Positions 1-64,000 of a stretch of 64,000 nt of DNA are shown here, piece by piece. Every line of letters starts with the position of its first letter. Position 1 is the stretch's first letter. Position numbers and translations under genes: made by a program. Source of the stretch: Liolophura sinensis. Its lineage: Eukaryota > Mollusca > Polyplacophora > Chitonida > Chitonidae. Location of the stretch: assembly GCF_032854445.1 (NCBI RefSeq), contig NC_088303.1:12097501-12161500 (forward strand), read 5' to 3'. Under the pieces are notes generated by a model. That model did not search any database and was not told the DNA's origin. It saw nothing but the letters and a program-made list of their open reading frames with translations.

Positions 1-440
1 TTTCTTGACACCATACACATGGCTTAACCCTTCACTTTCAATTTGGGCGTACTTTCTTTCTGCTTTTGATAGTGGAAGCAAAGGCAATAAGTCTTTCATC
101 ACCGTTAGGCATAACATGTGATATAACTGCGCCTGTAACATACGCAGAGGCATCACATGCTAATTGTACTGGAAAGCTGTTGTTAAAGTGGACCATAACA
201 TTGGTCGAAGAAATCATAACTTTGACCTTCGCAAATGCTGTCTGGCATTCCGTTGTCCACTTCCATTTACTGTCCTTGCCTTGTGTTTGTTTAAGATTTC
301 GTACAATCTAGTTTGTGTGTCTGACGGTCATATTTTATCGTGTTTGCTGTCTGGCCAATTCAGTTTGATGTGTTATAGCCATAAGCAGTCAAACAGTGCG
401 TGCGTGTGCATGTTTACATCAACATCATACAATCTTGACA
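1..440 (-). mobile_element. Decayed Ty3/gypsy-type pol remnant (RNase H region)
   Basis: Read on the minus strand, about 300 down to 1 encodes a Ty3/gypsy connection and RNase H start: a KWKWT stretch, then a DASAY motif, a GAVISHVMP-like strand and an IAFAS motif, followed in another frame by LSKAERKYAQIE. The switch of frame near position 60 marks an indel, so the copy is dead. Between the protease remnant (about 878-889) and this segment there is room for only a few hundred bases once the SINE is removed, so the body of the reverse transcriptase is missing. The element continues beyond the left edge of the window. Family assignment rests on motif order and spacing. Confidence 0.7.
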
Positions 441-535
441 TTTCACACTGACCTTCATACATCACATCAACATCAACCATACCTAGGGGTACTATTTGCT
501 CCCCTGTATATGTACGTAGCTTGATATTACATTTA

Positions 536-806
536 GTGGGGGGCCTCCGTGGTTGAGTTGGTTAGCGCGCCAGCGCAGCGTAATGACCCAGGAGTCTCTC
601 ACCAATGCGGTCGCTGTGAGTTCAAGTCCAGCTCATGCTGGCTTCCTCTCCGGCCGTACGTGGGAAGGTCAGTCAGCAACCTGCGGATGGTCGTGGGTTT
701 CCCCCGGGCTGTGCCCGGTATCCACCCCACCATAATGCTGGCCGCCGTCGTATAAGTGAAAATAGCCTTGAGTACGGTGTAAAATACCAATGAAATAAAT
801 AAATAA
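536..806 (+). mobile_element. tRNA-headed SINE, family A, full length
   Basis: Starts GGGCCTCCGTGG and has a tRNA-like promoter head (GTTGGTTAGCGC as an A-box-like block, GTGAGTTCAAGTCCAGC as a B-box-like block). It ends in a conserved tail (GCTGGCCGCCGTCGTATAA, then AATAAATAAATA). A 12-bp direct repeat, ATATTACATTTA, flanks it at 524-535 and 807-818, which marks it as a target-site duplication. It lies inside the dead gypsy element and is therefore younger than that element. Confidence 0.85.
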
Positions 807-819
807 ATATTACATTTAC

Positions 820-2150
820 ACCGATTCAGATGGCCAATCTTACTACTGTACATATCATAAGACATGATGCGACAGCAGAACCTGTATCTAACTCCATTTT
901 AACTTTCTTGCCTTCAATATTTACCGTTTACCCCATATTACATCATCAACCTTGTTAACATTCCTTCCAATCATGTTAACTGCACATACAGGTTTGTAAC
1001 CTTCCTTTAGATAATTTACATGGACATCTTCGGTGTCAAATGCACTAACCATTTTGTCAGAGTTAACACATTCATTAACTTTTACATTGCTGTCATTTTC
1101 ATTTACGGTTGTTTTCTTACACATAACCTTCCTCTGTGATAATTTTAATGCAATTATCCTCGCAACCAACATTACCATTGTTCAACCATTTCATTCCAAA
1201 ATTTGTATTGGGTGTATCTCTAACAGGTGCATTTGATTTTATTAGTTTTATTATTGTCATCTGCACTTTCTGTATCACTGTCATTGTTCACATAGTAAAA
1301 TTTCCTTTCAGCTCGTCTTGGACGGCTTTGACCTCCGGTTGTCTTCTTGTTTGTTGTGACAAACAATACAACTGTTTTACACTACATCAGTCACATGTTT
1401 TATTTTTGTACCAACAGTCGTCCTTTGAATGAGATTTCCCTGCACAGCATGTGCACTGTTGTTTCATGTTAAAGTTCGGTCTAGTACGCCGCTGACTTCT
1501 CCTACTTTGGGTTGACATCTTATTGACATTAGACTGGGCTTTGGATTGAGCTGCACCGCGTCTTGAGCTGCATATTCCATTGACGAGGGAATTTGCACCG
1601 CTTTTTTACAGGGAAGTTCCGTTTCAGTTAGTAAGGCTTTTAGAATCACGTCACAACGGAGTCCGCACACTAAAGCGATCGTGTAGAGTCTCAGTAAGAA
1701 AAGTTTCAAATTTACAGCGTTCTGTAAGTCCTTTCTATTCATCTATGTAAAAAGAAATTGTCTCCCATTCCCACTCGTTGGCAGAAACGGAAACACTCAG
1801 AAATAACTGACAGCTTAGGTGACAAACGCTCTTTCAACATGCCAATAATGCAAGCAAATGTATCAGCAAGCCTCTTCAGTATTTTGTAAGTTTTTGCTCC
1901 ATCAAACTAATGATAACGGATGTCTGACGTTTCTTCGCTGATGCCATTGGCAAGGAAATACTGTTGCATTCGTTTACATACGAAATCCAGTCCTCATTTC
2001 CCTCGTCAAATGGCTCAATATATCCTCTTGATGGAATTGAGTTCATTTGTTCCGTATTACACAGCTGCTTATCTCTTACTGATCACGTTTGTTCCCTTTG
2101 GCACTGCTTCAGAATCTGCAATAACCTGCTAAAACATCCCATCCTCGTAG
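820..2150 (-). mobile_element. Decayed Ty3/gypsy-type gag and protease remnant
   Basis: On the minus strand, in gene order, about 2,050-1,470 reads as broken gag (PFDEGNEDWISYVNE near the start, a CGLR...ALLTETELP block later). A nucleic-acid-binding zinc knuckle of CX2CX4HX4C spacing follows at about 1,400-1,445, and an aspartic-protease LDTGS motif lies at about 878-889. Gag, zinc knuckle, protease and then RNase H is the order of a Ty3/gypsy-type element. Stops and frame changes interrupt every part, and no LTR was recognised on the right side. Together with 1-440 this is one insertion split by the SINE at 536-806. Confidence 0.7.
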
Positions 2151-2199
2151 CCAATTTGTTATGCCTCGGTCCGTAACTGGAATGAATATTAGGATGGTA

Positions 2200-3000
2200 G
2201 TAGTTTTCAGCAACACGTGACAACAGTTTTGGAGGCACAAACCGGAAGTGTCTTTATTCCCCCAGAGTTAAAGATAACTTTTGACTCTCAGTTGAATCTA
2301 CTTATAACCTATATGTAAGACCATGCTAATCTAAACCTAATCAGCAACACATTAGAATCGGCTTTACATCAAATTACTCACTTGTTTTTAGCCACTTTTC
2401 CCAAACATGTAAGACTATATTAATGGCATCAAATCAGTTACAAATGTAACACCACCTAAGCTCTGAGTAAGCCAGCCAGGCCCTGAGCAAGTAAAGGTAT
2501 ATTCGAAGGCTTCCCTCACCATGGCTCAGATTGAACCATTACCCGAGGTGTTATTCTTGTAACAAATATCAGTAATTGATGGAAGACATTAACATCTTAA
2601 ACACCCATGGTTTGGGCCAAAATTAAAAACAGCTTTGTAGAATCAGCTGCACAGACAATGACTTGTGCTTAGGGAAGACTGTGACATTTTGTTCATGCTT
2701 GTTCCCTATCTGTAATAATAATATATAGCGGTAGGAACACATACTTGACATATCGCCTTAATATCAGTATTTTAGCTAGTTAGCTTGTGCCAAAAACGGC
2801 TTAAGGGTTTAATGCCAATTAATAAATTAAACACTAAAGCCAGACATTATTGCTTAAATTATATTTATCGTCTGCTTGTTCAAGCCCTTCATCAGCATTT
2901 TCTCCAATTTTTTGAGGTCGCAGTGGATTATGTACCATTGGTTATGGAGGACAAGCGCTCATATAATCCTTATCTTAAGGTTTCAAGCAAATGGTCTCTT
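2200..3000. other. Non-coding interval
   Basis: AT-rich sequence with no convincing coding segment, RNA gene or repeat. It may contain the remaining right-hand part of the gypsy-type element. Confidence 0.5.
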
Positions 3001-3004
3001 ATGC

Positions 3005-3540
3005 TCCAAGGATACGGCTCATGAGACTTATTCCATGCATATATCTTATGGTTACCTCTCCATCTCCAAGGTTACAGCTCAAGAGATTTATTTCATGGCA
3101 TATATCTTATTGTTACCTCTCCACCTCCAAGGTTACAGCTCAAGAGACTTATTTCATGACATATATCTTATGGAGGGGACCTCTCCACCTCCAAGGTTAC
3201 AGCTCAAGAGACTTATTTTATGGTATATATCTTATGGTGGTGACCTCTCCAACTACAACATTACAGCTGAAGAGACTTATTTCATGGTATATATCTTATG
3301 GTGACATCTTCATCGAAAAGGTTACAGCTCAGGAGACTTATTTATCTGATGATGACCTCTCCATCTCCAAGGTTACAGCACAACAGACTTATTTCATGAC
3401 ATATATCTTAGGATGTGGTGACCTCTCCAGCTCCAAGGTTACAGCTCAAGAGACTCATTTATCTAATGATGACCTCTCCACCTCCAGGGGTACAGCTCAG
3501 GATAAGACTGATTCCATGGCTAATATCTTCACGTTTAGAA
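3005..3540. repeat. Minisatellite, about 60-66 bp unit, about 9 copies
   Basis: Tandem units built around GGTTACAGCTCAAGAGACTT, then ATATATCTTATGG and GACCTCTCCACCTCCAA. Unit length varies through small internal deletions, and some units lack the ATATATCTTA block. Open frames crossing it are by-products of the repeat. Confidence 0.85.
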
Positions 3541-3544
3541 GTTA

Positions 3545-4500
3545 GAGTGACAAAACCAGATTTCCCCATAAGATGAGATAGTTAGTATATGATAATCATA
3601 TCACATACTAACGTGGGCTTTATTTGCAAGTGGATATTTACAATGAGCAATGACCAGCAGTGCATGTGTGAGCACTGAACAAAAGATAAGGATATTCATA
3701 TTTTACTGCATTGATTGATTGACTGGAATTTAATGTCAAAATCTATACACCAGTTTTACAGGTAGAAAAAGAAGACTGCCTGGGAGTAAACCATTGGCCT
3801 ATGGCAAGTATCTGACCAACTCATGTTGACCAACAAGATCCTTAGAAACCCCACAGTCATGACTTGCACCCCCTTTTTCTATTGATTTTCTAGCGTATTA
3901 ACATGACTTAACTTCTATTTAGCAAGAAGTGCTTACTAAATATTCGCCTACTCAAAGTCTTTTTTGTGAAAAAAAAAAATGTTACAAAGAAAATAAACTT
4001 TTCACAAGCAGAATTTAGACAGAAGTAACTTCCAACAATTCATGCTTCCATGTCAACCACCTTCAGCTGACCTCACACTCAGACTCGCTCAAAGATGAAG
4101 GTATGTACGTAGCTTGGGTTTTACATCATACTTAACAATTTTTCAGGTGGTCATTAGGTGTGTGGACAATATACTGTGGTCTTCTTGTGGCAGGGCAAGT
4201 CCACAGAGACAGAGGTAATGGATGTAATTATAGCATAATCTGACACAGAGTACAATTTTTACTTGAGAATCTTTACAAAATAATCGTGAATAACAATTCC
4301 TTCAAAAGTCCAGGCTGGTTAAAGTAAAAGAGAAAGCAGTCATGACAGTCCCTGTCAGTGCGACCCATGCACTACAGTTAACAAGTGTCTTGACCCAAGG
4401 CAACAGTTTGATCAAGCTGAACCACTTTAGCAGTAAGGAGTTGACCAGAACCTCTGCTATATCTGTGGTGAGTATGAGCATGCTATTTAGTCCGGAGAAA
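3545..4500. other. Non-coding interval with SINE tail fragment
   Basis: No gene seen. About 4,105-4,145 (TTTTACATCATACTTAACAA followed by TTTTTCAG) resembles the reverse complement of the 3' domain of the family B SINEs found elsewhere in the window. Confidence 0.4.
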
Positions 4501-4509
4501 CTGTTCAAT

Positions 4510-4662
4510 GCTAGTGCTGAGGTCCCTCTTCCATGCTGGTGCTGAGGTCCCTCTTCCATGCTGGTGTTGGGGTCCCTCTTCATGCTGGTGTTGGGTCCCT
4601 CTTCCATGCTGGTGCTGAGGTCCCTCTTCCATGCTAGTGTTGGGGTCCCTCTTCCATGCCTT
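4510..4662. repeat. Minisatellite, about 25 bp unit, about 6 copies
   Basis: Unit GGTCCCTCTTCCATGCTGGT plus GCTGA or GTTGG, repeated with 1-2 base changes and occasional one-base loss. On the minus strand it yields a His/Gln-rich low-complexity open frame, which I regard as an artefact. Confidence 0.85.
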
Positions 4663-4689
4663 GGCCACTTGGCCAACAGTTATCCTGAT

Positions 4690-4940
4690 GGCACATGTAG
4701 TTCAGGGGTCACTGTATCACTATATTTCAGGTGGCACTGTATCCTGGAAGTTGTCAGGATAGCAAAACCACTGTAGTCCAGGGGTCCCTGTATTACTGTA
4801 GTCCAGGGGTCATAACACCACTGCATTTCAGGGTCACTGTACCAACGTAGTTCCAGGGGTCACTGTATCACTGAAGTTCTGGGGTTAGCCTACCACTGTA
4901 GTCCATGTGTCATGGCACCACTGGAGTCACAGCGCCACCA
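4690..4940. repeat. Degenerate minisatellite, about 25 bp unit
   Basis: Imperfect repeats of CCAGGGGTCACTGTATCACT preceded by GTAGT, about 9 copies. They adjoin the neighbouring 25-bp array but are different in sequence. Confidence 0.65.
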
Positions 4941-5306
4941 TGACCCCAGCACTGAGCTAGATCCACTGAACAAAGCTAGCCACTATACCACTTTCATACC
5001 ACTTCTGAGCCATGCTCATTTCATAATGGGACACCCGCAACCAGCTCATACTATCTTCTCTTCCAATCACAGTGGATGATCAAGTACTTCACTGAAATGA
5101 TAATTTCAAACCATGTTACATTCCAGACACCGTCCTTACAGACAACCACTTTAACGTGTGAAAACTGCTCTCAAAAATGTTTAAGATGAACACTTTTTTT
5201 AACTTTCAACCCCATAGCTAAAGCCAATGAGAGTTCCCTCAAACAACTGGTCTTGTACCAATTGTCTTCTTTGGTTAATGTTTTCACAGGAATATAGTCT
5301 ACCTAC

Positions 5307-8300
5307 CTTCTTGAGACCTCCATCTTTTACGTCTTTTTCAAGTTCAGCACAGGCTCGTTCTATTTCGTAATTCTTACTCACAAGTCCCACCCAGCTGAAA
5401 AGGGAGACAACAGTCAGCAAAGGGAGGATAACTTTGTTTTTGTTGTGTCTGCTTGAATTCCTTGTAACAGTGAACTGTACTAATGGTTGCCCAGTTATCT
5501 TTAATCTTCGACATGATAGATGTCACAGACTTTGTAAACAGTGATGGTAACAAGAAAAAAACAATGTCATCAACAAGCGCATTCTGATACCAAATATACA
5601 TGTGTCCATACCTGGCTTCCAAATTCTTCAGCTTTTCTCCAGCAGCAGACTGTTCATTCTTTCTCTGCCAATTTATTTCCTGGATGTGCTTGCTAAGGAA
5701 AAAACAAACACAATAACATTCATATTTAACTAAGACCTTACCCATCCTCCTAAAATTTTAGATCATTTACTTCACGTGTATGCACGGATCAGCGGGATAT
5801 TTTACATCGATGGAGTGCATTTATTACAAAGACTGATGCGAACTTTCTTTGATCAGTGCTTTATTCAGCAGTCAACATTAGCAGTCTTAGAGTTGCTTTA
5901 AAATGTACATTAAGTCAGCCACATCAGTTCCAAGTCACTCATTTGGCGATGCCATTTTGCTATGTTATAGTTATCTAAAGTGACGTCACAAAACCTAGGA
6001 CCCCTTCCTTACCATCAGTATTAAACAATGTGACAATGAGAAAATACAAACAAAAACGCCTGATACCCTCCTGTTCCATTTTTGAAGGGCCGATTTTTCT
6101 TTTAGTTTCATGCTCGGTCAGGATGATGTTCGTGGACACATGTTTTAACAGCCCTGCTCGTCCCCGTCCTGCATGGGTGTAAGCATTTGGCCTAGCTGGC
6201 TGAACCGATTTAAGGCAATTTACCAAGCATAGCAGGACCTTCTGATTAATAACAGACCCTCTCATTCAGATTATGGGAAGATATTTTCGTAATAAATCTG
6301 ACTTTGCCATGGGAAAATAATGCACAGTCACAATATTTTTCTTCAAGCAATGACTCTCTCGAGGTGGTTTTTTTGCCAGCTCACCGACAAGTTTCTGCAG
6401 TATCCTGTCCAACATGTAATGACACGCGCCGCCATTCTCAGTTCCTTGCTCATAAAGGTGTGGTACAAAATGCATCAGTTTAACACATTAACTAACCGCA
6501 AAATCCAATTTATTGCATCAATATCTGTCTTTCCACTGTAAAAAACCACACTGACAATCGAGAGCTAATAGGTTTTTTTGACATGACATCCAATTATCAT
6601 GTGACGCTTTCAGCGCTAGTGATTGGCCAAGTTCATAAGGGCTTCTACAACATGGCTGCTCAGAGTGTATTGTCTGTCAGCACCATATCCCCAATGCTGA
6701 ACTACATCTTCCCGGCTTCAAAACTTTATAGAATTATATATAGGGCAGACTTCATGTTCACTTTCACCATCAATTTGGTTATATGACATAAGTGTCCTTG
6801 TAAAAAGCCTGTCCCCTAACCATAACTCTCCCAGCTGCTTATGGACATTATCAATTTGGCTATTTGACAACAGCCTCTATTAATATAAAAGGTCAGTCCC
6901 CTTACTGCAACTCTCCCAGCTGCTTATGGACATTATCAATTTGGCTATATGAAAACAGCCTCTATTAATAGAAAAGGTGAGTCCCCTTACCGCAACTCTC
7001 CCAGCTGCTTCTGCGCATTATCCACCATCTGAACGAGTACTGTGATGTGAGCTTTCCACGCCGATGCACCAAACTCAGACATCAGATCCAAATTCAGTAT
7101 TCTACAGACAAAACATTTATTTATTTATTTTTATTTGATTGGTGTTTTACGCCATACTCAAGAATACTTCACTTATAAGACGGTGGCCAGCATTGTGGTG
7201 GAAGGAAACTGAGCAGAGCCCGGGGGAAACCCACAACCATCCACAGATTGCAGGCAGACTTTCCCACACTCGGCCGGAGAGAAAGCCAGCATGAGGTGGG
7301 CTTGAACTCACAGCGACCGCATTGATGTGAGGCTCCTGGGTCATTACGCTACACTAGCGCACTAACCAACTGAGCCACGGAGGCCTCTACAGACAAAAGG
7401 TAAACTGTGAGCTAGGATGTATGGTAATTATGGTAAATGACCTGAGATTTAACCCCCAAAAATTGGATTTGTGGCAAATAATTTATAAATGTCATAAAAC
7501 ATTACTTTGGTGTTGAAACTTCCAGTCGTATATTATCCTATTTTCCAAACAAGCAATTAAAAGACTTCTCAAAGATCAACAGAACTCTCAAAATCAGGCA
7601 AAATGTCCAAATTATGGGTTAACTATGGATACAGCCATGAAGTTTGTGCAAAGTACAAGCATTGGTTGTAGACAGGTTGTAGCCAGGTTCCATAATTTAT
7701 TAATGTAAAGAACTGGTCAATTTTGCTCACAGGTAAAATAATTAATTTGTGCTGAGACCTAGAACAGCTTGTTCTATAAACCTATGTTATCGAAAGTTTT
7801 GTTTTCATATCTGACACAATATTATTGTGAGACAAAAATTTGTTAGAAAAAAAAAGAAACAACCCCTTCCCCCCCACCCCCCACAAAAAAAGGTATATTA
7901 ACTGTGAACAAAATTTTTCCTGCTGAAGTTGAAATGATTGAAAGCCACTTCTGAGTTCTCAGCTACAATGTACCCTTACCTGAGACAAAGAGCCTCACTG
8001 GCGTTCTCAGCTACATTTGGACCATTAAAGCTACAACAATGTTCACAGCTACACTGTACTCCTACCTGAGAGCCACATCAAGTGTTCTTAGCTGCACTGT
8101 GCCCTTAACTGAAAGCCACATCAAGTCTTCCCAGCTAAACTGTGCCCATACCTGAAAGCCACATGAGTGTGATCTACTACATTGTACTCCTTCCTGAGAG
8201 CCACAACAATGTTCTCAGCTACATTGTACTCCTACCTGAGAGCCACAACAACGTTCTCAGCTACACTGTACTACTACCTCAGAGCCACAACAACATTCTC

Positions 8301-10880
8301 AGCTACATTGTACTCCTACCTCAGAGCCACAACAATGTTCTCTGCTACACTGTACCCTTACATGAAAGCCACATCAGTGTGCTCAACTACATTGTACTCC
8401 TACTTGAGAGCCACAACAATGTTCTCCGCTACATTGTACTCCTACTTGAGAGCCACAACAATGTTCTCAGCTACACTGTACTCCTACCTGAGAGCCACAA
8501 CAATGTTCTCTGCTACACTGTACCCTTACATGAAAGCCACATCAGTGTGCTCAACTACACTGTACTCCTACTTGAGAGCCACAACAATGTTCTCCGGTAC
8601 ATTGTACTCCTACTTGAGAGCCACAACAATGTTCTCCGGTACATTGTACTCCTACTTGAGAGCCACAACAATGTTCTCAGCTACAGCTACCTAAGAGTCA
8701 CAACAGTACTCCCAGCTACATTGTACCCTTGCCAGAGAGCCACATCAAGTGGTCTCAACCGGCACCGACAGCACAGCTGGTAAAGCGTCCGGTTCAGGAG
8801 CAATAGATCCAGGGTCAATCGTGGGTCAAGTCACCTAAAACCTTAAAAGAGGAAGTTGTAACTTCCTGGCTTGGCGTTCAGCATGAAGGGGATAGTGCAA
8901 TGACTGGTTGACCCATATCAGTATAATGGCTCGGGTGGGGCGCCTTATTTGCCTTCGGTAAGGCGTCTCAGTGAAGCAGCACTAGATAAAAGAGCAGTGG
9001 AAATCTGTCCTGCAACAAAAAGGCACATTACATGCACTCTAAGGATTCCTTTGTAATCATATGACTGAAAAATTGTTAAGTACAACGTTAAACCCTAAGC
9101 ACTCACTCAATCAAGTGTTCTCAGCTACGCTATACCCTTACCTGAGAGCCTGATGCTCTAACTGAGCCTGGGAATTCTCCAGACACTCTGTCCATGCTGT
9201 GATGTCGTTGAGTTTACCTGCCGGGGGCTGTGGCAGCTCGTACCTACAAAACAGTACAGGTAAGTGTTAAATTTCCACATTCATTGTATCTCTACAACAG
9301 CATGGAATAGGAATATGAGATACATGAGCTGTCAGCATAAAACCCTGACCAGTGTAAAATTGATGAGTGTCTCTACTTCACCAGTTAGAGTGACCAGACA
9401 TACATAACCATATGTTTCTCATACTACAAACAGGACTTTTTAAACATTTTGCAATTTTTGGGCTAGGATTGAAGGTGAATTAATTTATGATGTGATTTAT
9501 TTCTCTGAGTGGTATTTTACACCATGATCAAGAATATTTCCCATATTATTAATAGAATTTTTAGAATACCAAGCAGGTTGCTGGATTAATTTAGTATTCA
9601 TTTATTAAATTTATTTGATTAGTGTTTTAGGCAGAACTCTAGAATATTTCAATTCTAAGACGATGACCAGCATTATGGTGGAATGAAAGCGAGCAGAGCC
9701 TGGGGGAGACTTGTGCCTAAACCAACCACAAATGTAATATCATATCTACACGCTGATTAGTTGAGCGACCGTAACTACTTACCTCTTCATGCTCAACATT
9801 TCCATTGGCAGTCGAGCCTGTAACCTCTCAAACTCCGCCTTCATTATATCAGTCTGAAACACAAATGTTAACAGCTACTGGCTATATGTCACAATTAACA
9901 TACTGATACTGAATACAAGGGGGATGAACAGAAAATACTGGTTAAAGCCAACAACGTAAATAATTTGCCTAAAATTTTGACCACATCTTGGCTTATACAT
10001 GTGCCTGCACAATTAGAAATTCTTGTACCAATTCATCATAATGATATAATCATTCACATTCAGAGATGAAATTCTTCTTATACACACTGATATTCCAGTA
10101 ATTTATTACATGTATAATAAACAATCTTATAAATGGGCTTCATTTACATAACTTATGAGTGCTTTAGGCCATAACCAATGGCATCTCATTTTATACACAA
10201 TGGCATTGACTTTTTGGGGGTAGAGAAAACCAGAATAAATCGATACGCCTCAGTCACTGGCTACTTGATGAACAGAGCAACAGTGCCAAGACCACATAGT
10301 GATGTTTACATGCAATACTTTTCTTGATTAATACAAAGTTATATCATTATACTGTGTTCGTCTTCTCTGTCACTTCAATAGCTCTGAGTAGTCAAGTATA
10401 CCACACAGTTATGGTTATGCCTACCTCAAAGGCATTGTAATTTGGCGGTGGTAAATATTCCAGGTAATTCTTGGTTGGCCTATAACGCCTTGTTTCTTCT
10501 TCCACTAATGCTATAGCCTGCAATCAATAAATTGACATTTAATATATTGCCAAAGCCCATACATCACTTTCACAGACACCACAACTAGCATTTACTTTAA
10601 CATTGCTTTCCTTGTTACTGGATGCCAACGCCTATGCCGACAGTCTAGGTACGACCAATAATAAAACGCTAGCAGTCATCAAGGGCTCAATTGTCGTGGC
10701 AAGCCGAGTATTGGCTATGGCGCATCCCCACGACTGTGCGGTGCAAATTTTCAATTTGATATAAATGTTACTTATCACTTATTACAAAAATGTTTTTCTT
10801 ACCGATTCTCTAACACCAGGTTCGTCATACCCTTGATCATAATACGGCAATGCATCAACCACAACTTCTCGCTCCGCCAT
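5307..10880 (-). CDS. BCAS2: Pre-mRNA-splicing factor SPF27 (BCAS2), 7 exons seen
   Basis: Encodes SPF27/BCAS2, a small, largely helical subunit of the Prp19/CDC5L spliceosome complex in the nucleus. Minus-strand exons: 10803-10880, 10425-10517, 9783-9853, 9142-9243, 6991-7101, 5612-5692, 5307-5394. All introns are GT-AG and phases join without a break, giving 208 codons. Family landmarks appear in order: [20 protein letters not shown] at the N-terminus, [32 protein letters not shown], then [13 protein letters not shown] and [14 protein letters not shown] in the C-terminal coiled coil. The human protein is 225 aa, so about 15-20 residues are missing. After AAG at 5307 a good donor (GTAGGT) leads to a last exon I could not find; reading on instead reaches a stop at 5199 (243 aa). 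Introns 4 and 5 contain tandem copies of their own donor sites, and a SINE lies just upstream of exon 5. Confidence 0.93.
6815..7005. repeat. 85-bp tandem triplication including BCAS2 exon 5 donor
   Basis: The block AACTCTCCCAGCTGCTT recurs at 6824, 6909 and 6994, exactly 85 bp apart. The copy at 6994 is the 3' end of BCAS2 exon 5. The other two lie in the following intron and continue with ATGGACATTATCAATTTGGC. In gene sense the middle copy keeps a usable donor (TTGCA then GTAAGG); the distal copy has drifted (TTATG then GTTAGG). Confidence 0.85.
7114..7385 (-). mobile_element. Family A SINE next to BCAS2 exon 5 acceptor
   Basis: Full-length family A SINE in minus orientation: head GGCCTCCGTGGCTCAG near 7385 and an AATAAATAAATAAA tail near 7114. 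A perfect 13-bp target-site duplication, TCTACAGACAAAA (plus strand), lies at 7101-7113 and 7386-7398. In gene sense this duplicated sequence is TTTTGTCTGTAGA, which contains the 3' splice site of exon 5, so the insertion created a second copy of that site. Confidence 0.9.
7969..8757. repeat. 42-bp minisatellite seeded on BCAS2 exon 4 donor, about 19 copies
   Basis: Unit: GAGAGCCACAACAATGTTCT then CAGCTACATTGTACTCCTAC and CT (plus strand). In gene sense each unit contains GGCTCTCAG followed by GTAGG or GTAAGG. This matches the last nine bases of BCAS2 exon 4 and its donor, with the following GTAGCTGAGAACA also shared with the authentic intron start. Because 42 is divisible by three, long spurious frames cross the array. 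Confidence 0.9.
8758..9109 (+). mobile_element. Family B tRNA-headed SINE, full length (352 bp)
   Basis: The tRNA-like head (GACAGCACAGCTGGTAAAGC, then a GGGTCAATC block) is followed by AAAAGAGGAAGTTGTAACTT and GTATCAGTATAATGGCTCG, and the 3' domain ATATGACTGAAAAATTGTTA, ACGTTAAACCC. The flanking repeat ATCAAGTGGTCTCA (8744-8757) and ATCAAGTGTTCTCA (9110-9123) differs at one base. It separates the 42-bp array from the parental exon 4 donor, so the array was already there when it inserted. Confidence 0.85.
9490..9730 (-). mobile_element. Degenerate family A SINE fragments
   Basis: At 9605-9725 the SINE tail (TTTATTTGATTAGTGTTTTA, then GACCAGCATTATGGTGG) is recognisable in minus orientation with many substitutions; a second partial tail lies near 9490-9540. 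Both are within BCAS2 intron 3. Confidence 0.65.
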
Positions 10881-11205
10881 GTTTAACATCAAAGGGAAGT
10901 AACTGAAAATTCACAGTGAAATTAATTAAGTGCTTCCCCTTGCATCGTGAGAAAAGTTGTGCGGTTTCTATAATTATCTGCTCAATTTTGAAAGTATAGT
11001 ACTGCATTGATAATTTAGACGAAGTTGGAAGAAAGAGATATACATAAAATCCAAATCCAATAGTTGCTATGTGAAACTTAAAGCTGTTCTGAGGCGGGAA
11101 AGTAGGAAAGGAAGAACGATAAGTCTTATGCATAAACTGGACGCTTGTCTTTATTGCCAAATTCCTGTTGCAAATAAATAAGACAGCCTTTGGACAGCAG
11201 TAAAA

Positions 11206-13680
11206 TAGAGGCCGTAAAGCTAGCGGTCTGGTGATGACAGTGGAAGGCAGAACAGCTATACAGTTCTAGGGGATCCGATTTTGACGGCCTATAGAGGCGG
11301 ACCAACTACAGAGACAGCTAGGATACCGTACGTCGGATTATGACGGCCTAGAGACGGACCAGCTATACAGACAGCTAGGGTACCATACCGTCGGATTATG
11401 ACGGCCTAGAGATGGACGAGCTATACAGACAGCTAGGATACCGTACGTAGGATTATGACGGTCTAGAGGCGAACCAGCTGTACAGACAGCTAGGATACCG
11501 TACGTTGGATTATGACGGCCTAGAGATGGACCAGCTATACAGACAACTAAAGCACCGTACGTCGGATTATGACGGTCTAGAGACGGACCAGCTATACAGA
11601 TAGCTAGGATACCGTACGTTGGATTATGACGGACCAGCTATACAGACAGCTAGGGCAACGTACGTCGGATTATGACGGCCTAGAGAAGGACGAGCTATAC
11701 AGACAGCTGAGATACCGTACGTCGGATTATGACGGTTTAGAGATGGACGAGCTATACAGACAGCTAAGGCACCGTACGTTGGATTATGACGGTCTAGAGA
11801 CGGACCAGCTATACAGACAGCTAGAATACCGTACGTCGGATTATGACGGTCTAGAGACAGACCAGCTATACAGACAGCTAGGATACCGTACGCTGGATTA
11901 TGACGGCCTAGAGACGGACCAGCTATACAGACAGCTAGAATACCGTACGTTGGAGTATGATGGCCTAGAGACGGACCAGCTATACAGACAGCTAGGGCAC
12001 CGTACATCGGATTATTACGCCTAGAGATGGACGAGTTATACAGACAACTACGGTACCGTACGTCGGATTATGACGGCCTAGAGATGGATGAGCTATACAG
12101 ACAGCCAGGGTCGGATTATGACAGCCTAGAAACAGGCCAGCTATACAGACAGCTAGGGTACGTCGGATAATGGCGGCTTACAGACGTACCAGCAATACAG
12201 ACAGTCGGATTATGACGACCTACAGACGAACCGGCTATACACACGGCTAGGGTACGTCGGATTATGACGGCCTACAGATAAACCGGCTATACACACGGCT
12301 AAGGTACGTCGGATTATGACGACCTACAGACGAACCGGCTATACACACGGCTAGGGTACGTTAGATTATGACTACCTACAGACGAACCGGCTATACACAC
12401 GGCTAGGGTACATCGGATTATGACGGCCTACAGACGTACCAGCAATACAGACAGTCGGATTATGACAACCTATACAGACGAACCGGCTATACAAACAGCT
12501 AGGGTACGTCGGATTATGACGGCCTACAGACGTACCAGCTATACAGACAGCTAGGGTACGTCGGATTATTACGGTGTAGAGACGTACCAGCCATACAGGC
12601 AGCTAGGGTACGTAGGATTATGACGGCCTACATATGTACCAGCTATACAGACAGCTAGGGTACATGGGATTATGACAGCCTAGAGACGGGTCGGCTGTAC
12701 AGACATCCGGTTATAGGCTCTGATTATGACAGCCTAGAGACGGACCGGCTATAGAAACAGCTAGGGTACGTCGGATTATGGTGGCCTACAGACAGAACGG
12801 TTATACAGACAGTTAGGGTCGGATTATAACTGCCTACAGATGGACCAGCTATGCAGTTAGGGTGGGATTATGACGGCCTAGAGATGGACCATCTATGCAG
12901 TTAGGGTTGGATTATTACGACCAGCTACCATATAGCTATGGTCGGATTATGATGGCCTATAGAGGCGAACCGGCTATTCGGCTGAGGGCCGGATTATGAC
13001 GGCCTAGAGAAGGACAAGCTATACAACCAGGGATCGGATTATCACGGCCTAGAGATTGGCCAACTATACACTTAGCGTCGGATTATGACGGCCTATATAG
13101 AGACTTGCCGACTGTTCGGCTATGGACCGGATTATGACGGCCTAGAGACGGGCCAGCTGTACAGTTAGGGTCGGATTATGACGGTCTAGAGATGGACCAG
13201 CTATACGGTTAAGGTCGGATTATGACGGCCAACAGATGGACCGGCTATGCAGTTAGGATCGGATTATGACAGCGTAGAGATGGACCAGCTATCCAAACAG
13301 GGTCGGATTAACACGGCGTAGAAATTAACCAACTATATAGTCAGGGTAGGATTATCTTACCGGCTATTGGGTTATGGAGAGATGGACCAGCTATACAGTT
13401 AGGATCGGATTATGACGGCCTATAGACGAACAAGATATACAGCCAGGGGTCGGATTATCACGGCCTAGAGATTGGCCAACTATGCAGTTAGGGTCGGATT
13501 ATCACGGCCTATATATAGACGAACCGGCTATTCGGCTTGGGGCAGGATTATGACGGCCTAGAGACGGACCAGCTATATAGATAGGATCCGGATCCAGCTA
13601 TGTACAGCTAGGGGTTCGGATTATGGTGGGCTACAGACGGGCCAGCTATACAGCCACAGGGGTCGGATTATTGATAAAAA
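11206..13680. repeat. Intergenic minisatellite, 57-bp unit decaying to shorter units
   Basis: From about 11,280 to 12,100 the unit is 57 bp, built on GGATTATGACGGCCTAGAGA, CGGACCAGCTATACAGACAG and CTAGGATACCGTACGTC. Further right the units shorten to about 40-50 bp and become mixed, but keep TCGGATTATGACGGCC. Total length is about 2.4 kb with more than 40 units. The 57-bp part is open in frames on both strands; the predicted peptides are exact repeats with no recognisable domain. It lies between the divergent BCAS2 and membrane-protein genes. Confidence 0.92.
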
Positions 13681-15212
13681 TTATAGTTTGCAAACTGACT
13701 CGGGACGTTTTGGCCATTTTCTTTTTATGAGGCGTCTTGTGTAGGAATACTTTTATTTCTCGCTTATTTTTCAGAATCATGCTTTGGAATTTGGCACAAC
13801 GTAGTTTTTTACTTAAGCTATAAAACGATCTTACACATTTTTTTACACATGTTTTTGAAAATTTTAATGACTACAGTTAATAAGTTGAAAATCTGTGTGA
13901 GTATTTTGTTTAACGGGCACTGTTTTTTATGGCTTAGCATCATATATATGTCCCCTTAAAGAAGGCCTCTACATCTACGACAATAATGTTCTGATGAGTA
14001 TAATTTTATACTAAAAAACGAATTAGAAAACAGAATACGGGTAGCCTTTAGGTAGGATCTTTAGAACAATGATTAAGTAATAGCATGTAACGAACAACAT
14101 CCAGTATAGGCCTCCACTGACAAGTGTGATTCGAAATCGATTGATGATTGTAAATGTTTTCAAAGAATTGCACAGCAGGCGTCGTGACCTTAACTCACGT
14201 ACCGGTGTACCCAGACATTGTTGGCCTAAATGTCATTGTGACCGCATAGGTCTATACGGTTCCCGTGCTGAGCAGGTTAGATGACTGTCAACAACTTAAT
14301 AGGTCTATCCTGTCATATAAACGTAACCACAGACAAGCAGCCTAGATATGATTACCATACTTATGTGGTGAGACAGAATTGCGGGTTGTTCTCTTCAATA
14401 GAATGGCTAACGTACGACCTATATACTACGGAGCCGTAAGAGTGAGTGAGTGCTTGGGGTTTAACGTCGTACTCAACAATTTTTCAGTCATATGACGACG
14501 AAAAAAAGAAAGAAAAAGGCCAGGAGGAAAACACTCATGTATGTGATACTGTCACTGGATGATTTTCTTGGGCCCCGACATAACTAAGTCGGGCCCCAAG
14601 ATAATCAACCAATGGCTGCATTATATCAACTATATATCAACTGCAAACGTTGAAAAAAAAACCAACAAAAAAAACCTACACTTAAAGAAGAGTAAACCGC
14701 CATGTCCCTTTCACGGCTCCGTACTATACAAATAATGATACATGTAAGTCTGTTAATGAGGTAGGCTTAAGGCCTACAGGAACCGGGTACGGTAGGCAAA
14801 CAGAATGTGGACTACCAATGTCAACTGAATGTTTGAGCTCACCATATTGATGTGGTAGGATGGAATTATATTTTGGTCTGTTTGATAAATGGGCTATCGA
14901 ATAATGTGGGCTACGCAATCGAATTTGTGTCAATTGAACGCTTGTTTAACTTACCCTGATAAGACTTCAGATTAAATTCCCCGCCGTTCATAGTTCAGAA
15001 GGCAGCCAATCACAGATAAGGTCAGAGTTCAGGGACGTTTCGCCCACCACCTGTTTGTGTCCGGTCCGCTGATGCTTAGTTCCTTTCACTTTGACATATT
15101 CTTCGAAATTTTGGAGTGAATGAGAAAGTTCGGCTATTGTTATCGTCGTAGATGGTAGTGGGAGGATCATAACTATCTGTCAGGCCGGCAGTCTAGGCAT
15201 GAATTGAGCAAT
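13680..15212. other. Intergenic region upstream of the membrane-protein gene
   Basis: No coding segment supported. At 14,440-14,515 there is a minus-orientation 3' tail of a family B SINE (GTGAGTGCTTGGGGTTTAAC, then CAGTCATATGACGACG). The stretch just before 15,213 should hold the promoter and 5' UTR, but no TATA box or other element stands out. Confidence 0.5.
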
Positions 15213-18200
15213 ATGGCCTCTGAAACATCGGAAGAGCCGCCGTTGACATATGCAGACTTGGGAATACCGACCAAAGAGCATGTCACCACGGGAATACTCG
15301 GCAAGGTAGGTTAGTCAGTGGGAAGTCAGTGATGTTACGACGTATGTAAGCCAGTCATTAAATTTAATTGTTTTAAAATGGATGCATATATAGTCGAGGC
15401 ATTAACCGACTTAGGAAAAGGGCGCAACTGTACCTTTATTAGTCTGTTATAAATAGAAATCGCACGGTAACGTTAAGTCCAACTTAATCCATCAGCACGT
15501 GCTGATAGTATTCAGTCATGCGAACACACCGAAGTATCTCAGCACAGGGGACATTCCTACACACATTTATCCATCATTTAATTGTTTGGCCATCTTTGGA
15601 ATTTTCAAACTAAGCTCTCCTATGCCTATAACTGGCAAAAGAAATGGCATCCCTCGATTAACTATGACTGACGCCGGTTGACAATAAAATTTAAGTCATT
15701 TTCTCCATTGTTCCAAGCATAATCGGCTTGTTGTCAAGTGTGATAGTGAAGGCACATACTTCCTTTTTCTGCTTAATTCTTCCTGATTAACCGGAAATCG
15801 TGCTAATTACATGAGGTTTACACTTCCCTGCATACACCGACAGCTGGCATGTAATAAATAATGGCTGTGTGCTTTATCCATTATCCTTATATTTAAAAAC
15901 TTTTTTTTTTAAAATAAAAAGTTAATGAATTTATTTATTGGGGTGAGTCTTTTAGTCCTTTTAGTAGAATTTAATGGGACATTGTGAAACAATTTTTGAA
16001 TTTCCAGCTATTTTCCTTGCTATGCTCAACCAGTCAACTGAGAGGATTTCTCCCAGTAATGAGTAGTACCCTTGATCTATGAATGTTCCCTTTTCTATAG
16101 TAGGACCCGCACATTTTGTAGGTTAGTACATGAATGACCTGGGTAATTTAACACAACAGTTTATGTCGGCTTCACCTTGATGCCGTGTTGAGTAGGACTC
16201 GTCAGTCATTTTAGTCTTGGTGTAACCTACACAAATCAGTTTCTCTAAAAAGTTAATTTTGACATACTTTGCTTTCAGTCAAGGAAGTTGTCGGATTTGG
16301 AGAGATGGGAATGGGTGTTTGTGGCAGTGACTGGCCTGGGGCTTCCCGCCACACTCATTCTGAGCCTCTACAAACTGTTCACTACGCCAACTGCAGACCC
16401 AGACTTTGTGTTTGCTCTCTTACTCGTCATCAATACTTGTAAGCCATTTAATCATCAACCATGACATTGTTGCATTTTATTTTCATTATTTAATGAACTA
16501 ATTAACCTGCACATGTATGTTTAAGTAGTACAAGTGTACCCGTCATTACACTGCACTGAGCTACTAGGTCACTCTGCCTTGGGAAGTTATTTTGAAGTGG
16601 TGTACAGTTTCATTATTCCTAGATACCTTCATTGAAATTAATATCATCTATAATATTCATTGTTTGTCTCTTTGCTATGAGTTAACCACTTTCATGCGGC
16701 TGTGTACACCCTTTTGTAAATTTGGGACAACTATTCTGTAAATTTGTCTCAAACAAGGCAGAATATTGTCACAGCCCTTCTGTACATTTGTCACAGCCAA
16801 TCCAGAATTGTTTCACAACAATCCTTTAAGTTTCCTTCAAGTGGTAACTCTTCTGTAAATTTGTTGCAACTATTCTGTAAATTTGACACATCTATTTTGT
16901 AAATTTGTCACAACCCCTCTTGTAACTTGTGACAACCCTTCTGTAAATTTATCACAACCCCACTTTTAATTTGTGACAACCCTTCTGTAAATTTGTGACA
17001 ACTCTTCTGTAAATTTGTCACAAGGAATACAGAATTTTGTCACAACCATTCTATAACTTTGTCATATTTGTGTAGATTGTTATTATGCTGTAGGTTTAAT
17101 TGTCACATTTTCACTGTGGTTTTGTCTCTCAAGATTTGTCAATACCTTGTAGTTGTATATGCCAGCTCTCACCAGTTTTTCTGTTTTGTTGTAGTGTTCT
17201 GCATGTACTATGTTTTGCATGGTGTACTACGTGAGCGCCCCTATGAGATTATGATCTTGACACTGGCCACTGGAGTGGTTTTGTTGTACAGCATCCTAAA
17301 CTATGCCCTGAGTAAGCAGGACACAGTCAAACTGGTGAGATATATCTGTATCGAAAACGTGTCTGTCGAAAATAACATAAGTGATCATTTGTTCTGATTA
17401 TAATAAAATTCACACGATGTATATTATTCTCTAGTGGGCCTCTGTGCTAGCCCAACATAATGACCCAGGAGCCTCTCACCAATGTGGCCACTGTGAGTTC
17501 AAGTCCAGCTCATACTGGCTTCCTTTCCAGCCTTAAGTGGGAAGGTCTACCAGCAGCCTGCGGATGGTTGTGTGTTTCCCCCGTTCACTGCCCGGTTTCC
17601 TCCCATAGGTGAAATATTCTTGAGTATGGCATAAAACACCAATCAAATAAATACATAAATATTATTCTGAAAAGCAAGAAATCAGGTGTCATTTTCTTAA
17701 GAAGAGGCGTCTCCTCCAAATAATTATATGCTTTCATTTGCTTTGAGAAAGTCAAAGGTCTGTAGAAAAATATTTTTGTCATTTAACTGCCGTGATAAAG
17801 TAGCCTTGCTCAGATAAAATGACTGTTGATTATATTGAATCCAAACAGCGTGGGGGGACTAAGGGGACTGAAGGATTCTAATAAACCAGACTGATGTTGA
17901 TTTGTCGAGTGTTTGCTTGAAAATATGCTACATGTATTATTTCAGGTGCGGCTTATTTTAGCTTGCATCATTGGGCCCTTCATCATTGCCCTCGGGATAT
18001 ATATTTCACGCCAGTATTACCTGTCTGGGAACCTAATTTTCCGCACTGTTGGTGCAAACTCTGCCCTACAAGACATGTGCAAGGCGTTGTATTTCTTCTA
18101 TGGAGTTTTGAAACTGGACCTTCAACTGGGGGTAAGCCACTTAGTTTGAAACATTTAATAGAGGAGTTCATTAAGACATTATGTTTGGGATTTATTATTA

Positions 18201-21200
18201 AACATAAATGGTGAAAGTTTGTAAATTTTGTGACATGATAATAATACATTGGCCACATCACATCTTGTCTGTGCTGTTGCTGTTGGCTACTGTGAAAGGT
18301 TCCATCATAGGATAGATTTTTATCACCAGGATTTATTGCCCAAGTTTCAGATTATTTTAAACTTGTTATTTCTTTTGTTAGAAGGCCAGCATATATCTTA
18401 ATGTAAATTCACTTGTACAACAGATTTCAGCTAAAATAACTTACTTTAGGGAACATACCAAATTTAAACATTGAAATTCATAATCCCATGTCTTCAGCTG
18501 TAACAGGTAATAAACTAAGAAAGGATTAAAGGTTTTGATGACAGGTTTTCGGTTGGCATAGCTTGAACATAAATGATTACATTTTTATCCCTAAATTAAA
18601 TGTATGGTTGGCCTAATTGAGGGGAAGTAGAAGACTTATTTGATGAATAATGGCTTACAGTTGTTGTCAGTCCACAAGAGTGTTAATTCATTACTCTCCT
18701 GTCTTCAGGGTTCAGTGCAAACAGTGATTTTTGAACATAGGCCTACCTCATAGTATGAGTATAATCAATAAATGTCACATTGATGTGTGCTTGCATCCTG
18801 TTACACTATTAAAATATAATGTACAGACATTTTGCATTCTCATGGAACCTTTTTTTTTTTTTTTTTTTTTTTAACTTTCCTCTACTTAATTGCTAATACT
18901 AAAAACTAGTAGAACTGCCATGGACTGGAAGGGCTGGGTAGAAATCTGAAATCAGGTCTTTGGGGTAGTGGGTCATGTAAGGTTATATACATTGTTGCTA
19001 AAGTGTTCAGGATAAACTTACACATTGTTACAACAGAGCAGTGTTGCTGACATAGTACATGAAATGGGGTACAGGGCTTACAGCAGCACATATTGCACTG
19101 AAGGGCAGCTGTTACATCTAGAGTATTGATCTTTTGATATGTTTCAGCATGTGATACTGAAGTATATTGCAATTAAAGGGAGTAAACTGAATCTATTATG
19201 ATGTTGGAAAGTTGATCTTCAGCATAATTGAAATAGCTTTGAAGAAATAGTATTCTTTCTGACCTTTTCTCTTTCTAACCAACTGTATACAAGGCTAGGG
19301 GGGATATAACATAATCTAGGCAGGTCAGGAGGTACACTGCTACCTATAGTTCATGTGAGTTGTTTGGAAGTCCATGTTTGTGTGAATCATATAATCAGTT
19401 GTCCTCAGGTCAAACATGGTAGGAACAAAATTAAGGCCCTAGTGTTCTGTATACTAAAATTAGTATTTAAGAATTTAGATATAAACTCAATAATGTTTCA
19501 TCTTTTTTCACTTCGTTTCATGATTTTCTACTGAGATTGTCCTGTACAGATTGTACATTGCTGGTGAATATGATGTACATTTTATAAATGTAGAACTGCG
19601 GATGCAATTGTTCACTTTTCAGATGAGTATGGTTGTGTTAATATTAAGTACCTCCACCAAAGTGGATGCTGAAGACATTGTCGTGCTGAGCGTGGGAGGA
19701 GTTTTTGTGATCGTCTGGTTTGTCATTGGCTACTTGGGGGTGAGTTTGGACCACTCCCAGTGAGTGACAGTTGTGTGTAGGATGACCTTTTAGCTGTCTA
19801 CAGTGTGGTCCTGCTTCCTATTTAAACTGATGTTGTTTCTGTCAAATTTTGATCTGGTTTCGATGGCTAAGAAATTGAAATAGCAAGTTACAGTGTGGTC
19901 ATGGAAGGTAAACGGCTTCTGATAAGGATGTTAAATTTGGTATGAAGGTGCATAATTAAATGGTGCATGTTTTGATGAGATTTCTGGTTTGCACAGCAAC
20001 AGAGTGACAGGGGCCAGCTAGTTTGAGTGATGTTAACTGAACACAATAAAAAACATATGGTTTCACTCAGGGATTCCAGTCTTGGTACTCAGATTCTCAT
20101 TGGGATAGGCCTACATGTATTTGAACTATACATGAGCAGCAGAACCGAGGAGGGTCAGTGGGGCTGGGGGGGGGGGGGGGTTGAGTGGAGAGGCTAAGGC
20201 ATACTAAGGGATACTACTTCCGCCACATGAACCCCCCACCCCCACCCTTTCCCAAATTTGATAACATTTCGCCACTCTAGCTACAGATACAATCAGATTT
20301 CTGGTGTCTAGCAACCAAGTGAAAATAGCAAATTACTATTTCTGAGTTTTGCACATGCAAAGCTGTTAAATCTGTGAGATTGTGTTTGTCACACTGACTT
20401 GTTACATTTGCGTTTGCTGTAGGCTCGAATGGAAAATAAAATTCTTACGTACATATTTTTTGGAGGATGTCCGTTGGAGCCAGCCTATATCATTTACAAA
20501 GTTGTCAAGGTAGGTTTTCACATTAAAGTACTACAAATGTATGCAATGTACAGAACTGTCATGTATGGACACAGTGTCTGTCTTTGATTTGAGTTGATGT
20601 TTTATGGTATACTCAAGAATATTTCACTTATACGACTATGGCCAGCATTATAGAGTCTGTCTTACTCTTTAAACATGTAGATATGTGTTTAAATACAAGA
20701 GGGGATTATTGCATCAAGAGAGTTAGCTGTTCCAAGATTGGAGCATGACATTGATGACTAAAATCATGCAAAAACTTATTATCAGCAAATGTATTGGCGT
20801 CTTTTTATACGGGCAGTCCAAAACTCAAACGCTGAAAGATCCTGTTTTTAACTGTTAGAAACATAAACCAACTAATTGTTTCTGCTTGTACAAGTTTATC
20901 CCCTGTAAAAAATTGTTCTTCTTTTTTTTTTTCCAAAACAAATCACCATATATTTCTTCTGCTTAACTTCCTTGAAGGATTCCTTGTATTTGGCGGTAAG
21001 TCCTTTCAAGCCAGTGGGCTGTTGGACATTTGATACATGATTGAATTGCATGAGATTTATCGGTTGTGTTTTTTTTTTGTTCACAACCAATTGTTTATTT
21101 GCACCATATTTATGCACCACTATATTCTACTTCATTGTGATTAGGTGGTGGGTTTCCAATTTTGTTATCCTGTTTGATTTATTGACATCGTGTTAACATC

Positions 21201-24200
21201 CCTCAGTTTTATAACCAAACATCCCTGTATGTTTTTTTCTTGTCACAACTGAAAGCTTGAGACAGTCATCACAAATGTTACCACTGCATGTTGTTTGTTT
21301 TATGGTCAGGGATTTGTTTTATTCCTGAAAGTTATCATTGTATGCTGTTAGTGCTGTTTGGGAAATCTTTGGATTTGTGATAGATGGATAAAATTATTTT
21401 GAACAATCTGCGAGCAGTGGATCAATTCATTTACATGCAGTCATTTGTTAGGAGATCGGCAGTTTAGGCCATTTTATGTGATTAATCAAACTTATTTTTG
21501 AGATATAACCATGGGAAGAAATAAATGTAGATATACACATATGTATCATCTATCTGCAGTGATTGTTGTTTTATGTCCTTAACATTTGACTTTTTTTAAT
21601 ACCTGGCGTGAAATACTTGTAAGGTATAAAAACGTAACAAAGCTTTGTGAGATAGGCCACTACAGCTGGGTTGACTGCCTAAAAATGTGGTATTGTAGAA
21701 CTCTATATAATCTAGATTTAGATTGGCCTAGAGTGACATATTACTAGCGAAATAGCTGTTGTACAAAATGAGATTTAATCATTTATGTTTCACTTTGATG
21801 GCCTGATACATTTTCAGTAACACATGATTAATTTCTTTCTTATTGGCGCTGAATTGCAGTCTGCTCAGAATCATCGCAGTGAATTGTTAGCGACTTGCAC
21901 ATATGTGTGTGCAGGACTTGCTCTCATCGTTCATGTACTTCTCATCATCGCCATGGTGATCGTCTTCAGGAATTATGGGAAGGGACTCAAAGGAAAAGGT
22001 CTGTTCTTGTGCTTTATTTATTTTACTTTTTTCTTATTGTTTTATTTAGTTATCCAGCACACAGTGTACGGATAGCAGGCATGTTGTGCTAGGTATGGCA
22101 TAATTGTGTGGTGAAATGTGTGGTTGTAAGATTGTTTTCAGTTATGACCACATTGAGATGATTTGGTCTCGGTCTTGATCCACAGCTACCCTAAATGACC
22201 TAAAATTTCGTCTATGACTAAGCTGCTCATTTTCCCAGATTCTGGGAGTTCTATTGAGTTTAGAAGGTGCTTTGAGAGGTATTTTGGGGCGTAGGGTGGT
22301 ATCCTACTGGGATGAAATCAAACTTTGCCCCATCCCTGGGCAGCTGAGGATGCATGCAAGTCTAATTAAATTCAAATAAATGGCAGTCTCTTCTGCAGCA
22401 TGGCTTTTAGCTCACCTGTTCAAAGTAAAGGCATAGCTTATGTTGTACCTGAGCGTGCGCATAGGCGTCCAATACTAGGGAAAGCAATGTTAAACAAAAT
22501 GTTAGGGGTGGTATCTCAAAAACTCAGAATGGTGTATTGTGTATTAGAAATCAAAGTTAGACAAAATGTTAGGGGTAGCACCTAACATTATGTAGTAACC
22601 TGAAGTTTTGTATGAATATAAAGCAGAATGAGACAGGAATGACAGAATATTCCATCGCTGATGCTCTGTGTGCATATTAATGACCGTAAATTACCAAATT
22701 CACAATATCAGTACTTTATGTATAGAGCTGAAGTTTTGCATTCATGTGTCTCCTACAGACAAGCTCATTGGTAGCCCTGCTATTACATCAAAGTTCTCTT
22801 TAGAATGAAATTGTTGTTGAACCATTCAAAACCTGTCTACATATAGCCTGAAGATAAATAAACTGCTTGCCTGTTAACCATGCTTGCTTACCCCTAGCTG
22901 CTAGACTTGGGATTTCTACTTCAGTTTTTTCATCTAATCCTGACTCATGGTGGTTTGACGCAGGACGCCATTCTAAACGCAGTGAGTAGCTAGGCTGCTG
23001 GGTGTTGGTGCTTTGATGTCTAGTGTCACTTCACCGCTGACATGCCTAAAAGATTATACTTGCATTTTCTCTGCACTCTACATGGCAGATTTTTAACATG
23101 TATTCGGCAGCAAGCAATGTCATATCTTTTTTTCTTTGCTTTTGAAAACAAGACCGCTTGATCATATGAGTTTTACTGTAAGACTTGGAGCAGAAATGGG
23201 CATTTAATTTGATTGGTGTATAATTCAATTTCAGGACTTGCGCACCCAGATTTGTGTGTTGAGAAAACATAAGGCAGAACATGCTTGGAAAGAGTATTGC
23301 ATTAGCTCTCTCTCTTTCAATACATACCATTCTTTTCAGGATTATTTTCTTCAGTAGCAAAAGTTTCGAGATGTTTTTTTTTGTTATTTTATGGAGAGAG
23401 ATTAATGAACGGCCAATTAGCACTATATTGAGATGAATCGATACTGAATTGGTTAATGGCTGACGTGGACAAGGTAGATCGGTCCTAGGTTAATACTTTT
23501 ATTTAGAAAATATTGAGTAAATGTTATGTCACTTTGTAGAGGTTTGACCATAATTGACAGACTATGCAACACTGCATCGAGGCAAAGCTGAGATACAATG
23601 TTGTATTGCTCAAGTCACTCATTGGGGAACTTATTTAGTACCTCTACTATCAATTTTCAAGTGACAAAGTATTAAAATGAACAAGAAGATCGAAACATGG
23701 ACCGTGTCATAATAAACCTTAACTTGGTAAAATAGCCGAAGTTTCCTTTCTTTCGAATGACACAATCCTACTTCTGTAGAATGTCTTGTGAAATCTTTTT
23801 TACATGAGCCAGATCTTCTTATTGCCTGGCCAGAAATTTTTGTTTGGCATTAAGTTGATATTGTCAGGGGGCTGTGGGAAGATACCATCAAGCAGTCAGA
23901 GCAAATAACTTTCCCATTAACCATTGTGTTTTAGTGCTAGGGAGTTACATGCCCCTGTCTGGTATGTCCCTTCATTTGTCTTCTGATAACTTTGCTAAAT
24001 CCCCTGGGTGTAAATGTAGGGTAGGCTGCACCTGACATAAATGGTAAAGTGCTTAATTCCCCCGGGTGTGGATGTAGGGTTGGGGCATCTGACATAAATG
24101 ATGAAGTGCTTAATTCCCCGGGTGTGGGTGTAGGGCGGGGTACCCCAGACATAAATGGTAAAGTGCTTAATTCCCCGTGTGTGAATGTAGGGTGAGCTGC

Positions 24201-27200
24201 ACCTGACATAAATGGGAAAGTGCTTAATTCCACAGATGTGAATGTAGGGTGGGCTGCCCCAGACATAAATGGTAAAGTGCTTAATTCCACAGATGTGAAT
24301 GTAGGGTGGGCTGCACCTGACATAAATGGTAAAGTGCTTAATTCCCCGTGTGTGAATGTAGGGTTGGGCTGCCCCAGACATAAATGGTAAAGTGTTTAAT
24401 TCCCCCGTGTGTGAATGTAGGGTGGGCTGCACCTGACATAAATGGTAAAGTGCTTAATTCCCCGTGTGTGAATGTAGCGTGGGCTGCACCTGATATAAAT
24501 GGTAAAGTGCTTAATTCCTTGGATGTGAATGTAGGGTGGGCTGCACCTGACATAAATGGTAAAGTGCTTAATTCCACAGATGTGAATGTAGGGTGGGCTG
24601 CCCCAGACATAAATGATAAAGTGCTTAATTCCTTGGATGTGAATGTAGGGTGGGCTGCCCCAGACATAAATGGTAAAGTGCTTAATTCCCCGTGTGTGAA
24701 TGTAGGGTGGGCTGCCTCAGACATACATGGTAAAGTGCTTAATTCCCCATGTGTGAATGCAGGGTGGGCTGCCCCAGATATAAATGGTAAAGTGCTTAAT
24801 TCCTTGGATGTGAATGTAGGGTGGGCTGCCCCAGACATAAATGGTAAAGTGCTTAATTCCCCCGTGTGTGAATGTAGGGTGGGCTGCCCCAGACATAAAT
24901 GGTAAAGTGCTTAATTCCCCGTGTGTGAATGTAGGGTGGGCTGCACCTGACTTAAATGGTAAAGTGCTTAATTCCCCAGATGTGAATGTAGGGTGGACTG
25001 CCCCAGACATAAATGGTAAAATGCTTAATTCCCCGTGTGTGAATGTAGGGTGGGCTGCCCCAGACATAAATGGTAAAGTGCTTAATTCCCCATGTGTGAA
25101 TGTATGGTGGGCTGCCCCAGACATAAATGGTAAAGTGCTTAATTCCCCCGGTGTGTGAATGTAGGGTGGACTGCACCTGACATAAATGGTAAAGTGCTTA
25201 ATTCCCCGGATGTGAATGTAGGGTGGGCTGCCCCAGACATAAATGGTAAAGTGCTTAATTCCCCGGATGTGAATGTAGGGTGGACTGCCCCCAGACATAA
25301 ATGGTAAAGTGCTTAATTCCCCCGTGTGTGAATGTAGGGTGGGCTGCCCCAGACACAAATGGTAAAGTGCTTAATTCCCCCGTGTGTGAATGTAGGGTGG
25401 GCTGCCCCAGACATAAATGGGAAAGTGCTTAATTCCACAGATGTGAATGTAGGGTGGGCTGCCCCAGACATAAATAGTAAAGTGCTTAATTCCACAGATG
25501 TGAATGTAGGGTGGGCTACCTCAGACATAAATGATAAAGTGCTTAATTCCTTGGATGTGAATGTAGGGTGGGCTGCCCCAGACATAAATGGTAAAGTGCT
25601 TAATTCCCCGGATGTGAATGTAGGGTGGGCTGCCCCAGACATAAATGGTAAAGTGCTTAATTCCCCGTGTGTGAATGTAGGGTGGGCTGCACCTGACATA
25701 AATGGTAAAGTGCTTAATTCCTCGGATGTGAATGTAGGGTGGGCTGCCCCAGACATAAATGGTAAAGTGCTTAATTCCCCATGTGTGAATGTAGGGTGGG
25801 CTGCCCCAGACATAAATGGTAAAGTGCTTAATTCCTTGGATGTGAATGTAGGGTGGCTGCCCCAGACATAAATGGTAAAGTGCTTAATTTCTCGGATGTG
25901 AAATGTAGGGTGGGCTGCCCCAGACATAAATGGTAAAGTGTTTAATTCCCCGTGTGTGAATGTAGGGTGGGCTGCCCCAGACATAAATGGTAAAGTGCTT
26001 AAATCCCCCCTGTGTGAATGTAGGGTGGGCTGCACCTGACATAAATGGTAAAGTGCTTAATTCCCCGCGTGTGAATGTAGCGTGGGCTGCACCTGATATA
26101 AATGGTAAAGTGCTTAATTCCACAGATGTGAATGTAGGGTGGGCTGCACCTGACATAAATAGTAAAGTGCTTAATTCCACAGATGTGAATGTAGGGTGGG
26201 CTGCCTCAGACATAAATGATAAAGTGCTTAATTCCTTGGATGTGAATGTAGGGTGGGGCTGCCCCAGACATAAATGGTAAAGTGCTTAATTCCCCCGTGT
26301 GTGAATGTAGGGTGGGCTGCACCTGACATAAATGGTAAAGTGCTTAATTCCTTGGATGTGAATGTAGGGTGGGCTGCCCCAGACATAAATGGTAAAGTGC
26401 TTAATTCCACAGATGTGAATGTAGGGTGGGCTGCACCTGACATAAATGGTAAAGTGCTTAATTCCACAGATGTGAATGTAGGGTGGGCTGCCCCCAGACA
26501 TAAATGGTAAAGTGCTTAATTTCTCGGATATGAATGTAGGATGGGCTGCCCCAGACATAAATGGTAAAGTGTTTAATTCCTTGGATGTGACTGTATGATG
26601 GGCTGCCCCAGACATAAATGGTAAAGTGCTTAATTTCTCGGATGTGAATGTAGGATGGGCTGCCCCAGACATAAATGGTAAAGTGGTTTAATTTCTCGGA
26701 TGTGAATGTAGGATGGGCTGCCCAGACATAAATGATAAAGTGTTTAATTCCCCGTGTGTGAATGTAGGGTGGGCTGCCCCAGACAAAAATGGTAAAGTGC
26801 TTAATTCCCCCGTATGTGAATGTAGGGTGGGCTGCCCCCAGACAAAAATGGTAAAGTGCTTAATTTCTCGGATGTGAATGTAGGCTGGGCTGCCCCAGAC
26901 ATAAATGGTAAAGTGCTTAATTTCTCGGATGTGAATGTAGGATGGGCTGCCCCAGACATAAATGGTAAAGTGTTTAATTCCTCGTGTGTGAATGTAGGGT
27001 GGGCTGCCCCAGACATAAATGGTAAAGTGCTTAATTTCTCGGATGTGGAATGTAGGATGGGCTGCCCCAGACATAAATGGTAAAGTGCTTAATTTCTCGG
27101 ATGTGAATGTAGGATGGGCTGCCCCAGACATAAATGGTAAAGTGTTTAATTCCCCGTGTGTGAATGTAGGGTGGGCTGCCCCAGACATAAATAGTAAATT

Positions 27201-30200
27201 GCTTAATTCCCCCGTATGTGAATGTAGGGTGGGCTGCACCTGACATAAATGGTAAAGTGCTTAATTCCCTGTGTGTGAATGTAGTGTGGGGCTGCACCTG
27301 ATATAAATGGTAAAGTGCTTAATTCCACAGGTGTGAATGTAGGGTGGGCTGCACCTGACATAAATAGTAAAGTGCTTAATTCCACAGATGTGAATGTAGG
27401 GTGGGCTGCCTCAGACATAAATGATAAAGTGCTTAATTCCTTGGTTGTGAATGTAGGGTGGGCTGCCCCAGACATAAATGGTAAAGTGCTTAATTCCCCG
27501 TGTGTGAATGTAGGGTGGGCTGCCCCAGACATAAATGGTAAAGTGCTTAATTCTCCGTGTGTGAATGTAGGGTGGGCTGCACCTGACATAAATGGTAAAG
27601 TGCTTAATTCCTCGGATATGAATGTAGGGTGGGCTGCCTCAGACATACATGGTAAAGTGCTTAATTCCCCATGTGTGAATGTAGGGTGGGCTGCCCCAGA
27701 TATAAATGGTAAAGTGCTTAATTCCTTGGATGTGAATGTAGGGTGGGCTGCCCCAGACATAAATGGTAAAGTGCTTAATTCCCCCGTGTGTGAATGTAGG
27801 GTGGGCTGCCCCAGACATAAATGGTAAAGTGCTTAATTCCCCGTGTGTGAATGTAGGGTGGGCTGCCCCAGACATAAATGGTAAAGTGCTTAATTCCACA
27901 GATGTGAATGTAGGGTGGGCTGCACCTGACATAAATGGGAAAGTGCTTAATTCCACAGATGTGAATGTAGGGTGGGCTGCCTCAGACATAAATGATAAAG
28001 TGCTTAATTCCTTGGATGTGAATGTAGGGTGGGCTGCCCCAGACATAAATGGTAAAGTGCTTAATTCCCCATGTGTGAATGTAGGGTGGGCTGCCCCAGA
28101 CATAAATGGTAAAGTGCTTAATTCCCCGTGTGTGAATGTAGGGTGGGCTGCCCCAGACATAAATGGTAAAGTGCTTAATTCCTCGGATGTGAATGTAGGG
28201 TGGGCTGCCCCAGATAAAAATGATAAAGTGCTGAATTCCCCGTGTGTGAATGTAGGGTGGGCTGCACCTGACATAAATGGTAAAGTGCTTAATTCCACAG
28301 ATGTGAATGTAGGATGGGCTGCCCCAGACATAAATGGTAAAGTGTTTAATTCCCCATGTGTGAATGTAGGGTGGGCTGCACCTGACATAAATGGTAAAGT
28401 GCTTAATTCCTTGGATGTGAATGTAGGGTGGGCTGCCCCAGACATAAATGGTAAACTGCTTAATTTCTCGGATATGAATGTAGGATGGGCTGCCCCAGAC
28501 ATAAATGGTAAAGTGTTTAATTCCTTGGATGTGACTGTATGATGGGCTGCCCCAGACATAAATGGTAAAGTGCTTAATTTCTCGGATGTGAATGTAGGAT
28601 GGGCTGCCCCAGACATAAATGGTAAAGTGTTTAATTTCTCGGATGTGAATGTAGGATGGACTGCCCCAGACATAAATGATAAAGTGTTTAATTCCCCGTG
28701 TGTGAATGTAGGGTGGGCTGCCCCAGACAAAAATGGTAAAGTGCTTAATTCCCCCGTATGTGAATGTAGGGTGGGCTGCCCCAGACATAAATGGTAAAGT
28801 GCTTAATTTCTCGGATGTGAATGTAGGCTGGGCTGCCCCAGACATAAATGGTAAAGTGCTTAATTTCTCGGATGTGAATGTAGGATGGGCTGCCCCAGAC
28901 ATAAATGGTAAAGTGTTTAATTCCTCGTGTGTGAATGTAGGGTGGGCTGCCCCAGACATAAATGGTAAAGTGCTTAATTTCTCGGATGTGAATGTAGGAT
29001 GGGCTGCCCCAGACATAAATGGTAAAGTGCTTAATTTCTCGGATGTGAATGTAGGATGGGCTGCCCCAGACATAAATGGTAAAGTGTTTAATTCCCCGTG
29101 TGTGAATGTAGGGTGGGCTGCCCCAGACATAAATAGTAAATTGCTTAATTCCCCCGTATGTGAATGTAGGGTGGGCTGCACCTGACATAATGGTAAAGTG
29201 CTTAATTCCCTGTGTGTGAATGTAGCGTGGGCTGCACCTGATATAAATGGTAAAGTGCTTAATTCCACCAGGTGTGAATGTAGGGTGGGCTGCACCTGAC
29301 ATAAATAGTAAAGTGCTTAATTCCACAGATGTGAATATAGGGTGGCCTGCCTCAGACATAAATGATAAAGTGCTTAATTCCTTGGTTGTGAATGTAGGGT
29401 GGGCTGCCCCAGACATAAATGGTAAAGTGCTTAATTCCCCGTGTGTGAATGTAGGTGGGCTGCACCTGACATAAATGGTAAAGTGCTTAATTCCCCGGAT
29501 GTGAATGTAGGGTGGGCTGCCTCAGACATACATGGTAAAGTGCTTAATTTCCCCATGTGTGAATGTAGGGTGGGCTGCCCCAGATATAAATGGTAAAGTG
29601 CTTAATTCCTTGGATGTGAATGTAGGGTGGGCTGCCCCCCAGACATAAATGGTAAAGTGCTTAATTCCCCGTGTGTGAATGTAGGGTGGGCTGCCCCAGA
29701 CATAAATGGTAAAGTGCTTAATTCCCCGTGTGTGAATGTAGGGTGGGCTGCCCAGACATAAATGGTAAAGTGCTGAATTCCTTGGATGTGAATGTAGGGT
29801 GGGCTGCACCTGACATAAATGGGAAAGTGCTTAATTCCACAGATGTGAATGTAGGGTGGGCTGCCTCAGACATAAATGATAAAGTGCTTAATCCTTGGAT
29901 GTGAATGTAGGGTGGGCTGCCCAGACATAAATGGTACAGTGCTTAATTCCCCATGTGTGAATGTAGGGTGGGCTGCCCCAGACATAAATGGTAAAGTGCT
30001 TAATTCCCCGTGTGTGAATGTAGGGTGGGCTGCCCCAGACATAAATGGTAAAGTGCTTAATTCCTCGGATGTGAATGTAGGGTGGGCTGCCCCAGATAAA
30101 AATGATAAAGTGCTTAATTCCCCCGTGTGTGAATGTAGGGTGGGCTGCACCTGACATAAATGGTAAAGTGCATAATTCCACAGATGTGAATGTAGGATGG

Positions 30201-33001
30201 GCTGCCCCAGACATAAATGGTAAAGTGCTTAATTCCCCCGTGTGTGAATGTAGGGTGGGCTGCACCTGACATAAATGGTAAATGTGCTTAATTCCACAGA
30301 TGTGAATGTAGGGTGGACTGCACCTGACATAAATAGTAAAGTGCTTAATTCCACAGATGTGAATGTAGGGTGGGCTGCCCCAGACATAAATGGTAAGTGC
30401 TGAGTTCCCTTGGTGTGAATGTAGGGTGGGCTGCCCCAGGACGTAAATAATAAAGTTCTTAATTCCCTGGGGGTGAATGTAGGGTGGGCTGCCCCAGACA
30501 TAAATGGTAAAATGCTTAGTTCCCCAAGGTGTGGGTGTAAGGTTGGCTGCCCCAGACATAAATGATAAAGTGCTGAATTCCATGGACGTGAATGTAGGGT
30601 GGGCTGCCCCAGACATAAATGATAAAGTGCTTATTCCCCCGGGTGTGAATGTAATGTGGGCTGCCCCAGACATAAATGATAAAGTGCTGAATTCCCCGCA
30701 TGTGAATGTAAGATGGTCTGCCCCAGACATAAATGGTAAAGTGCTGAATTCCTTGGGTGTGAATGTAGGGTGGGGCTGCCCAAGACATAAATAATAGAGT
30801 CCTTAATTCCCTGGATGTAAATGTAGGGTGGGCTGCCCCAGACATAAATGGTAAAGTGCTTAATTTCCCCAGATGTGAGTATAGGGTGCGGTCCCCAAGA
30901 CATAAATGGTAAAGTGCTTAATGTGAGTATAAGGTTGGCTGCTCCAGACCAGCATTATGGTGGGAGGAAACCGGGCAGAGCCCGGAGGAAACCCACAACC
31001 ATCTGCAGGTTGCTGGAGAACCTTCTCCACGTACTGCCGGAGGGTGGGCTGCCTCAGACATACATGGTAAAAGTGCTTAATTCCCCATGTGTGAATGTAG
31101 GGTGGGCTGCCCCAGATATAAATGGTAAAGTGCTTAATTTCCCCAGATGTGAGTATAGGGTGCGGTCCCCAAGACATAAATGGTAAAGTGCTTAATGTGA
31201 GTATAAGGTTGGCTGCTCCAGGCCAGCATTATGGTGGGAGGAAACCGGGCAGAGCCCGGAGGAAACCCACAACCATCTGCAGGTTGCTGGAGAACCTTCT
31301 CACGTACTGCCGGAGAGGAAGCCAACAAAAGCTGGACTTGAACTCACAGCGACCACATTGGTGAGAGACTCCTGGGTCATTACAGTTGCACTAGTGCGCT
31401 AACCAACTGAGCCACGGAGGCCCCCAGGCATAAATGGTAAAATGCTTAATTCCACGGGTGTGAATGTAGGGTGGGCTGCCCCAGACATACATGGTAAAGT
31501 GCTCAATTCCCTGGATGTGCAGTGATTAATTTTAATGTTTCAGTGCATGTTGGGCTGTCCCAAAGGTGGTGTGATTTGTATTTTTTCTCACAGCATGGGT
31601 TTCAGGGAACTTGAATGCTTTATTTGTTTGATTGTTGTTTATGTCCCGTGAACATTTTACATCTGCTGATTATATCAGAGTGATGGTGGGTCATACCACA
31701 TGTAAACACACCAGGTATATGTGTTTTGTTTTGCACAGCTGTTGTGTATATTACCTGTACTAACATTTTGCAAATTGAAGGACGATATTTCGTAGTATGT
31801 GAGGTTTCATTTAATCTATTAAAACACATTGAAAATAAATCGGAAGTGGTCATATATTCTTACAGCTTTTTGTGTTTCAGGAACAAGGACAAACAATACA
31901 GTATTTACTTAATAATTCAGGTTTAGTTAGGACATTGTGATAAAGTGATTTAACCATGGGTCCTGTCATTTAATCAGGCAGAATGGCCAGTTCTGGAATG
32001 CAGACATAGCTTATTACTGCTCCCTATCTCATCTCCGTTTGATCAAGTCAGATACTTTTCATAAAGCTATGTTTACTACCATAATCCAATAGGCAGGAAC
32101 AACAGATCTACTTGACTCAAAAGCTGATATAATATAGTGTATCCAATAAATTAATAGTTTCTTAAATGATTGACAGTAAAGATGAAACAGCTACAACAAC
32201 CTGATAAGGTAACTGCCTATGACCGATGACAAATAAAATGTGATAACTGAAGCACTTAAAGACAATTTAAGGGACAAAAATGACAGAAACAGTTGGCCCG
32301 CCACATTGTTTAGAGCCATAGTGTTTTCAGTGTAGAGAGCATTTAATTGGCGTCTTTGCAAAAATCCTGTGCCAACCTGAGCAGGAATGTATCTGACTGG
32401 ATAACGATGATGGTCTTTTTAGTTCTGGTAGGCGAAGATAGAGAAGACCTCGGATAAAGGTAGTAAACATTTGAGTGAAATAAAACATAGCGATGTACGG
32501 ATAGTGTCTGATTTGACTTATTAAAGATTCTTTGTCCAGGTTTAATCTAAATTTGAAAAGTGTTGCTTTCTTCTAGTAGGTATTATTCATGAAAACATAA
32601 TTAGTCTGGAAATCTGTCGATAAGATTGATCAGAATATGATTTTTGTGGTAAGTAGCAGAATTTTTTGCTAGGAAAGGAAATTTTCTGTAAGCTTCAAGC
32701 TGTCTCACTCTAGTTATATTGTATATGAAGATAGACACCTATAATGTACTGGCTTGTAAGTCCTGGTGTCGGGACTCAAAAGCTTAATGTTCAGATGCAA
32801 CGTTTGTATACACTAGTTACATCCATTAACTGCAACTCTACACATATAAAGGGATATTGAAATGTAATCGATGAAATAATACCAAACAACTGTTATTTGC
32901 TGTTTTAGCCCTATGGCACTGGTGAGGCACACTATGTGGACCCCAACAATAGCATCAACAACCAATCAGATGAGGTGGCAGGGCTGCCTGGAGATGCCTA
33001 A
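15213..33001 (+). CDS. Multi-pass membrane protein, unknown function (DUF7789-like?)
   Basis: Exons: 15213-15305, 16279-16438, 17195-17334, 17946-18131, 19623-19739, 20423-20509, 21860-21998, 32909-33001; all junctions are GT-AG. Exons 1-7 join cleanly in phase (about 307 residues). Exon 7 ends in phase 1, whereas the last exon (PYGTGEAHYVDP..., stop at 32999-33001) reads in phase 0, so at least one exon in the large intron is missing from this model. The protein has a short polar N-terminus, about eight hydrophobic segments (for example WVFVAVTGLGLPATLILS, IMILTLATGVVLLYSIL, LILACIIGPFIIALGIYIS, ALIVHVLLIIAMVIVF) and a polar tail. An FFYGVLKLDLQLGMS motif spans the exon 4/5 junction. The layout and this motif recall the DUF7789 membrane family, from memory only; no function can be given. 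A Pfam search would settle the family. Confidence 0.75.
16690..17060. repeat. Degenerate about 21-bp tandem repeat in intron 2
   Basis: Repeated CTTCTGTAAATTTGTCACAA with substitutions and variable spacers, about 15 copies, ending about 135 bp before exon 3 of the membrane-protein gene. Confidence 0.75.
17431..17658 (+). mobile_element. Family A SINE in intron 3
   Basis: The shortened head (GGGCCTCTGTGCTAGC) is followed by the usual body and a tail ending AAATAAATACATAAAT. It is flanked by ATATTATTCT at 17421-17430 and 17659-17668, a target-site duplication. Confidence 0.8.
18850..18873. repeat. Poly-T tract
   Basis: An uninterrupted run of more than 20 T in intron 4 of the membrane-protein gene. 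Length is probably variable or error-prone. Confidence 0.8.
20585..20660 (-). mobile_element. Family A SINE tail fragment
   Basis: GTTTTATGGTATACTCAAGA, then TATTTCACTTATACGAC and GGCCAGCATTATAG, match the SINE tail in reverse orientation; the rest is lost. Confidence 0.6.
30941..31043 (-). mobile_element. Partial family A SINE inside the satellite, copy 1
   Basis: CCAGCATTATGGTGGGAGGA through ACGTACTGCCGGAG matches the middle of the SINE in minus orientation. Both ends run straight into satellite sequence. The left junction (GGCTGCTCCAGACCAGC) is the same as in the copy at 31,225. Confidence 0.8.
31222..31425 (-). mobile_element. Family A SINE inside the satellite, copy 2
   Basis: It shares its left satellite/SINE junction and flanking units with the copy at 30,941 but extends to the intact SINE head (CTGAGCCACGGAGGCCCC near 31,425). 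The tail is missing in both copies, so one insertion was later duplicated together with surrounding 57-bp units, about 280 bp apart. Confidence 0.8.
31530..32908. other. Right end of the large intron
   Basis: AT-rich intron sequence. A possible small exon at 31881-31920 (acceptor TGTTTCAG, donor CAG then GTTTAG) would enter in phase 2 and leave in phase 0, but this does not join exon 7 directly. Confidence 0.3.
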
Positions 33002-34342
33002 CTGCAGTCTGTGGAGTTTTGTGAAAAAAATGCTTGTCTGTTTAAAAGATAGGTTATTTTTTACATAACGTGTTGTTCTTTTTTTTTTGTCAAATATCTA
33101 TCTCAAGCATACCCTAGTGCTATATAGTTATACAACTATTAAAATGTAATGCTCAAAAACTGAAGTGTGGTACGTACGCCACATATTACAAGGAGCATCA
33201 CAGTTTAGCTACAACAGTTGTAAATAAATATATTTTAAGCAATTTTTATAAAACTTTACTGTATAGTTTTAAGCATGTTGATTTGATCTAGCAATGCCAT
33301 TTGTATATTTTCACCGTCTTTTTATTGTTATGTTGAAATCCCACTCTCATGGTAAAGCAATTTAGGAGCATGCTATATGTGAAATTTTGTGTTAATTGTG
33401 AAGAGCTTAATGAGATATTCAGAATAAATCTTTAAAGAGTTCGCAAAATGAAGAAGCATTTACTTTACTGGGTTGTCATTCATCCCGCTTGAGGTGCAGT
33501 GATATCCCTTTTGCTTTTGCCACGATACATCACCTCTAAACCTTATACCCTTGGCATAAACAAAATATCAATGCAAGCATCAGTGAAGTAAAAGAATTTA
33601 TGATGCTTATATTATCAATAGCTTACGTTTCCTTCCCTTTTTCAAAGGACTAAGTTATTCTACACCTGAACATTTTAAACTTTCCTATATACTTTATGAT
33701 ACTGTGTTGTGCATAAATTTCTGTTTTTGTTGTTACAGGATTTCTCCTACATACCTGTACATGTACTATATCACATTCAGCTGTTCTTTGGGGGGTTTTT
33801 TTTCTTTGTTTTTTCTTTTTCATTAATGTGCATTTCTGTAGGAAAATTTGTATACAATATGTCCGACCTAATGACTTTATGATGCATTTTTGCTCACCTT
33901 GCAGTTGCAGAATTATAAAGTGTATGAAAAACATATACTACAAGCTGAATATTGTTTTCTACCGCCTGGCCTTGTATATTGTATAGTTTTAATCACATAG
34001 AAATATTTTCATATATACAGGTCCGAACACATGGAAAGATGGAAATATTACCGTACCTTACTGTCGCACCGTTTTTTTAAATAAAGTTATTATAGTACTT
34101 ATTTGCATTGACAACTTGTATGTCTCATAGAGTACCTGACTGTACACATAAAGTGACGCTTGCGATTTGTCGTATAGACTGGTAGAATTCTATAAAATCG
34201 AAACCTGAATTGTTATTGATTTCAAATTAGTTGAAAGGTGTACAAGTTGTATAAAATACGCCACGCCACAAATCGCTTATTCATTGTGAATGTGGCTCTA
34301 TACGCCATGGAACGCCCATTTCCAGCATGCTTTGAAAATAAA
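33002..34342 (+). other. Probable 3' UTR and flank of the membrane-protein gene
   Basis: No coding sequence after the stop. AATAAA signals occur at 33423-33428, 34080-34085 and 34337-34342. Which is used cannot be told from the sequence. Confidence 0.5.
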
Positions 34343-34539
34343 CTGTTTTTTTTTGTTTTTGTTTAAGGAGAACACTTACAAGTACAAATGCATGTGCTCT
34401 GTGTTTTATTTACCACTTGTACAACTAGTCAAGACTACATGTATACACTGCATGTTCTGCCAAACATAGAATCAGGCATGATTATAGTTATATGTACAAA
34501 TTCTCACGCTGGTTCAGAGGATTAAAACTCCTGCTGGCT

Positions 34540-34655
34540 TCGATTGTCGCGCTCTTGACCAATGAGGTTGCGTTTTCGAATCCCTCTCTGGGTCACTGTG
34601 GTTTTCTCCACGCACAAATCTGACTGTCGTCGTATAAATGTAACATTCTTATGTA
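34540..34655 (+). mobile_element. Possible degenerate tRNA-like SINE head
   Basis: TTTTCGAATCCCTCTCTGGG resembles a B-box region and CTGTCGTCGTATAAATG resembles a family A tail. The match is weak and no target-site duplication was found. Confidence 0.35.
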
Positions 34656-34983
34656 CCCTGTCAGACAACAAGCATAAAGGTAAATATCTTATTCAATCTC
34701 AGTTTTATCTTATGGATGGTGTAAAGGCATTTGTTATTGTATATACAACCCAGAGTACAGAGAATTTGACACCAAAACCCTGTGTGAAGCAGAACACTCG
34801 GGCATTCTCTCCAAGATTGTAAAATGATGGAGACGCCTTTCAGACTTACTTCTGAATTAACAACTTGTGGCGCAGACTAATGATATAAATGACATAGTAT
34901 GACAAATTACCTATTGCTTTCTGGGAGACGCTAACTTGCAAATGCCTAATGGCAAAAAAAAGGAAATTACACTGTACAGATAC

Positions 34984-35453
34984 AGATTACAGATAATCGT
35001 TAGATTGTGTACACACAGGTAAAGATTATAGATGATGGTGAAATTGTGTACATACAGGTAAAGATTATAGATGATTGTGAAATTGTGTACATACAGGTAA
35101 CGATTACAAATGATGGTGAAATTGTGTACATATAGGTAAAGATTATAGATGATGGTGAAATTGTGTACATACAGGTGAAGATTAAAGATGATGGTGAAAT
35201 TGTGTACATACAGGTAAAGATTATAGATGATGGTGAAATTGTGTACAATCAGGTAAAGATTATTGATGATGGTGAAATTGTGTACATACAGGTGAAGATT
35301 AAAGATGATGGTGAAATTGTGTACATACAGGTAAAGATTATAGATGATGGTGAAATTGTGTACATACAGGTAAAGATTATTGATGATGGTGAAATTGTGT
35401 ACATACAGGTAAAGATTATAGATGATGGTGAAATTGTGTACATACAGGTAAAG
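34984..35453. repeat. 39-bp minisatellite, about 12 copies
   Basis: Unit GATTATAGATGATGGTGAAA then TTGTGTACATACAGGTAAA. Copies are very similar, with sporadic changes. The period is a multiple of three and frames are open on both strands; the predicted peptides are pure repeats. Each unit contains ACATACAG next to GTAAAG, which resembles a back-to-back acceptor and donor. Confidence 0.93.
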
Positions 35454-35464
35454 ATTCAAGCAAC

Positions 35465-36720
35465 ATGTAGCATCTGATCGAATGAATTGAATGTATCGGC
35501 CTTGAAATGGGACTGGTTGAGGTTTAAAGATATGCATGTTAACAATTTCTGCGTTCAGAATCAAAATCATATGAGGAGAGGAATAGACCTACTGAATGAA
35601 GAGTAGGGTGTGGGTGGGGGATGTCAGTTTGCTAGCCAAGCTCTATATTTAAAACTCGTGCGTATTGAAACCTCATGGACAGTCAAGGGTTTAGCACACT
35701 ACAGACGCTGAGACCTTTGTCGCTGCCCCACTCGTTATCCTAGTTTTCAAGAGCTGATAGTATTTTTATGAGTTTTAAAGGTCTCTGTTCTACGTACTTT
35801 GGAACCCTCAGAAAAAAAGATTTTTGAAAGATGTTCAGCTTAAACAATGTCAAGGTCACTAGTTATGACATGAATACATCAGGGGCATTTCAAATTTAAA
35901 TATGTTCTAGCTGTGTAGTCGTGTGAAGTATATGTCATCCAAACACGTAAAGCGTTGGGGGAGTAATTAAACTACTACAGCGATAAGCTGAGCATACTCT
36001 GTAGGGATATATTGGGACTTTTGGTGTCATTAGTTTTGGGTCCGTCTGCTACATGGAAACAAAAGTTCACATCGGACGTGAAAATATCTGTGGACTCAGA
36101 GATTCCCGGACTCATGTGGACTCATGAGGCACATTTTTGGGCGACAAAGCATCAGATATTCCTGCCTCCATGATCGTCCGGTGATAACGCACAAGACGAC
36201 ATAATGCTATTCCCTGTACTGCAAATAGCGCGTAACTTTGTCAAGGTTACAGATTTCCTCGATTATTTCCCCTTATTCTATAGGCCTGAGATCGTCAGTG
36301 GAGTCGGGAAGCGAGGCTGGTAACAGGGGTGTAACCGGCCTGGGAGCTTCCATTATGCCATTCTTGTATACTATAGAGCTTGGTCACTTGGTGTATTATA
36401 ACTGGATTGTACAAATGTACAATTTGTACAATTAGAAGAAGGGATCAAGCATTGGCCCCCGCGGTGTCATTATAATACATTTGAAAGCAAATGAGAAGTG
36501 GGGGATGAACTATGCCAGGCAACGCAGTAAAGGGTCAAGGGCCAAGGACTCTGGGACCTTATGTGGCCCTACACGTATTTGAGCATATTTTACGACGAAA
36601 GAAATATTCATCCTCAATGTTATGAGTAAGTCTTAATTTTGGCTAACAAATTTATTTACTATCTATAAATCTACAAGTCATGTTGGCCCACTTACTTTCC
36701 ATACACCAGCCCCGATAACA
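35465..36720. other. Intergenic, nothing recognised
   Basis: No coding segment, RNA gene or clear repeat seen. Confidence 0.5.
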
Positions 36721-36724
36721 TAGT

Positions 36725-37010
36725 TTGTAGCGTTCGATAAAGGATGAATCCTGGATCGAATCACACCCAAGACCTTAAAAGAGGAAGTTGTAACTTTCTG
36801 GCTTGGCGTTCAGCATGAAGTGGGTAGTGCAATGACTGGTTGACCCGTATCAGTATAATGTTAGGACGGGGCGGCTTACTTGCCTTTGGTAAGCAGCACT
36901 AGATAAAAGAGCGGTGGAAATCCGCCCTGGAGGTACATTACATGAACGCTAAGGATTCCTTCATCGTCATATGACTGAAAAATTGTTAAGTACGACGTTA
37001 AACACCATAC
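36725..37010 (+). mobile_element. Family B SINE, 5'-degraded
   Basis: It retains a B-box-like remnant (GGATCGAATCACACCC), the AAAGAGGAAGTTGTAACTTT block, GTATCAGTATAATG and the 3' domain ending ACGTTAAACACC. A short internal deletion removed part of the GTAAGGCGTCTCAGTGAAGC region. Confidence 0.8.
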
Positions 37011-37029
37011 AACAGAAATAACTCAAACA

Positions 37030-37396
37030 CTGAGTGAGTGAGTGCTTGGGGTTTAACGTCGTACTCAACAATTTTTCAGTCATATGACGACGAAGGAATC
37101 ATTAGGGTGCATGTACGTGTAATGTGCCTCCTTGTTGCAGGACGGATTTCCACCGCTCTTTTATATAGTGCTGCTTCACTGAGACGACTTACCGAAAGCA
37201 AGTAAGCCGCCCCGCCCGAGCCATTATACTGATACGGGTCAACCAGTCGTTGCACTATCCCCTTCATGCTGAACGCCAAGCGAGGAAGTTACAACTTCCT
37301 CTTTTAAAGTCTTAGGTGTGACTCGATCAAGGATTGATCCTGGATCTACCGGTCCCGAAGCGGACGCTCTACCAACTGTGCTATCCGGGCTGGTCC
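37030..37396 (-). mobile_element. Family B SINE, full length, inverted neighbour
   Basis: Complete in minus orientation: head (reverse complement of GCCCGGATAGCACAGTTGG) near 37,390 and 3' domain near 37,040. It is flanked by TAACTCAAACA at 37019-37029 and 37397-37407, a target-site duplication. It lies about 20 bp from an oppositely oriented copy and forms a long inverted repeat with it. Confidence 0.88.
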
Positions 37397-37419
37397 TAAC
37401 TCAAACAGTACATGCAGGT

Positions 37420-39050
37420 AAACAATGTTTTATTATGCATGCATGCACGTGCAGTAGCTGCTTCTAGAAACAGCGGATAAAAGAGTGTATGTTAAGGGCA
37501 AGAGTTCGGAACACCGATACACCGTTCAAAACGCCTTAAAAATCCTTCTTATGCTAATTGGTTTTCTTGCAGTTTCCAAATATAGCATATAGTGTAGGTG
37601 TATATACGGTGTAATCAATGAATCACAAAAGGAAATTATTATCAGGCATTATGATTTAATTTATTTATTGATTTCTTTATTGCCTAATGCCTGTTTTGTG
37701 GGCGAAGGAAACATATATTGTCTTGGATAGCGTCAATTTTTCACCAATTAACCGCTGTGTGCGTTAATTAAAATCATGTCCTCTGCAAGTTTCGTACCAC
37801 CGCGGAAGACGAGGAACAACGCCCTCCGCGCCCTTCGTGCCGGGGGTGCAAATAAAGAGGACCTGCGCCTTTCGTATGTTTCGCAATGCTAACACAGGAA
37901 ACCAGAATGCACGATATAAACCACCCATCTTTGCCAAGTTACTGATGACCATTTCAGCGTATGATTTACATGTACGTACATGCACACCACACTGATTTTC
38001 TTCAGTGGACGTTATTCTAATTTTCTGTGGGTTAGGAAATATGCAGGCGTTGCTTATCAAACAACTGGTTTGTTGCATTGCCTTTTGTTGGCGGATCACT
38101 TTTGATTTATAACCTGCGTTCGGAGTTTCACGGGCATATTTTACAGTCCCCTCGAATGCTAAGTGATATTGTCACATATTGCAAACTGCAAACTTATTTG
38201 AGGCCAAATTTGCACAAAACAACTAAAATAGTCACTGATTAAATTGCAGTGCGTTGATCTTTTTGAACAAATTTAGCAAAACGTTTTAATAATCGACTTT
38301 GATTAAACAATCTGTGTGGTGTGTTTATGCCCCTAAGCCCCCCCCCCCCCCCTCCAACCCACGCCAGCCTTTGAATTTGCGGAAGAAGAAGCTCTACTGC
38401 TGCAAGCACCCCACCCCGCTTCCTACACCACTGTAATATGATTAAGTGGAGCATCGTGAATGATGTCTTCGGTATGGCGTTCCAGTGAGGCAGCACTGTA
38501 AACATATCGGTATACGGTCCCGCCTGCTACAAAGAGACCCCTTCGTAATATAACCGAAAAAATGTTGAAAGCCCCAATTCAATGTGTAAGCAAACTGTAT
38601 AAACCCCTTTCTCAATCGTAGACCTGAAATAAATCCATATTTGTGTATATGCATTATACAATCTGGATAACTGCTGATAATATACGTCAAACAGAAGCAT
38701 TTTTACAACATATTCAGGTAAGAAGTCGCGGTTAAGTTGACACAGACGTCTTTCCCGTGCACCTCAATGGTGTTCCATTACAGCTTGACCTCGAAAGGCA
38801 ATGCATCCTACTCACAGGTCCTCATTTCCCTTTATATATTTTCCTACGTACTTACACTATTTGCATTAACCTAAATCTAGTTTTGGGAAAAATACTATAC
38901 ATGTAATCGGATAGGCTCCCCACTGCAAGAGGACCTTGTGCGTTTGATCAGTGTGGTCCCACATTGGAATCCAACTTCCACTGTTCATAAAGTGGAAGTT
39001 CGGGAGTTCATAAATGAGAAGGTTGGTCAGGCCAGGTACACGATTGCAAA
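37420..39050. other. Intergenic with SINE-tail-like fragment
   Basis: No gene supported. About 38,445-38,590 (GGCGTTCCAGTGAGGCAGCA, then CTTCGTAATATAACCG and AAAAAATGTTGAAAG) looks like the 3' half of a SINE related to families B and C. A poly-C run lies at about 38,338-38,352. Confidence 0.45.
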
Positions 39051-39059
39051 GTTTAACGT

Positions 39060-39265
39060 TTAAACCACTAAGTTTGTCGGCCACATCATGGCGAAGGTCG
39101 CAAGTTTAAAAAGGGGGTTTGTCGGACACATCATGGCGAAAGCCGCAAGTTTAAAACAGGAGGTTTGTCGGCCACATTATGGCGAAGGTCGCAAGTTTAA
39201 AACAGGAGGTTTGTCTGCTACATCATGGCGATGGTCGCAAATTTAAAACAGGAGGTTTGTTGGAC
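39060..39265. repeat. 46-bp minisatellite, about 4.5 copies
   Basis: Unit GTTTGTCGGCCACATCATGG, CGAAGGTCGCAAGTTTAAAA, CAGGAG. Copies differ at a few positions. Confidence 0.85.
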
Positions 39266-39269
39266 ACAT

Positions 39270-40078
39270 ATATATACACACATATATACATGTACATACG
39301 TAGGCCTACATGTAAATTACATCAGATATAAATATACAAATATACTTAATTGGCATAAATGTCCATTTAAACTGAAGAGCCATGCACATAAGATTCCATG
39401 AATGACAAAATGCACTATATATTTTTTGTTCAAATAGTTTCTGAACTTTAAGTTTTCCAAACTTTTCAGACAGTAATTAGGGTGTATATATTTCGGCCCG
39501 TTTACAGAATGATTATTAAAAAATTAAACCTGCAGTGCGCAAAAGAGAGACACTGAGTCGGCAACTTTTTCAGTTTGAACGTGTCAAATATATACAATCA
39601 TTTTTTGTAATGCAATATAGTAATATCCGAGTTTGCGTCCGTGTTGTGACATCGTGTGGCATTCCAGTGAGGCTGCACTGTATTAAGGAGACGCCCCGTT
39701 GTAGTATCACTGAAATGGGCGTTGAAATCGACGTCAAACCGTATCGCCTATATTATATGCAGATAGAATACATGTAAATTACATTCACGGTTAGCTTAAT
39801 TATAGGAATGCTATCTCACATATTGGGAGTTTTCTTATGGTTCAGGTTAAACATTTGAATAGCCATTGACGAATTGAAATATTTTTTACTAAAGTGATCC
39901 CTTATGTTTGTGTTCAGATTTAACTAATTTTTCATGGACGAATACATAATCATGTCTTGGTTCATAGAGAATTAACCAGTTGGGGCGTCGTTGAACATCA
40001 TCAGAATTTTTTCTCAAACTGATCGTGAAAGTCAATCTTTGTTAAAGTCCAAGTTTTATCGGATTATATACCTACTCA
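39270..40078. other. Intergenic with second SINE-tail-like fragment
   Basis: No gene supported. About 39,640-39,755 (GTGTGGCATTCCAGTGAGGC, then GAAATCGACGTCAAACC) resembles the fragment at 38,445 in the same orientation. Confidence 0.4.
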
Positions 40079-40417
40079 CACTGTTTGAAGGATCTGGTCA
40101 ATTCGACCAAACAAATTTTGGTACAGACGCATGAGACCAAATAATGGGGCGACGAAACATGAAAGGGTCAAAACAACCATTACAGTTTTGTTTATAATGT
40201 TTGCCATGACACTATTTTGGTGACCAAAGAAAATGCGACCACAGTAAATGAGGCCTCATCATTTTTGGCTGCTTCGACTAAAAGTAATTGTTGTTATGAC
40301 CGTCTTCTGGTGATCAGAAAATCTGACCAAAGAAGATATCTGGTCATTTCGACCCTTTATTTAGTCGGGCGCGTTTGTACCAAAATTTGCTTGGTTGACT
40401 ATATCCTTCTAACAGTG
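40079..40417. mobile_element. MITE-like element with about 48-bp terminal inverted repeats
   Basis: The left end, CACTGTTTGAAGGATCTGGT continuing to CAAATTTTGGTACAGACGC, is mirrored at the right end: its reverse complement reads CACTGTTAGAAGGATATAGT continuing to CAAATTTTGGTACAAACGC. The 339-bp body has no coding capacity. Internal GGTCATTTCGACC-like motifs also occur as inverted pairs. I could not define a clean target-site duplication. Confidence 0.75.
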
Positions 40418-41011
40418 CCAGCGAATTAATACAACATAAAATTAGGTTAACATAACAGAATATAAGTCAATGAGATTACCATAATAATGTGGGCCGAAAA
40501 TATAGTTATATATATTGCTGAGTCAGCAATCATCCACTATAGGCCACGATATATAGACTACATGTACTATAACTCATAATGCGGTGCTGGATTTCAGAAA
40601 AGAAGCTGGCTATCTATTTCATCCTCTGTTTTGAGATCATTGATTGGCGACAACCGAGACAGCCATAGAGAGAAACGGACATCCTTTCTTCTCTCTACAT
40701 GACGTATTTTAAAATATAACGTGCAAGCATTGAACTTAACAAAGTCATGGTGCATTACTCCGATGTGTGAGCTATTTTTTTTTTTCTTCTCCACATCCGC
40801 AACTTTTATGGTTCAGTTTAAGGACTCTGTAGAAGAATTGCCTAAATGCATCGGTCGGGAATTTCTCTATACGATGTGCTTCCTGCTGTACGAATAGTAC
40901 ATCTCTAGTGAGCCAGCAATTAACAGCCAAACCGGACGCACTGTACTATACAGTCATCCGCTAATAGAGAAATAGGCCTATTTGTGTGTAGGTTATATCC
41001 GCTACATGGGT

Positions 41012-41253
41012 ATTTATTTGTTTATTTATTTGACTGGTGTTGTACGCCGTACTCAAGAATATTTCAGTTATGCGATGGCGGCCAGCATTATGGTGAGAGG
41101 AAACCCACGACCATCCGCAGATTGCAGGCAGACCTTCCCACGTACGGCCGGAGAGGATGCTTGAACTCACAGCGACCGCATTCGCATTAGTGAGAGACTC
41201 CTGGGTCATTACGCTGCGCTAGCGCGCTAACCTACTGAGCCACGGAAGCCCCC
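41012..41253 (-). mobile_element. Family A SINE
   Basis: Minus orientation: tail TTTATTTATTTGACTGGTGT near 41,020 and head (CTGAGCCACGGAAGCCCC) near 41,250, followed by a poly-C run. The central part carries a deletion of about 20 bp around the cysteine-rich-looking GCTGGCTTCC block. Confidence 0.8.
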
Positions 41254-41259
41254 CCCCCC

Positions 41260-42458
41260 CCCCCCTCCACAGTTACTAGGCCTCTGTACTGAGCTTATAA
41301 TAACTGATATGCTAAACGTTCCACTTATAGTTTTATTGTTGCGTGATGTAGAATTGTAAAGGTTTACTGTTTATATGTTATGGCGTCCTACTCCTGGGCT
41401 CAGATTGGAACGTCTTGAAACTAATGTTTCTTTTTCAACGTCATGACGTCTGGGTGTAAAATATAAAAAATGTAAAAACAAAAGCCATATCTATAAACTG
41501 TGCAAAATAACACTTTTAACACTGAAAGAAATTCCGAGAGTTTACCTGTATATAAATCAGGAAGTAACAAGTGAACAAACTCAAATTCTTTTATTTGTAG
41601 ACTTGAACAGCTTGAAATTACTCGCGGAGGTAAACGTATGGGCCGTTGTGTTGCGTGACACTCGATGTTTGAAAGGTCACCTCTCACCTTCAACATGTAT
41701 ATATGCACACGGGTCGCAACTAACAGCTGGGTAGAGTGCTATATAGCCATAAACCTACATGACCGTCACAATTAACTGAAAATATTAGTATAAAGAAAAA
41801 TCAAAAGATACTAATAATTAACTATTTGCACAGAGTGGCCTATATTTTGTAGGATGTTTGTGAAGCAAGTGTAGGCACATTATACGCAGATGACTGCAGG
41901 CATGTGATCTCCCTTTTGTCTTTGATTTCATTCATTTTGCTTACGACTAGGCCTATTCTAAACTTTAATGGATTTCCGCGTCTTACATAGGCCTACATCG
42001 GATTCTGTATATACATATATACTTACTGGCCAATATATTGCCTAATTGGTTTTGAAAGAGCCAAACATAGCCCCGGTGTACACGAATCACGAAAATCGTA
42101 AGAAAAAATCTAAGCTAGGCCTATATTAGTCTGGCTTGAACAAACAAGAAAAGAAAATATATATGTATTTACATGCGTTCAAGTTAGGCCTACAGGCCTT
42201 GGGGTAAAAATGACTTGCAAATTATTGGTTCGGAAGCATTACATGTGTGCTCTCTACTTTTCGATCGTCATTATTTGGAACCGTTAACAGGTAGCTATCT
42301 CCAGGTGAATCACAGTCGGACATCCTGAATTGAATGTCTTTGATTGGTACATAAGTCCAGGTCGCCACCAGGTGGCGCTCTACGGTCCTACTACAAACCC
42401 GGATGCTCAGAAGGAAATCCGCATCGGTTCGTCTGCTGCAGACAGTGACTCTTCGAAG
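41260..42458. other. Intergenic and PGD upstream region
   Basis: No additional gene supported. The last 100-150 bp before 42,459 should hold the PGD promoter and 5' UTR. A GGTGGCGCTC motif lies near 42,371, and no TATA box is evident. Confidence 0.45.
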
Positions 42459-45400
42459 ATGGCTGAGAAAAGGTGGGTTTATCTTTGGTTCTGCACCATA
42501 GCAGTGCCCTTATGCCACATATGTATGTTATCAGATACATATTGTAGCGTACCTGATACATGACAACATTATTGGGACATAAAAGCATCACGATGACAGC
42601 GCATTTTGAGTCGTATTCGTAAACTTAGCTTGTTGAAGTCGTACGGGTACCGGCTCAGCTTTGTACTGTGACAGTATGTGTAATCACAGCCCTACAGAGC
42701 CAGTCGTACCTGTGCCTTACATGCCTACTGCATTTTGAGTTGTAAAGAATTGGATGCTGCATGTGTTTCTTTCTGATCCACATGAGCGTTCATCATGAAA
42801 AGCAGCTCCGTTGAATTCAGTGAAGAAATCAACCACGTGAGAGCACAATAGTCTACAACTCAATCAGTGCTGTACGTAGACCTATATACGTTTAGTGTTA
42901 GTAGAGCCTCATATAGGCTGAATTTTAGTTTCTGTTAAATTAAACGGTCTTTTGTGCTGACAGATGATGGCCACATCGATGTAGTAGATTCGTTAAATAC
43001 ATCTCCACCTAATGGTTAGAGCGTCCACTTCAGTGTCGGGGAAATCCCCGGATCAAACCCGGTACAGGTAGAGTACTTGCTTCCTCACTTAGAACTCCGC
43101 ACAGAGAGGCTAGAACATGGAAACATGACTGGTTGACCTGGTGTCAATAGAATGTGACTGGATACGGTGTCATGTCTGGTGTCCTCGGCATTTTACTTTA
43201 GTGGCGGCAGCATTTGGCCCTGCCACAAGAGACACAAGATTTGTACGCACACCTAATGACAATTCTTCGTCATATGACAGAAAAATTGTTAAATATAACA
43301 TTAAACCAAAAGCACACATACATGCATACAGCTTCATTGCAATAATTAAGTTAAATTAAGGGAAAGGCAGGAGTGGGGCTCAAGGTGTTAACCTTTCAGA
43401 CACGAGATACAGGTTCATTTGTACTTGTTTGTCAAAGTAACTTGTCAAATAGTGATTTATTCCAGTTTCCACCACCCATAAAAATGACTGCCATTATATC
43501 AGTGGAAAATTATTGCTGTAAACAATACTCAAATTAAATAAATTCTATAAAGCAGTTGCACTTGACACATGTCTAGTTTCTCGACCCTTGAACTTGTCTA
43601 AAGATGGATGTATTAGTGCAGAATTCACGTCTTTAACACTGGTGTCAGAGACACTTGTCGGGCTTATATGATAGAGGTAGTTGTTATGTAGGTGTAGGAA
43701 AAAAGAAAGATATTGGCATATTCAGCAAGCATTCTGCATGGTGCATCGTGATAGAGGCCATATCAAAAAGTGCACGATACTAGTCTAGTACCATATGTAT
43801 TGAAGCTAGTGTTTTGACGTGAAGGTATATGGTTGCCATGATATGAAAATGAAAATGTCTGAAATTCCATACCTGAGAGTCCTTTTTTCACACAATACTT
43901 CTAAATTTAATTTTATGTGTACCAAAAATTTCATGAAAGCTTGAAGTGTTTAATGTTGATTATGTTAACTTCACATACATTTTCCTTAAGCCTGTGTTAT
44001 TGACTGTGAGGTTTTATTGTTTGAAAGGGAAAAAGACTTACAGCACGTATAGATAAATGTATATAAGGAATACAGTGACTTGCATTTTTCATTTTATTAA
44101 GATCATGACGCAATAGATATATCAGTCATAAATTTTAAATGCAACAAAACATGATTTTCTTCAACTACCTTTCATAAAAGGCTAACAAGAAGAATATGTA
44201 TATGTAGGTAATGAAGCATACCCTGAGCATTCTCAGTAGTCAGTATGAAAAACATGAACATAGCCATTTGTTTAGTCATAACCACTTGTATAACAGCTTC
44301 ATTGAAATCAGTATGCATTTAAATCAGTCTTTTATGCTACCCTTTCCCTCCTTTTGAATTAATTAGCTACATGTTCTAGATGTAAAAGCGAACAAATAAT
44401 AAGTTCTTTGGGGGCCTCCGTGACTCAGTCGGTTAGCGCACTAGCGCAGCGTAATGACCCAGAAGCCTCTCACCAATGCAGTCGCTGTGAGTTCAAGACC
44501 AGCTCATGCTGCCTTCCTCTCCGGCCGTATGTGGGAAGGTCTGCCAGCAACCTGCGGATGGTTGTGGGTTTCCTCCGGGCTGTGCCTAGTTTCCACCCAC
44601 CATAATGCTGGCCGCCGTCGTATAAGTGAAATATTCTTGAGTACGGTGTAAAACACCAATCAAAAAAAAAAAAAAATCAAAAAATAAGTCATGTGTGCAC
44701 ATGTATACAGACAACATTATTAAGAATACTTAACCAATGCAACCAATAAGTGTCAAGAACATGGGTGCTTTGTGCACAAGCCATTCATACATGTGGATGA
44801 TTTCAAATGAAGAGACAGCCCTGGTTGGTGCAATTCTTCTGATAAACATTCATAATACATTTAAAAAAAAAAAAACAGTGGATGGATGCATATCTACAAG
44901 TTACTTTATGTCACCATGGTGATTCTTGATTGGTTGTAAAACACATTGAGTCGGTCATAGGAATAACACTACTTTAGTGAACACATAAAAGTATTAATTA
45001 ACTTTCATCTTTTGTAAAAGTGTTCATAGCCAAAATTATTTTAATTCCTACAGCTCCACTGTTCTTAGTCTTGATTGTGATACATGTTGGAGACCACATA
45101 CATGTACCTACCATCGTGCTCTGCTGATAAAAGTAAAGGAATGTTTGTCAATGACTATGGCTCAGTGGGGGTTTAAGGTTGACTGGTCTCTAAACATGAA
45201 TTTAAAAAACATGTACTTACATTTTAAATGCTGATTGACTACAAAACAGTGTTGCATGGATTTTCTTTTGAAAGTGGAAAGAATGTGAAATAATGAAATG
45301 TTTTGTGAGTTATTGCACTGTACATGTGAGGTAAGGTCAGCTGAGTGAAGATGCAAAATACATGTTTGTGCAGAATTCAGGTCTTTATTTTTGTCATTCT

Positions 45401-48400
45401 TTTATCCTAATCCCATAGATATACTTTTCAGATATCGCCCATAATATAACCCTACTTTAGTACCACAGTGCTATTGGTTAAGGTGAAAGTTTTTAATTCT
45501 TATATTATATTAAAGGTGAACAGATAACTTAAATGATGAGAAACTTTCATATTCAATTAGCCAAAGGGTGTATGGAACATGTAGATAGGAATTTTGAGAA
45601 ACATGAGAACATTTGGTCTTTTTGATAGTTACTTTAGTGATTTGATTGTATACATCACTTTGCTATCTGCGATTTGTCATAACCCATTGAAATACAATAG
45701 ATCAACCATAACTTCCTTGTCTGCACTAGGCTGACCTAACAGTAGAGCTTGTGACCTTGCAAGGATTATCTCCAGCATGTGCTACAGGGCAAAACAAAGG
45801 TCTGTTACTCATTTCAACTAAAACTTCTGTGCAGCGATACATTGTCATAATTCTTTTCTAGACTAACCAAGAATATATGTTAAGACTTAACATTCTTTGT
45901 TTTGTGTATGTTCACAGTGCTGACATTGCTCTGATTGGACTGGCCGTCATGGGCCAAAATCTTATTCTCAACATGAATGACCATGGCTTTGTGGTAAGTT
46001 CATTCTCTCCATCCTGACCTGTCATTGCTTTCAAATATGAACATTCTGTTGAGGGAAATAGTCATCAGGCTTGCTTGAAATGATATCACAATGACCTGCA
46101 AACTTCATTGTTGAAACTTGCCCATATGACCTACAAACACACGTCTTTAAGTGGGGCTTTCTAATGTTAGTGATATGCTTTATATACATGTAATTTGTGG
46201 TATTGTACCATTTGTTTCTTTTTTTTTTTAATTATTATTTTTTAATTAGTTACCAGTCTAAAATACGTGGTGTTTTATTCCTTGACTAGTGTAATTATGA
46301 CGTGTTTGTAGTATCAAGGTTGAATAATTTTATCCTTGTAGGTATGTGCTTTTAATCGCACAGTGGAAAAAGTAGACACATTTCTTGCAAATGAAGCTAA
46401 AGGAACGAAGGTAATTGGGGCCAAGTCATTGGAGGATATGGTGTCAAAGTTAAAAAAACCACGACGAGTGATGCTGCTAGTGAAGGCTGGCAAAGCAGTT
46501 GATGATTTCGTGGACAAATTGGTGAGTACTTCTTCAACTATACGTAAGTAGTAAAAATGGTTAACTTTTAATGTTATAATGATTCATGTGACAGACTTTA
46601 ATGCTGAGAAAGTATGTAAAATTTATGTTCTAACATTTTTATTTACAAAATCAATGCACTTTCATAAGCAGATATTGGCCTTAAAATGATACTTTTGATG
46701 CCAACACTGTAGTAGGTTTTTCAGATAAGAAATGAGTCACAAAAAAGCTCTGAAATGGTACTCTGAAAATCAGAATCAAGCAAAATGTACCCCTTGAAAT
46801 AGGCTAAGCTTTAGGTGAAATACAGTATTACAGTACACTATAATTTTCCCGACTGCTTCAGTGGCCTACTTGTCAGAGCGTTTGCCTCGAAGTCAGGAGC
46901 CCTGGGATCAAACCCGGGTCGCATAATATCAAAGACTTTAAAAATTGTACTTGTTGTTGCCTTGCTTGGCACTCAGCAGAGAGGGGTTAGAACACAGAAA
47001 CAGGACTGATTGGCCAATGTCAGTATAATGTGACTGGGTGGGGTGGCTTGTCTGGTGTCTATGGCATGAAACTTCTCTTTCGGCAGCTCAGGCTTGGCGT
47101 GTCACAAGAATGTAACTTGTATGACTCTTCGTTGTCATAGGACTGAAAAAATTGTTAAATAAGACATAAATCCCAACGCATTTATACATTAATGTTTCAG
47201 GTGTTTGCGAGGTGTTTATTTATGCATATTCTGAAGGCATTGTTCTGTGTAGACTGAAAAAATTATACTTTTTGTAAAGCCCTGAAGCCAGCTCATATCA
47301 TTGCCCATGATATTTAATCTGTAAAATGGTTTTTAAGTAACACATCCAAAGATGGTGCTGTTGTGAAGGTATTTATTTGGACTATTCTAAATTAAAAACA
47401 AGAATTTGATAGGATTTGTGCTGATTGTTGTTTTTGCCAAAAATCTGTGCTGTAGTCTCTTTAAAGTACAATGTATAGACCATAGTTCGTTACATGCTGT
47501 TACATGTTCATTGCATGTTGCACTGTCTAAGTTGTGTGATGCTTGTCACATGCTCATTCCACTCCCACACTGATAGATACATGATTGTATTTGACAGGTA
47601 CCTCTCTTGGAGAAAGGAGACATAATCATTGATGGCGGAAACTCTGAGTATGGTGATACTACAGTAAGTGTGACCAAGCACATCTGTACTAAACCAAAAA
47701 CTCAGTCCCATATTTTCTATCCAGAACATAAATTAAAGACACCTGTATTATAAACAGGTTCTGATAAATTGTATTTCTGTCTAATGTAATGTGTCATTTT
47801 ATGTGTTTGGTGTAGCATTTTATGGTATGTGGGTATATACTGTCAATGTTGCATTAATTATAAATTGGTGCAGGTACACTTGTACACTTTGCACAATCTG
47901 CCCTTGAGACCTTGATCTTTGACCCTTGGATTTTACTCTGTGACCTGACATCCTTGAGGTTGGGTGAATTTTACCTTTACCTAAAATCAAATGAAAGATC
48001 TGATAACTCTAACAGGCAAGCTGCCCCAGGTTTTTCAGATCCCTTGTGATATTTGGTGGAGAGGTGCATTTTGGCTGAATATTTCTGGGTGAATTACAGT
48101 ACATTGTGTTTGTGTTTCAGAGAAGGTGTAAAGATCTAGCACAGAAGGGCATCCACTTTGTGGGTAGTGGAGTGAGCGGAGGTGAAGACGGAGCTAGATA
48201 TGGCCCGTCGCTGATGCCAGGGGGTACAGAGGCTGCCTGGTAAGTAATCCTAGCATACTGGTACATGAGTTGTCACTGGCTCAGTGGCCTCAAGGGTCAC
48301 TCTTGTCCCAGCCGGAGATTGCACATTTCTGTTGTGAACTAACCAAATTAAGCTGGTAGAATTTGGTTGTACAGAGAGGGTGGTGGCTCTGTGGGGCCTC

Positions 48401-51400
48401 TTCTTGGTGTCCTCCATCTATGATACTGAGTGCTGTCATATGAATATGAAATGTTCTTGAGTAGGGCTGTTTGGGTGGTTATGCTTGAAGCTTGTTGAAG
48501 ATCATGCGCTTATCAGCCACTCATGGAGCCTACACATTGAGCCCACAGGGTCTAGTCAACTAACTGGTCAAGTCCAACCCATCTCTCCCCTCCCTGTACA
48601 CAGAAAAGATAATTTTCACAATATTTCAGGTAAGTTCCCATTTTAACAAAATATTTCAGTGACTTAGAGCATACATTTATTAACACATATACGTTATGTA
48701 TGTGCAAACTTTTTCTCATGTCAGGCCCCACATCAAGGAAATTTTTCAAGGAATAGCTGCAAAATCAGGAAAAGAGCCCTGCTGTGATTGGGTAAGTTTG
48801 TTCTTTCAAAGTTGATGTATACACCATTACCAAAGTAGTTTTTACACATGCATGTTACTTTCCTCTAGCCAGTCTGCTTTCTTCCAAGCAACATTAATCC
48901 ACTGATTATCATCAAGTGAAGTAATAGATGATATAGATGAGGCAAAGCAAATATATGTATATTTCAGTCGCATGTTTTTATGTTTAATATGATTGGCAGG
49001 TTGGCCCAGAAGGGGCGGGGCATTTTGTGAAGATGGTCCACAATGGCATAGAGTATGGTGACATGCAGCTTATCTGCGAAGCCTACCATCTAATGAAGGA
49101 TGCCTTAGGCATGCAGCAGGATGAAATGAGCTATGTGAGTTGTCTCCCTTTATATATGCTCCAATATAAAGCTGATAAATACAGGATCTATATTTATGAA
49201 CCATGATTGAAACATAATTTCTATTATAATCCTTGAAATTTTTGCACGTCACTAAAATTATGATACATAAAGCACTGAATTGATGTGGTGAATGTGGGTT
49301 TCAAATGCTTAGGGGATCAAAGACTGAATATGTATATTGGAAAAATGTAAAGTCTACATTAGAAAAAGAACATTATTAATATAAAAGCAATGGTAGGCAA
49401 TTGGTGTATTTTGCTCATTGCATTTCAAAAGTTACATTTCATTACGTTTTTGTTCTAGGTGCTGGAAGAATGGAACAAAGGTGAACTGGAGTCATTTTTA
49501 ATCGAGATAACTAGAGATATCTTGAGATATAAAGAGAATGGAGAATATCTTCTGCCTAAGATAAGGGACTCGGCCGGACAGGTGAGCTAGCAGCATGCCT
49601 TAATCAATGCCGTGAGTGTTTTAAAGATTCAGTTTTCTAGGTTTTGAAGGATAGACCTAGGTCATGAAGCTGTCTTAGCTAATGCTAAAAGGGGTATAAC
49701 TAAGGAAGCACACCACCAGACCTCACATTATAGCAGGGGCATTTGGCATGCTCTTTCCCATGCATCTGTCTTCTCATCCTCTTCACATTTTGTTAGTGTA
49801 TGATGGAATTTGTTAACAACGTTGACATAGTTGATGAACCGTGATACTTATTGGATGTGTATGTGGTGTCTCAAAGTGAGACACTGATGTTTATGCAATT
49901 TTCCATGCTTTTTTTGTCTTCCATAAACCTATGTGACCTTTTTGAATTTGAACATGTATTGTAAATTAAGAATTACAGGCGTGTAAATTAAACATTTGAG
50001 GTGAAATAGCACTGCCTTAGTACATCTTTTGTTGGTAGAACATTGCTCCCTAAAGGTGCATGCTCTTCACTTCAACACAAAGCCTACTGATAATTGGAGA
50101 TAATGGTAATCATGACATGTACATTTTCATGCATACATAGTGAAGACAATATGTTTGTTCTCCAAAGTTCAATTGACTAAATGAAATATCAAGAATAAAT
50201 TAAAATCAAATGTTGTAGTTTGTAATAAATTGTCCAACTCTTTTCAGAAAGGCACAGGGAAATGGACAGCTATATCTGCCTTAGACTATGGGGTACCTGT
50301 TACTCTCATAGGTAAGCATTTGTGTGCAGACGCTGGCATGCATTACATCTTTACATACATTTCCTTGAATACCAACCTTGTCTCATTTTGAATATACGGT
50401 GCTACCACTGTCTCCTTCGTCTTTGTTTCTGATCTGACATGTTTCAGCCCAGACAGGTGTCATTTGTGTCTGTCTGCAAGGCATAGGTAAAATAATATCA
50501 GATATGATGCCAGAAATTCACCCAAGTATCATAACTGAGAGTGTTTTTAGTTTTAACTCTCTGTTATTGGGGTAAATTGGTCAATATGGCAGTGATATTT
50601 GTTCAGAAAAAAGGTTCTTACAACTGTGCACTGTGAAACTTGTAAAATGCTTTCTCACCTGGCTTTACTAATGCTCTTCAAAGTATATGCACTCCTTTAG
50701 TTCCCGGTATTAATCTTTCTTTGGTACAGTGTAAGGCAGAATTTTTGTACTTGCCTGCTCAAATACACTTTGATGGTAGAAGGTACACAAGTATGGTAGC
50801 ATTGCAGCAGAAATTAATGTGTTTTTACTATGACTTGAATTTCTGTTTTTGATATTTACAGGTGAGGCAGTGTTTTCTAGCTGTCTGTCCTCTATATCTT
50901 CACTCTTGACTGTTTGATATTTCCAGGTGAGGCAGTGTTTTCTAGCTGTCTGTCCCCTGTATCTTCACTCTTGAGTGTTAATTATTTGCAGGTGAGGCAG
51001 TGTGTTCGAAGCTGTCTTTCCTCTGTATCTTCACTCTTGACTTTTTGATATTTCCAGGTGAGGCAGTGTTTTCTAGCTGTCTGTCACCTGTATCTTCACT
51101 CTTGAGTGTTAATTATTTGCAGGTGAGGCAGTGTGTTCCAGCTGTTTCTCCTCTATATCTTCACTCAAGACTGTTTGATATTTCCAGGTGAGGCAGTGTG
51201 TTCTAGCTGTCTGCCTTCTGTATCTTCCCTCTTGACTGTTTGATATTTACAGGTGAGGCAGTGTTTTCTAGCTGTCTGTCCTCTGTATCTTCACTCTTGA
51301 CTGTTTGATATTTACAGGTGAGGCTGTGTTTGCGCGCTGTCTCTCCTCTCTTCAGCAGGAGCGTGTACAAGCCAGCAAACGCTTCGCAGGGCCAGCCAAG

Positions 51401-54400
51401 ACCAAGTACGAGGGTGATAAGAAGCAGTTCATTCAGGATATCAGACAGGTGTGTGTATATCAGTTACCAAATGTCACTGAAGGATGTGCCAGCTAAACGA
51501 CGGTGGACTAAAAACTATGATACAGTACACAGTACTTTGTGCACATGTCTGTTATAATCTGCTATTCCTAATCCAGTCATGTATTGTTGGGAATACAAGT
51601 GAAAGAGATGATTGACTTGCACAGATTTTCCAGTAAGATAATTTTATATTAGCTGTCTCTTTCTGAAGATTGCATCTGTGTTTCATTGTATATGACTTGG
51701 TGATGAGGCAAAATGTACATGACCATGACCTCTACTGAGCTGGTGAAGCTCTGCAGTGGTGGTATAAGGGGAATAACTCTGCTTTTGTGTTGGTGTGCAA
51801 ATTTGGTTCATACATGTTCATGTATTTATATTTTATTACATGTGTCACATGGCGCCCCTTACCATGTATCTGGTCTGATTAGACCATGCACGTCTTGTTA
51901 GGAGCAGCATACTTCTCACAGTTCATATAAATATCTTGGATTTATCAAAACCAGGTTTTCAGTTTGAAATTGTCTGATGACACCACTGCACATGTACATG
52001 TGTGTATTATTTCTTTCCTACAAATTTTTTTTGGACTGGATCCTGTAGTAAGACAGAACAAGACGGAAGAACTTATTTATGCTGGACATTTCAGATATTT
52101 TGATGACACACTTTTGCTTTCTCTAAAAGCAAATTTTGGAGAAATGTGTTTATGGCCATATTACTTCATGGTAGAATGCATTCTTGACAAAAAAAAAATA
52201 CTTACAAACAATGTTATAAATAAAAAAGATTATTTAGTACTTTTCAACTCTAACTGATTGATAATTTTGGTGAATTGTGCAAACTGGTGTGAACAAGGCT
52301 TGCTTAATATTGATCATAATATATTTACAAGAAGGGTTTTGTATTTTCAGGCGCTGTACGCTTCAAAAATTGTGTCGTATGCTCAAGGGTTTATGTTAAT
52401 GAGGGAAGCAGCGCGTGAATTTGGCTGGAAGCTGAACTACGGAGCTATTGCTTTGATGTGGAGGGGAGGATGTATCATCAGAAGGTGAGTATTGATATGT
52501 GATAACATAGGTGCATGAGGTGGTGAATGGTTTTGTTTGTACTATGTATGTATGCATGTAATAATGTGTAATAAATTGATTTTCCTTCTGGTAACACTTG
52601 TTTCTGTAAATTCATTAAACGAGAGTAGTAGTGTTCATTCGTTCCGAGCCTCTGCCAAGAAACAAATGAAAACTATTATTTGAGTTTAACAAATTTGATA
52701 TCGATGGTGACAAATTTCATATTTTATTTATCCCATAAATGCCTTATTGTAAATTTATAGCGGAAAAAAGTCATTACGATTTAAGCTTTCGGAAACTGCG
52801 CTGAAGTCTATCCACGTATTGATATCACACATTTAGGCCAAGTGAAGCGTCATCAGTAAGTGACAAGTACATGGCGGATTATAATATAGTACAGACAAAA
52901 TTTATTTACATAATGACTTTTTTACACCATAGACATGTCAAAAGATTGTTTTATACAATATATCGTTCAATACGTTAATATTTATGAGAAGAATATTACA
53001 TTTTACTACAGAAAGAATTACTGTCTGAAAATAGACAAATTTCACTTGCGCTGAGTACACACCATACAACTGTCAAAAACCAACTGACAGTTTAAAATCA
53101 CAAAGGTTGAACCAGCGAAATAGTCTACAGAGTATTGATTTCTAACAGAATTTAAGTACGGTAGATATTATTGGTTTCATCTGGATAATGTCAAACTTGG
53201 CGAAGCACAAAGTTTTAGGCCCATAGAATAATGTTAAGAAAAATAAAATAAGACCTACCTGATGTTTCCGTTCTGGGGATATTAGCTCTGTGGCATTCAA
53301 TGCCGACGCCTTCCACATTGATTTGATTATCTCTTGTCACATTTATAACTCTGGCGTGTCCTTTTTTTTTTCATTTTTTACCATATCTCCTGGTGGAAAA
53401 TTGGCCATGTTGACATTTTCAGACGACAAGAAAAAGTTGCAAAAAAAGTAGTGCCTGTACCGTCTAGTTGTAATTTATGATTGGTCGATTTTGATGAATG
53501 AAAAGATACACGGACCAATCAAAATGTCAGAATTTATATTACATGTGGTGCATATCAAAACGATATGTCATGTCTCTATTACCTGGAAATCTGAACATGT
53601 ATGGGATAGATGCTATTATAATTTGTTATTTGTTATGTACATGTGGAAAGTATTTATTACAAAATCTAGTTAAATTATGAAATTTGATCTGATACTTTTA
53701 ACAGGGAGGCCTACAAAGTTTTGGCTCATGGCAGTTTCCTTTGTCACATTGTAATTATTTTGCTTTTTTTGTTACTGTGTATTTGTGTGTAATATTTGTA
53801 ATTGTGTTTTTTGTGACAGTGTGTTCCTGGGCAACATCAAGGAAGCCTTTGAGAAGAATCCAGATCTGAGCAATCTCTTGTTGGATGATTTCTTCCACAA
53901 AGCCATTGAGAAGTGTCAGGTACACATGAGTTCAGCAGATTATTAAGTGAATAGTAAGAGGATAAAGTTCCTCACATAAACTTGAATTCCATCCATGAAG
54001 AAGATCTCCATTATTACCACATAAAGCAATGATGTCGAGGTTTTTAACATTACTAAGTAACAAGTTATACCATTTTTATTGATAAGTAATCCTGGCTGTT
54101 CTATCTCATGGCAGGCCTCTTGGAGGAAGGTTGTGTCAACAGCTGTACTCCTGGGTATCCCCACCCCTGCCTTCAGTACTGCCCTCGCCTTCTTTGATGG
54201 ATACCGCTCAGAGAGACTTCCTGCTAATCTCATACAGGTACAGTGAGACAGATTAAAACTGGTGGGATTATCACTGGACTGGTTAAGTAGTATTTGTCTT
54301 GAAAATTCCAGTGACAATGATTGGATAATGGGGAACATTAAACTTGTGAAATTCCTGCCTTTAACAATTCAACATTTCTTTACTGCTTTGCGTCACACTT

Positions 54401-55109
54401 TTTTAATATGTGGGTGTCCATGAAGCACTTCCGTAGAACTGAAGTGTTTCGACGTACATGTATTTGTATGGCCCATTAGAATCTTCCATTATGTAAAAGA
54501 CATTCATGTACTTTGTACCATAAAGATGGTTGTAGCAGGTTTCATTGTGTGTATAACAGTACTTGAGTATCTATAATTCTATTCAATATTTTGGCTGTGA
54601 GTTCAAGTCCAGCTGGTGCTGGCTTCCTCTCAGGCCATAAGTGAGAAGGTCTGTCAGCAACCTGCGGATAATCGTGGGTTTCCCCTGGACTCTGCCGACC
54701 ATAATGCTGGCTGCCATCTTATAAGTGAAATATTGTTGAGTATGGCGTAAGAAATACCAATCAGTCAGTCAATCATTCAATATTTTGGTCTTGGTTTTTT
54801 TATTTAACTGAAGTTGACTGAAGTTAACTGTTCCAAAGTTAATTATATAAGGAAGTAGACATTGAATTAATCAGGTACCGTGTGTACATTGTCAATTGAT
54901 ATTTCCACAGAAGAGTGAACATTGGAGTGGGAATGGAAATAGGATATACATTTTCATTGTTGACTTACCAAAGTTCTGTTTGTCTTCAGGCTCAGAGGGA
55001 TTACTTTGGTGCCCATACATATGAGCTCCTGTCTAATCCAGGGAAATTCATCCACACCAACTGGACTGGCCATGGAGGCAACGTGTCCTCCACAACTTAC
55101 CAGGTGTAA
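42459..55109 (+). CDS. PGD: 6-phosphogluconate dehydrogenase, decarboxylating (14 exons)
   Basis: Cytosolic enzyme of the oxidative pentose phosphate pathway; converts 6-phosphogluconate and NADP+ to ribulose 5-phosphate, CO2 and NADPH. Exons: 42459-42472, 45918-45993, 46342-46521, 47598-47663, 48121-48239, 48725-48791, 49000-49134, 49459-49581, 50248-50311, 51318-51448, 52351-52484, 53820-53919, 54115-54237, 54990-55109. All are GT-AG and in phase, giving 483 aa, the length of the human enzyme. Visible landmarks: dinucleotide-binding GLAVMGQNL (12-20), NRT (35-37) for [12 protein letters not shown] (101-108), [16 protein letters not shown] (127-142), catalytic Lys185 and Glu192 in KMVHNGIEY, and Arg446 and His452 of the C-terminal region that completes the partner subunit's site. 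Intron 9 ends in seven decoy copies of the exon 10 acceptor. The gene looks intact. Confidence 0.98.
42990..43322 (+). mobile_element. Family C tRNA-headed SINE in PGD intron 1
   Basis: The head (AATGGTTAGAGCGTCCACTT, then CCCCGGATCAAACCCGG as B box) is followed by GAACATGGAAACATGACTGG and a 3' domain, CATATGACAGAAAAATTGTT then ACATTAAACC, homologous to family B. Its head differs from family B. Confidence 0.8.
44409..44690 (+). mobile_element. Family A SINE in PGD intron 1
   Basis: Nearly complete: GGGGCCTCCGTGACTCAG head, ATGTGGGAAGGTCTGCCAGC body and an A-rich tail. A short AATAAGT repeat flanks it and may be the target-site duplication. Confidence 0.85.
46845..47182 (+). mobile_element. 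Family C SINE in PGD intron 3
   Basis: The head CTTCAGTGGCCTACTTGTCA, B box GGATCAAACCCGGGTCGC, then CAGTATAATGTGACTGG and the 3' domain GTCATAGGACTGAAAAAATT. It has the same structure as the copy at 42,990. Confidence 0.8.
48255..48475 (+). mobile_element. Possible degenerate SINE in PGD intron 5
   Basis: The start (GGCTCAGTGGCC) and end (ATATGAAATGTTCTTGAGTA) resemble SINE parts, while the middle does not align by eye to families A-C. Confidence 0.3.
50855..51317. repeat. 65-bp array of seven decoy PGD exon 10 acceptors
   Basis: A 65-bp unit (one spacing of 66) repeats so that CAG followed by GTGAGGCAGTGT occurs with the exon-like side beginning at 50862, 50927, 50992, 51058, 51123, 51188 and 51253; the real exon 10 begins at 51318. 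Each unit carries a pyrimidine-rich tract (TCTTGACTGTTTGATATTTC), the AG, and about 30 bases matching the 5' end of exon 10. Splicing from exon 9 to a decoy and reading on meets TGA within about 55 bases. Confidence 0.95.
54594..54776 (+). mobile_element. Family A SINE, 5'-truncated, PGD intron 13
   Basis: It begins within the body (GTGAGTTCAAGTCCAGCTGG) and continues to GCTGCCATCTTATAAGTG and a CAATCAGTCAGTCAATC tail; the tRNA-like head is absent. Confidence 0.8.
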
Positions 55110-56570
55110 TGTAAATCTCACCACATTGTTTGTGTAACTGTCTGTTTCTACTGGCTTGTTTTCACACAGATGAATTATGTCTCTCTGTCTTTATCTGGAA
55201 ATTCAGTAAATGTAAATGTAAAGCACCCGTCAGAAGTTGTATTAGTGTTATGCAATATGGCATTCGGTCATCATAGAAAATAACCATGTCTAGTGGTACA
55301 CAAATACATATGTAATCATGGGTAATTCACTTGCACTGTCAATAGTAGAACTATGCTTTTGAGCTATAATCGTGATAATGTGTGAATGGCAGTTCATGTT
55401 CGTGAGTATGAATCAGGCACATCAAATCAGAACATTCATAATCTAATGTAAATTTTCAGGAGTACAAATTCTTGTGTCTAACTGGCTGTTTAAAGTCAGT
55501 ATCTGACTTGATCAGTTCATTGTTGCATGTAGAAGTGATGATTTACCAGCAGTTTGTGATATCATAGCCACAATATGTGGTGAAGTGTAGGATACAAGAT
55601 AACGTGTCAGCTGTTAGATGTGTCAGGTATCAGGTTATACTTTTCTGAATTAATCTCCGGTACATGATGAGATGCAGTTTAATATTTCACCTTTTGCTGT
55701 GCCCAGCTTCATACACGGTTACAAATGATTCATCATTATGTAGATAGACATTATTAGCATTAAACATTCACTCAGCTATTAAGATTTTCAAATTTGTTTT
55801 TCTTTAGTAAGCTTGTTGATTTCTCCCTTGTCATAAGATACTTTTTTGGCAATAGACTTTTGATAAAACTACAAGTATTGAGTGCTCTTTCTTGTCTCAT
55901 ACGTTATTACTGCTCTTCAGTAGAATGTGTTTATCGTGAGTACAACCTGCATGGCCAATATATATGTAAGTGATGAAGGTATATTCTTTTATTTGCACAC
56001 ATACATGTACATTACATTAACTCTAGAAAATTTATTTTTGTTTTTGTCTTGCTAATTGTCTTTCATAGAGCATTTCCTGGATATTTATATAAATAGTCGT
56101 CAGCTTTTGTGGTCATATTTACATATGCACCTGTACTCACCTAGCCCACACTCCATACATTAGAAGTAATGCATTGATTATAACTAATGCGGTTCACTTG
56201 AAAAACACATGTAATTAGTGATAAGTTTCAGGGTGTTGCAAATGAAGACTTGAACTGTTGTGGTAACATAAGCAGTAGGTGTACATTCCGGTCGACTTTA
56301 TATTAAAATAGTTGCCTTTTGATTGGAGGCTATCATGGCTCTGAAAAAACATTTGTACTTTGTGTAAGCTGACGCAAAAGTTTACAAGTCCTACATAAAT
56401 CTCTGTAAAGATACTTTTCTCAAGTATGTGATTTTTGCCTTTTGCATCAATGAAGTGCTATTTAATAGGAAAATATATTCGCAAAAGTTTTGAACACTAA
56501 AAGAGATTTTTTTATTTATTATTAATCAAGAGTATTGTTCTCCATTGCTGCGTTGATTGGATGAATAAAC
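55110..56570 (+). other. PGD 3' UTR and flank
   Basis: No coding sequence after the PGD stop. The first clear AATAAA I see is at 56564-56569, which would give a long 3' UTR; a variant signal may be used earlier. Confidence 0.4.
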
Positions 56571-57660
56571 TAATTAAATTGAACAGAACGATGTGATGTG
56601 GTTTTGTCTTGTTTATATCCAGTTTGTCTTTGTAGATTACTAGATATTTGACTAGCTATAGAAGGTTAATCGTTTTTTTTTTTTTTTTTTTTTTTTGTCC
56701 TACGTGGCGATCAGATAAAGGTAAGGAGCGCGATACACCGTCCGTCGTTTCGTCAGGTACCAGTGATATCTTGCTTTTTGTTACTGCACGGAACAACAAA
56801 ATCAATACTGCTTACACATGTTTAAAACGATTGACAAAATCTGGGTACAGTAGACCCACACCAAACCGAGTATTGTAGGCCTATGTGAATGATGGTTTGT
56901 GGTTTAGGAACCCAGCTCTATTGTACGTCATCATATAGACCTGAGATTTGCATATGATATATTCATCAGGTTTTTAAAAAAGCTCTTGAAAGAAATCCAG
57001 GCAAGTAGAACTCTTATCGAAGTGAATAGATGATAGATTGGAAGTGTTAAATCCATCACTAATTACAGAATTGGCATACAAGGATGAGAAAGTGCCTTTC
57101 ACTGAATACTTTGCGGGTGGCCATCTCATCTGTAAATCGAGCTACATAGTGGACGAGAAATGGGTCATCACGATATACAGCCATACCTGTGAAGCGGTAT
57201 GCTCCTACAATGAAATGCTGCACGCCGTAACTTGATACTTATCCTTGTTAAACGTACTGTGTTAAAAACCTGATGATTATTACTTTTTTTTTTTTGTTAA
57301 TTGTTCCGTACTCAAGAAAACTTCGCTGGTATGGCGGCGTCCAGCATTATGGAGACAGGAAACCTAGCAGAGGTAATGCTCATGAAACGGATACGTTATC
57401 AACACGGAATACATCTGCCTCTCAGTACGCATGCCCCAAAGCGTACTGTGAAACCGTTCCTGTTCACGTCTGGAGGGAAATAAAACTGGGGAAAGCAATT
57501 TGATTGTTCTGATTGGATAAATTAATCTTTTGGATCACAACTTGTCAAAACGGAAGCCTTACTTTACCTTATAGAACTGGCCAATATACTAGATGTCTTC
57601 TGTAAAACAAATCGCAAGAAAATATTTGACAATTATAAAAGTATGCCACCTTTAAGGCTT
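56570..57660. other. Intergenic, SINE fragment only
   Basis: A poly-T run at about 56,671-56,697. A minus-orientation family A tail fragment lies at about 57,290-57,365 (CCGTACTCAAGAAAACTTCG, CCAGCATTATGGAGAC). No gene supported. Confidence 0.5.
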
Positions 57661-57667
57661 AGTGAGA

Positions 57668-57892
57668 GCAGGGGTCGATTTCTCTCAGTCATTTCCGACT
57701 GAAATCAAAATTTGAAATACGACCTTAAAGCTTATTTTTGGGGGTTTCAAAATCCAAATTTTGTTTACCTCATCAATATTATGTTAAGACAAATGTGTCT
57801 AAATTTCAACTTCCAGTACCAAAAACTAAGCCTTGTGAAGAGGTGTTAAATTTTGACTTTAGTCAAAAATGGCTTTGTGGAATCGGCCCCAG
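57668..57892. mobile_element. Possible MITE with GGGTCGATT-type inverted ends
   Basis: The left end GGGGTCGATTTCTCTCAGTC and the reverse complement of the right end (GGGGCCGATTCCACAAAGCC) are imperfect inverted repeats. Inner arms also pair loosely (CGACTGAAATCAAAATTTG with GACTTTAGTCAAAAATGG). About 225 bp, non-coding. Confidence 0.5.
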
Positions 57893-57899
57893 TTTATAA

Positions 57900-59700
57900 A
57901 CTTGATTCTAATTTAGAATAGCCCATATTCAGAACTGAGTCCCATTGCTGGGCGAGTATAACTTAGGCATTAAGCCACATCATATACTAAGTGCCCGCCA
58001 TCCATGCTAAAAACATAGAGCGGCCAGCTGTTGTATTTTCCTTATAAGGCTTTTCCGGCACAGATGCATCCGGGTTTTTTAACGTGCAGCATTAATGGGG
58101 AAAATTATCTGTTGAACACAACTTATGCAAAAAATCAGATTTTAAGCACCTGTTGGCCAGGATTACTCCACTGGCAACTTTTTAGGTCTGTATACACAAT
58201 ATGTCATGCATTTAGATGAAATATAACGATTTCATAAGCCGATAAGAGTTGCTTGTCACACTGTTAAATTTACGATTCATTTTTTTTTCCTTTCACAGCA
58301 ACATCGATGTGTATAAATTACTTTCAGGCAAAACAATGGATAGGATATTAAAGCACCAGGCTTCGAAACAATGATACCCAGTGTATATAGTGAACATTTA
58401 TTAGGCCCTATATACAACTGTATATTTATTTGTTAAGTCGATGGTTTAGAATACATGCAGGTGACAGCTGGCTCGCTATCTGCTTTTCCTTTTTCTATTA
58501 CTGAACCATCTCCTGCAGGTCCGAGAGGATATCCTGAAAAAGTTTAAAGAATATACTGTTAATTATTTGTCGAATGCAGTGAGCCTGACAAGGTTAGTGC
58601 TTTCTTTATACAATATGGAGGATGACACACATGGTGGTTGTGGTATATTTTTATCGACCTCACGTGTAAATTAGATATTTCCTGTCCAGTGCTACCTGGC
58701 AGATCTGCCGTCAGCTGCATATATATGGTCGTGGGTTTCCCCGGAGCTGTGCGCGATTTCCTGCCACCATATTGTGGCTCAGTTGGTTAGCGCGCAAGCA
58801 TTTTTTTTTTTTTTTTTTTTTTGCGCATTGAGTACATGCTAACTGTTCAAGAAGGAACCAAGCTGACTGGTCAGGTTTCAAAGTATGTCAGGTGTTACTG
58901 TAGAACAAGTTTTATTGACGTGGACAGGCAATAGTCAATACTAGGCTATACCTTTGTCAGGGTTCAGGCGTCGTAATTCCAAATGTCAAGCTTTATCGAA
59001 GCTTTTCCGTCCACTTCCTTCAGCAGGTAAACTGCTCTACAAACATGAAAAAAGGGAAAAGAGGAATAGAAATCAATCCTATTTTCATGCATTTATACCT
59101 GTAGTCAAACACATACCTGTTCTATCCATAATGAATTGTGACTAAAGCAAGTTTCACAAATAGAGTCCTAAGACAAACCATTGAATAAGTTGTTATAGTG
59201 TGTCATAAATTTGGAATTTGGGAAGGCTGGGAATATATATATATATTATAATTTATTATAATTTTATTTATATATATATATATATTATAATTTACCACAT
59301 TAAATTTGCATTAAGTGTGTTGGTTGGAAATCCCCTGCATTCCAGTTTTTTGTAACATGCATAAATGTGGAATCCACAAAGAAAGTTCGTTAGTTTCTTG
59401 CTAACAGTAGGTGGTTTGTTCAGAATACTCAGATTTCCACCACCAGCTGACCGCCGTGGAATATATGAACAATTCTTGAGTATATTCGTTACTTCTGTCA
59501 CCCTTGCATAATGTATGTGTAGTTTTATATTTCATACCGTAACTTAGAACAGCTGATTTCCATATGTTACTATGTTTCCCTCATATCAGGAACACATCTC
59601 GACAAACAGTCTCTATTCAGATAAACTTTTGAAGATCTTAGTGTCTCAGTTAATCAGCCAAGTATGAGAAGTAAGTATAATGGCGTCCTTGAAAGTGGAG
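57900..59700. other. Intergenic with scrambled SINE piece and AT repeats
   Basis: About 58,720-58,800 is a family A body fragment (GGTCGTGGGTTTCCCCGG) fused to a SINE head (GGCTCAGTTGGTTAGCGCGC) in an order not found in intact copies, followed by poly-T. TATATATA tracts with TTATAATTTAT lie at 59,235-59,293. No coding segment supported. Confidence 0.45.
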
Positions 59701-59719
59701 GAGAACGGGCCAGTTCAAC

Positions 59720-61136
59720 CTACTTGCCGGTAGAAGTTTTCCCGTTTGGACATTCACGTCTGAAGTTCATCCAGATCACAGCAATTTCATCTGTAAATTC
59801 CACTAAATCGGACCGTGTTACATCATCAGTGCACACACTAATCTTCGCTAGGTAACCGGGGAATTTCTTCAGATAATCTGGAACAATAATTAGAAAAGCC
59901 TCCACAAGGAGCTTGTGCTGTAAACTAAGCTAATACAATTACAGTTAGGAAACTTGCTCAATCGGTAGACAAAAGCCATTAAAATATGGGAAATCAATCC
60001 AGTCTGTAGCCAAAACTATTAAAGACATATAGGAGACCGGCAAAGTCTGTAACAAATACAATTAAAGACATAGGAGACCGGTAAAGTCTGTAACAAATAC
60101 AATTAAAGACATAGGAGACCGGCAAAGTCTGTAACAAATACAATTAAAGACACAGGAGACCGGCAAAGTCTGTAACAAATGCAATAAATGGCATAGGAGA
60201 TCGCAAAGTCTGTAATAAATACAATTAAAGTTAGGAGAGTTGCTCAGTTGTTAGCCAAACAATACAATTAAATTTATAAAACCGGCTAAAGCCAATACAA
60301 TGAATGTTGGGAAACCGACATGTAAGGCCTGTAAGTAAACAGGCGTAATTGATTAACATCTGGCATTAATGTTTAAACCCCTTATGCACCTCATAGGACC
60401 GTACCGGGAGAAGAAAGAAAAACGGCCATAGCTTTGAATGAACCACCACACCGTGGCCGAGTGGTTAGCGAGCTAGCGCAGCATAATAACTCAGGAGGCT
60501 CTCACCAATGCGGTGACTGTGACTTCGTCTAGCTTTGCGGATGGCCGTGGGTTTTCCCTGGACTTTGTCCGATTACATCCCACCCTAATGTTGGCCGCCG
60601 TCGTCTATGTGAAATACTAGTACTCTAGATACTGCGTACGGCGTATAACACGTCATGAGAACAAATAAGCCAGGATAACTCCAAGTTAACAGTGACGTTT
60701 GTCGCTTATTGTCTTTAACATGAAATCTGTTTATTGTACATTGGTAACAACGTAATGCTGGATGATATATTCAACCCGAAACAGTAATAATTGTAAATCT
60801 TAACTTTTCTTTCTTTTCTTAATTTGTTCCTATAAACACTGTCAGACGTGAGTTACTACAGTTCAGCTTAGGGCTTCACAATCTTCAGTTGGAACATAAG
60901 GACCGTTTCNNNNNNNNNNNNNNNNNNNNNNNNNNNNNNNNNNNNNNNNNNNNNNNNNNNNNNNNNNNNNNNNNNNNNNNNNNNNNNNNNNNNNNNNNNN
61001 NNNNNNNNNNNNNNNNNNNNNNNNNNNNNNNNNNNNNNNNNNNNNNNNNNNNNNNNNNNNNNNNNNNNNNNNNNNNNNNNNNNNNNNNNNNNNNNNNNNN
61101 NNNNNNNNNAGGGACCGTTTCCACATAAACCTAGCA

Positions 61137-61213
<77 letters not shown>

Positions 61214-62198
61214 ATAACAATAGTGTTACAGGCTGACTTTGCTTGCCGAGGATGGCTGGTAGACCCTGGGGAAGTATTATGGCGGTTTCTGACCAGTCTT
61301 CAGCCCAGACATGAGGATTGTCCGACTCTGAATAGGTCTTCACTTCTTGCTTGAATTCGTCTATCACCGAAAGCCATTCTTGTGGAAAAGATGTTAAGGT
61401 GTAACTTGTAAACATGGCTTCTATTCCTGAAGGCGACTTTAACTTTAGGATGTGTGAGTTATACACTTATGACAAGGTGTGTAATAATGGTGTGTAGTAC
61501 TTGATACAGACTTGCGGATTCTGATGCTACTAAAAGTTAGTAGGTTTGTCCTACACCCGGCGATGGGCGGCGGTTTCCGGTAAGGTCTGTGCGGTTTTCA
61601 CTTCCCTAAATCTGGCAACTGTCACAGCAGTAGAATATCTAGATCCATAGAGCTCCCCATATACTAACAACAGCCCTTTAAGTTATACATAAAATTACAA
61701 CCGATAAAATATCAACAAAGACCGGTAGCTTTGATAGTCCAGGTGAACTTTGCATTTGAAATGATTTGTGAATGTACCAAATACAGAAACTTTCAAACAG
61801 ATACAATTTTTAATTCTTCACTGAACGTTATAGAATCAAAGGTCTTCGCGTTTCATTCTTGCGTTTGCCGCGAGTATGATTGAATATCAACAATCTATAT
61901 GCTCTATTTAAAAGAAACTACAGTATAAATGAGATTCGTTTACCTTCCCTTGTGAAAGCTGCGACGCCTCTACACAGGCAGCATAATATTACCAAGCCGT
62001 TAGCATTTTCCTGAAGGACGAAGCAAAAAGAGTGAGGCTGTAGAAGTCACCACCAGTTGATTAATCCGCAAAGCTACATTTGGTTTTTCGTCCAGGGCTC
62101 AGCAGAATGAGATCACCCAAATACGGTATGGTACTTACCGGTGTTTCTCTTCTGGATCTGCATCTTCTACGGAAAGGTGGTCGTGCTGCTACCGTCAT
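59720..62198 (-). CDS. Candidate gene of unknown function, 4 exons seen, incomplete
   Basis: Minus-strand model: 62139-62198 (ATG, 20 codons, arginine-rich, donor GTAAGT), 61944-62010 (ENANGLVILCCLCRGVAAF..., donor GTAAAC), 61230-61378 (EWLSVIDEFKQEVKTYSES, then NPHVWAEDWSETAIILPQG, donor GTAACA) and 59720-59877 (DYLKKFPGYLAKISVCTDD through to a TAG stop). The first three join in phase (0, 1, 0). The last needs phase 1, so at least one exon is missing between 61,230 and 59,877, where a 200-N gap lies. I recognise no family. Support comes from consistent splice signals and non-repetitive, amphipathic peptides; the true start could lie further upstream. Confidence 0.45.
59995..60245. repeat. 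41-bp minisatellite, about 6 copies
   Basis: Unit ACATAGGAGACCGGCAAAGT then CTGTAACAAATACAATTAAA and G. Degenerate copies extend to about 60,330. It lies in the supposed last intron of the minus-strand candidate gene. Confidence 0.88.
60444..60660 (+). mobile_element. Diverged family A SINE
   Basis: The head CCACACCGTGGCCGAGTGGT, then GGAGGCTCTCACCAATGCGG, GGCCGTGGGTTTTCCCTGG and a tail with TTGGCCGCCGTCGTC. It has more substitutions than other copies and lacks the GCTGGCTTCC block. Confidence 0.7.
60910..61109. other. Assembly gap of 200 N
   Basis: Exactly 200 undetermined bases. The bases either side share GGACCGTTTC, so the two contigs may overlap or end in a tandem repeat. Confidence 0.99.
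61141..61211. repeat. (TA)n microsatellite
   Basis: About 35 TA dinucleotides without interruption, just right of the N gap and about 20 bp from the donor of a candidate minus-strand exon. Confidence 0.97.
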
Positions 62199-62243
62199 GA
62201 CTCTGACAGCGGCGTCAAACACCTAAACTGAAACAAACCCTCT

Positions 62244-62330
62244 ATTTATTTATTTCATTGGTGTTTTACGCCGTACTCAAGAATATTTCACTTATACGCC
62301 GGCGGACAGCATTATAGTGGGAGGAATCCA
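62244..62330 (-). mobile_element. Family A SINE tail fragment
   Basis: TTTATTTATTTCATTGGTGT, TTTACGCCGTACTCAAGAAT and GACAGCATTATAGTGGGAGG match the SINE tail. It sits immediately upstream (gene sense) of the first exon of the minus-strand candidate gene. Confidence 0.8.
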
Positions 62331-62344
62331 CGGAGTTTCTCTAT

Positions 62345-62513
62345 TCCCTTGTCAAACCTCAAGTGGCTTCACTCAGGTTATACTGAAAATATATACTTGC
62401 TGGACTCCTGGATTTGATCACAACTGTTTCCCTTGTCAAACCTCAAGTGGCTTCACTCAGGTTATACTGAAAACATATACTTGCTGGGCTCCTGGATTTG
62501 ATCACAACTGTTG
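62345..62513. repeat. 83-bp tandem duplication
   Basis: CCCTTGTCAAACCTCAAGTG ... TTTGATCACAACTGTT occurs twice, head to tail, 83 bp apart, with about three differences. Confidence 0.9.
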
Positions 62514-62519
62514 GATTTA

Positions 62520-63590
62520 GATTCCTGTTGTATGATTTAAGAATGTCTTAGATTTGAACTCACTGATATTAAAACCTATTGACCACTAGAAGACCAAAGC
62601 CGGATTCTGTCTCGCCTTAACAAGCTGATGTGTCGGTGATACTGAATTCACGGTAATAGTGGGTAATAGTGTCGAAGTCATATGAAAAAGTTTTGTGTGG
62701 GACTAGATCTCGATTGAAAATCTTGCCCTATAAGGCTTTTTTCTAATTAATTTAAATGATCATGCAGAGTGCCTGAGGAGGGGTTGCGTTCAGTGGTTGT
62801 GCGCAGGGCTCCCAACTGCTTCTATGCGAGTGCCTGCTCAATTTCTACATTCCCTGCCCTTAACGATAGTGGGGACTTATGACAATGAGCTTTTTTTTTC
62901 ATTGAAGAATTTGTCAAAATCTTGAGTGCCGTGCACATCCAAATAAATAAAAGCCATTGATTTGTCCATTGCTGCGTTTGACTGATTGGGGGTCCACACT
63001 TAAGTTAGAGACAAACTTTCATATTTTGAATGCGGTGAGAATCTACTGGCTCTGCAGGTACCTGACATTCATCTCCATGGCTTCTAGCGAATCGCTGTCC
63101 ACACTGATTCAGCAAACGCCATCCACAGATCACACGGGAGTGAAATCCTTCAACCACATCCCGAAACAAACTAAAGTCGTTAAGATCTCCATTAACTTCC
63201 ATATGTACCATCACTTGGACACTTTTGAGTACTTGAATTTATGTGAGGCAAATGCGAAAGAGAAAGCTTTATGTGAGAAAGCCTGGTATGGATGTATGAA
63301 AGTCATTTTTAGCACAGGGCTTTTCTCCTCACTTAGGCTGCCTCAGTTTCTCACATTGTCCTATTTGTAACACACTGTTCCCAACACGGAAGAGTCACGT
63401 CATTATATACCACTCATAAGTTAAACAATGGTCAAGAGAACAAGCAACGCTATACGAGGGCAACAAGAAATGTAGAAAAAAGCATGATTTAGATTGGATA
63501 TGTATGTTCAAAATATCAAGGCTATGTACAGTTTTTTACCTCATGGAATAAAGGGCAGGCGATATTAATATGATATCGTGCCCTCAAAGG
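62520..63590. other. Undecided region with overlapping open frames
   Basis: Around 63,005-63,340 both strands are open for 70-137 codons. The plus frame (MASSESLSTLIQQTPS...) has a possible acceptor CTCTGCAG before GTACCTGAC. The minus frame (NDFSLFRDVVEGFHSR...) has a possible donor CAG then GTACCT. One strand may carry a real exon; I cannot choose between them. Confidence 0.3.
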
Positions 63591-63599
63591 CATTTAGTC

Positions 63600-64000
63600 C
63601 AGATGAAACCGTACCAAGCCCAGTGGAGTCTACTTCGCCTCACCTATGGAGAAGGAAACACTACTGAAGGAAACACTACTGAGCAACGAGGAACCGATTT
63701 CGCATCAGTGATGAGAAGAAACTGTACCGAGCTCGATGGAAACTACCCCGCCTCACTGATGGAGAGGAAACCGTACCAAGTCTCGAGGAACTACTCTGCG
63801 CCACTGATGGGGAAGAAACTGTACCGAGCCTCGAGGAAACTACCCCGCCTCACTGATGAGAGGAAACCGTACCGAGTCTCGAGGAAACTACCCTGAGACA
63901 CTGATGGGGAAGACAACGCTACCAAGTTCCGAGGAGCCTACCTCGCCTCACTGGTAGGGAGGAAATCGTACCGAGCCCAGAGAAATCTACCTTTTCTCAC
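63600..64000. repeat. Minisatellite, about 48-bp unit, runs off the window
   Basis: Unit GATGGAGAGGAAACCGTACC, AAGTCTCGAGGAAACTACCC, CGCCTCACT, about 8 degenerate copies with short indels. The array continues past the right edge. Confidence 0.85.

Follow-up and report, generated by a model that had tools for sequence, protein, structure and literature searches.

Intron 9 of the PGD gene of this mollusc contains a tandem array in which the boundary with exon 10 is repeated, the real exon start being the eighth copy. The array is probably a minisatellite that arose by tandem duplication of the intron-exon boundary and is close to neutral. It lies in a window of 64,000 nt (the whole stretch of DNA analysed), in a gene identified as 6PGD from its predicted product: joining 13 exons in silico at AG/GT edges over 45918-55111, without the first coding exon, gave 478 residues with a best PDB match to 4gwg_A (E 2.6e-268), which we take to be the chain of human 6PGD, and a match to the Pfam 6PGD domain (E 5.5e-135). 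The alignment with 4gwg_A is ungapped across the junction of exons 9 and 10. Eight matches to the molluscan hemocyanin domain on one contig and a mitochondrial gene order of the chiton type on contig C632 indicate a mollusc, probably a chiton, and led us to reject amphioxus as the source; a search for GFP-family proteins gave no match, but nor did it in any control, and it carries no weight.

Within the window, the motif CAGGTGAGG occurs eight times, all inside the array, whereas 100 dinucleotide shuffles averaged 0.42 occurrences and never exceeded 2. The first exon-like bases of the copies are the start coordinates of the seven decoy units and of exon 10 (Table 1), and successive copies are spaced by 65, 65, 66, 65, 65, 65 and 65 nt. 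These motif positions confirm the sequence-only reading, which had placed eight CAG/GTGAGG copies there with the last as the true start of exon 10; the 65-bp unit it described applies to most units, but one is 66 bp. Each unit consists of the 3´ end of intron 9 plus ~32 nt from the start of exon 10, and pairwise the units differ at 1-14 positions. Searching the genome, as represented by one assembly, with the 594-bp stretch of 50855-51448 found one place. Rfam gave no matches in the whole window at the gathering threshold. For a second AGGT-rich array in the window (34975-35456), no Pfam domain was found in the six frames of 33001-36602 at E 0.01.

Table 1. Coordinates in the window of the boundary array and the surrounding PGD features
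Feature	Position	Strand	Remarks
PGD exon 9	50248..50311	+	ends ATAG; donor GTAAGC at 50312
PGD intron 9, contains array	50312..51317	+	1006 nt
Tandem array	50848..51349	+	TRF: period 65, 7.7 copies, 85% matches
Decoy unit 1, GTGAGG...CCAG, 65 nt	50862..50926	+	decoy acceptor AG at 50860-50861
Decoy unit 2, 65 nt	50927..50991	+	1 difference vs unit 4
Decoy unit 3, 66 nt	50992..51057	+	
Decoy unit 4, 65 nt	51058..51122	+	
Decoy unit 5, 65 nt	51123..51187	+	
Decoy unit 6, 65 nt	51188..51252	+	
Decoy unit 7, 65 nt	51253..51317	+	3´ end is the real acceptor TTTACAG
PGD exon 10	51318..51448	+	131 nt; real eighth boundary copy; codes (G)...DIRQ
Exon 10 donor GTGTGT	51449..51454	+	9.67 bits, below the 11.3 bits of GTGAGG at the exon start (human-type matrix)

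All eight copies juxtapose an acceptor and a donor. Scored with a simple human-type matrix, the decoy acceptors reach 9.08-9.74 bits against 9.41 bits for the real acceptor, and GTGAGG as a donor reaches 11.3 bits, above 11 of the 12 real PGD donors, in line with the earlier view of the copies as plausible acceptors and donors. Given these scores, the normal mRNA could still result if a decoy were used and then spliced again. Neighbouring sites are one repeat unit (65/66 nt) apart, so that a unit could itself be an intron. A pyrimidine tract is present in each copy, as had been observed, but a modest one, with pyrimidines at 9-12 of 16 positions. It had also been proposed that a stop codon would be added if a decoy served as an ordinary exon start; a premature stop indeed follows for all seven decoys, but only for four of them does it fall within the first unit. 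The nine core columns CAG/GTGAGG are invariant across the units, though their conservation is marginal (p 0.045 and 0.094).

We infer that the segment originally duplicated straddled the boundary, with ~30 nt from the intron 9 side and ~32 nt from the exon 10 side, and that it would then have expanded and been partly homogenised. Because exon 10 starts with GTGAGG (codons G/GT GAG), CAG/GTGAGG is found in every copy, and each unit is consequently itself a GT-AG segment. The real acceptor, being nearest to the exon 10 donor, would be favoured by exon definition. Should a decoy be joined first, its strong donor would remain and the leftover units could be removed, yielding the same mRNA; leftovers that were not removed would carry a stop codon, and the mRNA would presumably be destroyed.

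Similar arrays were found elsewhere in the genome. Minisatellites were sampled on one contig, 15 by a donor-like motif and 10 by a control motif, and the exons of the sampled loci were spotted by eye in lists of open frames, not blind to the set. The splice boundary of the adjacent exon was repeated in 8/15 of the former vs 2/10 of the latter, a difference that is not significant (Fisher p 0.21). Copies were then counted with a 32-nt probe laid across the exon edge, requiring at least 21/32 matching positions. In small samples from the same genome, boundary arrays stand at exon edges of 11 further genes besides PGD: ankyrin L045 (16 copies), Raptor L048 (3), L049 (21), L051 (7), L052 (5), L056 (22), the 7tm receptor L057 (25), L058 (13), Dus L013 (4), astacin L064 (6) and, from the control sample, L068 (9, acceptor side). 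The same test gave eight copies for the PGD exon 10 edge, whereas for 24 other PGD boundaries it gave one copy in 22 and two copies in 2. None of 30 fn3 exon loci exceeded two copies; these loci represent six gene clusters, with 18 in one cluster and partial overlap, and two of them (L025 and L038) were read on the wrong strand and are therefore weak nulls.

Among arrays with at least four copies, 10 of 11 show better agreement with the array consensus at the splice dinucleotides than the other columns do on average (Wilcoxon p 0.0098); seven of the 11 had been picked by a GT-containing motif, and the other four all agree. This agreement hints at some selection on the decoys. Motif counts favour donor-like motifs within tandem arrays; overlapping matches were counted and the totals may be driven by a few large arrays, and we take these counts as support, not proof.

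The PGD units might instead be dual-specific (recursive) splice sites, with exon 9 joining a decoy and the 65n nt left over being routinely removed stepwise. We regard such routine use as unlikely. It would fit the presence of CAG/GTGAGG in 8/8 copies, acceptor scores similar to the real acceptor's and donor scores that exceed those of 11 of the 12 real PGD donors, but a single 65-nt step would be shorter than any of the 11 other PGD introns measured (195-1335 nt), so that only longer recursive steps look comfortable. The acceptor-side array at L068 also argues against a recursive device, since AG/AT is present in 9/9 of its copies, making recursion impossible there, and the array exists all the same; recursion is thus not needed for arrays to be tolerated. 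If the array tuned PGD levels as a regulated poison exon or retention switch, the premature stops behind all seven decoys would fit; however, most extensions of this length into an intron would be expected to carry a stop anyway, the units differ at up to 14 positions, and like arrays occur in unrelated genes, a sign of a shared mutational process and not of control specific to PGD. A switch of this sort strikes us as extremely unlikely. With the marginal conservation of the core and the arrays edging unrelated genes, the "tunable device" put forward in the sequence-only reading is unsupported, and the alternative offered alongside it, a neutral expansion outcompeted by the real site, is the better reading.

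Very unlikely, too, is an intron-gain intermediate, in which an AGGT proto-splice site was duplicated and a unit is to become a new exon/intron boundary. The duplication does carry AGGT, as in the tandem-duplication model described in PMC3087553, and variable tandem repeats at boundaries in human segmental duplications are reported to form novel introns (PMC2812944), but no new mRNA intron position is apparent by sequence, and at the junction the predicted protein runs colinear with 6PGD. There is next to no likelihood that the PGD array is an assembly artefact: although arrays are prone to mis-assembly, and one amphioxus array is reported to have been wrong in the draft (PMC3087553), units differing by 1-14 positions are not one read error repeated, and exon-edge arrays are present in other genes of the same assembly.

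As a minisatellite derived from a boundary, the PGD array belongs to a known kind, termed mirages, that is seemingly frequent in this mollusc. Mirages are described for amphioxus Adh3, the globins BflGb6 and BflGb9, troponin C and PGBD5, with units of 10-160 bp, many of which keep AG/GT, and a functional copy that adjoins the exon body; some were checked by RT-PCR or haplotype comparison (PMC3087553, PMC3902484). The PGD unit likewise spans the intron-exon boundary of a real gene and, at 65-66 bp, is inside the size range given in PMC3087553, but the host is a mollusc and the gene is PGD. In human segmental duplications, tandem repeats at boundaries are reported, with transcript support, to lengthen exons or form novel introns (PMC2812944), indicating that the kind is not confined to amphioxus. 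There, as in PGD, a minisatellite-type repeat at an exon-intron boundary is able to change gene structure, but PGD shows no new intron position. Human UBC is described as having tandem dual-specific sites whose units code ubiquitin, are multiples of 3 in length and are variably spliced (PMC10809524); every PGD unit boundary is similarly AG/GT, and a unit could be spliced out as an intron or retained, but the PGD units are 65 or 66 nt and add stops. Drosophila recursive sites, or ratchet points, are reported predominantly from long introns with molecular evidence (PMC8605326). The PGD copies resemble these sites in juxtaposing acceptor and donor, but intron 9 has a length of only 1006 nt. Intron gain by tandem duplication of AGGT has reportedly occurred in potato RdRp and others; in PGD, a tandem duplication carrying AGGT also makes GT-AG segments, but it sits on the edge of an intron already there, and no intron is seen at a new position.

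Taken alone, the PGD array is ordinary for a mirage. Together with the 11 further genes in small samples, it suggests a phenomenon broader than amphioxus and recent human duplicates, and it supplies many natural test cases for how the spliceosome chooses among near-identical neighbouring sites and for the question whether new introns or longer exons commonly arise by boundary duplication. A wider reading, which we hold to be doubtful, is that splice boundaries are genome-wide minisatellite hot spots, with exon edges repeatedly copied into introns by a mutational process tied to transcription or splicing, and with many arrays tolerated because most copies retain working splice dinucleotides and are removed by stepwise or competing splicing; if true, this genome would be actively generating new introns and exon extensions.

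Annexin L011 appeared by eye to have a boundary array yet gave one copy in the 32-nt test and was not counted. At L012, an aminotransferase exon lies ~60 nt from the array, which by eye does not repeat a boundary; in control L062, which was not counted, a possible PhzF-like exon (E 0.0031, failing the cut-off) is separated from the array by ~300 nt; and the short repeat at L018, next to the end of an fn3 exon, does not copy that edge. L061 is array throughout and offers no flank for assessment, and in L047, L049, L053 and L069 the array runs to one end of the fetched stretch. L051, L056 and L068 had no Pfam match. The labels "coiled-coil-like", "EF-hand-like" and "GGA/BTAF1-like" given to sampled loci are our assumptions, in part made by eye, and the name Raptor (L048) is based on a PDB match. 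DUF3535 (L049, with no PDB match) and spectrin (L058) fell below the Pfam cut-offs, whereas ankyrin, Dus, annexin, Aminotran_3, astacin, 7tm_1 and adaptin-C2 were above them, the adaptin-C2 match sitting in the exon that follows the array.

The seven decoys in PGD intron 9 each begin with GTGAGG and end with CAG, and the sequence-only reading of seven tandem copies with the real exon as the eighth was confirmed, the eighth copy being the start of exon 10. Across the 64-kb window, CAGGTGAGG has 8 occurrences, all in this array (shuffles average 0.42), and the 594-bp stretch was found at one place in the assembly. Thirteen exons joined at AG/GT edges give a product of 478 residues with 6PGD and NAD_binding_2 domains. 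This product aligned from residue 1 to 477 with the human 6PGD chain 4gwg_A, and the exon 9/10 junction was gap-free. The identity of the gene as PGD is secure.

Each unit has two halves, ~32 nt resembling the start of exon 10 and ~30 nt resembling the end of the intron. Compared with the real exon, six of the seven decoys have mismatches at 5-8 of the 32 positions in their exonic half; unit 3 carries a one-base insertion and shows a larger difference when compared without a gap. The decoys have most of these differences in common, which implies that divergence of the first duplicate, or homogenisation among the decoys, took place before or while the array expanded. A single position distinguishes units 2 and 4 and two positions distinguish units 1 and 7, with as many as 14 differing positions in the remaining pairs, a pattern like that of a minisatellite growing by block duplication. 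In the alignment of the seven units, 48 of 66 columns are invariant, including all nine splice-core columns (p = 0.045). Invariant columns follow one another for at most 15 positions (p = 0.094); conservation of the splice core is thus marginal.

With a simple human-type matrix, the decoy acceptors scored 9.08-9.74 bits vs 9.41 for the real exon 10 acceptor (2.96-11.82 for the 12 other PGD acceptors), and every copy scored 11.3 bits as a donor, above 11 of the 12 real PGD donors, exon 10's own (9.67) among them, bearing out the suggestion that each copy is plausible as both acceptor and donor. Use of a decoy as a normal exon start had been expected to add codons ending in a stop; a premature stop is indeed predicted for all seven, but within the first unit for only four. 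Skipping of exon 10 would likewise bring an early stop in the reading frame. Because each copy is a possible acceptor and donor, removal of whole units from a decoy to 51318 could, by the logic of the sequence, restore the normal mRNA.

The source assembly G000 (609 Mb, 632 contigs) is that of a mollusc, probably a chiton, on the evidence of hemocyanin domains, cox1 TGA codons and mitochondrial gene order. We searched it for short motifs repeated three times at minisatellite spacing, counting overlapping matches. CAGGTRAG gave 3672 matches vs 689 for the reversed pattern. Triplets per single site were 6.13% vs 2.91% for CAGGTRAG, 3.19% vs 1.29% for AAGGTRAG and 1.39% vs 0.88% for CAGGCRAG, each against its reversed pattern. 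Exon edges adjacent to arrays were then assayed with a fixed test, a 32-nt probe over the edge with a copy defined as at least 21/32 matches on the same strand. On contig C1, repeated boundaries were found for 8 of 15 AAGGTRAG arrays (from 18 made out among 100 matches listed, omitting C1 514251, 5936424 and 38800809) vs 2 of 10 GAATGGAA controls (all those made out among 100 matches listed), a difference that is not significant (Fisher p = 0.21). One of six loci holding the seven CAGGTRAG arrays among the matches listed also passed (Dus); the annexin locus failed the 32-nt test. These counts are lower bounds because of undetected exons. PGD is not the only boundary array in this genome.

Features of the PGD array and of boundary arrays elsewhere in the genome
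Feature	Position	Copies or length	Sample
PGD decoy array, head-to-tail	50862-51317	seven units, 65 nt each, one of 66	
PGD exon 10	start 51318	131 nt	
L045, ankyrin exon		16 boundary copies	AAGGTRAG
L048, Raptor exon (PDB match E 2.1e-29)		3 boundary copies	AAGGTRAG
L049, DUF3535 exon (slightly under Pfam cut-off)		21 boundary copies	AAGGTRAG
L051, exon without Pfam match		7 boundary copies	AAGGTRAG
L052, exon adjoining adaptin-C2 exon		5 boundary copies	AAGGTRAG
L056, exon without Pfam match, 57-nt units	G000 C1 17065288-17067695, minus strand	22 boundary copies	AAGGTRAG
L057, 7tm receptor (Pfam E 4.8e-25)		25 boundary copies	AAGGTRAG
L058, spectrin (weak match)		13 boundary copies	AAGGTRAG
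L064, astacin (E 1.4e-15)		6 boundary copies	control
L068, exon EF-hand-like by eye, without Pfam match		9 boundary copies, acceptor side	control
L013, Dus		4 boundary copies in 54-nt array	adjoining picked CAGGTRAG array

The same test at other PGD edges found one copy at 22 of 24 and two at the other 2, and none of 30 loci with fn3 exons, drawn from 6 gene clusters, had more than two copies or a boundary array by TRF and reading. Set against the sampled arrays, these edges make boundary arrays look uncommon per exon, yet not rare in the minisatellites sampled. Beyond PGD, eleven exon-edge tandem arrays were observed in different genes, ten donor-side and one acceptor-side. The L056 array is donor-side and lies within a frame open for 296 codons, so that downstream donor use could add 19-residue steps to the protein. 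By eye, the units in the Raptor intron resemble a shrunken copy of a whole exon with both edges, as would result from an exon duplication accompanied by an internal deletion.

The array had been proposed as a tunable poison-exon or recursive-splicing device, or as neutral expansion. Mechanistically, the closest relative is the array of dual-specific splice sites in UBC (PMC10809524). Stepwise removal of PGD units is possible. With PGD included, 10 of 12 boundary arrays are donor-side, a side on which copies would be in competition as 5´ sites. In L068, the other acceptor-side array, 9 of 9 copies read AG|AT, making re-splicing from them impossible; tolerance of boundary arrays is therefore independent of dual specificity, which might aid tolerance in PGD. 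In arrays with at least four copies, the splice dinucleotide matches the array consensus more often than the other columns do on average in 10 of 11 (Wilcoxon p = 0.0098; exception, the ankyrin array), 7 of which 11 were picked via a GT-containing motif, with the other four all agreeing. This hint of constraint may reflect a disadvantage of broken decoys or a lower mutation rate at these bases. Regulation through the PGD array is unsupported. The array is a boundary minisatellite, of the type called mirages in amphioxus, in a mollusc PGD gene, and is most likely near-neutral.

RT-PCR suggests undisturbed regular splicing at amphioxus mirages (PMC3087553), and PGBD5 is added to the mirage cases in PMC3902484, which cites Adh and troponin C. 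Outside amphioxus, one relative was found in the literature search: human genes in segmental duplications carry variable tandem repeats at exon-intron boundaries, some giving rise to novel introns (PMC2812944). The search, by title and abstract start and mostly outside subscription journals, found no mollusc boundary minisatellite.

Other repeats were noted. TRF reported 42 rows for the window, whose many minisatellites include a 57-bp array of 121 copies (23993-30922). A 39-bp array (34975-35456) has 12 AGGTRA on the + strand, mostly ACAGGTAAAG, with one frame open by eye and no Pfam match within 33001-36602. In the fetched stretch L028 (760-1120), each unit of a 42-nt array has a TTTTCTTCAG acceptor and a nearby AAGGTAAGT-like donor, an arrangement resembling micro-exons set in a row, for which no parent exon was found. 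Contig C99 holds seven cox1 copies spaced about 15.5 kb apart: here the assembly has mitochondrial genomes joined in a tandem concatemer. The cox1 copies of the genome contain 8 TGA codons, and the protein and tRNA gene order on the mitochondrial contig is of the chiton (Katharina) type. The hemocyanin domain PF14830 gave 8 matches in a row on one contig.
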